From assembly GCF_016097555.1 (NCBI RefSeq), contig NC_054699.1, forward strand, positions 8,256,516 through 8,320,515: DNA of 64,000 nt, written 5' to 3'. Shown one piece after another: positions 1 to 64,000 of this stretch (positions within the stretch are counted from its first letter, which is position 1; the number at the start of each line of letters is the position of its first letter). The notes under the pieces are model-generated. The model was not told where the DNA came from and did not search any database. It was given only the letters and a program-made list of their open reading frames with translations. This DNA is from Gigantopelta aegis. Lineage: Eukaryota; Mollusca; Gastropoda; Neomphalida; Peltospiridae. The position numbers were made by a program, and so were the translations under genes.

Positions 1-348
1 CAGCGGTATGCTAACCTCGTGAGGATGAACTTGGAGGACGTCACCAAACTTTATATCAATCCCAGACCAACAACCTGGGTCAAGTTCCCAAGGAGCCCAG
101 AGGGAGAGTTTGCCATCACCAGAACCCTACTGCGTGACAAGGAGGAGGCGTGTATTCTCACCATACACCAAGCCGGAGTTTACCATCAGGGAATGCTGTT
201 GAAAGAAATGGACAACCCGACGATACATCGTATCGTGAAGACGATATCGAGGGCCAACTACCGTCCATTGGTCAGGCAACTAGCAGTTAGCCCCTACCGG
301 CACTTCTTCACGGATATTGACTCCTCCAACTGCATCGGATCACCCTAG
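1..348 (+). CDS. Unrecognised open frame, open at the window edge
   Basis: The frame is open from base 1 and ends at the stop at 346-348, giving about 115 residues. The composition looks protein-like and not low-complexity (for example ACILTIHQAGVYHQG and SRANYRPLVRQLAVSPYRHF). I do not recognise a domain. It could be the last exon of a host gene or the end of a mobile-element protein. No upstream splice site can be judged because the window starts here. Confidence 0.25.
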   Translation, partial: QRYANLVRMNLEDVTKLYINPRPTTWVKFPRSPEGEFAITRTLLRDKEEACILTIHQAGVYHQGMLLKEMDNPTIHRIVKTISRANYRPLVRQLAVSPYRHFFTDIDSSNCIGSP

Positions 349-880
349 ACGCCAACCTTTACTAGGACAGGTATTATCCTCCTTTTTGGGCTAGTTGGAC
401 TTTAAAACTTTTGCGATCGACCTCAAAATTCTATGGTTATTTTTATTTTTTTTATAAACAGTCCGACGTATTTTACTTTGGTGCCCGATCAGTTGCTCAA
501 AATCACCTTAAAATCCTTTCGGCCGAGCAGTCTTACTACTTTTGGGTCTACTTTTAGAGTCCAAACATGTTTTGGTATGCAGTTATTCTATGCAGACTTA
601 GACTTTTGACAAGCTTCCCAAGGAATCGAAATTCAGCCAATCACAGCTTGACCTCACTTGGTGTCTGCTATTTGGTCCGCGCTCTCGCTGGACTCCACTA
701 AATGGCTTGTTTCCAAATTCCGCCCACCTCAAACTCAATCATCCCCCCCCCCCCCCCCCCCTCCTGCCCCGGAATTGGTCACTGGCGAAGTCAGAGGCTA
801 AATCCGGGGTGGGCGTGCCTGAACCTCTGTGGAGAGGGGCATGTAAATAGAATTCCCTTCCCTTCCTTCTGTCATTCTGC
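349..880. other. Stretch without recognised features; poly-C run
   Basis: No convincing gene or repeat was recognised here. A poly-C run lies at about 738-760. Copy A of the segmental duplication becomes recognisable by about 882. Confidence 0.4.
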
Positions 881-1235
881 AATTATATTTTGAATACTCC
901 GCTGCGGAACAAAACGTATTGACCTGGTTGAGAGACCTTGAACTCAGTTACAATAACGGTTTTAACACACATATGGATTTCAGAGAGGGAGACCCGGCTG
1001 CAACTAGTCATTGGAAGTAGGCCTAAGCATTATTATATTGACGCATATATATATTCAAGAGGAGAGAAATACACACTTGTTTTATCAGGTACGTTTTTCA
1101 ACCCAGGACCAAAATTTAATTAGCTAAATGGCTAGGTGACAATGATACTAGTTTATCCACAGAGAGCGGACCTAACACGCTGTTGTACGTAGGTTTGTTG
1201 TGATGCACTGCACGATCTATTCATAGCAATACCAC

Positions 1236-1340
1236 ATCTGTCCCGAGTCAGGCCCCTGGCTATCCAGAGACAAGACTCGGGACAGACATGCTCGAAACTT
1301 CCGTGATATATGAGCATGACAAAATTATCCGCTCCGCTCC
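1236..1340. mobile_element. 105-bp insert with 10-bp target duplication
   Basis: The decamer GCAATACCAC occurs just before (1226-1235) and just after (1341-1350) the insert. Copies B (around 17130) and C (around 33280) have only one equivalent of it, so they show the empty site. The insert carries a hairpin with 13-bp arms around CTGTCCCGAGTC and GACTCGGGACAG. A related sequence lies near 59918-59985. No coding capacity. Family not recognised. Confidence 0.6.
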
Positions 1341-1454
1341 GCAATACCACGGCGACACGGGGTTTCGGTTGCATTGAACTAGCTAGGCTTACAAAAGTGT
1401 GCTTATAATAAATATGCAGCTAAATTTATCGCACTGAACACAGGCAAAAGTGGA

Positions 1455-1517
1455 AGTAGTTAGTAGGTAGTATGTAGGTAGTAGTAGTATAGTAGTAGTA
1501 GCAGCAGCAGAAGCAGC

Positions 1518-1549
<32 letters not shown>

Positions 1550-1555
1550 GTAGTA
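1455..1555. repeat. (AGT)n-rich microsatellite
   Basis: An irregular AGT/AGC trinucleotide tract. The counterpart tracts are at 17250-17520 in copy B and 33070-33180 in copy C. Confidence 0.9.
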
Positions 1556-2537
1556 GCAATATAATGTAGTACCAATAAGTCTTACGATATCTGGAGAGGA
1601 CAGAACAGTTGGACCATGCCCAGGAGAGGTGAAAGGAACGCACCCCAAGTCTGTGTGCACTCTGGGAAATTTGTCGTGACATAGGCATTTCTGTGCTTCG
1701 AACGACATCTACCGGTGACTTCAGAATACTAACTTTCAAAATTATTTCAAGTAATTGAGTCACGGGGATTCCCATGGTATTTATCGATATAAAACTTTCT
1801 TTTTTACTCCATTTTATAAAAACGTGGTCTAAGTGTGTTGCAGGTTTGTAGATTAACCAGAATTATAATTAATTTTCGCGGGCTGACACTAGGGTGTGCG
1901 ACTACAGACAAGTAAACTTTATGTAAATATCTATTTAATGATCGTCTACCTAATTTAGCATTTACTTGTGTTGGCTCTCATTGATGTACAAGATGGTGTT
2001 TACTCATGAAATTAAAAAGAAAGATGTCAGTAAACAGGTGATTTGTGCACTTTATGGGAACAGACTATAACAATGGTCAACATGTGTCAATTTCATTGCT
2101 GTTACAATATGTGAGTTTCTGATGACAGTTGGGGACCAGACAACTCGGACCAGGGGACAACTCGGCCCAGACATCTCGGCCCCATTATTAGACTGATAGA
2201 CTGCTGTGAGACATTATATGCGTGTTAAGTATGATAGTTGGCCATGTCGTAGTAATAATAATGCATTATACTGATAGATACTGCTAACTATATGGTCACC
2301 ATTAAGAATGACAATCGTGTATGTCGTAGGCGCATATCGTAGTGTCGGATGGGTTTCTAGAAGTATTGTACTATAGAAATAACGCAAAAGACACCATTTG
2401 CCAAATTCCCACATTTATTACATTAAATACATACGCACATACCAACAGAACACATATACATAAATAGTTATAATAAATAAATAAAACACCAATCACCAAA
2501 AGAACATAGAAATAAAACGTCCAACAAAAGATAAAAG

Positions 2538-2892
2538 TCAGTGTGCAACAGGGGCGTACAGCTTTCCACAGGCAGACAGGAATCTCGAAGTGGACACTTC
2601 ACCATCTGTGTAGCGTCCCCACAGTTCGAATATTTTCCCCTGCAGATTCCTGAAAGCCTTCCTCTGTCGCCATCGCATCTTCCTCTCAGACGAACCGGCA
2701 TGTCAGAGGAACCAGCCTGGCTTCAGTGTGGAGCATGGGAACCAACTTGTAGAAGGGAGGGGCTGTTCCAAGGGCACAGTGGTTCAGTCGGTGATGCCAG
2801 CCCTCCACATCGTTGTTGGTCCTCACACTCTGGTTGAAGACTGACCAGGCGTTCACAGACCACACGCTGCTCCTCATCCAGGTGCGGTCCAC
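2538..2892 (-). pseudogene. MULE transposase, C-terminal remnant
   Basis: One minus-strand frame (2892 down to 2686) reads WSVFNQSVRTNNDVEGWHHR, the RTNNDVEGWH signature found near the C-terminus of animal MULE transposases, and then stops near 2686. The expected downstream part continues in another frame and includes RNLQGKIFELWGRYTDGE and FLSACGKLYAPVAH before a stop at 2538-2540. At least one frameshift therefore separates the two. The catalytic DDE part is absent. The protein would have cut and joined the inverted ends of the element; it cannot be functional here. Confidence 0.7.
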
Positions 2893-3024
2893 ATAGTCCT
2901 TGAACTTGTGTTCCTCTTCTAAGACCGTCGAAGGCTAAATGGATCAACAATTTATCAATTTAACAAAAAACAAAAAACACATTCTTTTATTTCTGTGAGA
3001 ATACTTTAATTTAAAAAACAACAC

Positions 3025-3205
3025 TTGTTCAACAATATTGTTCAACTCCGGGCCGAGTTGTCTCGCGGTGGGCCGAGTTGTCTCAGAACTCTGGGCCGAG
3101 CTGTCTCGACGTGTGCCGAGTTGTCTCAGAACTCTGGGCCGAGCTGTCTTGACGTGGGCCGAGTTGTCTGGGCCGAGTTGTCCCCCGGGCCGAGTTGTCT
3201 GGCAT
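3025..3205. repeat. GGGCCGAGTTGTC tandem motif (MULE right terminus)
   Basis: Seven or so copies of a GGCCGAGTTGTCT-like motif in direct orientation. The inverted counterpart is the shorter cluster at 2136-2186. These are the subterminal repeats of the MULE. Confidence 0.8.
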
Positions 3206-3825
3206 TCATGACAGTTTACCCCTATTTCTCTCCAAAACAAATGTGTGTAGACATTTATAAGTAACTTTTGAGCAAAACTGTCAAAAACCATTTTGAGTTT
3301 GTGATCTATTATACCGGTATTAAAGGTGCTATCTCAAAGTTGCATAATGACAGCTATTGCAAATCATGTTTTTATTAATTTTTGCTTTAACATTTAAAAA
3401 CTACACCTTCAATTATATGCCCATAAATGATTATAGGAAATAATTTTATTTACTAGTTAAAAATAGATTTTATTGGAGAATCTTTATCACAAACAGATGC
3501 TCACATATAACTATGATATAGCACCTTTAAGTGGTTGCAAGATTGTGTAAATTTCTAATGTACGGTACTTATATTGAATTTATATTCACTAAATATGCTG
3601 GTCATAATTGACATCTTTATTTTAATTTCAAGAGTAAACACCACCTTGTACATCAATGAGAGCTCAAACAAGTAAATGCTAAATTAGGTAGAGTATCATT
3701 AAATAGGTATTTACAAAATATTTACGTATATGAAAGAAATAATTGACTAAAATCATTTTTATTCTATTTTCGACACTACTATAGTAGTTGCAGTTGTAGT
3801 AGTGGTGGGGGGGGGGGGGGGGGGG

Positions 3826-4090
3826 AGATGTAGCCCAGTGGTAGAGCGCTCGCCTGAATCGCAGTCGGTTTAGGACCGATCCTCGCCGGTGGATCCACTG
3901 AGCTATATCTCGTTCCACCCAGTGCACCACAATTAATATATCAACGGCCGTGGTATATGCTATCCTATCTGTGGAATGGTGTATATAAAAGATAGTTGCT
4001 AATAATGGAAAAATGTAAGGGTATCCTGTGTCAGAATTACCAAATGTTTGACATCCAATAGCCGATGATTAATAAATTAATGTGCTCTAG
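3826..4090 (+). mobile_element. tRNA-derived SINE, tail type 2
   Basis: The head carries a tRNA-like A box (TAGCCCAGTGG) and a degenerate B box. The body includes the conserved GTGCACCAC and ATATAAAAGAT segments. The tail includes CAATAGCCGATGATTAATAAA and GTGCTCTAG. It is preceded by a poly-G run at about 3806-3825. Counterparts: 17530-17797 (copy B) and 28145-28413 (copy C, reversed). Confidence 0.8.
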
Positions 4091-4322
4091 TAGTAGTGGT
4101 AGTAGTAGTGGTGGTGGTAGTAGTAGTACTATAGTAGTAGTAGCAGTAGTAGTAGTAGTAGTGTAGGCGGTAATAGTACTAGTAATAGTAGTAGTAGTGG
4201 TGGTGGCAGTGGTGATAGTAGTAGTGGTGGTGGTGCTGGTAGTGGTGGTGGTGGAAGTGGTAGTAGTGGTGGTGGTAGTTGTGGTAGTGGTAATGGTGGT
4301 GGTAGTGGTGGTGGTGGTGTAT
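4086..4322. repeat. (GTA/GTG)n trinucleotide tract
   Basis: Irregular GTA and GTG trinucleotides between the SINE and the esterase exon. The same tract is at 17795-18015 and, reversed, at 27960-28145. Confidence 0.9.
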
Positions 4323-4384
4323 TAGATACATCAACAGAACGGTGTTGCTATTATTAGTAGAACATAATGTATTATTATTTTCAG

Positions 4385-4532
4385 AACTCTATCACAATGG
4401 TCACTGTATATCTTGCTATTGTGGGAGTCTTGGTTTGTGGTATTGGGTATTTCCTGTACACCCCCTTTCCTGATTACATGGACCGACCCTGGGAGCTGCA
4501 GATTAGCACAGATTAAGATCGGTGCCATCATC
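4385..4532 (+). pseudogene. Arylacetamide deacetylase-like exon 1, damaged copy A
   Basis: This is the same exon as 18080-18232: acceptor TTTTCAG before it, ATG at 4397-4399 and a GTAAGT donor after it. From the ATG it is 136 bp against 141 bp in copies B and C. The difference lies after GAGCTGCA, where about 17 bases replace 22, so the exon is 5 bp shorter and the frame is lost. Exon 2 is cut off after four bases by the LTR element at 5757. It is therefore a dead fragment of a host gene. Confidence 0.8.
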
Positions 4533-4656
4533 GTAAGTATTATTATACATTCATATGTCTTCTGGGCTGTTTTGTACAGCATTAAGAGATGACTTAAGAT
4601 ATATTACTGTTAGAGAGGCAGAATCTAGCTCATTTGGTAGAGCGATTGCTTAAATT

Positions 4657-4967
4657 AAAGTTTGTTTTTGTTTAACGACACCACTAGAGGACACTGATTT
4701 ATTAATCATCGGCTATTGGATGTCACACAGAGGGTAATTTTGACATATAGTCTTAGACAGGAAACCCGCTACATTTTTTCATTAGTAGCAAGGAATATTT
4801 TATATGCACCATCCCACAGACAGGATAGCACATACCACGGCCTTTGATATACCAGGCGTGGTGCACTGGCAGGAGCGAGAAATAACCCAATGGGCCCACC
4901 GACTGGGATCGATCCCACACCGACCGCGCATCGAGCACGCGCTGTACCATTGAGCTACGTTCCGCCC
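4657..4967 (-). mobile_element. tRNA-derived SINE, tail type 2 (reversed)
   Basis: Tail first (GTTTAACGACACCACTAGAG), then the body, then the tRNA-like head ending near TTGAGCTACGTTCCGCCC. Counterparts: 18357-18668 and, in the other orientation, 27304-27614. Confidence 0.8.
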
Positions 4968-5015
4968 TTCAGTGGTAAAGTGCCCGTCTAATGAAAGCAT
5001 GTAGCGGGTTACCTC

Positions 5016-5016
5016 T

Positions 5017-5057
<41 letters not shown>

Positions 5058-5076
5058 CCCCTGAGAGAGAGGAGAG

Positions 5077-5142
<66 letters not shown>

Positions 5143-5211
5143 ATAAAAGATCCCTTGCTGCTAATTGAAAAGAGTAGCCCGTGAAGTGGCGACAGCGGGT
5201 TTCCTCTCTAT

Positions 5212-5284
<73 letters not shown>

Positions 5285-5440
5285 ATATAAAAGATCCCTT
5301 GCTGCTAATCGAAAAGAGTAGCCCATGAAGTGGCGACAGCGGGTTTCCTCTCTCAATATCTGTGTGGTCCTTAACCATATGTCTGATGCCAAAAAAACAT
5401 AATTAAAATGCGTCGTTAAATAAAACATTTCTTTCCACTG
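5016..5440 (+). repeat. (GA)n microsatellite and two SINE type-1 tail pieces
   Basis: Long GA runs at about 5016-5137 and 5215-5282 alternate with two copies of the SINE type-1 body (GCATATAAAAGATCCC to GCGACAGCGGGTTTCC). The second continues to the tail AAATAAAACATTTCTTTCC. This looks like a local duplication driven by the GA tract. Copy B has one such unit (18717-18945). A poly-C run follows at 5451-5480. Confidence 0.8.
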
Positions 5441-5756
5441 AGCTACGTCCCGCACCCCCCCCCCCCCCCCCCCCCCCCCCCAGTGATCGCTTAAGATGCT
5501 CGGGTTTTGTGACCGAACCCCACCCCAGGCGCATTGGGTTTTATCTCGTCGGATATAACGTTTCTTTCTTTTACTTTTTTTTTCTTTTTCTTTTTTTACT
5601 CCGTGTTTTGTTAATCTTTTTCTTTTTTATTATTATTATTTTACCTTCACTTTGACACCCATATATGTGTCGTTAAACAGTCATACATGCAATGAATTTG
5701 ATTTGTTTGGGGTTTTTTGTTGTTGTGTTTTTTGTTTGTTTTTTACTTTTAGGCGG

Positions 5757-7055
5757 TGTCACGGGGATTCTATAATTCCCGTAACTGAATAAACACGATT
5801 ATCCAAATCTCTCTCCTAACTGTATATCTATTAGATCTCTCTGTAACAGGCGGTTAAACCCTAGTATGGCTCGTCTCTAGGTATGATCAGAGATACGATC
5901 TTATATAAGTATATATTATTATAGCACGTTAGTTCTCTAGAAAACACAACAAAAACACAATACACTTTGGAATCTGTATTAATCTACGCTGACAAATGTA
6001 CAGCCGTAGTAGTAAATTAATAACAGCAATAATAACAACCCAGAACTGATCACTTAATTAGTTAATCTCTAGGTGTCTAGTTACACAATATGCGAATCAC
6101 TTCACCGTTACACCACACCCACACGTGTGATAATTGAGAAACGCTTGTAGGAGAAGTTAATTAATAAAGGAATTACCACTCTATTCCTAACTGGTTAATT
6201 TTTAATTAACCCTTACTACTCGTTCAGTAACGTGTGATAATTTAGAAACGCTTCCAGGGGAACTTAATTAATAAAGGAATTACAGCTCTATTCCTAACGG
6301 GTTAATTTTTAATTACCCCTAACTACTCATTCAGTAACCTTGTAACACAGAATTAATACTGGTACCGATCACAATAAAGACAATAACCTACAGTGTACCT
6401 AGGTCGTCTAGGATGACTGGCTAAGCTTTATATTACCAAATACTCGTATAATGTTAGAACAAGAAGTCTACGATTTACTTCGTCAGATGACCGAAGACAC
6501 TGTCTAAAGAATATTGGTATAATACAGTATTAAAATATTTAAAGTCACATCAATCACATCAAGGTTATACACAGAGCAGAAAATATATAATTACCAAAGT
6601 CCCGTCTGAACTAATATATTTCGTTCAGTGGACGACGTCCGTGATCCCCTGGAGCCTTCCTAATTCGTTCTTTTTCGATATCTCTAAAACACTAGCTATT
6701 TATTATAAATCAGGATTTTGCCTGGGGGTACAAGGCGGTACCTCACGTATCATCTCATATTCCAACTCTACTAGAGTCGGTATATTTCTCTCTGATCGTC
6801 AGACTTGCTGACGCCATCGTCGCCAAATCACGGTTGTAAAAACCGCACTCGCAGAGGTATTACGTAACTACTCGCCACATGGCCTCCGCACCTGGCTAAG
6901 GGTGTGTATTAGGCGTACCGATCGAGGACCGTAGCGCAGAAGTATTACGTAACAAGTTGCCCATCTGGGCTTAAGTGCAATGAAACTGCACACGGCCCTC
7001 TAACACAAGTAAAATCGCCACAGGCGAAAACAAATTAAGAGCATGTACCGTCACA
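5757..7055 (-). repeat. LTR, downstream (3') copy
   Basis: About 1.3 kb, beginning TGTCACGGGG and ending ACCGTCACA on the plus strand. It matches 10496-11748 over its length with scattered differences. Two tandem units of about 105 bp, each with the GTTAATTTTTAATTA motif, lie at about 6127-6335. The left junction abuts TTTTAGGCGG, the start of esterase exon 2. Confidence 0.9.
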
Positions 7056-7068
7056 CACCCCCACCTCA
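7056..7068 (-). other. Polypurine tract of the LTR element
   Basis: On the minus strand the LTR is preceded by GAGGTGGGGGTG, a purine-rich run in the position expected for plus-strand priming. Confidence 0.6.
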
Positions 7069-7274
7069 AAAAGGATATTTCCTCTACTCTAGGAATAGGG
7101 AAATATACTACATTAAAACAAAAAGGTGCGTTAACCGACGCATACGGGCATTTATAACACATGTAATAATAAGGTGACTACCAGTAATCACACTGAGTCT
7201 CTGAGTCCCTGGTATACAAATAAAATATATATAAACAAAACAGAAATCAAGAATGTCAACACATATCTTAACGT

Positions 7275-9175
7275 TCAACTTCGGGACAGGGCATCAGCGA
7301 TTACATTGGATGTGCCCTTGATATGTCCAATGGTAATTGGGTATTCTTGCAGAAGAAGACTCCATCTCAAAACTCTCTGGTTGGAGGCTTTCATTAGGAT
7401 GGTCCAGTCCGTCTTCGTCTTCTTGGAACAGCACATCTCCAGCACCCACGTCACTGGCACCCACAGCTAGCTTGAACGGCATTCGGTAGTCTGGTGCTGC
7501 CATCACGGGAGACGAGTAGCGCCTCTGCTTGAGACGGTTGAATGACTTCTCGCATTCACCTGACCAATGGAACTTCGTTTCCTTCTTTCTCAGCGTCGCA
7601 CGTTTTCCAGATTTTCTCCGATAGGCATGCTGTCGACGCGGTGTAGCGTTGGGTTCCAAGCGCACATCTTGGCTTAAGGCATTGGTAACCGTTGGAAGGT
7701 CCCGACAAATGGAAACATTGTCTTGTATCAATGTAGTCAGCTTTGCTCGCTGGGGGTTCAAGTCTGCTAGAATCTGGCTGTTGGCCAACTTGATCTCCGC
7801 AGTCTTGACGTCATCACAGGAAATTGAGTGTCTCTCAATTTGGACCGGTCTCTCTGGAACTATCGGCAGTCTGTCAAAATAACCTTTTAGCAAATTGATG
7901 TGACAATACCTACTTTTCCTAACCCTGTCAGGAGTGTTTATCACATACCCTGTCTCATTAACTCGTTTGAGCACAACATAGGGACCGAAATACCTGTTCT
8001 GTAATGAACCCCGTTTAATGGGAAGGTACAGCAGCACTTTATCCCCTGGTTTAAATTCCCGACTCTTAGCCTTCCTATCAAACTCTGATTTTATTTTGCT
8101 CTGAGCATGGCTCAATTGCTTCCTAGCTAGTTCGGTCACCGGCAACCTCCCATCTCTAACTCTCTTATTTATTAATACTCCCTTGTCCACAGTTAACAAG
8201 GTAGTGCGAGCTGCCAACAAATTTGGATCAGCCCCCTGCTCTAGAATTAACTCTTGTCTATTACAAGGTAAATCCCCTCTATCAAAGACAACTGGTTCAA
8301 TTCCCCTCTGCGGGAGAACAACAGGTTCCACCACATTTAATTTGTCAGTTGACTTATCTACCATTTTACTGATAACCTCATCCACTCCAATTTCATGGCT
8401 CACACACGTATCAGACAAATCACAAATATCCTCTAGGCCCCGTGCTAACCTACTGGCCATAGCCCTAGTCTTTACACACGCAGGATAACTAATCTCATCA
8501 ACCTCACACTCTTCTATTGGTAAAGTGCTGTCTTTAATTAACAGTTGGTCACATTTCGGCTGACAACACTGACTAGTCAAATCATTTCCCAACAAAACTC
8601 CTATGTTTTCAACAGGCAAGTCCTTCACAACACCCATAACGACTGGTCCCGTCACAAACTTCGAACACAAGAAAACCTTATGTAACCGGACAACCATATT
8701 TTCTCCAGTAACCGAGGTTAAAACCAAACTACGTCCTATGTCTGAATTTTCAATACCAGCTAAACACTCTTGCGTGATCAAACTCCGACTACACCCGGTA
8801 TCTATATAGATTGATATAGCCTTAGGACTCAATTCTTGTTTCACATCACAAACCATACCAGTGGACACATACGGGTTTACTTTCTCTGCCATGGGACTAA
8901 CCATTAACTCTCTCGCTAACGGAGCTGACCTCACTAAACCGACCACTTGCGCATTATCGCGTTTCCTTTTAAAACAGTCCCCGATAAGATGGTTATCCTT
9001 TTTACAGTAACTGCAATGTGGACGAAAAGTTCGTGCATTGGCTGATAATGCAGGTCTATCCTTACTTTGCCCACCAGGTGCATTCCTTGCCTGACTAGCT
9101 GACCAACTAGATGACTCTCCCCGATAGTTACTTTCCCGGGAAAAACCTGGCTGAAATTTCTCTCTTATCACCCTG
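7275..9175 (-). pseudogene. Pol region of the Gmr1-like element (fossil)
   Basis: In transcription order one sees a CCHC knuckle (CSYCKKDNHLIGDC), the protease motif YIDTGCSRSLIT, an integrase C-terminal module (FKPGDKVLLYLPIKRGSLQ, then FGPYVVLKRVNETGYVINT), a linker typical of the sequence ahead of reverse transcriptase (DLPTVTNALSQDVRLEP), and RNase H fragments (LAVGASDVGAGDVLFQ; HIKGTSNVIADALSRS). The integrase-before-RT order is what sets it apart from ordinary Ty3/gypsy pol. Treated as a fossil; several breaks. Confidence 0.75.
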
Positions 9176-10330
9176 TTGTAAAGAGCTACCCGGTACTGCC
9201 TGAGCTTTGTGTATTAACACGTAATCATCTGCCACTATGCCTGCCTCCTCTATCTTTTTGACATCACGATCCTCTAAATGAATACGTAAGCTAACTGGTA
9301 ATCCATTTTTAATGTCCTGTAAGATCAACAACTCCCGTAACTCGGTATATGACTCTACCTGATGAGAAACAACCCATTTATCAAACATCCCTGCCTTCTT
9401 AGCCACAAACTCACTATAAGACTGACCCTGCGTTTTTCTCAACTCGCTATACCGTAAACGATAATCCTCAGGACGTAATTCATACGCCCTCAACACTGCC
9501 GTCTTAACTAGGTCGTACTGACTTGCTCGCTCATCACTCATTGAATTATAAGCTACACTAGCCTTCCCCTTAAACTTAGACACGGCTAACAATGTCCACT
9601 TAGACTGCGGCCAATTTAGCTGCTTAGCGGCCCGTTCAAAAAGTTGGAAGAACATGTCTACCTCCTGATCGTCAAATACAGGCACTGATCTATAAGCCTC
9701 CGACATGTTAAAACCATTTCCTGCCTCACGTCTAACTTTTTCAGTATTCAACTTTAACTCATGTTCCACTTTTAATTTTTCTATCTGGAATTCTCTATTC
9801 CTTTCTTCTTTTTCTCTATCCCTATCTTCTCTTTCTCTCTCTTTCTCTCTATCCCTATCTTCTCTTTCTCTCTCTATCCCTCTCTTCTCTCTCTCTCCCT
9901 TTCTCTATCCCTCTCTCTATCTTCCCTATCTCTCTCTCTATCTTCTCTATCCCTCTCTCTATCTTCTCTATCTCTACCTTCTTTCTCTCTCTCTCTCTCT
10001 ATCCCTATCTTCTCTTTCTCTCTCTCTATCTAATGCACGTTCTTCTCTTTCTCTCTCTTTCTCTTCTCTTTCGTACTCAAGCTTTTTAAAAGCTAATTGT
10101 TGTTCCACACTTAACTCATTTATCTCTATCTCTGGAACAATCTCACTGTCTTCCATAACAGGCCTATCACCAAAAACTTCCTGGATAATAATTGTCTTTA
10201 TATCACATAAGGTTTTAGCTGATGTTAAATCAATTTCTCGCTCACCCGCGATTTCAACTAACTCGGCCTTACGTGCTCGCTTAATCTCCACTACACTGAG
10301 CGTAGGCCTATCCAGCAAATTCTTATCCAT
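9128..10330 (-). pseudogene. Gag region of the Gmr1-like element (fossil)
   Basis: The start (near 10330) reads as a helical, SAP-like segment (KRARKAELVEIAGE) followed by an acidic part and a strongly charged E/R/D-rich coiled-coil stretch. That stretch is encoded by the CT-rich tract at 9780-10070 on the plus strand. A capsid-like region follows (VDMFFQLFERAAKQLNWPQS; YELRPEDYRLRYSELRKTQG). Treated as a fossil. Confidence 0.7.
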
Positions 10331-10464
10331 GTTTAGATATGACGCACTTATTATTAATAAATTTTCTAGTGAACAACGTGCTACTTCTGGTAAATTTGTA
10401 AAAATAATTTATAAAGCCCACATTTACAAACAATACTTTTTTAAATATGCATGTCCCGTTTCAG

Positions 10465-10484
10465 ATCCGGGACGAGCGCCCCAA
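10465..10484 (-). other. Primer binding site, tRNA-Pro type
   Basis: On the minus strand, a dozen bases inside the LTR, the sequence TTGGGGCGCTCGTCCCGGAT closely resembles the tRNA-Pro primer site used by many retroelements. Confidence 0.65.
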
Positions 10485-10495
10485 TTTTCTACTCC

Positions 10496-11748
10496 TGTCA
10501 CGGGGATTCTATAATTCCCGTAACTGAATAAAACACGATTATCAAAATGTCTCTCCTACTTGTATATCTATTAGATCGCTCTGTAACAGGCTGTTAAACC
10601 CTAGTATGGCTCGTCTCTAGGTATGATCAGAGATACGATCTTATATAAAGTATATATTATTATAGCACGTTTAGCTCACTAGAAACACAACAAAACACAA
10701 TACACTTTGGAATCTGTATTATCCTACGCTGACAAATGTACAGCCGTAGTAGTTAATTAATAACAGCAATAATAACAACCCAGAACTGATCACTTAATTA
10801 GTTAATCTCTAGGTGTCTAGTTACACAATATGCGAATCACTTCACCGTTACACCACACCCACACGTGTGATAATTGAGAAACGCTTCCAGGAGAAGTTAA
10901 TTAATAAAGGAATTACAACACCATTCCTAACAGGTTAATTTTTAATTAACCCTTACTACTCGTTCAGTAAGGTGTGATAATTTAGGAAAGCTTCCAGGGG
11001 AACTTAATTAATAAAGGAATACAGCTCTATTCCTAACGGGTTAATTTTTAATTAACCCTAACTACTCATTCAGTAACCTTGTGACACAGAATTAATATTG
11101 GTACCTATCACAATAAAGACAATAACCTACAGTGTACCTAGGTCGTCTAGGATGACTGGCTAAGCTTTATATTACCAAATACTCGTATAATGTTAGAACA
11201 AAAAGTCTACGATTTACTTCGTCAGATGACCGAAGACACTGTCTAAAGAATATTGGTATAATACAGTATCAAAATGTTTAAAGTCACATCAATCACATCA
11301 AGGTTATACACAGAGCAGAAATAAAAATATTTACCAAAGTCCAACGGACTACGTTCCCTGGAGCCGTCCTTTTCGTTCTCCTAGATATCTCTAAATTCTA
11401 GCTATTTATTATAAATCAGGATTTTGCCTGGGGGTACAAGGCGGTACCTTACGTATCATCTCATATTCTACCTCTACTAGAGTCGGTATATTTCTCTCTG
11501 ATCGTCAGTCTGGCTGTCGCCAACCGCGAGCAATCTCCTGGCCATAAACAGCACTACCGGAGATATTACGTAACTACTAGCCACATGGCCTCCGCACCTG
11601 GCTGGGTGTGTATTAGGCGTACCGATCGAGCGAAGTATTACGTAACAAGTTGGCCATTTGGGCTTAAGTGCAATTAAACTGCACACGGCCCTCTAACACA
11701 ATTAAAATCGCCACAGGCGAAAACAAATTAAGAGCATGTACCGTCACA
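10496..11748 (-). repeat. LTR, upstream (5') copy
   Basis: Direct repeat of 5757-7055, with the same internal tandem pair of about 105-bp units and the same termini. The outer flank (GGTCACGAAAAG) does not match the continuation of esterase exon 2, and no target duplication with the other side is seen. Confidence 0.9.
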
Positions 11749-13529
11749 GGTCACGAAAAGATACTCATCGTGATCAAGTAACAGTTTTAGAATTAACAGT
11801 GCAAAATTTATTTGTATTTCTATGCCTTTTCCTTACTAGTGATATTAACGAATGGGGTCATTTGCGGTTATTAGTAATTAAGTATCAAGAAGATAAACGC
11901 CATCAGGAAATGCATGTAATGATTAATTTCCAGTTAACTAGTAATTATCAGCACGGCAGTTTTGTCGGTGTATATCGAAGGGCTTTTGACTTAGTAGCAC
12001 CTGTCGTGTCACGGCCGTAATGGGCAATCTCTCATTCCAGCTTATTAAAATCTGCATTACATATATACGTGTACTAATATATAAATATTATAAATTTTAT
12101 TTAAAGTAAGGACCAAAATATAATTTGATTTGTTTTTCTACGTGACATTAAACTTATTTTACCTAGTTGTATAATACACGTAGTGTGTTTCATGTTTGTT
12201 TATTCTTATTGTCGTTCAAGAACAGATACACCAAGTGGAGGCGAACAGAACTTTGTTTTGTTGGGATAACTGGTAATGTGTTTGGGTCGAACTGGTATGG
12301 GGCGAACTAATTTGGGGGTGAAATATCAGACATTCCTAGCTCAAGGTCAGCCTTTTTTACACACAATATCAAACATTTCACTTAAGGTCCATTTTCACCA
12401 AACGATATAATTTCCTAAATTATTGCAGCTTTTTAATTACAGCCATATGTTTTCATAACTATTAAACACAAAGAAAAAGCAATTTTACACTGAAAGATTT
12501 TGAGCCTTTTAAAAATTGAAATATCTAGATTAGTTTATTATTATTATTGTAGGAACATGTAAAGTGATGTCATTCGAATACTGACGTCATTGAAATTAAA
12601 ACACGTGTGAACGATGGGACATAGCTTTCTAGGTAATCTTCACCCCCTGTCAAAACAATTGTCTGTTCCACATTGATCAGACAAGGACACTTAGTATATT
12701 TATATTTTTTCATAATGTATAGCAAAGCTTAAATGATGAAAGCTAAAAACTATACAAGCTGTAAACATGACATATAAAATATTACAGTAATATGTGATTT
12801 ATTTATTGTGTGCGAAACCAAAACGATGATGCCGCAATGTCCTGTCATCAACTCTAGTAATATAATGTGGCATGTTTTTGCAACTGCCTTCTCCCGCTAG
12901 TTTTTGTTTTATTGTTTTCACTAATTGTCTCAATATTTTACGCATCATAATCTACAGTTATCTAACATTATCAGCAAATCGTATTGCTCACCTTTTCTGT
13001 TTATTGCTGTTCATTTTTGAAAATTACAGAAGCTCTAGCAGTACGGACAGGCAAATTTAATGTTGACAACAGGAAGTACATTTACTTTACACTGACTGGT
13101 TAACTGCACTTAACCCTGAGTTATTGAAGACTAACCCTGGGTTAGTGAAAACTAATCCTGAGTTTATTAACCCAGAGTTAAAAGTGTGTTTCAGCAATGG
13201 GTTTTTAACCAGTGATTAGCCAACCCTGGGTTAAGGAATTTAACTCATAGTTAGTGTTAATCAGTGATTAAGTTAACCCAGGCTTCGAACAACCGGGCCC
13301 TGTTGTGTAATTAAGGTAAAACAGTGTGTGATAACAGTCTTGTTATAATTGTTTGTTTGTATGTTTGGTGTCAAAAATCATTTTAAATATCAAGTTAATT
13401 GTTTAGTGTACTTTTTCATTCGGTATTTCTATCAACACCATCTTATTAGGATCATTAGAAAAGAATATAAGACTTTATTAGTAGAATGCTTCAAATATGA
13501 AGCAATTTTTTTATATTTTATTTTAACAG
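11749..13529. other. AT-rich stretch without recognised genes
   Basis: No domain-bearing frame was recognised. Around 13080-13300 there is a patch of diverged, alternating TTAACCCTGGGTTA/TTAACCCAGAGTTA-like palindromic motifs, which may be a MITE remnant. This is not the expected continuation of copy A. Confidence 0.4.
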
Positions 13530-13582
13530 GAAGAAGAAAAGGACAACCACCTGCAGAAAACATTACTGATGGGGGATTATTT
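13530..13582 (+). CDS. Candidate penultimate exon of an unknown host gene
   Basis: A TTTTAACAG acceptor precedes and GTGAGT follows. Read in phase 0 the 53 bp give EEEKDNHLQKTLLMGDY plus two bases, which join in phase to the exon at 13730. An upstream exon was not found. The charged, helical character fits the end of a DNA-binding or coiled-coil protein, but I do not recognise a family. Confidence 0.4.
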
Positions 13583-13729
13583 GTGAGTATTTTATTTAAA
13601 ATAACTATAATTCTTGCTCTTTCTTTCTTCAAATTAAAAAATTACACAAGATACACATCTTGTTCATTTTTATTTTTAATTTAATAAAATGTACATGGTA
13701 ATTTCAACCTTTTTCTTTCTTGTTTTCAG

Positions 13730-13871
13730 AGACAGAAGGATGGTTACACCCCTGCAGACTACATCTTTAAAAGAAGAATTTATCAAAATTAAAAAGAAAT
13801 TACATGAAATAAATAATGAAATACTTAAATTGACAAAAAGTATACCATTTAAAAGAAAGAAAAAAAAATGA
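13730..13871 (+). CDS. Candidate last exon of an unknown host gene
   Basis: A TTGTTTTCAG acceptor precedes. Continuing the phase of 13530-13582, it reads DRRMVTPLQTTSLKEEFIKI and ends in a lysine-rich coiled coil (EINNEILKLTKSIPFKRKK) with TGA at 13869-13871. The agreement of both splice sites with one open frame is the main support. The basic tail could be a nuclear localisation signal. Confidence 0.4.
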
Positions 13872-14940
13872 TGTTCAGCTATATTGATACACTGAACACA
13901 TTCAGATGTGATAGTTTTTTCATACTTCGCCTAGATACTGTCATCAAAAGAACTCAAGGACAAAAACAAGCATATTAGGTAAATATAACTTATTCGCTTT
14001 ATATAGCATACTTTTACTGAAGTGATATTTATTGTTCATCTGTATTTTAATGTGTTTCAGCAGCACAATTACCCCCTTTTTGTACAGCGCCGACACGCGG
14101 TTCCTATTTTTAGCGGGTCATTTTTGCGGAGCCAGCTAAACGTGTTTGTTGGGACGTTATTCCACAAGTTGCGATAAAACTGTGTCACAGGGAGACCCCC
14201 CACAGTTTTTTGGCGGCTAGCGTTTCCCATTTACATCGCAGTGTACTGATGAATCATATTTCTCCTTGCTGTAGTAATTTCCTGACATAAAACTACCACA
14301 TGGTGAAATGTCACTCCAATTATCAAAGCATCGGTTGAATAAGCGAGCTAACATCTGTTATACATTTTTCAAATTCTTTTCCCCCGTCCCTTCCTGTGTT
14401 TAATACATAGAATCGTTCAAGACAACGTGTCTGTATTTTCTGTTTCTATCGTGGATTCCACTGTGTTTGTATTTTCTGTTTCTATCGTGAATTCCACTGT
14501 GTATACGGAAACGAAGTGGTTTATTTAAAGGCGCATTCTACACATTGATAATATATTCTTGACTTCGATGGATTCTCAAAGTAAAGTAAGTTCCAAATTG
14601 TGATACTTCGTTTTATCTTACATAGGTCTGCGTTGATAGTTTTGTGTTGTTATTGTTTCCTGTACATATACAGTGTCACACTACAATACTCTGCTTCTGT
14701 AAGCTGCGAAAAATTTGAATACTAAAAATTTTTATAACAACTTACTGTTTTCTTGACGAACACTTGGTTTCTAAGGGGTACGTTGACAAGTTGTTTCCTC
14801 CGCAGTAATTTCTTTCCCTGGGGAAGTCTTGGGTTGTTGAATAACTTTTTTTCCCACAGCAAAACAGAATGTAGATCTCGTTTGTATACTTATACTTGAC
14901 GAGCGAATAAAAATACTACGAAAATACTCTTTTTATACTC
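13872..14940. other. Stretch without recognised features
   Basis: AT-rich sequence after the candidate last exon. A short direct repeat around 14425-14500 (GTGTCTGTATTTTCTGTTTCTATCG, with a second near-copy 40 bases on) is the only structure noticed. Confidence 0.35.
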
Positions 14941-14944
14941 TAAA

Positions 14945-15290
14945 TTAGCAGTCCAAGGTCAGTCCAAGGTCAGTCCAAGGACGTCAGAACCTGGCCAAGG
15001 CCAGCCCCAAGGACGTCAGTACCGGCCCAAGTACGCCAAGGCTAAAATATGAGTCACGGCTGCTTACCTGAATCAGGTATGCCAGTCACTGTCCTCTAGA
15101 TAGGTCAAGGCTAGGTGATGAGTCACACACCAAGTACGTCAAGGCTATGACTTATACCAAGGCCAGACACCTGGCAAGTGTGCCAAGGTCGGTCTATGAC
15201 ACACACCTCTCAAGTATGCCAAGGCCAGACTATGACTCACGCCAAGGCCAGACACCTACTAAGTGTACCAAGGTCAAGGTCATGGAAAGT
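14945..15290. repeat. CCAAGGTCAG / CCAAGGCCAGAC degenerate minisatellite
   Basis: Irregular repeats of a CCAAGG(T/C)CAG core with variable spacers, the later units of the form CCAAGGCCAGACACCT. No conserved protein is encoded. Confidence 0.7.
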
Positions 15291-15339
15291 AGGTCATGGC
15301 ACTGTACAGGCCCTTATACTATTATGTGACGGCAGCCGG

Positions 15340-15341
15340 TT

Positions 15342-15406
<65 letters not shown>

Positions 15407-15894
15407 GTTCCCCCGTCTCCCTTTCTCTCTCTCTCCCTACCACTCTCTCTCTCTCCCTCCCCCTATTTCTCTCTCTCTATTTCTCTCCCTCTCTCCCCGT
15501 CTCCCTTTCTTTCTCTCCGTCTCCCTCTCTTCTTCTCAGTCTCCCTCCCCCCTCTCTCCCTCCCTCTTTTTGTCTCTATCTATCCTTCTCCCTCTCTCTA
15601 TCCCTTTCTCTCTGTCTCTCTGCCTGTCTCTCTCCCCCGCCTCCCTCTTCCTTTATCTCTCTCTTCGTCGCCCTCCCCCTCTCTCTCCTTTCCTCTCTCT
15701 CTCTCCATCTCTCCCATCGTTCTCTCCCTTCCTTTCTCTATTCTCTCACTCTGTCTCTCTCCCCGTCTCCCTTTCTCTCTCCGTCTCCCTCTCCCTATTT
15801 CCCTCCCTCCCTCTCTCCCCCTTTTTTTTGTCTCTATCTATCCTCTCTCACCTTCTCTCTCACCCTTTGTCTGTCTGTCTCTCTCTCTCTCTCC

Positions 15895-15957
<63 letters not shown>

Positions 15958-15960
15958 TGT
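15340..15960. repeat. (CT)n-rich low-complexity tract
   Basis: CT/CCCT pyrimidine tract on the plus strand. The long frames across it are Ser/Leu/Pro low complexity and not genes. The counterpart in the mirror copy is the GA tract at 34700-35150. Confidence 0.95.
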
Positions 15961-16026
15961 CATTTTCTTGTCATTATCATTTTAAAAACGTTTTCTTGTT
16001 ATTATCATTTTAAAACGTTTCCATGT

Positions 16027-16477
16027 GGCCTCAGACCACAATTAATTTCGCTATATGTTTCTATATAGCCTTAGTGGCTATAACATTTTTATTAATATCA
16101 GCAGGCCCGTGAAGTTTTGTATGTGCCTTTGCCTGCCCGGGGGACACATACCCTGAAAAGGACAACCCCTGTTGTCCAGCTCTTTCTCCCAGCATATCGG
16201 TTTAAACAAACACACCCTCTAAACCAGGCCGGAGTACACCCATTTTACACAAAAAGCACTACTTTTGCATGGGCCGGAATTACCACAAACAAGTCTTCAA
16301 TGTCAACAAGTTACACATGTTTACAAACTACATGCTATCCCCTGTCACTTCAGTCAAACAGTTGCCACTTCATAGCTGTCTGCCATGAAATAATCACAGT
16401 CAAACAGCAGACTACTTGCGCGGTCAAATTTCCGGATTTTGGACAACCAAATGGGAAGATAACTGTAATCTGAGGCC
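16027..16477. mobile_element. 450-bp insert with short terminal inverted repeats
   Basis: It begins GGCCTCAGA and ends TCTGAGGCC, and mirror copy C (about 34636-34655, reversed) runs straight across the site. A 118-codon frame inside (16117-16473) has no recognisable domain. A non-autonomous DNA element is the likely explanation. A clean target duplication was not seen. Confidence 0.45.
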
Positions 16478-17249
16478 TATCACCTTGGCACACATCGACT
16501 ACCTGGTCTCAGCTGTAATGGTCAGTGGTTAGTGAGACAAAAGGTTCACTCGGTGTGACGGCCTTACACTCCCCTCTGACCAGTCCGTTTTCTTCTTTTA
16601 TAATATATTCTGTTATACTTAGCGCCAGTGAGATGTGTTATATATGCCGCCCCGTTGTTAGTCGAATACTTCTGTCAATCTGCAATTATATTTTGAATAC
16701 TCCGCTGCGGAACAAAACGTTGTATTGACCTGGTTGAGAGACCTTGAACTCAGTTACAATAACACATTAATTAATTTTATGGATTTCAGAGAGGGAAACC
16801 CGGCTGCAACTAGTCATTGGAAGTAAGCATTATTATATTGACGCATATATATATTCAAGAGGATTGTTTTATCAGGTATGTTTTTCAACCCAGGACCAAA
16901 GTTTAATTAGCTAAATGGCTTAGGTGACAGTGATACTAGTTTATGCACAGAGAGCGGGCCTAACACGCTGTTGTAGATGTTAACGTAGCTAGGAGTGGAG
17001 TAGAACTGTATTAACGTGCCCCTATCCAATCAAGGTTCAGGCACGCCCTCCACGGACTTTGCCTCTGACTTCGCCAGTCCGGAACACGTAGCTAGGTTTG
17101 TTGAGATGCACTGCACGATCTATTTATAGTAATACCACGGCGACACGGTGTTTCGGTTGCATTGAACTAGCTAGGCTTACAAAAATGTGCTTGTAATAAA
17201 TATGCAGCTAAATTCATCGCACTGAACACAGGCAGAAGTGGAAGTAGGT

Positions 17250-17520
17250 ACTAGGTAGTAGGTAGGTAGGTAGGTAGTAGCAGTAGGTAGTAGGTAGGTA
17301 GGTAGTAGTAGTAACAGTAGTAGTAGTGTTAGTAGTAGCAGTAGTAGTAGTAGCAGTAGTAGTAGTAGTGTAGGCGGTAATAGTACTAGTAATAGTGGTG
17401 GTGGTAGTGGTGATGATAGTAGTAGTGGTGGTGGTGGTAGCAGCAGCAGCAGTAGTAGTAGTAGTAGGTAGTAGTAGTAATAATATAATGTAGTAGTTGC
17501 AGTTGTAGTAGTAGTAGTGG
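17250..17520. repeat. (GTA/GTG)n trinucleotide tract
   Basis: Trinucleotide tract with GTAG tetranucleotide runs at its start, followed by a poly-G run at 17519-17529. Copy B has no transposon here, whereas copies A and C do. Confidence 0.9.
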
Positions 17521-17529
17521 GGGGGGGGG

Positions 17530-17797
17530 AGATGTAGCCCAGTGGTAGAGCGCTCGCCTGAATCGCAGTCGGTCTAGGACCGATCCTCGTCGGTGGATCC
17601 ACTGAGCTATATCTCGTTCTAGCCTGTGCTCCACAATTAATATATCAAAGGCCACATGGTATGTGCTATCCTATCTGTGGAATGGTGTATATAAAAGATA
17701 GTTGCTAATAATGGAAAAATGTAGCGGGTTTCCTGTGTCAGAATTACCAAATGTTTGACATCCAATAGCCGATGATTAATAAATTAATGTGCTCTAG
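17530..17797 (+). mobile_element. tRNA-derived SINE, tail type 2
   Basis: Same element and position as 3826-4090. A box TAGCCCAGTGG; tail ends GTGCTCTAG. Confidence 0.8.
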
Positions 17798-18015
17798 TAG
17801 TAGTGGTAGTAGTAGTGGTGGTGGTAGTAGTAGTACTATAGTAGTAGTAGCAGTAGTAGTAGTAGTAGTGTAGGCGGTAATAGTACTAGTAATAGTAGTA
17901 GTAGTGGTGGTGGCAGTGGTGATAGTAGTAGTGGTGGTGGTGCTGGTAGTGGTGGTAGTAGTGGTGGTGATAGTTGTAGTAGTGGTAATGGTGGTGGTAG
18001 TGGTGGTGGTGGTGT
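17795..18015. repeat. (GTA/GTG)n trinucleotide tract
   Basis: Tract between the SINE and the first esterase exon; see 4086-4322. Confidence 0.9.
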
Positions 18016-18079
18016 ATTAGATACATCAACAGAACAGTGTTGCTATTATTAGTACAACATAATGTATTATTATTTTCAG

Positions 18080-18232
18080 AACTCTATCACAATGGTCACT
18101 GTATATCTTGCTATTGTGGGAGTCTTGGTTTGTGGTATTGGGTATTTCCTGTACACCCCCTTTCCTGATTACATGGACCGACCCTGGGAGCTGCAGAAAG
18201 TGTTTGCGCAGATTAAGATCGGTGCCATCATC
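18080..18232 (+). CDS. AADAC: Arylacetamide deacetylase/NCEH1-like esterase, exon 1 (copy B)
   Basis: ATG at 18092-18094, 12 bases after a TTTTCAG acceptor, so a 5' untranslated exon lies upstream. The 47 codons end at a GTAAGT donor in phase 0. The product begins with a signal-anchor helix (VTVYLAIVGVLVCGIGYFL) followed by YTPFPD and PWELQKVFAQIKIGA, matching the start of AADAC and NCEH1 (YTPLPD, PW, then a helix). These proteins are single-pass ER membrane esterases with a lumenal alpha/beta-hydrolase domain that hydrolyse acyl esters and amides or cholesteryl esters. I cannot tell AADAC from NCEH1 on this much sequence. The coding part is the same as in copy C. Confidence 0.8.
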
Positions 18233-18356
18233 GTAAGTATTATTATACATTCATATGTCTTCTGGGCTCTGTTTTGTACAGCATTAAGAGATGACTTAAG
18301 ATATATTACTGTTAGAGAGGAAGAATCTAACTCATTTGGTAGAGCGATTGCTTAAA

Positions 18357-18668
18357 TTAAAGTTTGTTTTTGTTTAACGATACCACTAGAGGACACTGAT
18401 TTATTAATCATCGGCTATTGGATGTCACACAGAGGGTAATTTTGACATATAGTCAGACAGGAAACCTGCTACATTTTTTCATTAGTAGCAAGGAATATTT
18501 TATATGCACCATCCCACAGACAGGATAGCACATACCACGGCCTTTGATATACCAGTCATGGTGCACTGGCTGAAGCGAGAAATAGCCCAAATGGGCCCAC
18601 CAACGGGGATCGATCCTACACCAACCGCGCATCGAGCACGCGCTGTACCATTGAGCTACGTTCCGCCC
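18357..18668 (-). mobile_element. tRNA-derived SINE, tail type 2 (reversed)
   Basis: Counterpart of 4657-4967, in the first esterase intron. Tail GTTTAACGATACCACTAGAG, head ending in TTGAGCTACGTTCCGCCC. Confidence 0.8.
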
Positions 18669-18716
18669 TTCAGTGGTAAAGTGCCCATCTAATGAAAGCA
18701 TTAGCGGGTTTCCTCT

Positions 18717-18793
<77 letters not shown>

Positions 18794-18945
18794 CATATAA
18801 AAGATCCCTTGCTGCTAATCAGAAAGAGTAGCCCGTGAAGTGGCGACAGCGGGTTTCCTCTCTCAATATCTGTGTGGTCCTTAACCATATGTCTGACGCC
18901 ATATAACCGTAATTAAAATGCGTCGTTAAATAAAACATTTCTTTC
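18717..18945 (+). repeat. (GA)n microsatellite and SINE type-1 tail
   Basis: GA run 18717-18792 followed by a SINE type-1 body and tail from GCATATAAAAGATCCC to AAATAAAACATTTC. Confidence 0.8.
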
Positions 18946-19201
18946 CACTGAGCTACGTCCCGCACCTCCCCCATCCCTCTCCCCACCCCACCCCCCACCC
19001 CAGCGATCGCTTTGGGTTTTATCTCGTCGGATATAACGTTTCTTTCTTTTACTTTGTTTTTCTTTTTTTTTTCTTTTTTTATTATTATTATTTTACCTTC
19101 ACTTTGACACCCATATATGTGTCGTTAAACAGTCATACATGCAATGAATTTGATTTGTTTGGGGTTTTTTGTTGTGTTTTTTGTTTGTTTTTTACTTTTA
19201 G

Positions 19202-19315
19202 GCGGCAATTGCGCACACAGTTGGGTTCGGTGAAAAACTAGATCTAAACAGAAAGTGGACTTACAAATGGGCTTTACTGAGTGGTGTACCATCCAACTAT
19301 CTCGAGAAAGTCAAG
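19202..19315 (+). CDS. AADAC: Arylacetamide deacetylase-like esterase, exon 2 (copy B)
   Basis: 114 bp, phase 0 to phase 0, between a CTTTTAG acceptor and a GTGATG donor. Reads AAIAHTVGFGEKLDLNRKW and ends SNYLEKVK. This is the loop and helix region between the membrane anchor and the hydrolase core. In copy A an LTR element begins after the fourth base of this exon. Confidence 0.8.
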
Positions 19316-19788
19316 GTGATGTATGGAACGCAATGCCAAGCAAATCAAAACCCAGTTTAATATAAACTTCGGTGATCGGGGAGCGGTGCACTTAAAGTTC
19401 GTAAGATACACATTTAAAATATAGGCATCGATAGTATGGATGTGGACGAGGTATGTACTGCTCTAAAGACCGACGCTGAGGTGATAAAATATGTGCACAC
19501 CCCCACCCTCACCCCGATTGAAAAGCGAACTAATTTAGCTACCCACCGCTCCTGCATCGTCCGACGCCTATAGAAGCTAAATGCATCTACATTTCTTAGT
19601 TTGCAAGATACATGTTAACTGTTCGAAGCTCTAAAAAATGTCTAACAACGGTACAACTATGTCCGCATAATATATCAAAACTTTGCAAAATTATAATCTT
19701 CACAAAATACATTTAAGATTCTTAAGTGGAAATGCGTTCATCTTGTAGATTGTGACGGTCAGTGTTCTTATGAGTGACGAAACAAATG

Positions 19789-19826
<38 letters not shown>

Positions 19827-20030
19827 CTTTCTCCCCCCTGTCCACAAACGCACGCAATGTTATGTAATGTATTATATTATTCATATTATTTAATTTAAGT
19901 ACATTTAGCATTTTTAATATTAATCATCTTTGTTTTAAAAATCATCCGAATGATTAGCCTCATTTTAATATCCTTGTTATATATGTTGGTTTAGTAACGT
20001 AAAGTAAGAAATTCGTAAGTAATGCTTGTA

Positions 20031-20354
20031 GGGCGAGGTGTAGCCCAGTGGTACAGCGCTCGCTTGATGCACGGTCCATTTGGGATCGATCCCCGTGAGT
20101 GGGCCCATTGCGCTATTTCTCGCTCAAGCCAGTGCACCACGACTGGTACAGAGGCTGTGGTATGTATTATCCTATCTGTTCGATGGTGCATATAAAAGAG
20201 CCCTTGCTGCTAATCAAAAAGACTAGCACATGAAGTGGCGACAGCGGGTTTCCTCCCTCAATATCTTTGTGGTCCTTAACCATATATCTGGCGCCATATA
20301 ACTGTAAATAAAATGTGTTGAGTGCGTCATTAAATAAAACATTTCCTTCCTTCT
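20031..20354 (+). mobile_element. tRNA-derived SINE, tail type 1
   Basis: Full-length: head GTAGCCCAGTGGTACAGCGC, body, and tail AAATAAAACATTTCCTTCC. It ends ten bases before the exon 3 acceptor. Counterpart in copy C: 25479-25798. Confidence 0.85.
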
Positions 20355-20364
20355 CACATTGTAG

Positions 20365-20488
20365 ATTACGGACACGACGTTTGACGGCGTCCCCGTAAGA
20401 ATATACCGACCTCTCTCAGCAGCCCCAGACGCCACACTACCGGCCCTCGTCTATTACCACGGTGGTGGGTGGGTCCTACTGGATGTGG
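20365..20488 (+). CDS. AADAC: Arylacetamide deacetylase-like esterase, exon 3 (copy B)
   Basis: 124 bp between a TTGTAG acceptor and a GTACGT donor. Reads TDTTFDGVPVRIYRPL and then YYHGGGWVLLDV. HGGGW is the oxyanion-hole motif of the hormone-sensitive-lipase family to which AADAC and NCEH1 belong. Ends in phase 1, matching exon 4. Confidence 0.85.
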
Positions 20489-20851
20489 GTACGTCTATCA
20501 CGTGTCAAATGCAGATTTCGTGTGTTTCTTCTTGCTTGGAAAATTAAAGAATATAACTTCTACTTATTATAGACCAGTAGACACAAACATAACTTTAATA
20601 ACCAGGCTGTGGCGGTACTTACACAGTGACGCCTCCCCCTTAACCCCACCACCTATATATTATCTGTTCCGCCAGTTATGTAGTGTGGGCTATTTTTGAC
20701 ATCATTTTGGTCTTCTTGTTGAATCCTTGTGGTTCCCAGATGAGAGTAAATCCAACCTGAACTACACAACTGGCATTTGAAAAGCACGTTATTGTGCTGT
20801 CCTGCTCCTAGAAAGCAGCGGATTTTCCTCTCTGGTATACTAGTATATAGA

Positions 20852-21300
20852 GGCGGGAGGTAGCCCAGTCGTAAAGCGGTCTAAGATCAATCCCCGTCAG
20901 TTGGCTCATTGGGTTGTTTCTAGTTCCAGCCTGTGCACCACGACTGGTATATCAAAGGCTCTAATTTGTGCTATCCTGTCTATGGGAGGGTGCATATAAA
21001 AGATTCCTCGCGTCTAACGGAAAAATGTAGCGGGTTTCCTCTCTAACACTATAGTCCCTGCAATTGCCCACGGCAATCGGCAATGCCGTGGAGATTGCCG
21101 TGCGGGTTTTTTTTCTCCACTTCACTTTTTTGCCTGAACTATATTCAGGGTTTTTTTCAATGTAAGTTTTTTTTTGCCGTGTACATTTTCTTAATTGCAG
21201 GTGTTGCATTATAATGTCAAAATTACCAAATGTTTGACACCCAATAGCCGATTATTAATAAATCAGTGTGCTCTAGTGGTGTCGTTAAACAAAACAAAGT
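20852..21300 (+). mobile_element. tRNA-derived SINE, tail type 2, with an internal insert
   Basis: Head near GGTAGCCCAGTCGTAAAGC, tail ending GTGGTGTCGTTAAACAAAAC. About 155 bp of unrelated sequence (21054-21206) interrupts the body where other copies read CTCTCTAAGACTATATGTC. Counterparts in copy C: 23688-24100 and 24528-24979. Confidence 0.75.
21054..21206. mobile_element. Small insert inside a SINE, ATTGCCGTGG-rich
   Basis: The ends carry inverted CCTGCAATT, and the first half repeats ATTGCCGTGG in both orientations, so it can fold. It is present in both copy C counterparts. Probably a tiny MITE. Confidence 0.5.
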
Positions 21301-21403
21301 TTAAATTCTACTAATTAAACTATCTACTAAGTTTAAATTCTATCTAATTAAACTATCATGTTTAAAACACAATAAACTATTGCATACAGAATGTGCTACG
21401 GTA

Positions 21404-21579
21404 CAGTGAAAACTCTCAAGACCGGACCCTCTGTAAACCGGAATTCCTTCAAAACCGGACATTTAACAGAATCCCTTTTTAAAAACCAGGACAGAACTTA
21501 ACCTTTCTAAACCAGGTCCCTCTAAAAACTGGACATTTGTCTTGGTCCCTAGGGTGTCCGGTTTAGAGGGGTTTCACTG
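21404..21579. mobile_element. Tc1/mariner-type MITE with TA target duplication
   Basis: Left end CAGTGAAAACTCTCAAGACC and right end (inverted) CAGTGAAACCCCTCTAAACC form imperfect terminal inverted repeats, with TA on both sides (21402-21403, 21580-21581). The CAGTGAAACC-type end with TA duplication is typical of pogo/Tigger-related MITEs. Copies in the mirror segment: 23402-23577 and a truncated one at 24295-24452. Confidence 0.7.
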
Positions 21580-21629
21580 TATTACTAGACGAACGTATTG
21601 GCCTACTATTTTATTCACTTTCATTTCAG

Positions 21630-21693
21630 AAACCTACGACTCCCCAATGGCCGAGATTTGTCGACAGGCCAATATTGTGGTTATTTCAGTGGA
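21630..21693 (+). CDS. AADAC: Arylacetamide deacetylase-like esterase, exon 4 (copy B)
   Basis: 64 bp between a TTTCAG acceptor and a GTAAGT donor. With exon 3 it reads ETYDSPMAEICRQANIVVIS and ends in V(E/D), the beta-strand ahead of the conserved YRLAP segment. The catalytic Ser (GDSAG) and His exons are not in this contig, which ends at 22554. Confidence 0.75.
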
Positions 21694-22554
21694 GTAAGTA
21701 ACACACAGAATAACTGGTTACTATACATAGGCGTACAGGCTCCCATTTTAGTAGAGGGGTCCCAGGGCCCGCCCCGCCCCTAAACTTTACGACAGTTGTC
21801 ATTTTATTATATATTAAAAAAATTTCTTTTTTTACGATCCCCCTCCAAATCTCCCCAAAAGTTCGCTTGGCATTCCGCCTCGTATCATTGCCCCCACACC
21901 CCACCCCACCCCACTGGATTTTCTGGATCCGCCACTGGGCAGGCTGGCTTTTGCCCGAATTAAACGAAAATGCCCAAATCTGAGAAAAATGATTTAATCA
22001 TATTATTAGCATTACTACCAAACAACTATATAGGGTTGCAAACGAACCACTGCGCATTTTTACATGGATTACAACTAATTTGGCGGATAGAATGCTGGAA
22101 ATACATGGTATAACAGTCTCGGGTTAGCACATTTTTTAGCACTGGGGGGTGGGGGGGGGGGGGCAGTTGCCACCCTGTCTCGTACGCTTATGTCTTAAGA
22201 TATCGGCTTCATCCTGCGAATAGCAAATGCCGAAAAGCTCTGCCAAGCGGCATTCACAATTCGTCCTAAAAGCGATCCTACACGATTCGAGAATATAGTC
22301 GATTGTGACAAGATAACATCATGATTTCATCAGTTGATAGGCAATTGGTAACTCTCGTATGAGGCACTCGTATGGTGTGGAGTCACCTTAGGCATGATAA
22401 AGCAGATAATATCTTAATACAGTAACCAGCTATTTTATCTATCCTGTAATCCTACATAATATGCAAACTAAATCAAATGAACCGTTTTATTTCACAACTT
22501 TAACGTTTTACAAAGTAGAAGGTCAATGCATAGTGATTGTCGCCTTTATTCTCG

Positions 22555-22754
22555 NNNNNNNNNNNNNNNNNNNNNNNNNNNNNNNNNNNNNNNNNNNNNN
22601 NNNNNNNNNNNNNNNNNNNNNNNNNNNNNNNNNNNNNNNNNNNNNNNNNNNNNNNNNNNNNNNNNNNNNNNNNNNNNNNNNNNNNNNNNNNNNNNNNNNN
22701 NNNNNNNNNNNNNNNNNNNNNNNNNNNNNNNNNNNNNNNNNNNNNNNNNNNNNN
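22555..22754. other. Assembly gap, exactly 200 N
   Basis: A placeholder-sized gap between contigs, at the centre of the B/C inverted repeat. Confidence 0.99.
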
Positions 22755-23287
22755 GAGAAATAGCCTAATAGGCCCACCGACGGGGATCGATCGCAAGTAA
22801 CGAGAATAAAGGCGACAATCACTATGCATTGACCTTCTACTCTGTAAAACGTTAAAGTTGTGAAATAAAACGGTTCATTTGATTTAGTTTGCATATTATG
22901 TAGGATTACAGGATAGATAAAATAACTGGTTACTGTATTAAGATATTATCTGCTTTATCATGCCTAAGGTGACTCCATACCATACGAGTGCCTCATACGA
23001 GAGTTACCAATTGCCTATCAACCGATGAAATCATGATGTTATCTTGTCACAGTCGACTATATTCTCGAATAGTGTAGGATAGTGTGGGGGCAATGATACG
23101 AGGCAGAATGCCAAGCGAACTTTTGGGGAGGTTTGGAGGGGGATCGTAAAAAAAGAATTTTTTTTAATATATAATAAAATGACAACTGTCGTAAAGTTTA
23201 GGGGCGGGGCGGGCCCTGGGACCCCTCTACTAAAATGGGAGCCTGTACGCCTATGTATAGTAACCAGTTATTCTGTGTGTTACTTAC

Positions 23288-23351
23288 TCCACTGAAATAA
23301 CCACAATATTGGCCTGTCGACAAATCTCGGCCATTGGGGAGTCGTAGGTTT
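23288..23351 (-). CDS. AADAC: Arylacetamide deacetylase-like esterase, exon 4 (copy C)
   Basis: 64 bp; same acceptor, donor and protein as 21630-21693. Last exon before the gap on this strand. Confidence 0.75.
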
Positions 23352-23401
23352 CTGAAATGAAAGTGAATAAAATAGTAGGCCAATACGTTCGTCTAGTAAT
23401 A

Positions 23402-23577
23402 CAGTGAAACCCCTCTAAACCGGACACCCTAGGGACCAAGACAAATGTCCAGTTTTTAGAGGGATTTGGTTTAGAAAGGTTAAGTGCTCTCCTGGTTTTT
23501 AAAAAGGAACTCTGTAAAATGTCCGGTTATGAGGGAATTCCGGTTTACAGAGGGTCCGGTATTAAGAGGTTTCACTG
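23402..23577. mobile_element. Tc1/mariner-type MITE (copy C)
   Basis: Mirror counterpart of 21404-21579, with CAGTGAAAC ends. The internal sequence has diverged somewhat. Confidence 0.65.
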
Positions 23578-23628
23578 TACCGTAGCACATTCTGTATGCA
23601 ATAGTTTATTGTGTTTTAAACATGATAG

Positions 23629-23674
<46 letters not shown>

Positions 23675-23687
23675 TAGTAGAATTTAA

Positions 23688-24100
23688 ACTTTGTTTTGTT
23701 TAACGACACCACAAGAGCACATTGATATATTAATAATCGGCTATTGGGTGTCAAACATTTGGTAATTTTGACATTATAGTGCAACCTTACATTGAAAAAA
23801 AACTGAATATAGTTTAAGGCAAAAAAGTGCCGTGGAGAATTAAAACTCCGCGGCAATCTCCACGGCATTGCCGATTGCCGTCGGCAATTGCAGGGACTGT
23901 AGTGTTAGAGAGGAAACCCGCTACATTTGTCCGTTAGACGCAAGGGATCTTTTATATGCACCATCCCACAGACAGGATAGCACACATTACGGCCTTTGAT
24001 ATACAAGTCGTGATGCACTGGCTGGAACGAGAAATAGCCCAATGAGCCAACTGACGGGGATCGATCTTAGACCGCTTTACGACTGGGCTACCTCCCGCCT
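23688..24100 (-). mobile_element. tRNA-derived SINE, tail type 2 (duplicate unit 1)
   Basis: Mirror of 20852-21300, with a shorter form of the ATTGCCGTGG insert. Confidence 0.75.
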
Positions 24101-24527
24101 CTATATACTAGTATACCAGAAAGGAAAATCCGCTGCTTTTTAGGAGCAGGACAGCACAATAACGTGACTTTTCAAATGCCAGTCGTGTAGTTCAGATTGG
24201 AGTTACCCTCATCTGGGAACAACAAGGATTCAACAAGAAGACCAAAATGATGTCAAAAATAGCCCACACTACATAACTGGCGGAACAGATAATAGGACAC
24301 CCTAGGGACCAAGACAAATGTCCAGTTTTTAGAGGGACCTGGTTTAGAAAGGTTAAGTTCTGTCCTGGTTTTTAAAAAGGGATTCTGTTAAATGTCCGGT
24401 TTTGAAGGAATTCCGGTTTACAGAGGGTCCGGTCTTGAGAGTTTTCACTGTACCGTAGCACATTCTGTATGCAATAGTTTATTGTGTTTTAAACTTCATA
24501 ATTATATATATATACTAGAACAGTTTA

Positions 24528-24979
24528 AACTTTGTTTTGTTTAACGACACCACTAGAGCACACTGATTTATTAATAATCGGCTATTGGGTGTCAAACATT
24601 TGGTAATTTTGACATTATAGTGCAACACCTGCAATTAAGAAAATGTACACGGCAAAAAAAAACTTACATTGAAAAAACCCTGAATATAGTTCAAGGCAAA
24701 AAAGTGAAGTGGAGAAAAAAACCCTTCACGGCAATCTCCACGGCATTGCCGATTGCCGTGGGCAATTGCAGGGACTATAGTGTTAGAGAGGAAACCCGCT
24801 ACATTTTTCCGTTAGACGCGAGGAATCTTTTATATGCACCCTCCCATAGACAGGATAGCACAAACTAGAGCCTTTGATATACCAGTCGTGGTGCACAGGC
24901 TGGAACTAGAAACAACCCAATGAGCCAACTGACGGGGATTGATCTTAGACCGCTTTACGACTGGGCTACCTCCCGCCTC
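24528..24979 (-). mobile_element. tRNA-derived SINE, tail type 2 (duplicate unit 2)
   Basis: Mirror of 20852-21300, with the full ATTGCCGTGG insert. Closer to copy B than the first unit is. Confidence 0.75.
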
Positions 24980-25340
24980 TATATACTAGTATACCAGAGA
25001 GGAAAATCCGCTGCTTTCTAGGAGCAGGACAGCACAATAACGTGCTTTTCAAATGCCAGTTGTGTAGTTCAGGTTGGATTTACTCTCATCTGGGAACCAC
25101 AAGGATTCAACAAGAAGACCAAAATGATGTCAAAAATAGCCCACACTACATAACTGGCGGAACAGATAATATATAGGGGGTGGGGTTAAGGGGGAGGCAT
25201 CACTGTGTAAGTACCGCCACAGCCTGGTTATTAAAGTTATGTTTGTGTCTACTGGTCTATAATAAGTAGAAGTTATATTCTTTAATTTTCCAAGCAAGAA
25301 GAAACACACGAAACCTGCATTTGACACGTGATAGACGTAC

Positions 25341-25464
25341 CCACATCCAGTAGGACCCACCCACCACCGTGGTAATAGACGAGGGCCGGTAGTGTGGCGT
25401 CTGGGGCTGCTGAGAGAGGTCGGTATATTCTCACGGGGACGCCGTCAAACGTCGTGTCCGTAAT
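25341..25464 (-). CDS. AADAC: Arylacetamide deacetylase-like esterase, exon 3 (copy C)
   Basis: 124 bp with the HGGGW oxyanion-hole motif. Differs from copy B by a silent GTA/GTG change before the RIYRPL segment. Confidence 0.85.
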
Positions 25465-25478
25465 CTACAATGTGAGAA

Positions 25479-25798
25479 GGAAGGAAATGTTTTATTTAAC
25501 GACGCACTCAACACATTTTAGTTACGGTTATATGGCGCCAGACATATGGTTAAGGACCACAAAGATATTGAGGGAGGAAACCCGCTGTCGCCACTTCATG
25601 TGCTAGTCTTTTCGATTAGCAGCAAGGGCTCTTTTATATGCACCATTGAACAGATAGGATAATACATACCACAGCCTCTGTACCAGTCGTGGTGCACTGG
25701 CTTGAGCGAGAAATAGCGCAATGGGCCCACTGACGGGGATCGATCCCAAACCGACCGCGCATCAAGCGAGCGCTGTACCACTGGGCTACGCCTCGCCC
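25479..25798 (-). mobile_element. tRNA-derived SINE, tail type 1 (reversed)
   Basis: Mirror of 20031-20354, ending CTGGGCTACGCCTCGCCC. Confidence 0.85.
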
Positions 25799-25944
25799 TA
25801 CAATTTGAGAAGGGCGTTACAAGCATTACTTACGAATTTCTTACTTTGCGTTACTAAACCAACATGTATAAAAAGGATATTAGAACGAGGCTAATCATTC
25901 GAATGATTTTGAAAACAAAGATGATTAATATTTAAAATGCAAGA

Positions 25945-26125
25945 CAGACATACATAGAGACAGGGAGAGAGAGAGAGAGAGAAGAGAGAGACGGTGAGGT
26001 AGAGTTACGGGGACAGAGAGAGGCGGACAGACAGACAGATATAGAGACAGGGATACAAGAGAGAGACAGACAGAAAGAGAAACGGAAAGGGAGGGAGGGA
26101 GGGAGGGAGAGAGAGAGATCACTCA
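25945..26125. repeat. (GA)n/(GACA)n low-complexity tract
   Basis: Purine-rich tract with GACAGACA runs. Copy B has a short (CT)n(CA)n tract here (19790-19825). Confidence 0.85.
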
Positions 26126-26584
26126 TAAGAACACTGGCCGTCACAATCTACAAGATGAACGCATTTCCACTAAGAATCTTAAAAATTTAATGTATTTTGT
26201 GAAGATTATAATTATGCAAAGTTTTGATATATCATGCGGACATAGTTGTACCGTTAGAAATTTTTATAGAATTTCGAACAGTTAACATCTATCTTGCAAA
26301 CTAAGAAATGTAGATACATTTAGCTTCTATAGGCGTCGGACGATGCAGGAGCGGTGGGTAGCTAAATTAGTTCGCTTTTCAATCGGGGTGAGGGTTGGGG
26401 TGTGCACATATTTTATCACCTCAGCGTCGGTGTTTAGAGCAGTACATACCTCGTCCACACCCATACTATCGATGCCTATATTTAAAATGTGTATCTTACG
26501 AACTTTAAGTGCACCGCTCCCCGATCACCGAAGTTTATATTAAACCGGGTTTTGATTTGCTTGGCATTGCGTTCCATACATCAC

Positions 26585-26698
26585 CTTGACTTTCTCGAGA
26601 TAGTTGGATGGTACACCACTCAGTAAAGCCCATTTGTAAGTCCACTTTCTGTTTAGATCTAGTTTTTCACCGAACCCAACTGTGTGCGCAATTGCCGC
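26585..26698 (-). CDS. AADAC: Arylacetamide deacetylase-like esterase, exon 2 (copy C)
   Basis: 114 bp, phase 0 to 0; same protein as 19202-19315. Confidence 0.8.
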
Positions 26699-27024
26699 CT
26701 AAAAGTAAAAAACAAACAAAAAACACAACAAAAAACCCCAAACAAATCAAATTCATTGCATGTATGACTGTTTAACGACACATATATGGGTGTCAAAGTG
26801 AAGGTAAAATAATAATAATAAAACAAGAAAAAGATTAACAAAACACGGAGTAAAAAAAGAAAAAGAAAAAAAAAGTAAAAGAAAAAAACGTTATATCCGA
26901 CGAGATAAAAACCCAATGCGCCTGGGGTGGGGTTCGGTCACATAACCCGAGCATCTTAAGCGATCGCTGGGGTGGGGGTGGGGGTGGGGAGAGGGTGGGG
27001 GAGGTGCGGGACGTAGCTCAGTGG

Positions 27025-27174
27025 AAAGAAATGTTTTATTTAACGACGCATTTTAATTACGGTTATATGGCGTCAGACATATGGTTAAGGACCACACAGA
27101 TATTCAGAGAGGATACCCGCTGTCGCCACTTCACGGGCTACTCTTTTCGATTAGCAGCAAGGGATCTTTTATAT

Positions 27175-27250
<76 letters not shown>
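27025..27250 (-). repeat. SINE type-1 tail (reversed) and (TC)n run
   Basis: SINE tail and body 27025-27177, then a TC run to about 27250. Mirror of 18717-18945. Confidence 0.8.
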
Positions 27251-27254
<4 letters not shown>

Positions 27255-27303
27255 AGAGGAAACCCGCTACATGCTTTCATTAGACGGGCACTTTACCACT
27301 GAA

Positions 27304-27614
27304 GGGCGGAACGTAGCTCAATGGTATAGCGCTTGCTCGATGCGCGGTCGGTGTGGGATCGATCCCCGTTGGTGGGCCCATTTGGGCTATATCTCGCTCC
27401 AGCCAGTGCACCACGACTGGTATATCAAAGGCCGTGGTATGTGCTATCCTGTCTGTGGGATGGTGCATATAAAATATTCCTTGCTACTAATGAAAAAATG
27501 TAGCGGGTTTCCTGTCTAAGACTATATGTCAAAATTACCCTCTGTGTGACATTCAACAGCCGATGATTAATAAATCAGTGTCCTCTAGTGGTGTCGTTAA
27601 ACAAAAACAAACTT
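27304..27614 (+). mobile_element. tRNA-derived SINE, tail type 2
   Basis: Mirror of 18357-18668; head GGCGGAACGTAGCTCAATGG, tail GGTGTCGTTAAACAAAAACA. Confidence 0.8.
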
Positions 27615-27741
27615 TAATTTAAGCAATCGCTCTACCAAATGAGCTAGATTCTTCCTCTCTAACAGTAATATATCTTAAGTCATCTCTTAATGCTGTACAA
27701 AACAGAGCCCAGAAGACATATGAATGTATAATAATACTTAC

Positions 27742-27894
27742 GATGATGGCACCGATCTTAATCTGCGCAAACACTTTCTGCAGCTCCCAGGGTCGGTCCA
27801 TGTAATCAGGAAAGGGGGTGTACAGGAAATACCCAATACCACAAACCAAGACTCCCACAATAGCAAGATATACAGTAACCATTGTGATAGAGTT
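27742..27894 (-). CDS. AADAC: Arylacetamide deacetylase-like esterase, exon 1 (copy C)
   Basis: ATG at 27880-27882 (minus strand); the coding part is 27742-27882, 141 bp, with the same 47-residue product as copy B. Acceptor TTTTCAG, donor GTAAGT. Confidence 0.8.
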
Positions 27895-27959
27895 CTGAAA
27901 ATAATAATACATTATGTTGTACTAATAATAGCAACACCGTTCTATTGATGGTAACTAAT

Positions 27960-28145
27960 ACACCACCACCACCATTACCACTACCACAACTACCACCACC
28001 ACCACCACCACTACTGCTATCACCACTGCCACCACCACTACTACTACTATTACTAGTACTATTACCGCCTACACTACTACTACTACTACTGCTACTACTA
28101 CTATAGTACTACTACTACCACCACCACTACTACTACCACTACTAC
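27960..28145. repeat. (CCA/CTA)n trinucleotide tract
   Basis: Mirror of 17795-18015. Confidence 0.9.
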
Positions 28146-28413
28146 TAGAGCACATTAATTTATTAATCATCGGCTATTGGATGTCAAACATTTGGTAATT
28201 CTGACACAGGATACCCTTACATTTTTCCATTATTAGCAACTATCTTTTATATACACCATTCCACAGATAGGATAGCATATACCACGGCCGTTGATATATT
28301 AGTTGTGGAGCACTGGGTGGAACGAGATATAGCTCAGTGGATCCACCGGCGAGGATCGGTCCTAAACCGACTGCGATTCAGGCGAGCGCTCTACCACTGG
28401 GCTACATCTCGCC
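28145..28413 (-). mobile_element. tRNA-derived SINE, tail type 2 (reversed)
   Basis: Mirror of 17530-17797, followed by a C/A-rich run to 28440. Confidence 0.8.
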
Positions 28414-28456
28414 ACCCCCACCCCCCACCCCACCCCCCACTACTACAACTGCAACT

Positions 28457-29459
28457 ACTATAGTAGTGTCGGAAATAGAATAAAAATGATTTTCGTCAAT
28501 TATTTCTTTCATATTAAATTGACAAGTAAATATTTTGTAAATACCTATTTAATGATACTAATATAGCATTTACATGTTTGGGCTCTCATTGATGTACAAG
28601 GTGGTGTTTACTCTTGAAATTAAAATACAGATGTCAGTAAACAGATGTGTGACCTTTATTGGAACAGACTATAACACATTTTGACGATATGTGTCAATTT
28701 CATTTACCCTTAAACAAACTTTTAATTTAAAATTGCAAGTTAACTGATTAATTTGAATTGCAGCAGCAAAAATTATTAATTATGACCAGCATATTTAGTG
28801 AATATAAATTCAATATAAGTACCGTACATTAGAAATTTACACAATCTTGCAACCACTTAAAGGTGCTATATCATAGTTATATGTGAGCATCTGTTTGTGA
28901 TAAAGATTCTCCAATAAAAAATATTTTCAAATAGTAGATAAAATTATTTCCTATAATCATTTATGGGCATATAATTGAAGGTGTAGTTTTTAAATGTTAA
29001 AGCAAAAATTAATAAAAACATGATTTGCAATAGCTGTTATTATGCAACTTTGAGATAGCAGTACCAGTATAATAGATCACAAACTCAAAATGGTTTTTGA
29101 CAGTTTTGCTCAAAAGTTACTTATAAATGTCTACACACATTTGTTTTGGAGAGAAATAGGGGTAAACTGTCATCAGACACAGTCCCTCACATATTGTAAC
29201 AGCAATGAAATTGACACGTTGACCATAATTTGTTATAGTCTGTTCCCATAAAGTGCACAAATCACCTGTTTACTGACATCTTTCTGTTAATTTCAAGAGT
29301 AAACACCACCTTGTACATCAATAAGAGCCAAAACAAGTAAATGCTAAATTAGGTAGACGATCATTAAATAGATATTTACATAAAATTTACTTGTCTGTTT
29401 AATATGTAAGAAATAATCGACGAAAATAATTTTTATTCTATTTCCGACAGTACTTTAGT
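28457..29459. mobile_element. DNA element with long (about 240 bp) terminal inverted repeats
   Basis: The left end (28457-28700) and right end (about 29215-29459) are reverse complements of each other. The outer bases read ACTATAGTAGTGTCGGAAAT and, inverted, ACTAAAGTACTGTCGGAAAT. The target is the trinucleotide tract, which is uninterrupted in copy B, so the exact target duplication is ambiguous. The middle holds no transposase. A partial copy is at 1905-3786. Confidence 0.7.
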
Positions 29460-29497
29460 CTACTACTACATTATATTACTACTACTGCTACTACTAC

Positions 29498-29592
29498 TGT
29501 AACGACAATGACCAATGTAACTGTGGTCTGAGACTGACGGTTTACGGAGAATGTAATAAAAGTACATGAACCTGCAACACGTGTTTGTTACA
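29498..29592 (+). repeat. 95-bp LTR, 5' copy
   Basis: Begins TGTAACGACAATG, ends GTGTTTGTTACA; holds an AATAAAAGTAC stretch. Confidence 0.9.
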
Positions 29593-29607
29593 TGGTGTCA
29601 GAAGTGG
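29593..29607 (+). other. Primer binding site of the Mag-like element
   Basis: TGGTGTCAGAAGTGG follows the LTR directly, the position and TGG start expected of a tRNA primer site. Confidence 0.65.
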
Positions 29608-29639
29608 ACCTGAAAAGTAACCCAAATTCGCGCAACTGT

Positions 29640-30192
29640 TAACTTTAATCGTCGAAAGCAGGAAGTTGGCGAAATATTTGATAACTTTGTAACAGATCTG
29701 CGTATTCTTGTGAAAGACTGCGGCTATGCAGAAGAAGAACGGATGGTGCGTGATGCTATAGTTCTGCGCTCTGTACATGATACTATAAGGGAAAAATGTC
29801 TTGAAAAAGGAGATACTCTGACATTGGAAATGGCAATAAATATTGGCCAAAACCACGAAATGTCACAGGAAAGTCTCAAAGCTATCAATGACGAAGATCC
29901 CAAAGTTCATACAGTACGTGATAAGCGATATTCTAAAAAGAAGACAGAACAACATGGATCTAGGTCAAGACATGGCACTAGTAAGTGGCACAAACAAACA
30001 CCGTCACCTAAAGCCTGCACAAAGTGTGGCTACAGCAACATACATAAGGAATGTCCGGCAAGAAATAGCAAATGCAATTTTTGTAATAAACGAGGACACT
30101 ACGAAAAAGTGTGTAGAAATAAACTAAAGACACACATTGTTGATGAAATGTATTCCACAGGTAGCTCATCTGAGGATTATGATTCTGATTAA
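29640..30192 (+). pseudogene. Gag region of the Mag-like element (fossil)
   Basis: Ends with two CCHC-type zinc knuckles (CTKCGYSNIHKEC and CNFCNKRGHYEKVC), preceded by a capsid-like stretch (RDAIVLRSVHDTIREKC). Treated as a fossil. Confidence 0.8.
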
Positions 30193-30229
30193 TTTTCTCA
30201 TGAAATCAACTTAATCTCAAATGAAGAGG

Positions 30230-31850
30230 CTGAGAAAACTGACTGTTCCAAATAGATACAGGCGCATCCCAATCGCTACTTCCATACAAGTTATTCAAAA
30301 GCCTGAACTGCAAGGAACCATTAGTGCCTACTAAAACAAAGTTTCAATCATACACTCATCACCTGATACAAGTGGATGGACAAATAACACTACCGATTTG
30401 TTACAAAAATAGATGTGTAGATGTGAAATTTTATGTTGTTCGCATAGACCAGAAGCCACTCTTGTCTGGAAAAGCAAGTAAACGACTAGGTCTCATAGAG
30501 CGAATACACACGATGTCAGATATCAAGGATATGTATCCCGAGTTGGAAAAGACAACCGGAACACTACCCGGAACATATTCAATTAAAATTGATCCAACCG
30601 TACCACCTGTTGTACATGGACCGCGAAGGCAACCACAAGCATTGCACAAGCAAATTGTTGACAAACTTAAAGAGATGGAAAGCCAAGGTCACATTGTGAA
30701 AGTGACTGAGCCCACTGACTGGGTCAGTTCTATGGTCACGGTGGTCAAGAACGGAAAAGTTCGTATTTGCATAGATCCAAAGGATCTAAACAAAGCAATA
30801 CGTCGTGAGAACTATCCAATTCCTACTGTCGAGGAAGTCGTAGCATCTATGCCAGATGCCAAAGTATTTTCGGTGATAGATGCAAAATCTGGTTTTCTAC
30901 AAATCAAGCTGAATTATGAGTCCAGTTTGCTCACAACCTTTAATACACCGATTGGACGTTATCGTTGGCTCCGTCTTCCCTTTGGAATCAAATCAGCACC
31001 AGAAATGTTTCAGCGTATCATGGATACAATGCTGGAAGACGTTGAAGGCGCAAGAGCTATAATGGATGATATTATAGTTGCAGCAAAATCACCACAAGAA
31101 CATGATCGGATCATGAAAGCAGTGATCACAAAAGCGACTGAGTGGAACTTGAAGCTTAACTTTGATAAATGCCAGATAAAACAATCCCAAGTGAAATATG
31201 TGGGACACTTGGTCACAAAACAAGGTCTCAAACCCGATCCGGATAAAGTCCAAGCGGTCCTGGAAATGCCTACTCCTGAGAGTAAGGAGGATACTCGTCG
31301 ATTCCTTGGATTTGTTCAATACCTGTCAAAGTTTCTGCCTAGCATGAGCTCAATCGACTCTCCGCTCCGAGAACTCACACGAAAAGATGTAGAGTTTCAC
31401 TGGGACAAACCCCAAGAACAAAGCTTTCAGAAACTGAAAGAAATGTGCTGTACTGCACCAGTGTTGACATACTATGATGTACACAAAGAACTAACTATTC
31501 AATGTGATGCAAGCAGTTATGCTGTAGGAGGAGTGCTACTTCAAGAAGGTCGCCCAGTTGCTTACACATCGCGTGCTTTAACTGATACTGAATCGAAGTA
31601 TGCCCAGATTGAAAAAGAAATGTTGGCAATTTTGCATTGTGGCAAAAAGTTTCATCATTACATTTTCGGCAAATCTGTGAAAGTTGAAACAGACCACAAA
31701 CCCCTACAAGCTATTTTTGCAAAACCATTGCTGTCAGCACCAATGAGATTACAAGCCATGATGTTGAGGCTGCAACCATACGACCTTGAAGTCAAATACA
31801 AGCCAGGAAAACTGACAATGGACCTCAGTTCTCATCTCGCGAGTTCTTAA
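30230..31850 (+). pseudogene. Protease, reverse transcriptase and RNase H region, Mag-like (fossil)
   Basis: A protease motif (DTGAS) stands at the start. RT blocks follow: RICIDPKDLNKAI, FSVIDAKSGFLQIKL, YRWLRLPFGIKSAPEMFQ and the catalytic IMDDII. RNase H follows with IQCDASSYAVGGVLLQ, IEKEMLAI and ETDHKPLQAIF. This is the standard Ty3/gypsy order. Treated as a fossil. Confidence 0.85.
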
Positions 31851-32656
31851 TGTTCTGTGAAGATTACCAAATCGAACATACTACGTCTTCTCCACACTAT
31901 CCACAGTCAAACGGTGAAGCTGAGAGAGGAGTTCAAATAGTGAAAAGACTATGGGAGAAAACTCCAGACAAACATCTAGCACTACTAGATTACCGTACAA
32001 CTCCCTTGTCCAGTTGTGGCTTATCACCAGCTCAACTGTTGATGAGTCGTAGACCAAGGAACAAACTTCCAACAGCTCGAGAATTGCTAAAGCCAAGGGC
32101 ACACAGTCCAACTGAAGTGAAGAGACTATTAACTAAAGACAAAATCAAACAGCAGCATTACTACAACACAAAAGCTGGGAAAGATTTACCAGTACTTGTT
32201 CCTGGTGATCCCGTAAGAATGTTACCCTTTCCAGGATCCAAGATTTGGTTACCAGCAAAGGTTGTTGATCACCACAATTCTCCACGATCTTATATTGTCG
32301 AATACAACGGAAAAAAATACAGACGTAACAGAAAGCATCTTCATCTGTCAACATACAGAGCCAGGGAACAAGATCTTCGCTTGTCGACTGTCTGTAATGA
32401 TTTGGTACAGAGCAAACCAAAACAAATGCCAAACTCGAATATTGTTGGTCCACCTAAACAAGCCGAAGTGTCGACCAAAGATCAGTCAGAAAAGAGACCC
32501 ATAAATAAACCTTTGGAAAGTGTCGTCGAAAAGTGTATCCTTTCCAAAACTCCAAACATCTTGATTAAACACAAAGTGCAAAGTGATTCAGTGCGACCAT
32601 CAGTTGTAACTCGTTCTGGTCGTATCAGCAAACCACCAGTTCGCATGGATGTGTAA
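31850..32656 (+). pseudogene. Integrase C-terminal region, Mag-like (fossil)
   Basis: Carries the end of the integrase core (SSPHYPQSNGEAERGVQIVK) and the C-terminal DNA-binding part (LVPGDPVRMLPF; KVVDHHNSPRSYIVE; YRRNRKHLHLS). Treated as a fossil. Confidence 0.8.
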
Positions 32657-32959
32657 TTAGTTTTAAACTAATAAGAGATTCTAAAAGATTTGTGTTCAAG
32701 TTCTCCAGTGTGATTTTCATGTGCAAATTGTCTTGTTATAATTAACAAAGTTTTGTGTTCATTTTCAGAGATGACTTTATGCTGATTAACATTTTGTTAT
32801 CTGTGACAATAATTCTTTTTCTAGAAATGTATACGTTATAACAGCAACATTTTTGTTTTATTTAGTGCAACTTTGGAACTGAACAAAGGACAAAAACATT
32901 TATTGTTCACATAGCTTTTATTTACAAATATTATTGAAACTGGTTCAATTATCTTAAAA

Positions 32960-32974
32960 GAAAAAAAAAGGAGA
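32960..32974 (+). other. Polypurine tract of the Mag-like element
   Basis: AGAAAAAAAAAGGAGA immediately precedes the 3' LTR. Confidence 0.75.
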
Positions 32975-33070
32975 TGTAACGACAATGACCAATGTAACTG
33001 TGGTCTGAGACTGACGGTTTACGGAGCATTGTAATAAAAGTACATGAACCTGCAACACGTGTTTGTTACA
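32975..33070 (+). repeat. 96-bp LTR, 3' copy
   Basis: Nearly identical to 29498-29592. Confidence 0.9.
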
Positions 33071-33180
33071 ACTACTACCTACTACTACCTGCTACTGCTA
33101 CTGCTTCTTCTACTACTACTACTACTGCTACTACTACTACTACTACTATATTACTACTACTACCTACTAACTACTTCCAC
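33070..33180. repeat. (ACT)n microsatellite
   Basis: Mirror of the AGT tract of copies A and B. It is split by the Mag-like element and resumes left of it at 29460-29497. Confidence 0.9.
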
Positions 33181-33355
33181 TTCTGCCGGTGTTCAGTGCG
33201 ATAAATTTAGCTGCATATTTATTATAAGCACACTTTTGTAAGCCTAGCTAGTTCAATGCAACCGAAACCCCGTGCATCGCCGTGTTATTGCTATGAATAG
33301 ATCGTGCAGTGCATCAAACAAATCTAGCTACGTTAACATATACAACAGCGTGTTA

Positions 33356-34012
33356 AGCCGCGATCACATTTATCCGTTTTTTACTCTCCGCTCCCGCTCC
33401 CGCACCCGTTATCCGTCGTCCGTTGTCCGTTGCTTACGAACACACCTGTCTGTAATTTTAACAAAAATGCATGTCTACAGTTGCTGCACGAGAATACTTG
33501 ATATTGTAAATGTATTCAGTGGCATACCTGTATCACTTATTTTTCGTGGGAATGGGTGGTATTTGACCTTTAACAAAATATGAAAGTACTATGGGTTGGG
33601 GTATGTTTGAACCCCACCTTACCACAACCCCCCTATAAAAATTAATTATGAAAATATTTACATTGGTGGAATAATGAAATAACTTACACACACAAACACA
33701 GACATATATACAGACACACAGACAGACAGATATTTATGTAATTAGAGCTGTATCTAAGAAGAATTGAATCGCGAGGTCAGGAAATACCCTAAATATGACG
33801 TCACATTGTGGGAATCCTATCCGCATCCATTGTCCGCTTCAGTCAAAATCGGTCCAGGAACGATTTGTGCGGACGAGTGTAAGTGTGCGGAAGCGGAGAC
33901 AGGTAGGTCTGTTTGCACGCATTGATTTCAATACAATCGAATTTGACTGACGACGGATAACGGGTGCGGGAGCGGAAGCGGAAGGAAAAAACGGATAAAT
34001 GTGATCGCGGCC
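33356..34012. mobile_element. PIF/Harbinger-like MITE, 657 bp
   Basis: The two ends are inverted repeats of about 60 bp. The outer part reads GCCGCGATCACATTTATCCG at the left and its complement at the right; inner blocks are CCGCTCCCGCACCCGTTATC and GATAACGGGTGCGGGAGCGG. TTA flanks both sides (33353-33355, 34013-34015), while copies A and B have one TTA there. A 3-bp TTA duplication and GGCCGCG-type ends are typical of PIF/Harbinger. No transposase inside. Confidence 0.75.
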
Positions 34013-34047
34013 TTAGGCCCGCTCTCTGTGCATAAACTAGTACCATC

Positions 34048-34177
34048 GCAGGCCCGTACGCAGGGGGGTGGGTGCGACGGGTGTGTACGCACCCCCCCCC
34101 CCCCCAAATTACTAAAGGTCCACTTTTCTCTATTAAATTTAAATAATGTTACGTAATCGTTGTGCGTACGGGCCTGC
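34048..34177. mobile_element. 130-bp MITE with perfect 15-bp inverted ends
   Basis: GCAGGCCCGTACGCA at the left is exactly inverted at the right (TGCGTACGGGCCTGC). A C/G-rich hairpin lies inside the left half. Copies A (about 1140) and B (about 16930) are uninterrupted here. Confidence 0.75.
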
Positions 34178-34699
34178 ATTGTCACCTAACCATTTAGCTA
34201 ATTAAATTTTGGTCCTGGGTTGAAAAACGTACCTGATAAAACAAGTGTGTATTTCTCTCCTCTTGAATATATGCGTCAATATAATAATGCTTACTTCCAA
34301 TGACTAGTTGCAGCCGGGTCTCCCTCTCTGAAATCCATAAAATTAATGTGTGTTAAAACCGTTATTGTAACTGAGTTCAAGGTCTCTCAACCAGGTCAAT
34401 ACAACGTTTTGTTCCGCAGCGGAGTATTCAAAATATAATTGCAGAATGACAGAAGTATTCGATCTAACAACGGGGCGGCATATATAACATATCTCACCTG
34501 GCGCTAGGTATAAAAGAATATATTATAAAAGAAGAAAACGGACTGGTCAGAGGGGAGTGTAAGGCCGTCACACCGAGTGAACCTTTTGTCTCACTAACCA
34601 CTGACCATTACAGCTGAGACCAGGTAGTCGATGTGTGCCAAGGACATGGAAACGTTTTAAAATGATAATAACAAGAAAACGTTTTTAAAATGATAATGA

Positions 34700-34784
34700 C
34701 AAGGGAGAGACAAAAAGAGGGAGGGAAACAGGGAGTGGGAGAGAGAAAGGGAGAGGGAGACGGGGAGAGAGATAGAGGGAGAGA

Positions 34785-34818
<34 letters not shown>

Positions 34819-35090
34819 TTAGAGGGAGGGAGAGAAAGAGGGGAGAGATGGAGAGAGAGAGGAAAGGAGAGAGAGGGGGAGGGAGAGACGGAGAGAGAGA
34901 TAAAGGGAGAGGGAGGCGGGGGGGGAGAGACAGAGAGAGACAGTGTGAGAGAGAGAGAAAGAGAAGGATAGATAGAGACAAAAAGAGGGAGGGAGGGAGA
35001 CGGAGAGAAAGAAAGGGAGACGGGGGGTGAGAGAGAGAAAGAGAGGGGAGGGAGAGAAAGAGGGAGAGAGAGAAAGGGAGACGGGGGAAC

Positions 35091-35150
<60 letters not shown>
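34700..35150. repeat. (GA)n-rich low-complexity tract
   Basis: Mirror of the CT tract at 15340-15960. Frames across it are Arg/Glu/Gly low complexity. Confidence 0.95.
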
Positions 35151-35151
<1 letters not shown>

Positions 35152-35344
35152 TGAATCAGACCGCTGTCACATAAGCTACTTCTACCGAAGCACGGAATAT
35201 TTTACACGAAGACAGTACATACCACAGCCTTTGGTTTGCCCGTCTTGCGTTCCATGGCATACGAGGCAAACAACCACTAAAAATAAAGAAACTGATGTGC
35301 TCCACCCCCGCCGCGACCACCATACCAATTTCAACAAAAAGTTA

Positions 35345-35640
35345 AAGTTTGTTTTGTTTAACTACACAACTAGAGCACATTGATATATTAATCATTGGCT
35401 ATTCGATGTCAAACATTTTGTAATTTTGGACATACAGTTTTAAAGAGGAAAGCCGCTATATTTTTTCATTAGTAGCAAGGGATCGTTTATATGCACCATC
35501 CCACAGACAGGATAGCACATACCACGGTCTTAATCAGTCGTTTTGTACTGGCTGGAACGAGAAATAGCCAAATAGGGCCACCGACGGGGATCGATCCCAG
35601 ACCGACCGCACACCAGGCGGGCACTTTACCACTAAGCTAC
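35345..35640 (-). mobile_element. tRNA-derived SINE, tail type 2 (reversed)
   Basis: Tail GTTTTGTTTAACTACACAAC, head ending ACTTTACCACTAAGCTAC. Confidence 0.75.
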
Positions 35641-35976
35641 AAAATTCCCAGTCAGAATGTAATTAATTTCCATTTTCTATTTTGAAAAGAATACGTAACA
35701 TCTGACAAACACCGTTCGCCCCATAATGTTTCGTAATACCTAACAGAGATCTATATTAATTTGAATAGATACAAGTACTATACATAATATTACTTTTTTA
35801 AATTCTAACTTAATAAGAAGTTTTTGAGGGGAAAATGAAAATTCCCAATTTTTTGTAAAAGTCAAATCCATGGATGTCAATAAAACCCAAATTCCAATCT
35901 TGAATTAAGTACTGTTTGCATTTTGATTGAACAACTTACTGATCCAACACCAATTTCCGGTTAAGTGTAGTAATCT
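35641..35976. other. Stretch without recognised features
   Basis: AT-rich sequence between two SINEs; nothing recognised. Confidence 0.35.
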
Positions 35977-36685
35977 AAAGGTTTTTACTTTATTTAATGA
36001 CACCATTAGAGTACATTGATTTATTAATCATCGGCTACTGGATGTCAAACATTTGGTAATTTTGGCATATAGTCTGAGAGGAAAGCCGCTACATTTTTTC
36101 ATTTTTCATTCTTTTATATGCACCATCTCACAGACAGGCATGGGCGGATCCAGGGGGGGGGGGGGGGGGGGGGGGGACCAGGGGGACGCGTCCCCCCCAA
36201 AAATTGTTCAAGTGCCCTCAAAATGTCCAAGTGCCCTTTTTGTTTGTAGAATTTTTTTTTTTTTAAGTAAACAATAATTATATTGTAGATAAATGAAATC
36301 AAGATTTTCGTGTACATGCGCAAGCTTGCAGATATGTGTCTGTGTTATTGAGTCTCAATGGGGCCCCATTGAGGTTCTAACGTGAGTGACGCCAATTTAC
36401 TTCATTATTGCTAGAACTGTAGGAATTCATATTAATTGTAAATATCAAAACTTGTAGTAAGGTGCCCTTTTGACGAGTCAATGTGCCCTTCTTTTTTGGT
36501 CCCCCCCCCCCCCTAAAAATATTTCCTGGATCCACCCATGGACAGGCTAGCACATACCACGGCATTAATCAGTCGTGGTGCACTGGCTGGAAACAGAAAT
36601 AGCCCAATGGGCCCACAGACGGGGATCGATTCTAGACTGACCACGTATCAAGCGAACGCTTTAGCAGTGGGCTACGTCCCGCCCC
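35977..36685 (-). mobile_element. tRNA-derived SINE, tail type 2, split by a MITE
   Basis: Tail and body at 35977-36138, head at 36541-36685. The two parts were one SINE before the insertion at 36139-36540. Confidence 0.75.
36139..36540. mobile_element. 402-bp MITE inside a SINE
   Basis: Ends CATGGGCGGATCCAGG and (inverted) CATGGGTGGATCCAGG. GACAGG is repeated on both sides (36133-36138, 36541-36546). Poly-G and poly-C runs and inverted AAGTGCCCT motifs lie just inside the ends. Superfamily not assigned. Confidence 0.7.
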
Positions 36686-36714
36686 CTACCGACAAAGAGG
36701 CAAGGGCTCTTTTA

Positions 36715-37225
36715 CACGAAGACAGCACATACCACAACCTTTGGTTTACACGAAGACAGCACATACCACAACCTTTGGTTTACACGAAGACAGCACATAC
36801 CACCTTTGGTTTACAGGAAGACAGCACATGCCACAACCTTTGGTTTACACGAAGACAGCACATGCCACAGCCTTTGGTTTACAGGAAGACAGCACATGCC
36901 ACAACCTTTGGTTTACACGAAGACAGCACATGCCACAACCTTTGGTTTACACGAAGACAGCACATGCCACAACCTTTGGTTTACACGAATACAGCACATG
37001 CCACAACCTTTGGTTTACACGAAGACAGCACATGCCACAACCTTTGGTTTACACGAAGACAGCACATGCCACAACCTTTGGTTTACACGAATACAGCACA
37101 TGCCACAACCTTTGGTTTACACGAAGACAGCACATGCCACAACCTTTGGTTTACACGAAGACAGCACATGCCACAACCTTTGGTTTACACGAAGACAGCA
37201 CATACCACAACCTTTGGTTTACTAG
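36715..37225. repeat. 34-bp minisatellite, about 15 units
   Basis: Units of the form ACGAAGACAGCACATGCCAC followed by AACCTTTGGTTTAC. Because 34 is not a multiple of three, all three frames stay open and give repetitive pseudo-proteins. The unit resembles the SINE body segment GACAGGATAGCACATACCAC with the following CCTTTGATATACCAG, so the array looks like an amplified piece of a SINE. A single diverged unit is at 35205-35240. Confidence 0.85.
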
Positions 37226-38073
37226 TCCTGCGATCCATGGCATATGAGGCAAGCTACCAAGTGCAATGTATAAAGAAACCGATGACGATCCCGTCAGTAG
37301 GTCCATTGGGCTATTTGTCGTACCACAACTGGCATATCATAGGCCATTAATTAATCAATGTGCTCTAGTGCTGTTAATACACAAAACAAACTTTAACTCT
37401 TTTATCTTTTTACGTCTAACCTTTGGCCGAATCGTTATCAGATTAAAACAAGACAAGCGGAGCAATCGTTTTAATATAAAGCCGGGAATACACAATGCAA
37501 CTAACACGTTGAAACGTGTTCCCTTGTCGATGCCTATGGATAAGTGACAGTGAAATGAATACGTATTAATGTCATCGCCGCACATTTTAATCTACGGCTA
37601 TCTGGTGTCTAACACACGGCTATTTCGATGTTTTGTTGAGAAGCCGCAGCACAAGCTACTCCTATCAAAAAGCGTAAAAAGGACAGAACATACCACGGCC
37701 TTTGAAACCCATTTGAGTCCATCTGTAGTACAGAGCTCGCTGATGTGCGATGAGTCATACAATCGATCGCCATTGATAGACTCTGGTACCCCCGCCCCTA
37801 CTCCCCAGTCTTCGTAGCCTATGCTCCATGACTGGTATATCAAAGGCCGTGGTATGCACTGTGCTGTACCCTTAGTTAAAGTGCGTAAAAAAAAGAGTAA
37901 AGTTTGTTTTATTTAACGACGCCACTAGAGCACATTGATTTTTTTTATCTTATCATCAAACATATGGTCATTCTGACACTGTTTTTAAGAGGAAACCCGC
38001 TGTCGCTACATATGCTTTTTACTCGTTTATTTTTTTACCACAGGCAGCCAAGGGATCTTTTACTATGGATTGC
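37226..38073. other. SINE-like fragments before the second gap
   Basis: Diverged pieces of SINE body and tail (for example 37900-38060, with TTTGTTTTATTTAACGACGCC). No gene recognised. Confidence 0.4.
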
Positions 38074-38273
38074 NNNNNNNNNNNNNNNNNNNNNNNNNNN
38101 NNNNNNNNNNNNNNNNNNNNNNNNNNNNNNNNNNNNNNNNNNNNNNNNNNNNNNNNNNNNNNNNNNNNNNNNNNNNNNNNNNNNNNNNNNNNNNNNNNNN
38201 NNNNNNNNNNNNNNNNNNNNNNNNNNNNNNNNNNNNNNNNNNNNNNNNNNNNNNNNNNNNNNNNNNNNNNNNN
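38074..38273. other. Assembly gap, exactly 200 N
   Basis: Placeholder gap between contig 2 and contig 3, about 500 bp from the last visible exon of the VWDE-like gene. Confidence 0.99.
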
Positions 38274-38782
38274 TCTCAGTATCACGCAGTTTGGCATTTT
38301 TCTTACTCCTACAAAGTGAACAATATATATTTAAACTGCGTATTATTAATATTGCGACATGTTTTGGTTTTCTCTCTGTCTCAAATATGCACCGTAGCAC
38401 ATGTTTGTGACAAGTACACATATTTCTGAGCTCTCTTCATATACGAGCTTTACATGTATTTAAAGAGACATAACCACTGGCTGATTCAAAACACTGTCTA
38501 TATTATATAGAAATGCTTGTGAAATGATTTCTTTGAAACATGTTAAACCATTAGTATGGGAAAACACAAGGGAATGTATCAGAAACCAGAGGTGACTTTG
38601 CCTTTTGACTGGGGTGGAGGGGGGGGGGGGGGGGGATAGATATTCTGATCACATCAACAGCAGATATGAGAAGACCTGTGCCTGCCCCCCTCCCCAAACC
38701 ACTTACCACCATGACCTAGTCCTGCTTTTGGTGCATACATGTATGTAATGTCACAAATGAATAAATATTGGGTTAATCTTAC

Positions 38783-38921
38783 CTTATGTTTACGAGGATC
38801 TTGATGATGATGGCTAGGATGACCAGTGTGATGAGTGATGTGACCACTCCTATGATCACTATCACTGTGGAACCAATGCCATCCATGCCGGTCCTCTGTC
38901 GTCTAACCTCACAGTCAGAAC
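38783..38921 (-). CDS. VWDE: VWDE-like gene, transmembrane exon
   Basis: 139 bp, phase 1 to 2, acceptor GTCTGCAG, donor GTAAGA. After SSDCEVRRQRTGMDGIG comes a hydrophobic helix (STVIVIIGVVTSLITLVILA, then III) followed by KILVNIR. The previous exon ends in the matching phase, 11.9 kb away. Confidence 0.75.
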
Positions 38922-41900
38922 CTGCAGACACAACATTATAATGAAACTAGTGTTGTAATGGAACCAATGCTTTCCAATGGGCCTCGGTGGCATCGTGGTT
39001 AGGCCATCGGTCTACAGGCTGGTAGGTACTGGGTTCGGATCCCAGTCGAGGCATGGGATTTTTAATCCAGATACAGACTCCAAACCCTGAGTGAGTGCTC
39101 CGCAAGGCTCAATGGGTAGGTGTAAACCACTTGCACCGACCAGTGATCCATAACTGGTTTAACAAAGGCCATGGTTTGTGCTATCCTGCCTGTGGGAAGC
39201 ACAAATAAAAGATCCCTTGCTGCTAATCGGAAAAAGTAGCCCATGTAGTGGCGACAGCGGGATTCCTCTCAAAATCTGTGTGGTCCTTAACCATATGTCT
39301 GACGCCATATAACCGTAAATAAAATGTGTTGAGAGGGTCGTTAAATAAAACATTTCTTTCTTTTTCTTTCAATACCTTCCAGGCTGGTCCACTGTCATCT
39401 AACCTGACAATTAGAACCTACAGACAAAACATTCCATTCAAACTAGTTTTATCATGGAAGCAATCAGACTTTGCCTAGAATGTCCGTTCACCTCTTCTTT
39501 GTGCAGACACGAATTTGATCACGGAATACGGTTTTATTATTCAGATTACAGGGGTAGCATTAAGGATTTTCCCCCAGGAGTCCATTTTTTCCCAGTGGAC
39601 TCATTTGACCCTGAATTGGCTTATTTCAATGAGTCCATTCTCAAAATCCATGAGTCCATATTAGTATACGGTACCCTTTATTTTGGTACCAAACTCGATA
39701 TGTTTATGTTTAAAAATTAAAAAAAAGTTTGGAAAGTAGGTCACGAGGACTAGAATGTTATTTAGTTTCAAATTCCCTTTATTTTAACACCAAACTCGAT
39801 AAAACAATAATTTGACCCCCCCCCCCCCCCCCCCCCCCCCCCGGGTAAGAATCCTTACCCCATGGATAAGAATAAACAGAGGCAAGGTAAACCCTGTGTC
39901 AGCATTTCAGAACAAAATTGAGACATAAAGGAAAAAAAATGTGCTTGCCCCCCCACCCCACCCCACCCCCAGTGTTTTGCACCTTAAAACGCATCTACAT
40001 ACCTTAAACTATCATCAGAAGTCATGTTCAAAACAGTGGCCATATAAATTTTCTAAAAAAAAAAACATGCCAGGGGACACGGAAAAATGTTTTTGCTATG
40101 CAACCGCAGCACGTACTTGTTTGGGCCATATGCAAAAAGAAACTGGGTCACGGCCTATCGCTGAATGCAGTCGTTAAACAAATAGCGCAGTTAGGCCTTC
40201 TGACCTAGAAAACTGCAACTCTCTTTGTAGGAATATTCAAACAAGGAAGGAAATGTTTTATTTTACGACACACTCAACACATTTTATTTACGGTTATATG
40301 GCGTCAGACATATGGTTAAGGACCACACAGATATTGAGAGAGGAAACCTGCTGTCGCCACTTCATGGTCTACTCTTTTCAATTAGCAGCAAGGGATCTTT
40401 TATATGCACCATCCCATAGACAGGATTGCACATACCACAGCCTTTGATGTACCAGTCGTGGTGCACTGGCTGGAATGAGAAATAGCCCAATGGGCCCACT
40501 GACGGGAATCGATCCCAGACTGACCGCACATCAAGCGAATGCTTTACAACTGGGCTATGTCTCGTCCCTGAATATTCAAACAAGTTAATAAACTGTATAG
40601 CTACACTCGGTTCTGTTTCCACACAAGTTACGAGCATTTCCGATTGCCCAATATCATAATCAGTATAGCCAATCTACGTCAAAATGACGTCATTTTATAG
40701 ACTTTAATTTCGATAGTCGTGTTAATGGTTTAAATAAATAATTAAACAGATCCACACAATACCTCAACTATATCAATGTTCAGACGCATAGTGATATATT
40801 GATGTAGTTTGCTGATATAGTGGCCGCAATTATTAAGTTATTGTGACATTTCATCTTTGCACTATAGTAAGGTACATGTCGACTATTAACACGACTCCAG
40901 TATTAGTAACATAGCCCGTGTTCTGCTTACAGAAACCCCATTGATTGTGACGTGCATTGGCCACACCAGGATTTCTGATGGTGTTTCGGCCTAAGAGAAT
41001 ATGTACCATAATCAACCATTCCCACAATTCCACTAGATGATCAGGAGAAGAAAGTGATTTTCACTCACTTTTTACAATAGGTTTATAGTGGGAATGATAG
41101 CAGAGATCATGGCGGGATTATGAGTGACGGATTGTTTGACTTGGCTAACTGATTCCATGCATCCAGATCACTTAGGACGTGGTGATGATGAAATAATGGA
41201 ATAAACATGTGTCTGGAATGTGTCTTTGAAAATAAACTGGGACGATTTTATTATCACTTGTGGTGATGAGCAGGCATCCCAGTCTGCTTTCCATACGTCC
41301 AGGGACGCATGGACACATCTTAACGTGACCCCTGGATTATATACTGATGGAAAGAAATTGAGAATAATACATGAGGCTTGTTTTTACCTAAATCCCATGT
41401 TTTCACTTCCTATTTTGAAATCTTACCACCTGTCTAAGGTGTGCTTGTATCCAAGTCAAGTTTTACTACTTCTCTGTTGAAATCTTACCACATTTCTATG
41501 ACATCTTTTCACCTAAATCCACTTTTGTTACTTACTGTTACAATCTTATCACATTTCCATGGCATGTTTTCACCTGGATCCAGTGTTTCTACTTACTCTG
41601 TTACAATCTTATCGCATTTCTATGGCATGTTTTCACCTAAATCCAGTTTTTCTACTTACACATGTACCCTGTTACAATCTTATCGCATTTCTATGGCATG
41701 TTTTCACCTAAATCCAGTTTTTCTACTTACACATGTACCCTGTTACAATCTTATCGCATTTCTATGGCATGTTTTCACCTAAATCCAGTTTTTCTACTTA
41801 CACATGTACCCTGTTACAATCTTATCGCATTTCTATGGCATGTTTTCACCTAAATCCAGTTTTTTCTACTTACACATGTACCCTGTTACAATCTTATCGC

Positions 41901-44900
41901 ATTTCTATGGCATGTCTTCACCTAAATCCAGTTTTTCTACTTACACATGTACCCTGTTACAATCTTATCGCATTTCTATGGCATGTCTTCACCTAAATCC
42001 AGTTTTTCTACTTACACATGTACCCTGTTACAATCTTATCGCATTTCTATGGCATGTCTTCACCTAAATCCAGTTTTTCTACTTACACATGTACCCTGTT
42101 ACAATCTTATCGCATTTCTATGGCATGTCTTCACCTAAATCCAGTTTTTCTACTTACACATGTACCCTGTTACAATCTTATCGCATTTCTATGGCATGTC
42201 TTCACCTAAATCCAGTTTTTCTACTTACACATGTACCCTGTTACAATCTTATCGCATTTCTATGGCATGTCTTCACCTAAATCCAGTTTTTCTACTTACA
42301 CATGTACCCTGTTACAATCTTATCGCATTTCTATGGCATGTCTTCACCTAAATCCAGTTTTTCTACTTACACATGTACCCTGTTACAATCTTATCGCATT
42401 TCTATGGCATGTCTTCACCTAAATCCAGTTTTTCTACTTACACATGTACCCTGTTACAATCTTATCGCATTTCTATGGCATGTCTTCACCTAAATCCAGT
42501 TTTTCTACTTACACATGTACCCTGTTACAATCTTATCGCATTTCTATGGCATGTCTTCACCTAAATCCAGTTTTTTCTACTTACACATGTACCCTGTTAC
42601 AATCTTATCGCATTTCTATGGCATGTCTTCACCTAAATCCAGTTTTTCTACTTACACATGTACCCTGTTACAATCTTATCGCATTTCTATTGCATGTCTT
42701 CACCTAAATCCAGTTTTTCTACTTACACATGTACCCTGTTACAATCTTATCGCATTTCTATTGCATGTTTTCACCTAAATCCATTTCTATAGACATTACC
42801 TGTCCTCAAACAAGTGCACCTCCCCCCCACGCAAGTGGTCTGGTCTGAACATCCCAACAGCCAATGGGATGGCCTAAATTCTTCTACTGCATACTGCTCT
42901 CTAGTTCCGGTCACATGACTGTAACTTCCTTCTTTTTCTCTTCGCTAAAGGGTCTGGACGTCTTTTGTTTGGCTCTGTTTGGAGTCAACTTTTTTTATAA
43001 GACCTTTGGTTTTGTATTCGTGTTTGGGTGAAATGTTTTCACCTTAATTTCGTTAGCTTCGTTAGCTTTCGTATGTTTCTTTTCGCGTATTCGCTTGACT
43101 TTTCAAGCGTTTATTTACATGAAATGTTGTTATATTGCCGGTTGTCGTGTCGGACGCCATTTTGCATTGACTGGCTTTGTGTTGGGTGGAATGTTATTTT
43201 TTTTTCACCTTATTCGTTAGCTTTCGTTAGCTTTCGTATGTTTCGCGTATTTCGCTTGACTTGCCAAGTGTTAATTACATGAAATGTTGTTATATTGCCG
43301 GTTGTTGTGTCGGACGCCATTTGCAAAATGGCGTCTTTGTTGACCGGCTTTGTGTTTGTGTCATGGATTCTTTTCTTTCTTTTTCACAGATTGAAAACTT
43401 ATTATCATGTCAGATGTTAATGTTCAGCGACAGGTACGAGCGTGCCTACGCTGTAAGAAGTTCACTGCAGGCGGCGACCCTCATGAATTATGTCCGGGTT
43501 GCCGTGTTCCTTGTAGCCTCTCTTCGAGATGCGACCTGTGTTCGGGCCTGTCTACTGTCGAGTTCGCGGCTTACTTGAAGGTGCTGTCGGCGAGAGCCAA
43601 GAAAGTGGAATCTTCGCCGTCAATTGCGGACTCCATAGCAGATGTATTACGTTCGATGTTACCTACTATGCTGAAAGAGACTATGGCGTCAATGGCGGCC
43701 TTACCAGAACCGGCGGGTTTGGGGCCAGGTCCGGTTCAAGTCCCCTCTTCGGGGGGTGCGGCTCCAGGACGCAAGACTTCAGATGACAGGCCTGCAGTTC
43801 CTACGCAGCCCTTTGACAAGCCGACTCAATCAGTTAGACGTTCCACGGCCTCCAAGGATCACCGATCTTCAAAGTCATCTTCGGCGCAGCGGAGCCGGGA
43901 CCGGAGCCGGGCTCGTAGCCGTTCCCCACGACCTGCACGTCTCCCTACGGGTTCCGTGGATCGGCAGCGCAGACCTTCTATTGAGGCTTCAGAGGGTTCT
44001 CGACGGGACCGTCCACGGTCCGGTTCACCAGTGAATTCTGTTTCGGCGGATCGATTAGCCTGTGCTCGAGTGCTTCGAGACTTTGGAGATGCACCGCCTA
44101 CAGCGGTTTCCGTCATTGATGAGACTGAATCTCCTGACCATATGAATATGAGGGATTGCTTGGCGGCAGTCTATGACATGTTGCCGTCCTTGCCACATCC
44201 ACCAACGCCGTCCAAGAAGGGACCGACACCGATGATAGCGACTGATGTCCCTCCGGAAGATGTGGTGATCTGTTCCTTGGCAGCCGGTACACTCGTATCC
44301 GAGGTGGCGACGGATTTAGACCGCACTTTTAAAGACACAGCGTCTTTCGTCGCCTTCCCAACTTGGGGTCACCGTATGTATCCGGTGTTTGACATGACCT
44401 TTACAGATGTAGCTCCGTCTTTGGATGAAGATGTTCACCGTCTTGGGAAGTCGTCAACCGTGGATTTGACGGACAAACAAGTACAAGCCATGGATACTGC
44501 CCAGAGACGTTGCTTGTTTGTGTTATCTTACTTGGACGTTTTCCTTGCGGCGATGGCCACCCAGGCAAAAGATGCACGGTGCTACGCGCTGTTTCAGCAA
44601 TCGGCGCAGATGCTAGCTTTCCTGACGTCTTCGGTGACTTCGATGTCCTCGATGTTAATGCAATACCGTCGCCAGGCTTATTTAAAGAAATCCACTTTGG
44701 ATTTCCAGCATAAGAAGGAGCTGTTAGCTCAACCGTGGTCCGCAACGAAGCTGTTTGCAGGCAAAGTTTCTGAGGTGGTGAAGGCCAATGATAAGGACCA
44801 ACAGTCGACAGCAACTGTCAAAGCGTTGCAACTTATTTCGACGTTGGAATCTACAAAGCGGAAGTCTACATTCACACCACAACCACCATCTAAGCGCTGG

Positions 44901-47900
44901 AGAGGTTCCTTTCGAGGTCAACCTTCTCGAAGGTTTCCGGTCAGACGACCATCCGGTCCGCCAGCTCGGACCCAGGGGAAGCCTGGTCGACGTTGACGCC
45001 AGCCAACAGATCGTGGACTGCTCAGATTGCTTCAACCTACGCCCGCCCCTGATTTTGAACCAGAACAACGATTCGGTTTTGACGCTTCCGGTGTGTACCA
45101 CACCGGTCGGAAGATCCATGGTCGGAAGTCGACTTCGCCGTTATTGGCGAAACTGGCAGACACTTTGCCAAGATCCGTTTGTCACGTCGATCTTGAAGAC
45201 AGGGTATCGTCTGCAATTGTCTGCCATCCCTCCATTGACCACTTCACCTCGAGAACCGCGGCATTCCGTTGCGCAAGTCAAGGTTCTACAGGAGTCCGTC
45301 AACAAGCTGGTGGAGAAGGGAGCCGTTCGCAGCATTTCGGAAGTACACTTAACACCCGGATTTTACTCGGACATCTTTCTCGTACCAAAGAAGGATTCTC
45401 CAGAGCTGCGAATGATTCACAACTTGGCGGTCTTCAACGACCACTACCTGTCTCCTCCTCCGACCTTCAAGATGTTAACGTTGCGAGATATCATAGCCGT
45501 GATCAGACCGGGGGATTGGCTTGCCTCGCTAGATCTCAAGGACGCCTACCTGCACGTTCCGATGCATGCCGATTTCCATCACTACCTGCGGTTTGTGCTA
45601 CAGGGTCGGCATTACGAATGGACAGTCCTGCCCTTTGGGATATCCATAGCGCCATGGCTGTTCACCAGAATCACGACTCCGATGTGACGCTTCCTGCATC
45701 GCAGAGGTATATCCTTTTACCCATACCTCGACGATTGCCTGATGAGGTGTCACAGCAAGACAGGGCTGACTGCACATGTTGCCTTCATCATGGACTTTCT
45801 CAAGCAGCTGGGTTGGATTATCAACATCGAGAAATCTCGACTGGCTCCCACGCAGTCTCTACAGTTCATAGGCGCTTGGCTTCGACCCGACCTGGGCCTC
45901 GTTCAAGTTCCTTTAGACCGTTGGGAGAAGATCCAGACCATGATTGTCATAGCCCTCACCGCTCCAATGACCTTCCGCGGTTGGCAGAGTCTCCTGGGTC
46001 TCCTCACTTCTGCCCAGGATTTGACACTCAGAGGTCGTCTCCAGTTGCGGCGCTTGCAGATGTTTCTCAACCCGTTTGTTCGTTTCAACAATCCGGACTT
46101 GATCATCTCACTCCCGGACGATCTACGCTCCAGCCTGCAGTGGTGGCAGCTCCGATCGAACGTCTTAGAAGGTGTCTCTATGCGGGCCTTCATAGCCACT
46201 CATCACCTATTCGTCAACGCGTCACTGGAAGGTTGGGGAGCCCATCTAAGCAACCAGACTACTTCAGGGCTGTGGTCTCCCGGCGAACTCGGATTCCACA
46301 TCAACCTGTTAGAGTTGTTGGCAGTCTACTACGCTATCCTTCATTGGCGACAGATGTTGACGGAAGCCTCTCTCATGGTGGCCACAGACAGTACGACCGC
46401 GGCGGCTTACATCAATCGTCAGGGCGGAACTCACTCCAGCAGTCTGCTGCAGTTGACTTATCGTCTCTACAAGCTGGTCGACGAAATTCCATTGCAACTT
46501 CGGGCTCGTCATATTCCAGGGGTTTCCAATGTACTAGCCGACACATTGTCCCGGCCGTCGTCTCCACAGCCGACGGAGTGGATGCTCCATCCGGAAGCAT
46601 TTCGATGGGTGTGCGACACACTTTGGACACCAAACATCGATCTTTTCGCCACACGATTCAACCATCAGTTGAGGGTTTACGTGTCTCCGGTGCCGGATCC
46701 CGAAGCTCTGGATCTCGACGCATTGGCCATCAGCTGGGAACAGATGGACGCGTACGCTTTTCCTCCACCAATCCTCCTTCCAAGGGTGCTTCAGAGGTTT
46801 CAGCTGTACCATTGTCGCCTGTTGCTCATTGCTCCGATGTGGCCATCCAGGATGTGGTATCCAGATCTAATACGTCTTGCCGATCCACATCCTTTACCGC
46901 TGCCAGACTGGGATCATCTGTTGCTGCATCCCACGTCAAGACTATACCATCCACGTCCGCAGTTGTTCCAACTGCACGCGTGGACTTTATCTCCAAGAGT
47001 TTGAGGAAGAAAGGTTTTTCTTCACAGTCTACGGCGGCCATTTTGAAAGCGCACAGATCATCTACTACTGCGGCTTACAACGTCAGATGGCTTTGCTTTC
47101 ACCGATGGTGTGTTGGGAAAAAACTCAAACCTCAGACGATCCAGATACCTCGTCTTGCTGATTTTTTGCTGTATCTGCGGACCACTTTACGATTGAAGGG
47201 GTCTACCATCGCTGGGTACGTTTCGGTCATCGCTACTGTTCGTGATGTCACTACTGGAACGAAGTTATCGGGTATTCCTGAGATCCATAAGATGATCAAA
47301 GGGTTTCGCCTTGAAGATCAAGTACACCGGTTTCGGCCACCAAGATGGGACCTGAATTTGGTGTTACGAGCGTTATCGACCGCACCTTATGAGCCGATCG
47401 AGTCCTCTTCCCTGCAAGATTTGACACGGAAGACGGTGTTTTTACTCGGTTTCGCCACGGCTGCTCGTGTCTCAGAACTTCATGCTCTTGATGTAGATTT
47501 GGTACGTTTTCACCGAGATCGGCGTGCAGTCAACTTGGGGTTACTCATGAACTTTATTGCAAAGAATCAGTTACCAGACCAAGCGCCTCGCTCGTATGTT
47601 GTGCAGGCCCTCTCCTCTATCGTTGGTCCGGCGGACGTTGAGGACTTGGCGTTGTGCCCTGTTAGAGCCCTGCACCAGTACATCGAGAGGACCAGATCTT
47701 TTCGACAACATCGTAAAAGACTTTTCCTCTCCTGTAACCAGAGTCGGTTGAGGGATATTACCAAGAACACGGTGGCCACCTGGATCCGGTCTTCTATCCT
47801 GACCGCCTATCAGAAGGAGGGTTTACCTGCTCCGTCTGCTTCCAATCCGCATGAACTCCGTGCCTTGGCTGCCACGATGTCCCTGCATTGCAACACATCC

Positions 47901-50900
47901 ATTCAGCACATCATCACTGGCTGTTTCTGGGCGACGGACTCCATCTTCGCCAACTATTATCTGAGGGATGTCTCCACAGAAGACGTTGAGGGGTTCCATC
48001 ATCTGGGTCCGGTTGTTGCTGCACAGACTCTGTTGAATACAAGCCGTCCTCGTCGCCGTTGATGTCTGTCTGATTCTGGGCTGCATACCGAGATGTCCAC
48101 CGAATCGACAGGTGAGGATTGCTTAGACTTTTGTTCTTTTGCACAGTTCACGCACTGGTGCCGGAACTTTTGTCTCGATAACCTTTACCCTGCACTGCAT
48201 GTGGTTATTGGTTGTCGTTATTGAACTAACAGATCTTTGGTGTACTAGACAGAAAACATTCGGGGGTCTTGTTTTGTTCAATGTTCTGACGGATGCACCT
48301 CATTAGGTTGTCGCTTGTTATTGAAAAACTATAACACTTCAATACGTGAGGGTTACCTAACACCTGCATCCCTGGTGGCTACGTCTTCCCACCCTGTCAG
48401 AACCAGCATGAGATGTGGCTTCCGCCTCCTGGTCCATGTGTTCTAGGAGCCGTACCTGCCACTGCTGACGGATGCCACCATTCTGGTTGTTGTTACTAAC
48501 ATCACCTGCATTGGTCTGTGACGGGCATCCCTAGGAGGAGGGTTTACCAAGGTTGGCCTTATTCTTCCACTAGTCAGCCTCTTTCCGGTTGGGGAGTTAT
48601 CACAAGCATCTACGGATCTCGGCACCCACCACCATCTGTTGAATGCTGCACTTGTTTGAGGACAGGTAATGTCTATAGAAATGGAGAAAACTTGAGTGTT
48701 TTCTCTTTTATAGATACATTACCTGTCCTCAAGATTCATCCCGCCCGGGCCTCCCCGCTTCCTGTTCTCCGTGCGATGCGCTCATGGAAAAAGAAGGAAG
48801 TTACAGTCATGTGACCGGAACTAGAGAGCAGTATGCAGTAGAAGAATTTAGGCCATCCCATTGGCTGTTGGGATGTTCGGACCAGACCACTTGCGTGGGG
48901 GGGAGGTGCACTTGTTTGAGGACAGGTAATGTATCTATAAAAGAGAAAACACTCAAGTTTTCTCCAGTTTTTCTACTTACACATGTACCCTGTTACAATC
49001 TTATCGCATTTCTATTGCATGTTTTCACCTAAATCCAGTTTTTCTACTTACACATGTACCCTGTTACAATCTTATCGCATTTCTATGGCATGTTTTCACC
49101 TAAATCCAGTTTTTCTACTTACACATGTACCCTGTTACAATCTTATCGCATTTCTATGGCATGTTTTCACCTAAATCCAGTTTTTCTACTTACACATGTA
49201 CCCTGTTACAATCTTATCGCATTTCTATGGCATGTTTTCACCTAAATCCAGTTTTTCTACTTACACATGTACCCTGTTACAATCTTATCGCATTTCTATG
49301 GCATGTCTTCACCTAAATCCAGTTTTTCTACTTACACATGTACCCTGTTACAATCTTATCACATTTCTATGGCATGTCTTCACCTAAATCCAGTTTTTCT
49401 ACTTACACATGTACCCTGTTACAATCTTATCACATTTCTATGGCATGTCTTCACCTAAATCCAGTTTTTCTACTTACACATGTACCCTGTTACAATCTTA
49501 TCACATTTCTATGGCATGTCTTCACCTAAATCCAGTTTTTTCTACTTACACATGTACCCTGTTACAATCTTATCACATTTCTATGGCATGTCTTCACCTA
49601 AATCCAGTTTTTCTACTTACACATGTACCCTGTTACAATCTTATCACATTTCTATGGCATGTCTTCACCTAAATCCAGTTTTTCTACTTACACATGTACC
49701 CTGTTACAATCTTATCACATTTCTATGGCATGTCTTCACCTAAATCCAGTTTTTCTACTTACACATGTACCCTGTTACAATCTTATCACATTTCTATGGC
49801 ATGTCTTCACCTAAATCCAGTTTTTCTACTTACACATGTACCCTGTTACAATCTTATCACATTTCTATGGCATGTTTTCACCTAAATCCAGTTTTTCTAC
49901 TTACACATGTACCCTGTTACAATCTTATCACATTTCTATGGCATGTTTTCACCTAAATCCAGTTTTTCTACTTACACATGTACCCTGTTACAATCTTATC
50001 ACATTTCTATGGCATGTCTTCACCTAAATCCAGTTTTTCTACTTACACATGTACCCTGTTACAATCTTATCACATTTCTATGGCATGTTTTCACCTAAAT
50101 CCAGTTTTTCTACTTACACATGTACCCTGTTACAATCTTATCACATTTCTATTGCATGTCTTCACCTAAATCCAGTTTTTCTACTTACACATGTACCCTG
50201 TTACAATCTTATCACATTTCTATGGCATGTTTTCACCTAAATCCAGTTTTTCTACTTACACATGTACCCTGTTACAATCTTATCACATTTCTATTGCATG
50301 TCTTCACCTAAATCCAGTTTTTCTACTTACACATGTACCCTGTTACAATCTTATCACATTTCTATGGCATGTTTTCACCTAAATCCAGTTTTTCTACTTA
50401 CACATGTACCCTGTTACAATCTTATCACATTTCTATTGCATGTCTTCACCTAAATCCAGTTTTTCTACTTACACATGTACCCTGTTACAATCTTATCACA
50501 TTTCTATGGCATGTTTTCACCTAAATCCAGTTTTTCTACTTACACATGTACCCTGTTACAATCTTATCACATTTCTATTGCATGTCTTCACCTAAATCCA
50601 GTTTTTCTACTTACACATGTACCCTGTTACAATCTTATCACATTTCTATGGCATGTTTTCACCTAAATCCAGTTTTTCTACTTACACATGTACCCTGTTA
50701 CAATCTTATCACATTTCTATGGCATGTTTTCACCTAAATCCAGTTTTTCTACTTACACATGTACCCTGTTACAATCTTATCACATTTCTATGGCATGTTT
50801 GTCCACTTAATCCAGTGTTTCTACTTACTCTGGCTGTACGTCCAATCATTCTTGTTTTCGTCTGGTTGACAGAAGAGACAGCGATCTGTTGTTGATGAGT

Positions 50901-50953
50901 GACCAGCAGCGTAACAGTTGGTGCCAATCTCGCAAATATTGCTCTGAAGTAAA

Positions 50954-50986
<33 letters not shown>

Positions 50987-51062
50987 TCAGGGATTTGTCA
51001 ACACACTTTTGTGATGGGTAATGGGCCCAGGTGGATTGGGACATGAATACATGAGCAAAAAT

Positions 51063-51093
<31 letters not shown>

Positions 51094-53606
51094 GGGGGGT
51101 GGGGGCTATGTCATGATTTGCTTTTATTCCCTACAACCTCAAATAAATACTTCTGTATCGGGCCCAGAGCCAATGGGGGGGGGGGGTTGGGGGGTAGACT
51201 GCCCCCTACCTGTGACCTTTTTCAATATGCACCCGGACCCACCACCACCACCCCCCACAAGCAATTCGGACGCCCTCGTGTGAGGCACTTCATGCCTCAC
51301 CATAAGCCTAAATGACCCCCCTCTCAGAATCCTAGCTACGGGCATGTGTACATATCAACTTTCACAAAACAAATTTCAATGGAAATCTGTGCATGACTTC
51401 AAAAGTTGTGTATATAAAAATCACTTGCCCACTGGCATATATGCAATTAAGCAAGTTAACTGCCTAACATAAAAATTCCACTTGCCATGAGAGTTAGATA
51501 ATGGGAATGAATTTTCAACCACTGCTGTGACAAATAAAATAAAACAATGCAGTCAGATGACCACAAAATAATCCGACATTTCGTTCTACACTCACTCACC
51601 ATTTTTGTGCAGGTCGCAGATACTGCATCACAATCGTGACACACTGGATCGAAGGCAATGAACAGCTTCCTGTTGCTAGGTGATCTGGCGTCGTTGCTAA
51701 CGGAGATCATGACGGCGTGCTTGATCTTTCCAACGTGGGTTATTGAGCACCTGATCTGAGTTTCGGTGAGCACTGTCGCCTGAGTGAGAACCATTTGTTG
51801 ATCTATTTCTTCATAGCTCGTTTGACCAACCTAAATATGAGGGGGAAAAAAGTTAAAACTTTGTTTTGCTTAACGACACTGCTAGAGCACATTAATCATC
51901 GACTAATGGATGTCAAATATTTGGTAATTCTTAAAGGAAATCCGGTATATTTTTCCATTAGCAGCAAGGGATCTTTTACATGCACTTTCCCACAGACAGG
52001 ACCAAAAAGTACAAAATTTTCAAAACAAAATATTCCCTGAAAAGTGATATGTCCAACGCTAGAATGTCCTACTTCTTACCTCCACTATTTGAATGTGACA
52101 CATGAGAAGTTCCGATTGCACGAAGTTCTGGCCATTAATGAAGATGTCCGAGCAGTTGAGAGAATCACGGAACTCACACACTCCGTCGTTCTCCAGACTT
52201 GTGATGGTCGGGGGCTGGAGGTCGGCTCGTAGGATAGAGCAATCCGCACCAACATAGTCAGCAGTACACACACACGATCCTGGACAAAAATAAAACACAT
52301 AAAAATTACTCACATTCCTGAAGAACACCCCCTCCCCCCAAATAAAAAGAGTTAAAAGTATCTTTTATGGATACATTACCTGTCCTCAAAACAAGTGCAC
52401 TCTCCCCCCTCCCCCAGCCGTGAAAAGAAATGTTTTGTTTAAAAACACCACAAAAGCACATTGATTAATTAATCATCAGCTATTGGTAATTCTGACTCGT
52501 AGTCAACGGAAGAAACCCGCTACATTTTTGTTAATGCAGCAAGGGATCTTTTATATGCACTTTCCCACAGACAGGAAAACACATACCACAGCCTTTGACC
52601 AGTTGTGGTGCACTGGTTAGAACGATAAAAACCCCAGATCCACTGTTCACAATCGTGAAAAAAAAAAGACACTAAAAGATGCACAATTCTGAAACACATG
52701 CACAAAAAGTACACAATTTTGAACAAAAAATGCACCAAAAGATACAGGAAAAAATACACTAAAAGATATACAAGATAAAATAAAAAAAATGATTTATTAA
52801 TAATATTGATGATAAAAGACATAGAAACAATTTACAATTCTGAACCCCCCCCCCCCCCCCAAAAAAAAACAACAACAAAAAACCCAACAACAACCCAACA
52901 ACAAAACAGATAGACAATTTTGACAAAAAATACACCAAAATGATTCACAATCCAAAAAAGTTCAAGAAGAATGAAATACACAGAATGACAATTATAAGAC
53001 CTTCTATTAATTAAGAATTGACCGCAATTAATTTTTGGTTTATGCAAGTATGAACCGAAAAAACGATGTGGGTCATACAAAAGTGTGCACATCGTTTTTT
53101 CGCTTTAAATACACCCGTAGTATTGTTTGTGTAAACTTCATTGATACTTATGTCGCGTAAGAATGTGAACGTTCATTCACTATTATTTGAATCAGGAGAT
53201 GTTTTGCAAATGACGTCATTTCCTCTAGCTGCTGTGCATTTTTACGGAAGGAATTGTCCTATTCGTGTTCAGTTTATATTTTATAAAGTTTATATTTTTG
53301 TAAAGTGTATAGACGCAAAGAAAAGTTAATTATTATCTTTTAAATGGCTGGTATTGCTTTTCATCGACAGCTGCACGATAATGATACATTTTGATAATTT
53401 AATATAAAAACAACAGTGGTAGACTAGTTATGACTAAAATCTAATAGAACACATATAAAATCTTTTTTTGGGTGAATATGAGATCTACAGTTTTTCTTAA
53501 ATAGATCTCAATCAATACTAAAATGCCTTTATTCATATTCATCATTTATTTTCATATCTGTCACTCTTGCCTGAGGATGTGCTAGGAACTGGAATTTTGT
53601 GAATAA

Positions 53607-53637
<31 letters not shown>

Positions 53638-56600
53638 ATAAACTAAATAAATAACTAAATATATAAATAAATATTTAAATAAGTACAAGAAAAAAGAACC
53701 CTCGCCCGAATAAATACAGTATATAACTAGAGCAACAGCTGCATCAGTAGTAGTAATATGAACCTAATATTTAATAATAAAAACTAATTTGTAACATTTT
53801 ACAAATAATGTTTGTCACTGTGTAACTCCCACCTTCTACACACTGCCCATTCCCGCTGCAGTCGACTGGATTGCACGAGAGATCTTTCACTTCCTTGGCG
53901 ACCATCTTGGCTTGCTGGTTGGTCTGGAACGTTGGGTCCTGGTCGATGTTGGTGATGCATTCCTCCATTAGATCGTCCAGCGTCTCCTCGAGAAACATCG
54001 GTCCTCCTGCAACCTGCGTTAATTATAATGTCATTCATATTACATAGTGACAAATTGATTTCTACAAATAACAAGCATATTTTCCACTGGTTAATTACTA
54101 TAACCTGTGGATCTAACAGCACCCTGTTGGAGCTGATGTCCAGTTGACCTTTCATTCGACCTTACTTGCAAAATCATGCCTTTGATTTGAAAAGAATTTA
54201 AAAACATTCAGGATTATGCCGAGGGTATACGAAATGATTCGGGTGAATTACGAAGTATCACGGAAATAATTTCAATATAAAATTTTATATAAAATGCATT
54301 TCAAGACGAAAAAAAAAAAAACCCATGATGGTATAGCCATACAATCTGTTTATACTAGTATACAAACCAGAGTTTATTACTGCACTTTTACCCCTGTTTT
54401 TTAAAGTTGAAATAGACCAACAAGTTTGCCTATTGCATAAATAGTCTCGCCTGATATTTTTAGAATTTGTATGCTCCCAAATAACGCTATAAAAGGCGAA
54501 GTGTTGATATTTAAATTGTTATTTATAGATGAAATGTCACCTGGACATGGGAGTCCATGCAATACTGTTAGATCTACTGGTAGACCAGTAGAGCTAATTT
54601 TAATCAGATTGGCATATTTTGAGAGCACTGCTAAAGCAATACATGTCCCCTACCGGGCCTAATAATTTTTTGTAACTCCTAAATTCAAGGGCCATAACTC
54701 TGAAAACCGGGTAAATAAACACGAAACTTCAACTTGATCTGTAAAGCTATATACAAATGATAAAGCTATATACCACATTTCATGCTGATATCTCCAGGCA
54801 TTGCAAAAATCTGGAATTTTTTTCACATCTCCTAAGTTCAAAGGCCATAAATCGCCATGAAAGTTAAACTTGATCTGTAACAGTACGTGATAAACATATA
54901 CACAAAATGTCAGCTCAATATTTAAAGGTCTTCTGAAAAAAAAGTCCGGAAAACTAAATTTTACATCTCCTAAGTTCAAGGGCCATAACTCCCAAAAAAA
55001 TGGGTACATCATCATGAAAGTCAAACTTAATCTGTAACAGTACATGATGAAACTATACACAAAAGTTCAATATCTCAAAGCCTTCTGCAAAACACATCTG
55101 GAAAACATGTGGGACAGACGGACGGACGGATGGAGATAAAACCTAGTCGTCTCAGGTTGGACTGGTAGGGGACTAACAAAGACACCAGTATTACATGACC
55201 CTAATTAGTCCTCAGGTAACCTCTTATAACACTGTCTACTGGAGTAATGTAACCTAGTACTGCAAATTGAGAAATATTTGTCATCTGGCAACTGGCTGCA
55301 TGTTAATTAAATTAAAGTTATCTATATATTAAAAAAAGTTCATTTTTGAAACACTGTCCCAGGTCGAAATTTGCACCATCTCTGCTGCACTTTTTCTATC
55401 ACACATGACTCTTGATGTTGGATTCTTATATTCTCTCATCCTTGCATGAATGTATATAGGACTGAGTTATCCTGTGACAGACAAATGTCTATCATTCATG
55501 GGCAATCGCTTGATTGTGTTTAACAAGGGGAGTATTGCGTTGGTAATATATGATGTCATATTAATTGATGATGTGAGGTCTTCAGAAAACAGTTTGAGAT
55601 TGGTATTTTGTTATTAAAACCTTCACTATAAAAGCTATTTTGTTAATTTTAGTGACAACTTATAGCAGACATAACAAATATGATGGTGTAGTTTATTTAT
55701 GATAAAATGGTAAAACAATATGTTAACACTCATCGAGAAATGAACAAACTCACATTGCTACAGCTGGACGTAACTCAAATTTAATTATTTACAAAAAGGG
55801 ATGAGAGAAAAAGACTCCATGATATGCAGTCATGTGGGATAGAAAAAGTACACTCTCAGCAAAACTCGTTCCAGGTCAAAATTTGCAAAATCTTGGTTGT
55901 ACTTCTTTTTTCCCCCTACATGATGTCTATCATGGACTTTTATATTCTCTCATCCTCAGGTAAATGGGACAGAGCTATCCCATGAAAGAAAGCTATGTAA
56001 GAAATGTCTATCCCACATGACTGTCTACGATGGAAGTCTTATATTTCTTACCCTGATGTCCTCCATGCAGTACTCTATGGACTTGGTCAAGTCTTGGACT
56101 GTCCCGGTCACTTCCATCGCCTGTCCACACTTCTGCGATATGGTGGAGTTGCCCACGTACAACTCACACAATGCTCTGGCACTCTCTATAGTGAACCCGT
56201 CCTTCGTCGGCCAGCCAGCTTTCTGGTAAATAAAAAATACACACAGCCTTCATGTTTGCCCTCACAACTATATAACAGTTCTATGTATATGCTACTATGA
56301 TTCTTTCGTGGAACATGGAATGGGGGAAAGACAGACAGTTAAAAAGATAGACAGTTAAAGAGCACATTGATTTATTAATCATCGGCTATTGGATGTCAAA
56401 CACTGGACAAGACAGGAAGGAAGAAAGGAAATGTTTTATTTAACGAGGTACATACCATGGCCTTTGTTACACCAGTTGTGAAGCACTGGCTGAAACGAGA
56501 AATAGCCCAATGGGTCCACCGACGGGGATCGATCCCAGACCGACCGTGCATCAGGCAAATGCTTTACCACTGGGCTACATCCCACCCCCATGGACAAGAC

Positions 56601-59600
56601 AGAGAGATGGATAAAGAAAAACATGGAGACAAAACTAATAGTCTTCCCCAGTTGGACCGGTAGGGGACTAAAATAAGGCTGGACAGTGTGTTCATTCATC
56701 ATTGTTGTCAAATAGGGAGCTGTTTATTGAAAGTATACAGGCAGAAGTGTGAAAGTTTGTTTTGTTTAATGACACCACTAAAGCACACTGACGAATTCAT
56801 CATCATTGGATGTCAAACATTTGGTCATTCTGAGATGCAGTCTTCAAAGGAAACTCACACCATTTTCCATTAGCAGCAAATGATGCACAACAGCACATAT
56901 ATACCACAGGTGTGATATATCAGTTATAGAATGGGGAGAGGGGGGCAGACATAACCCAGTGATAAAGTGCTCGCTTGGTGCACCGTCGGTGTGGGATTGA
57001 CCCCCATTAGGCTATGTTTCATCCCAACCAGTACACCACGACTGATATATCAAAGGCCGTGGTATATGCTATCCTGTCTGTGGGATGGTGCATATAAAAG
57101 ATTCCTTGCTACTAATAGAAAAAAGGTAGATTTCCTCTCAAAGACGATATGTCAAAATTACCAAATGTTTGACATCCAATAGCCAATGATTAATAAATCA
57201 GTGTGCTCTAGTGGTATCTTTAAACAAAACAACTTTTTTTCAGTACATATATACCACAGCCGTGATATATCAGTTATGGAGCACTTGTTAGATTGGGAAA
57301 AAAAACCTAACTGAATGAAGGAAAAAACGGAAGGAAATGTTTTTATTTAATGACGCACTCAACACATTTTATTTAGTTATGTCAGACACATGGTTAAGGA
57401 CCACACAGATATAGAGAGAGGAAACTTGCTGTTGCCACTTCGTGGGCTACTCTTTTCGATTAGCAGCAAGGGATCTTTTATATGCACCATTCCACAGACA
57501 GGATAGTACATACCACAACCTTTGACACACCAGTTGTGGAGCACTGGCTGGAATGAAGTTTGTTTTGTTTAACAACACCACTAGAGCATGATTTATTAAT
57601 CATCGACTATTGGATGTCAAACATATGGTAATTTTGACAGTCATAGACAGGAAACCTGCTACATTTTTGCATTAGTAGCAAAAGATCTTTTATATGTACC
57701 ATCCCACAAACAGGATAGCACATACCACGACCTTTGATATACCAGTCGTGGTGCACTAGCTGTCAGGGGAAATAGCCCAATGGGCCCACTGACAGGGATT
57801 GACCCCAGACTGACAGCGCATCAAGCGAGCGCTTTACCACTGGGCTACGTCCCGCCCCTGGCTGGAATGAGCAACAGCCCAATGCATGGGCCACCGACAG
57901 GGATCGATCCTAAACCGACTGCGTCAACTGTATGATGTCATGCATGTCACTAACCTGTGGTACTTTGGTTTCATCCACAAGTGGGTCATTAGCAGTCGAC
58001 GGAACTGCTCTTCTGCGCCGCCTCGCACCGATTGGTTCGTTTACCAGACTCTTCACAACTAGCTCACTGGTTATGTCAGTGGATCCAGCTGAAAAGAACA
58101 TAACATTTAAGAAACAATTTGGGAAAAAAGGCTGGTAGGTACAGAGTTCGCAGCCCGGTACTGGCTCCCACCCAGAGCAAGTTCCTAAGGGCTCAGTGGG
58201 TAGGTGTAAGGCCACTATGCCCTTTTCTCTCTCACTAACCACTAACAGCTAACAACTAACCCTCTGTCCTGGACAAACAGCCCAGATAGCTGAGGTGTGT
58301 GCCCAGGACAGAGCGCTTGAACCTTAATTGGATATAAGCACGAAACTAAGTTGAAACGAAATAAATAGAAACCAAAAAGATAAACATTGTTTAATTAATC
58401 ATTGGTTATTGGATGTGAGACATTTGGTAATTGTGACTCATTGTATTCATCCGAGGAAACCTGCTACATTTGGTAATTGTGACTCATTGTATTCATCCTA
58501 GGAAACCTGCTACATTTTTCATAATGCAGCAAGGGATCTTTTATATGCACTTTCCCACAAACCACGGCCTTTGACCAGTTGTGTTGCACTGGATGGAATG
58601 AGAAAAAACCCATCATTTGAGTGGATCCACCGAGGTGGTTCGATCCTGCGACTCAAACACCTCAAGCGAGCACTCAACCGACTGAACTAATTCCTGCCCC
58701 AATTAGAACAAAAGGCACTATATACTAGTGTAGCAGACAAATGGAACACAAAACAATATACAGAGATTACTATATGAGCTTGTATGTCATACTGTTTTCA
58801 AGCAATGAGTTTCAGGATTCTAGAGTTAATTTATGAATATTGGCCTTTGGTAAATACCCACCTGTTTCCAAAATAAAGAAACATACAAGTGCTTGTATAT
58901 AAGTTTGATCAAACTAGTCACATGGGAAGGTCAATGCCATTTTTAACCAATTAAATCCAATTAACTCGGCTATGTTGAACTACATGGATAATAAATACAA
59001 ATAAAAAACGTTACATTGTTGTCAGAGAAAAACGACTCCTAACGGTGAAACCAGTAAATGAAGAACATACCTTTAACAAGTCCACACGTGGCAACCATCG
59101 TCATGGCACTGCAGCCATCACCACAGTCACAGACTTCTGGGAGATTGTGATCTGCACCGGCAAACTGGACTCCATTACTCATATCCTCTACCGAGTTCTT
59201 CATGATACTAGAATATTAAAATAACAGTTTAAAAGCCGAGTGTGCTTGAACCTTAATTGGACATATATAAGCCTGAAAATCAAGTTAGCATGAGACATGG
59301 GTCGTGGTTAAGCCATCGGACATAAAGCTGGTAGGTACAGGGTTTGCAGCCCGATACAGACTCCTACAGACTCCTACTCCTACCGATTTTGAATGACTCA
59401 TGTGTAGGTGTAACACCATTATACTTCTCTATTACAAACAACTGACAAATAACTAGTAACCCACTGTCCTGGACACACAGCTCAGATACAGGTAGCTGAG
59501 GTGTGTGTCCAGGACAGTGTGCTTGAAGCGTAACTGAATGTAAGCTGAATATAAGTTGAAATGAAAGAATAACATGAAAAGGAATATTGAATGACACCTT

Positions 59601-62600
59601 GGCAGAGATATTTACAAGTAAAGTTTATTTTCTTTAATGACACCACTTTCAAACTTTCGCTAATTCTGACACCATCTACATTTTTTCATTAGCAGCAAGG
59701 GATCTTCTATATGCACTTTCCCCAAACAGGACAGCACATACCATGGCCTTTGATATATCAATTGTGGGGCAGCTGAGGATTCAAACGTATGATCAAAGTA
59801 TTGAGCAAGATCCTGCCCCTGTGGAATATTACAAGAAATGTTATTAGATTTGTTCGTTTTGTATAACAACACCACTGGCTTAGCTTAGTAACTGGTTTAA
59901 TGTGTCCATATACCACTAGGGTTTCGAACACGCCTATCCCAAGTCCGGCCTCCGATAGGATCAGGGGTCTGACTCGGGACAGGGACACCACTGGAGCACA
60001 TTGATGTTAAAAACTTGGCAATTTTGACATTTTAGAGAGAAAACCGGCTACATTTTTCCGTTAGTAGCAAGGGATTACATGTATATGCACATGATAGCAC
60101 ATACCACACCTGTGATATACCAGTCGTGATGCATTGGCTGGAACAAGAAATAACCCAATGGGCCCACTGACTAGGAACGGTCCCAGACTGACCACACATC
60201 AAGCGAGTGCTTTACCACTGGGCTAAGTCCTGCCCCTTTAAGAGAGGAAACTTTTGGTAATTTTGACATACAGTCTCAGAGAGGAAACTCACTATATTTT
60301 TCCCATTAGTAGCAAGGGATCTTTTATAAGCACCATCCCACAAACAGAACAGTACATACCATGGCCTTTGAATTAACACTTGTGGGGTGCTAGTTGGGAC
60401 AGCAAAAAAGAAAAAGACCCAGCTGAGGATGTTCAATCCTATGACAAAAGCACTTCAGGTGAGCACTCTACCACCAAGGCCTGTGCTTATAAAACATTTA
60501 GAGTCCAGACTCAATCTCAGTGACGTCACATGCATACAAATTCACACGTATACAATTTGTATGGCGTTGTCATGACATTAGTGTCTCAGACTCTATTAGT
60601 CTCGAGTCTCGACTCTTAACAGTTTTATAAGCACCAGGCCAGAACTCGATCCTGCCCCGTGGAATGTTACATTTAAGAAGGGTATTTCTGCTTCCTCAGG
60701 TCCATAGGAACCTTGGAAGGGGGTGGGGGTGGGGTGGTGGTGGTTGGACAGAGGAGGGCCACAAATCCCACTTGAGGTTCATCTTATTTACTTTTGTCCT
60801 ACTATAAGCCTCTTTACTACGGGGGGGGGGGGGGGGTAGCTCGGTGGTACAGCGCTGGCTTTTAACGTGATCGATCTAGAATTGATTCCAGTCGGTAGGC
60901 TATTTCACGTTCCAGCCAGTGCTTCACAACAGGTGTAACAAAAACCGTCTTATGTACTATCCTGTCTAACGTTATTAGTTTTATACCGCCAAGCCTCCGA
61001 GAAGTCATCTGGTGTAAGAGCGCCATCAGGTCTGTCGCTCATCTTGATGGTGTAACGATCTCCGTTGGGCAGGTAGAAGTCATTGTACACATTCCCGTCA
61101 AACATCCCGCACAAACCTACAAGGAAAGGAAAGACATTTTCAATAGATAAATGGTACCTACATGTAATTGATATGAATGTAGTATTCTATTTTTTAAACA
61201 CAATGTTGAAAATAATTTTAAATGACTTTTCCAACTTATGCATCACATTTTAAACTACTTGGTGTCTAAAATTTGGTAATTTCAATATTTGGTCAAGAGA
61301 GAAATGAGAGGAAACATCATGTATGCTTCTCTTGCTGAAAAAGCAGCAAGGGATCTTTTATATGCACTTTACCATAGCCAGAATAGTAAAAACCATGGCC
61401 TTTAGCATACCAGCTGTGAAGGGGTGAGATTTAGCACAGTCTGTTGAGAGCTCATCTGAGGTAGTTACGTCACAGGTTCGAACCACCTCCATTCTACTGA
61501 CTGGGTTTTTTCTTGTTCCAACCAGTGCACCACAACTGGTCAAAGGCCGAGGTATGTGCTTTTCTGTCTGTGGGAAAGTGCTTATAAAAGATACCTTGCT
61601 GCATTAGGAGAAATGTAGTGGGTTCCCTCTGATGACTACGTGTCAGAATTACTAAATGTTTGACACCCAATAGCTGATGCTTCATTAATCAATGTGCTCC
61701 AATATTTTTTTAAAAGGACCAATATTAGAAGAAAAAAAGAGAAGAGTTGATAAAGAGCAGTCAGTCCTTCAACATACTGCACCTCAAGCGAGTGCTCTAC
61801 CACTAAGCTACACCATTATGCTACATCATGCCCAAAAACTACAGGAAACACAAGATTTAAAATTATTAGCTATATGTATCTTATTATAGAAACCAAGTAA
61901 AACAATTATTTACAAGCAAATAACTATTTCTGAAAAACACAACCATAAAAAACCTAAAAAAAACCCTCACAAAAACAAAAATTAAAAACCCCTTAAACCC
62001 TGGCCCAGAAAGAAACAGATGAGTATGGGTGAAAGATTTAATCATTCTGACACAGAATGACACATTCTTCAGATGAAAAGGAAGGAAATGTTTTAGTTAA
62101 CGATGTACTTAACACATTTTAATAATGGTTATATGGTGTCGGACATATGGTAAAGGACCACATAGATATTCAAAGAGGAAAGCTGCTGTCATCACTTCAT
62201 GGGCTACTCTTTTCAATTAGCAGCAAGGGATCTTTTATATGCACCATCCCACAGACAGGGTAGTACATACCACGGCCTTTGATATACCAGTTGTGGTGCA
62301 CTAGCTGGAACATGAAATAGCCCAATGAGTCCCACGACCGGGATCGATCCGAGACCCACCGCGCATCGAGCGAGCTCTTTACAACTGGCCTACGCCCCGC
62401 CCCAGTCTTCAGATGAAACCTGCTACTTTTTTCAATTAGCAACAAGGGAAGTTTTATATGTGTTTTCTCAAACAAAGGACAGCATATAACAAAGCCTTTG
62501 ATATACCCGTTGGGACATACTGGTAATACAATGCCCCCCCCCCCCCAACCCACCACCCCATGGTACAACCATAGCACCTCAGGTAAGTGCTCAAGTAACT

Positions 62601-64000
62601 GAGCTGAATCCTACCCTAAAAAACTAATTAATGAAAAAATGATCACATTTTTATTTTGTGATTAGCAACAGTTACATTACCTTTTGTGGCTCTTATATCG
62701 TTCACCGATGGCATTATCCAAGCATTGAGGTACCTGGCTCCAGCTTTCACTTTCACAATAGTTCCCGTCCAAAATACAATCTGAAATATTTAAAATATAG
62801 TACCATCCATAAAACAATCTGAAATATTTACAATAGTACCATCCATATAATAATATTTACAATAGTACCGTCCATAAAACAATCTCAAATATTTACAATA
62901 GCGCCATTCATAAAACAATCTGAAATATTTAAAATATAGTACCGTCCATAAAACAATTAGAAATATTTAAAATATAGTACTGTCCATAAAACATTCTGAA
63001 ATATTTAAAATATAGTACCGTCCATAAAACAATTAGAAATATTTACAATAGTACCCTTCATAATACAATATTTACAATAGTACCATCCATAAAACAATCT
63101 CAAATATTTACAATAGTACCATCCATAAAACAATCTCAAATATTTAAAATATAGAACCATCTATAAAACAATCTGAAATATTTACAATAGTACTGTCCAT
63201 AAAACAATCTGAAATATTTACAATATAGTACCATCCATAAAACAATCTCAAATATTTAAAATATAGAACCATCTATAAAACAATCTCAAATATTTACAAT
63301 AGTACTGTCCATAAAACAATCTGAAATATTTACAATATAGTACCATCCATAAAACAATCTGAAATATTTACAATAGTACCATCCATAAAACAATCTGAAA
63401 TATTTACAATATAGTACCATCCATAAAACAATCTGAAATATTCACAATATAGTACCATCCATAAAACAATCTGAAATATTTACAATAGTACCGTCCATAA
63501 AACAATCTGAACTATTTAAAATATAGTACCATCCATAAAACAATCTGAAACATTTAAAATTATATTATCGTCCATAAAACAATCTGAAATATTTAAAATA
63601 TAGTACCGTCCATAAAACAATTTGAAATATTTACAATAGTACCGTCCATAAGAAAGATTTACCATTAATACCATGATACCATTAATACCATTAATATTAA
63701 TGCACAAGCTGCATCTATAATCTCTTTTTAATTTGCTATTCATTTTTCTTTTCATTTATTTTTTGGATGCTATAACTTTTGATGAAGATATCTCTCAATG
63801 TTGCTGATTTATATTTGAATTCAAGTATCCACTACTTATTTTGAAATGAATTGCTTTGAAAATTCACAAATGGTGAACATGGTGAGTGCTAGAGCTATAG
63901 CCCTGGCTCCTGTTAACTGGCGAGCTCTGTGCCCACACTACCGCACTCACGTGGAACGTCCTCATGTCTGCAGAGTTGTAGATCTTGATCCCCGCTGTGA
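38783..64000 (-). CDS. VWDE: VWDE-like gene (VWD and EGF domains, transmembrane), eleven exons seen
   Basis: Eleven exons on the minus strand (63951-64000, 62681-62780, 60987-61116, 59071-59207, 57955-58088, 56052-56222, 53833-54013, 52080-52279, 51600-51830, 50829-50943, 38783-38921) all have AG acceptors and GT donors, and their phases agree, giving about 529 codons. Domain order: the end of a VWD domain, a cysteine-rich segment, a polybasic RRRRR site, two helical cysteine-containing segments, an EGF module, a TIG-like beta domain, a CxxC module and a transmembrane helix. The run from VWD through EGF to the CHDC module follows vertebrate VWDE. The membrane helix soon after is unlike the long EGF tail of human VWDE. 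The start lies beyond 64000 and the cytoplasmic tail beyond 38783. Likely a cell-surface or shed extracellular protein; its function is unknown. Confidence 0.75.
38981..39360 (+). mobile_element. tRNA-derived SINE with a different head, tail type 1
   Basis: The head (38981-39053) still folds as a tRNA: GCCTCG pairs with CGAGGC, and a perfect T arm carries CTGGGTTCGGATCCCAG. The second half and tail are the type-1 SINE (GCGACAGCGGGATTCC to AAATAAAACATTTCTTTC). So the same tail is joined to another tRNA-like head. Confidence 0.75.
39361..40230. other. Intronic stretch without recognised genes; poly-C run
   Basis: Lies inside the 11.9-kb intron of the VWDE-like gene. A poly-C run is at 39817-39842. 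An 88-codon frame at 39454-39720 has no recognisable domain. Confidence 0.4.
40246..40569 (-). mobile_element. Full-length tRNA-derived SINE, tail type 1, with 15-bp target duplication
   Basis: GAATATTCAAACAAG flanks both sides (40231-40245, 40570-40584), which fixes both ends. Tail AAGGAAATG, head ending CTGGGCTATGTCTCGTCC. This is the clearest intact SINE insertion in the window and implies LINE-type mobilisation. Confidence 0.9.
40585..41364. other. Intronic stretch without recognised features
   Basis: AT-rich intron sequence; no exon with consistent phase was found on the minus strand. Confidence 0.4.
41365..42783. repeat. 71-bp tandem array, left part
   Basis: About 17 regular units from about 41590, preceded by two or three diverged, irregular units (41365-41590). 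The core is CTACTTACACATGTACCCTG, then TTACAATCTTATCGCATTTC, then the GGCATG(T/C)(T/C)TTCACCTAAATCC segment. Two units carry an extra T in the T run, about ten units apart. On the minus strand every regular unit contains GTAAGT. The array stops at the DIRS element and resumes beyond it. Confidence 0.95.
42784..42938 (+). repeat. DIRS left inverted terminal repeat
   Basis: Matches the reverse complement of 48788-48940 closely from ACATTACCTGTCCTCAAACA to TAACTTCCTTCTTTTTC. The outermost 10 bases differ from those of the right repeat. Confidence 0.92.
43027..43355 (+). promoter_or_regulatory. Tandem pair of about 165 bp ahead of the DIRS Gag frame
   Basis: Two units (about 43027-43185 and 43186-43355) share CGTTAGCTTTCG, GACTT...CAAG, ATGAAATGTTGTTATATTGC and GTGTCGGACGCCATTT. 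The position between the left repeat and the first frame suggests a leader or promoter repeat. That role is inferred only from position. Confidence 0.5.
43407..44996 (+). CDS. DIRS Gag-like protein
   Basis: 529 codons. Near the start are two CxxC pairs (VRACLRCKKF; CPGCRVPC; CDLC), then a Ser/Arg-rich middle (RSRDRSRARSRSPRPARLP), a conserved-looking globular half, and a basic C-terminus (KRWRGSFRGQ). This is the usual make-up of the first DIRS frame, a putative nucleic-acid-binding structural protein. Part of a fossil-class element. Confidence 0.75.
   Translation: MSDVNVQRQVRACLRCKKFTAGGDPHELCPGCRVPCSLSSRCDLCSGLSTVEFAAYLKVLSARAKKVESSPSIADSIADVLRSMLPTMLKETMASMAALPEPAGLGPGPVQVPSSGGAAPGRKTSDDRPAVPTQPFDKPTQSVRRSTASKDHRSSKSSSAQRSRDRSRARSRSPRPARLPTGSVDRQRRPSIEASEGSRRDRPRSGSPVNSVSADRLACARVLRDFGDAPPTAVSVIDETESPDHMNMRDCLAAVYDMLPSLPHPPTPSKKGPTPMIATDVPPEDVVICSLAAGTLVSEVATDLDRTFKDTASFVAFPTWGHRMYPVFDMTFTDVAPSLDEDVHRLGKSSTVDLTDKQVQAMDTAQRRCLFVLSYLDVFLAAMATQAKDARCYALFQQSAQMLAFLTSSVTSMSSMLMQYRRQAYLKKSTLDFQHKKELLAQPWSATKLFAGKVSEVVKANDKDQQSTATVKALQLISTLESTKRKSTFTPQPPSKRWRGSFRGQPSRRFPVRRPSGPPARTQGKPGRR
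44788..47004 (+). pseudogene. DIRS reverse transcriptase and RNase H region
   Basis: Visible RT blocks: LTPGFYSDIFLVPKKDSPEL, WLASLDLKDAYLHVPMHADF, WTVLPFGISIAPWLFTRI and YLDDCL. RNase H follows: LFVNASLEGWGAHLS, LLELLAVYYAI, ATDSTTAAAYINRQGG and HIPGVSNVLADTLSR. Downstream is the ETW-like region typical of DIRS (WTPNIDLFATRFNHQLRVYV). It overlaps the recombinase frame along its whole length. Treated as a fossil; about one break. Confidence 0.88.
45027..48062 (+). CDS. DIRS tyrosine recombinase (long overlapping frame)
   Basis: The last third (from about 46980) is a tyrosine recombinase: an N-terminal core-binding part (STTAAYNVRWLCFHRWCVGK), the first catalytic Arg in FATAARVSELHAL, HELRALAAT as the HxxR box, and a Tyr in the ANYYLRDVS segment near the end. 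It would insert the circular DNA copy. The frame is also open for about 650 codons upstream, opposite the RT/RNase H frame. That part is Ser/Arg/His-rich and has no domain I recognise. Long overlap of these two frames is known for DIRS elements. Confidence 0.85.
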   Translation: MLQPTPAPDFEPEQRFGFDASGVYHTGRKIHGRKSTSPLLAKLADTLPRSVCHVDLEDRVSSAIVCHPSIDHFTSRTAAFRCASQGSTGVRQQAGGEGSRSQHFGSTLNTRILLGHLSRTKEGFSRAANDSQLGGLQRPLPVSSSDLQDVNVARYHSRDQTGGLACLARSQGRLPARSDACRFPSLPAVCATGSALRMDSPALWDIHSAMAVHQNHDSDVTLPASQRYILLPIPRRLPDEVSQQDRADCTCCLHHGLSQAAGLDYQHREISTGSHAVSTVHRRLASTRPGPRSSSFRPLGEDPDHDCHSPHRSNDLPRLAESPGSPHFCPGFDTQRSSPVAALADVSQPVCSFQQSGLDHLTPGRSTLQPAVVAAPIERLRRCLYAGLHSHSSPIRQRVTGRLGSPSKQPDYFRAVVSRRTRIPHQPVRVVGSLLRYPSLATDVDGSLSHGGHRQYDRGGLHQSSGRNSLQQSAAVDLSSLQAGRRNSIATSGSSYSRGFQCTSRHIVPAVVSTADGVDAPSGSISMGVRHTLDTKHRSFRHTIQPSVEGLRVSGAGSRSSGSRRIGHQLGTDGRVRFSSTNPPSKGASEVSAVPLSPVAHCSDVAIQDVVSRSNTSCRSTSFTAARLGSSVAASHVKTIPSTSAVVPTARVDFISKSLRKKGFSSQSTAAILKAHRSSTTAAYNVRWLCFHRWCVGKKLKPQTIQIPRLADFLLYLRTTLRLKGSTIAGYVSVIATVRDVTTGTKLSGIPEIHKMIKGFRLEDQVHRFRPPRWDLNLVLRALSTAPYEPIESSSLQDLTRKTVFLLGFATAARVSELHALDVDLVRFHRDRRAVNLGLLMNFIAKNQLPDQAPRSYVVQALSSIVGPADVEDLALCPVRALHQYIERTRSFRQHRKRLFLSCNQSRLRDITKNTVATWIRSSILTAYQKEGLPAPSASNPHELRALAATMSLHCNTSIQHIITGCFWATDSIFANYYLRDVSTEDVEGFHHLGPVVAAQTLLNTSRPRRR
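48648..48732. repeat. DIRS internal complementary region
   Basis: The first half is the complement of the left end of the element (GTAATGTCTATAGAAATGG), the second half the complement of the right end (GGAGAAAACTTGAGTG). They meet at TGG, the complement of the CCA at both junctions. This is the template thought to join the ends into a circle. Confidence 0.92.
48788..48963 (-). repeat. DIRS right inverted terminal repeat
   Basis: Inverted copy of the left repeat with an extra outer extension of about 20 bases (ending ACACTCAAGTTTTCT), as is usual for DIRS elements. Confidence 0.92.
48964..50815. repeat. 71-bp tandem array, right part
   Basis: About 26 units. Units near the element match the left part (TTATCGCA). 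From about 49350 the variant TTATCACA takes over. From about 50050 to 50660 GGCATGTTTTC and TTGCATGTCTTC units alternate, a 142-bp higher-order repeat. One unit near 49530 has the extra T. The last unit becomes irregular (TGTCCACTTAATCCAGTG) and runs into the splice donor of the exon at 50829. Confidence 0.95.
50829..50943 (-). CDS. VWDE: VWDE-like gene, cysteine-rich exon
   Basis: 115 bp, phase 0 to 1. Reads SNICEIGTNCYAAGHSSTTD then RCLFCQPDENKNDWTYSQ, matching the CY...C..C.PD module after the TIG-like part of VWDE. Acceptor TACTTCAG; donor GTAAGT at 50823-50828, which is where the 71-bp array begins. Confidence 0.75.
50955..51345. repeat. (AAT)n, (GT)n and poly-G runs; MITE-like G/C-rich block
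   Basis: (AAT)n at 50956-50985; GT then poly-G at 51062-51105. A G/C-rich block at about 51165-51345 ends AGAATCCTAGCTACGGGCAT, which looks like the end of a MITE, but the other end is unclear. Confidence 0.6.
51600..51830 (-). CDS. VWDE: VWDE-like gene, TIG-like domain exon
   Basis: 231 bp, phase 0 to 0. Reads VGQTSYEEIDQQMVLTQATV, later IRCSITHVGK and FDPVCHDCDAVSATCTKM. The beta-rich part followed by CHDC resembles the region after the first EGF module of VWDE. Acceptor ATATTTAG, donor GTGAGT. Confidence 0.75.
51857..52000 (-). mobile_element. tRNA-derived SINE, tail type 2, fragment
   Basis: Tail and body without the tRNA head. Confidence 0.7.
52080..52279 (-). CDS. VWDE: VWDE-like gene, EGF end and following exon
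   Basis: 200 bp, phase 1 to 0. Finishes the EGF module (SCVCTADYVGADCS), then PPTITSLENDGVCEFRDSLN and CSDIFINGQNFVQSELLMC, the CDxRxxxC-type segment that follows EGF in VWDE. Acceptor TTTGTCCAG, donor GTAAGA. Confidence 0.8.
52361..52415. mobile_element. DIRS terminal-repeat fragment
   Basis: TTTTATGGATACATTACCTG, then TCCTCAAAACAAGTGCAC and a C-rich run, matches the outer end of the DIRS right terminal repeat (complement of 48905-48950). No other DIRS sequence adjoins it. Relic of another insertion. Confidence 0.7.
52431..52625 (-). mobile_element. tRNA-derived SINE, tail type 2, fragment
   Basis: Tail and body, ending near the CACTGGTTAGAACG segment. Confidence 0.65.
52640..53832. other. 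Intronic AT-rich stretch
   Basis: A- and C-rich runs at 52845-52915 and a (TAAC)n/(TAAA)n tract at 53608-53680. A short inverted pair lies near 53055-53100 (AAAACGATGTG and CACATCGTTTT). No exon was found. Confidence 0.45.
53833..54013 (-). CDS. VWDE: VWDE-like gene, exon starting the EGF module
   Basis: 181 bp, phase 0 to 1. Reads VAGGPMFLEETLDDLMEECI, a helical part, then LSCNPVDCSGNGQCVEG, the first half of an EGF module that is completed in the next exon. Acceptor AACGCAG, donor GTGGGA. Confidence 0.8.
54644..55174. mobile_element. MITE-like element with TCCCCTACC inverted ends and internal AAGGGCCATAA repeats
   Basis: The ends read GTCCCCTACCGG and (inverted) GTCCCCTACCAG. Inside are three diverged repeats, each with CTCCTAAGTTCAAGGGCCATAA and an AACTT(G/A)ATCTGTAA segment, followed by a GACGGACGGACGG run. 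A lone right end (ACCGGTAGGGGACTAA) is at about 56656. Superfamily not assigned. Confidence 0.6.
55340..56020. repeat. Diverged duplicated block
   Basis: Two similar stretches (about 55360-55520 and 55870-56015) share GGTCGAAATTTGCA/GGTCAAAATTTGCA, a TCTATCA segment and TTATATTCTCTCATCCT. Remnants of an unassigned repeat. Confidence 0.45.
56052..56222 (-). CDS. VWDE: VWDE-like gene, helical cysteine exon
   Basis: 171 bp, phase 0 to 0. Reads KAGWPTKDGFTIESARALCE and later NSTISQKCGQAM and YCMEDIR. Acceptor TTTACCAG, donor GTAAGA. Confidence 0.78.
56416..56590 (-). mobile_element. SINE with internal deletion and 12-bp target duplication
   Basis: TGGACAAGACAG on both sides (56404-56415, 56591-56602). 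The type-1 tail start is joined straight to the body and head, so most of the tail is gone. A type-2 tail fragment is at 56357-56402. Confidence 0.75.
56745..57240. mobile_element. Two tRNA-derived SINEs, tail type 2, head to head
   Basis: A reversed, diverged copy (about 56748-56930) lies next to a forward copy (about 56945-57228, head CATAACCCAGTGATAAAGTG). Confidence 0.65.
57318..57925 (-). mobile_element. SINE type 1 with a type-2 SINE nested inside
   Basis: The inner SINE (57557-57858) is flanked by TGGCTGGAATGA (57545-57556, 57859-57870), a 12-bp target duplication within the outer SINE body. The outer head resumes at 57871 and ends about 30 bases from the exon at 57955. Confidence 0.85.
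57955..58088 (-). CDS. VWDE: VWDE-like gene, exon with polybasic cleavage site
   Basis: 134 bp, phase 1 to 0. Reads GSTDITSELVVKSLVNEPIG, then ARRRRRAVPSTAND. Five arginines in an extracellular part are a strong candidate furin-type cleavage site. Acceptor CTTTTCAG, donor GTTAGT. Confidence 0.78.
58125..58700. mobile_element. SINE of a further family (+), followed by a reversed type-2 SINE
   Basis: 58125-58375: truncated tRNA-like head (GAGTTCGCAGCCCGG), GTGGGTAGGTGTAAGGCCAC, CAGATAGCTGAGGTGTGTGC and tail CACGAAACTAAGTTGAAACG. 58385-58700: type-2 body and head, reversed, with a short internal duplication. Confidence 0.65.
59071..59207 (-). CDS. VWDE: VWDE-like gene, cysteine-rich exon after the VWD domain
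   Basis: 137 bp, phase 2 to 1. Reads IMKNSVEDMSNGVQFAGADH and VCDCGDGCSAMTMVATCGLV. Acceptor TATTCTAG, donor GTATGT. Confidence 0.75.
59225..60500. mobile_element. Cluster of diverged SINEs
   Basis: 59225-59580 (+) is the same further family as 58125-58375, with GTGGTTAAGCCATCGG. 59618-59825, 60000-60236 and 60245-60480 are reversed type-2 copies of varying completeness. A fragment like the 105-bp insert of copy A lies at 59918-59985. Confidence 0.6.
60700..60986. repeat. Poly-G runs and a SINE fragment
   Basis: G-rich runs at 60717-60742 and 60821-60837, then a tRNA-like SINE head (GTAGCTCGGTGGTACAGCGC) from about 60836 to 60965. Confidence 0.6.
60987..61116 (-). CDS. VWDE: VWDE-like gene, VWD domain end
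   Basis: 130 bp, phase 1 to 2. Reads GLCGMFDGNVYNDFYLPNGD and later ALTPDDFSEAWR. GLCGxFDGxxxNDF and FxxxWR are the hallmarks of the C-terminal half of VWD domains. Acceptor TCCTTGTAG; donor GTATAA, a weak donor. Confidence 0.82.
61255..62680. mobile_element. Cluster of SINEs in an intron
   Basis: Reversed fragment 61255-61395; forward copy about 61420-61710; nearly complete reversed type-1 copy 62083-62403; reversed fragment 62404-62600, with a poly-C run at 62535-62547. Confidence 0.6.
62681..62780 (-). CDS. VWDE: VWDE-like gene, VWD domain exon
   Basis: 100 bp, phase 0 to 1. Reads IVFWTGTIVKVKAGARYLNA and WIMPSVNDIRATKG, the strand region before GLCG in VWD domains. Acceptor AAATATTTCAG; donor GTAATG. 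The acceptor and first bases are copied in the adjoining tandem array. Confidence 0.8.
62781..63650. repeat. 36-38 bp minisatellite derived from a splice junction
   Basis: About 22 units of the form AATATTTA(A/C)AATA(TA)GTACC followed by (A/G)TCCATAAAACAATCTGA. On the minus strand a unit reads AAATATTTCAGATTGTTTTA then TGGACGGTACTA, like the real junction AAATATTTCAG/ATTGTATTTTGGACGGGA. About a dozen units keep TTTCAG intact. Others have TTTGAG or TTTCTA there. Confidence 0.9.
63651..63950. other. Intronic stretch without recognised features
   Basis: AT-rich sequence between the minisatellite and the next exon; nothing recognised. Confidence 0.4.
63951..64000 (-). CDS. VWDE: VWDE-like gene, first exon in the window (partial)
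   Basis: Open at the window edge. Reads TAGIKIYNSADMRTFH and ends at GTGAGT in phase 0. Part of the VWD domain. Confidence 0.7.

Follow-up and report, generated by a model that had tools for sequence, protein, structure and literature searches.

The window analysed here, a stretch of 64,000 nucleotides from the gastropod Gigantopelta aegis, carries on its minus strand a Cys-rich module exon whose donor forms the edge of a 71-bp tandem array, and the intron that begins there contains both the array and a DIRS-like retrotransposon (Table 1). The acceptor of the exon, read directly from the sequence, is CAG/AGC (the slash marks the junction), the intron opens at 50828 with GTAAGTAGAAACACTGG on the minus strand directly after the exon, and the exon fuses in frame (phase 1) with the exon starting at 38921. 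The preceding exon terminates at 51600 in phase 0 and is followed by GTGAGT. By several signs, namely its frame, its phases and splice positions that it has in common with related exons, the module exon is genuine; blastn found no DNA copy of it elsewhere in the 64-kb window. A (TAA)10 microsatellite is located at 50955-50985, a few bases 5' of its acceptor. The host gene gives a VWD match at 0.0012 (under cut-off) and weak EGF-like matches, and its transmembrane helix was recognised by eye. It may be VWDE-like, VWDE/mucin-like proteins being built of VWD and EGF-like domains with a terminal membrane anchor.

Table 1. Features of the locus in window positions, with arrays of three related loci in the last three rows
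Feature	Position	Strand	Remarks
Next exon, transmembrane helix (by eye)	38783..38921	-	acceptor CTGCAG/GTTCTGAC, phase 1
Intron, 11.9 kb	38922..50828	-	contains array and retrotransposon
Far-end diverged units D1-D4	41375..41596	-	period about 61-63 bp between first ones; without 8-nt segment of regular unit
Far-side regular 71-bp units	41597..42783	-	16 units beyond retrotransposon
DIRS1-like tyrosine-recombinase retrotransposon, 6.2 kb	42784..48962	+	opposite to gene; inserted in one array unit, TCCA core
Exon-side regular 71-bp units	48963..50756	-	26 units with GTAAGTAG, last cut by retrotransposon
Unit P, donor-bearing, first 72 bp of intron (GTAAGTAGAAACACTGG...)	50757..50828	-	presumed genuine 5' splice site at 50828
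Cys-rich module exon (SNICEIGTNCY...NDWTYSQ)	50829..50943	-	115 nt, phase 0 in, phase 1 out; donor = array edge
L033	G000:C12:3220454-3220531 and downstream		36-bp boundary array of related gene
L019 array	870-1512		45-46 bp acceptor repeat
L036 array	about 858-1512	sense orientation	45-46 bp acceptor repeat

The original prediction had placed the donor of this exon at the edge of the array and had described about 43 consensus-like donors in tandem within the intron. Sequence, TRF and motif scans agree on the edge, which coincides exactly with the end of the exon; the coordinates that had been given for exon and array are exact, and the scans count 43 copies of GTAAGTAG beyond the real donor. 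In total, 45 GTAAGTA motifs lie on the sense strand from 41535 to 50828, comprising the real donor and 44 further ones, and 44 of the 45 read GTAAGTAG. Outside the array, the shorter GTAAGT occurs 10 times on the minus strand and 11 times on the plus strand of the whole window. TRF reports the array in two parts, with 26.3 copies at 48963-50828 (98% matches) and 16.7 copies at 41594-42783 (99% matches), sizes that are those of one assembly. The 42 regular units all have TGT before GTAAGTAG, with 39 carrying AAAAACTGG and three AAAAAACTGG; units near the donor follow a 142-bp alternation, and the regular unit at 48980 is the one cut by the retrotransposon. Other repeats in the window include a 34-bp array of 15 copies at 36711-37222, with a unit similar to a portion of a dispersed element (CACATACCACAGCCTTTG...) that recurs at other places in the window, a further 38/112-bp array at 62755-63651, and large inverted and direct duplications of about 84-98% identity in the left half (3208-5756, 17491-21899 and 23082-28704).

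The middle units are near-identical and those at both edges (P and D1-D4) are diverged, which is the usual pattern of tandem arrays. The sequence after the donor was correctly described as a diverged unit: unit P is in register and 89-93% identical to the full-length units that it matched. At the far end, D1 at 41596 carries AAACACTGG and, like the intron start, reads GTAAGTAGAAACACTGG, and D2 at 41535 carries GTAAGTAA (wider reading GTAAGTAAC); beyond D2 two further decayed units, D3 and D4, are readable to about 41375, and these most diverged units have no donor. Compared with D1 and the donor flank, the regular unit has 8 extra bases ahead of its donor. D1 contains CAGA/GTAAGTAGAAACACTGGAT, identical to the exon end and donor, and the 23-mer CAGAGTAAGTAGAAACACTGGAT occurs at only these two sites on either strand of the window, its first four bases being the last 4 bases of the exon. 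D3 has CAGAG, reading CAACAGAG. Homology of the exon tail to the unit beyond CAGA was considered and rejected, as the similarity was not significant against 300 shuffles (P 0.12 for D1, 0.19 for the regular unit); against the window background the values were P 0.03 and 0.26, respectively. With only 4 exon bases in common at this locus, the proof of exon copying would come by analogy with four related loci (L033, L020 and L019/L036), where more of the exon appears in the arrays.

The retrotransposon that interrupts the array was absent from the original prediction. Pfam matches to RVT_1 (6.8e-11), RT_RNaseH (6.8e-06) and Phage_integrase (1.9e-4, under its curated cut-off), inverted termini 97% identical over 155 bp, an internal complementary region (ICR) within 48647-48732 and the lack of a target duplication together point to a DIRS1-like element, now degenerate, with a stop inside the reverse transcriptase frame. 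A TCCA core is common to both junctions and the internal region of the element, and excision in silico rejoins one array unit. This structure resembles that described in PMC3266345, where DIRS elements have inverted termini, an internal complementary region, reverse transcriptase-RNase H and a tyrosine recombinase, insert by recombination of a circular junction at a short identical sequence with no target duplication, and are known in Mollusca; the core here is 4 nt, unlike the 3 bp given in that paper. The variant block AAATGCGATAAG is present in 16/16 regular units on the far side of the element and, on its exon side, in the five complete units closest to it; the other 20 regular units carry AAATGTGATAAG in its place. 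As the variant stands on both flanks, the element inserted after amplification, and it is a late, degenerate passenger of the array.

Taken together, the array is very probably a minisatellite seeded at the exon-intron boundary, of the kind named 'mirage' in amphioxus, with the exon and its donor present first and the array arising later. A tandem duplication would have copied the boundary, taking a few bases from the exon end (CAGA at least) together with about 59 intron bases, and the most diverged copies, D1-D4, would survive from this stage at the far edge. A version 8 nt longer may then have been amplified to 42 near-identical units by unequal exchange or slippage, homogenisation acting on the middle while both edges retained old variants, before the DIRS-like element entered one unit. 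The genuine donor would be the first of 45, and the other 44 would be decoys of near-equal predicted U1 complementarity.

Donor strength was scored as matches to the U1 consensus. The real donor matches at 8/11 positions and the regular unit donors at 7/11, within the range of 18 module donors (5-9) and 23 Sushi donors (5-10), and the unit donors are therefore of ordinary predicted strength. Readthrough past the real donor ends at once in an in-frame stop (...SQSK stop, that is Ser-Lys-stop), and use of any unit donor would retain the in-frame codons AGT AAG TAG, and so the stop, ahead of the membrane-anchor exon. It is thus conceivable, in view of this stop just before the transmembrane exon and of donors that score as others do, that the array is functional, its alternative donors yielding a truncated or soluble form, or its units forming a platform for U1 binding or splice regulation, comparable to the minisatellite of human IFI6. 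Such a role seems unlikely, however. The donor has been lost from D3 and D4, which argues against its long-term maintenance by selection, at least in those units, the regular ones being too homogeneous for the same test; moreover, amphioxus mirages are reported not to disturb regular splicing (PMC3087553, PMC3902484). Use of the units as cassette exons is also unlikely, since the AGs in a regular unit have only 6-7 pyrimidines, and never >7, in the 18 nt upstream. The likeliest outcome, we infer, is that the exon-proximal donor would be used almost always, the other donors would be silent and the array would be mostly neutral baggage.

The original prediction had left two orders of events side by side, outgrowth of the array from the start of the intron or adoption of the present donor from a unit. 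In the latter case the end of the exon would have slid to the GTAAGTAG of a unit in a pre-existing intronic array. The identity between donor flank and unit is compatible with either order, and the exon end CAGA is itself unit-like in D1, but the related exons argue for the former. In three protein searches the genome yielded 18 different module exons, including that at 50829-50943; one of these searches had returned 25 matches, of which 8 (L024-L031) were excluded because all matched residues 9-28 at the same identity and are likely a dispersed repeat. The acceptor AG precedes the first Cys by three codons in 18/18 exons. Donor positions, read from the DNA, fall exactly 13 nt downstream of where the conserved Trp codon begins in 17/18 exons, the present one included, so that 16 of the 17 others have GT at the identical codon and phase; the exception, L022, has its donor 10 nt after the Trp codon start, one codon shorter and in the same phase. 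Being common to 16/17 relatives, the donor position is, on this DNA evidence, older than the array. The donor flanks of the 17 related exons have no likeness to the 71-bp unit by eye, and none was matched by the unit search. The original prediction would have counted orthologues with donor flanks unlike the unit against it; this was mis-aimed, as outgrowth implies no likeness to the unit in relatives.

The distribution of the unit in the genome bears on the same question. In 1,149,253,464 bases the exact 17-mer motif has at least 39 matches and the 72-nt unit P at least 45, and all those returned (39/39 and 45/45) lie within this intron; these counts are lower bounds, very common words being skipped by the search. 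A dispersed satellite or introner-like sequence would be expected to have copies elsewhere in the genome; none was among the matches listed, and on these matches the unit is not a dispersed satellite that lent its donor. One exact pattern of the unit had 0 matches in each of the viral and prokaryotic collections, as expected for an animal locus. Given the shared donor position and phase, the dissimilar flanks and the absence of outside matches among those returned, capture of the donor from an array is very improbable, and of the two orders the outgrowth of the array from the intron start is favoured.

Seeding at the boundary receives its clearest illustration from relatives in the same genome, where the 18 module loci were examined by TRF and by direct sequence reading. 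In L033 a 36-bp unit, composed of the last 26 exon nt and 10 intron nt, is repeated about 39 times; the first intron copy is 25/26 identical to the last 26 exon nt, and 39 GTAAGT occur in the 1475 nt examined. A 24-nt core of this array has at least 41 matches genome-wide, 38 on contig C12 and 3 on C10 near 0.774 Mb. The process proposed for the 50829 locus is unmistakable there. L020 has a 24/48-bp unit in an array that includes the donor and 9 exon nt, and in L019 and L036 units of 45/46 bp with TTTTCAG form acceptor arrays that reach 15 nt into the exon. Boundary copying has therefore occurred several times in the gene family and at both splice sites. Further arrays begin just inside the intron, at base +7 in L036 (a second array, 40 bp), +8 in L041 (59 bp) and +11 in L040 (57 bp); in L018, L032, L034, L035, L037, L039 and L047 neither junction had an array edge at a distance of 16 nt or less.

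It might be expected that the location of array edges would by itself reveal a preference for junctions. An edge lies within 16 nt of 11/36 module junctions, as against 0.76 expected from edge density, close pairs of loci (L017/L018, L019/L036, L021/L023, L022/L039 and L040/L041) being non-independent in this count. However, arrays cover 39% of module flanks, and a barrier model in which arrays merely stop at exons predicts about 14 (0.39 x 36), so that the pile-up is no evidence of preferred seeding, and array edges at exon borders were rejected as sole proof of junction-seeding. What does provide evidence of boundary-spanning founders is the exon sequence copied into the arrays. The same pile-up, within what the barrier model predicts, could be read in favour of an array that began by chance inside the intron and stopped at the exon, exons resisting repeats, with a donor match that is incidental or due to conversion. 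This explains neither the in-register donor in every regular unit nor the exon sequence within the arrays of L033, L020, L019 and L036, and has very little probability. An assembly artefact is scarcely credible: long homogeneous arrays are often mis-sized and an N run lies nearby at about 38075-38273, but no N was seen within the array, and the ordered variant blocks, the 142-bp alternation, the graded decay of the far-end units and the clean insertion junction all speak against it.

As a control, 25 Sushi exons with 48 junctions and 8% array cover had array edges at 0/48 junctions at TRF score 50 and at 1/48 at score 40; array edges at junctions were therefore not seen, at the higher score, in the other exons sampled. 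This sample was drawn from 150/835 candidates scored, which gave 20 loci (11, in long multi-domain frames, were unused), and was enlarged by 20 more hand-picked among 130 listed matches without a locus, each in a small frame of its own and spread over various contigs. The 29 exons lost L071, cut by a contig end, and three with unclear borders (L064, L092, L093); for L091 and L094 the donor was not used. Borders were set by a scoring rule of our own making and donors by a set of weights. A broader reading can be ventured, though we think it rather doubtful: that minisatellites in this gene family arise preferentially at splice junctions, both donors (the 50829 locus, L033 and L020) and acceptors (L019/L036, perhaps L017 and L021/L023), and that mirages could be a recurrent, animal-wide form of intron growth and a store of splice sites for intron and exon gain, not a peculiarity of amphioxus.

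The original prediction knew of no described case, and here it was mistaken, since amphioxus mirages (PMC3087553, PMC3902484) and human IFI6 (PMC4526556) precede it. The minisatellite of IFI6 (6-16) gives multiple splice donors (Turri 1995, cited in PMC4526556); two of its downstream repeats are reported to serve as donors, so that three mRNA species arise. The present array likewise offers several predicted splice donors; unlike IFI6, its unit is 71 bp and readthrough meets a stop. Tandem duplication has also been considered as a route to intron gain, in the potato RdRp case (PMC4974935) and, along with Rogers' idea and internal gene duplication, in a discussion in PMC3087553. Splice signals are copied in that process as they are here, but no new intron has formed at this locus; an existing intron grows. 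Tandem repeats at exon-intron boundaries are further reported for human duplicated genes (PMC2812944). Among molluscs, intron 3 of an abalone TSSK1-like gene contains a 27-bp minisatellite and has intact GT-AG borders, and the accessible part of PMC6905558 mentions no boundary copying; in what is available of a Conus paper minisatellites appear only in the reference list (PMC3862624). Among the matches listed from the open-access literature, mostly titles and the beginnings of abstracts, no molluscan case of boundary copying was recognised.

The closest parallel is with the mirages themselves, the minisatellite-like exon-intron boundary duplications described in PMC3087553 at 5' and 3' boundaries of the amphioxus globins BflGb6 and BflGb9 and of Adh3, to which PMC3902484 adds PGBD5 (splice-site duplications) and TnC. 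Many of those copies keep splice signals, and splicing is regular by RT-PCR (PMC3087553). This locus is a further example of the mirage kind, the kind itself being already known. The boundary appears to have been duplicated, with splice signals kept and edges left outside homogenisation, the exon contribution being only 4 bases here and more in L033, L020, L019 and L036. A tandem repeat sits at the boundary here as in amphioxus, where the reported units measure 10-72 bp in Adh3 and 150-160 bp in the globins. At this locus a unit forms the flank of the donor, and D1 duplicates the donor along with 4 exon nt; as in the amphioxus mirages, the intronic copies retain splice signals (44 GTAAGTA beyond the real donor) and the edges, here P and D1-D4, escape homogenisation. 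With 45 in-register donors, the first presumably genuine, it is a large natural example outside amphioxus, for which the term was coined, and relatives in the same genome provide clearer cases and a mirror case at acceptors. The large array and its clearer relatives should therefore make a good test bed for donor choice among near-equals, for intron lengthening and for the seeding of introns or exons. In scale and setting the locus differs from its amphioxus counterparts, with 6 and 3 repeat units in the BflGb6 haplotypes (PMC3087553 and PMC3902484): a single intron here has 44 further donors as against those 6 and 3 units, its array is split by a retrotransposon, the phenomenon recurs within one gene family, and the host is a mollusc.
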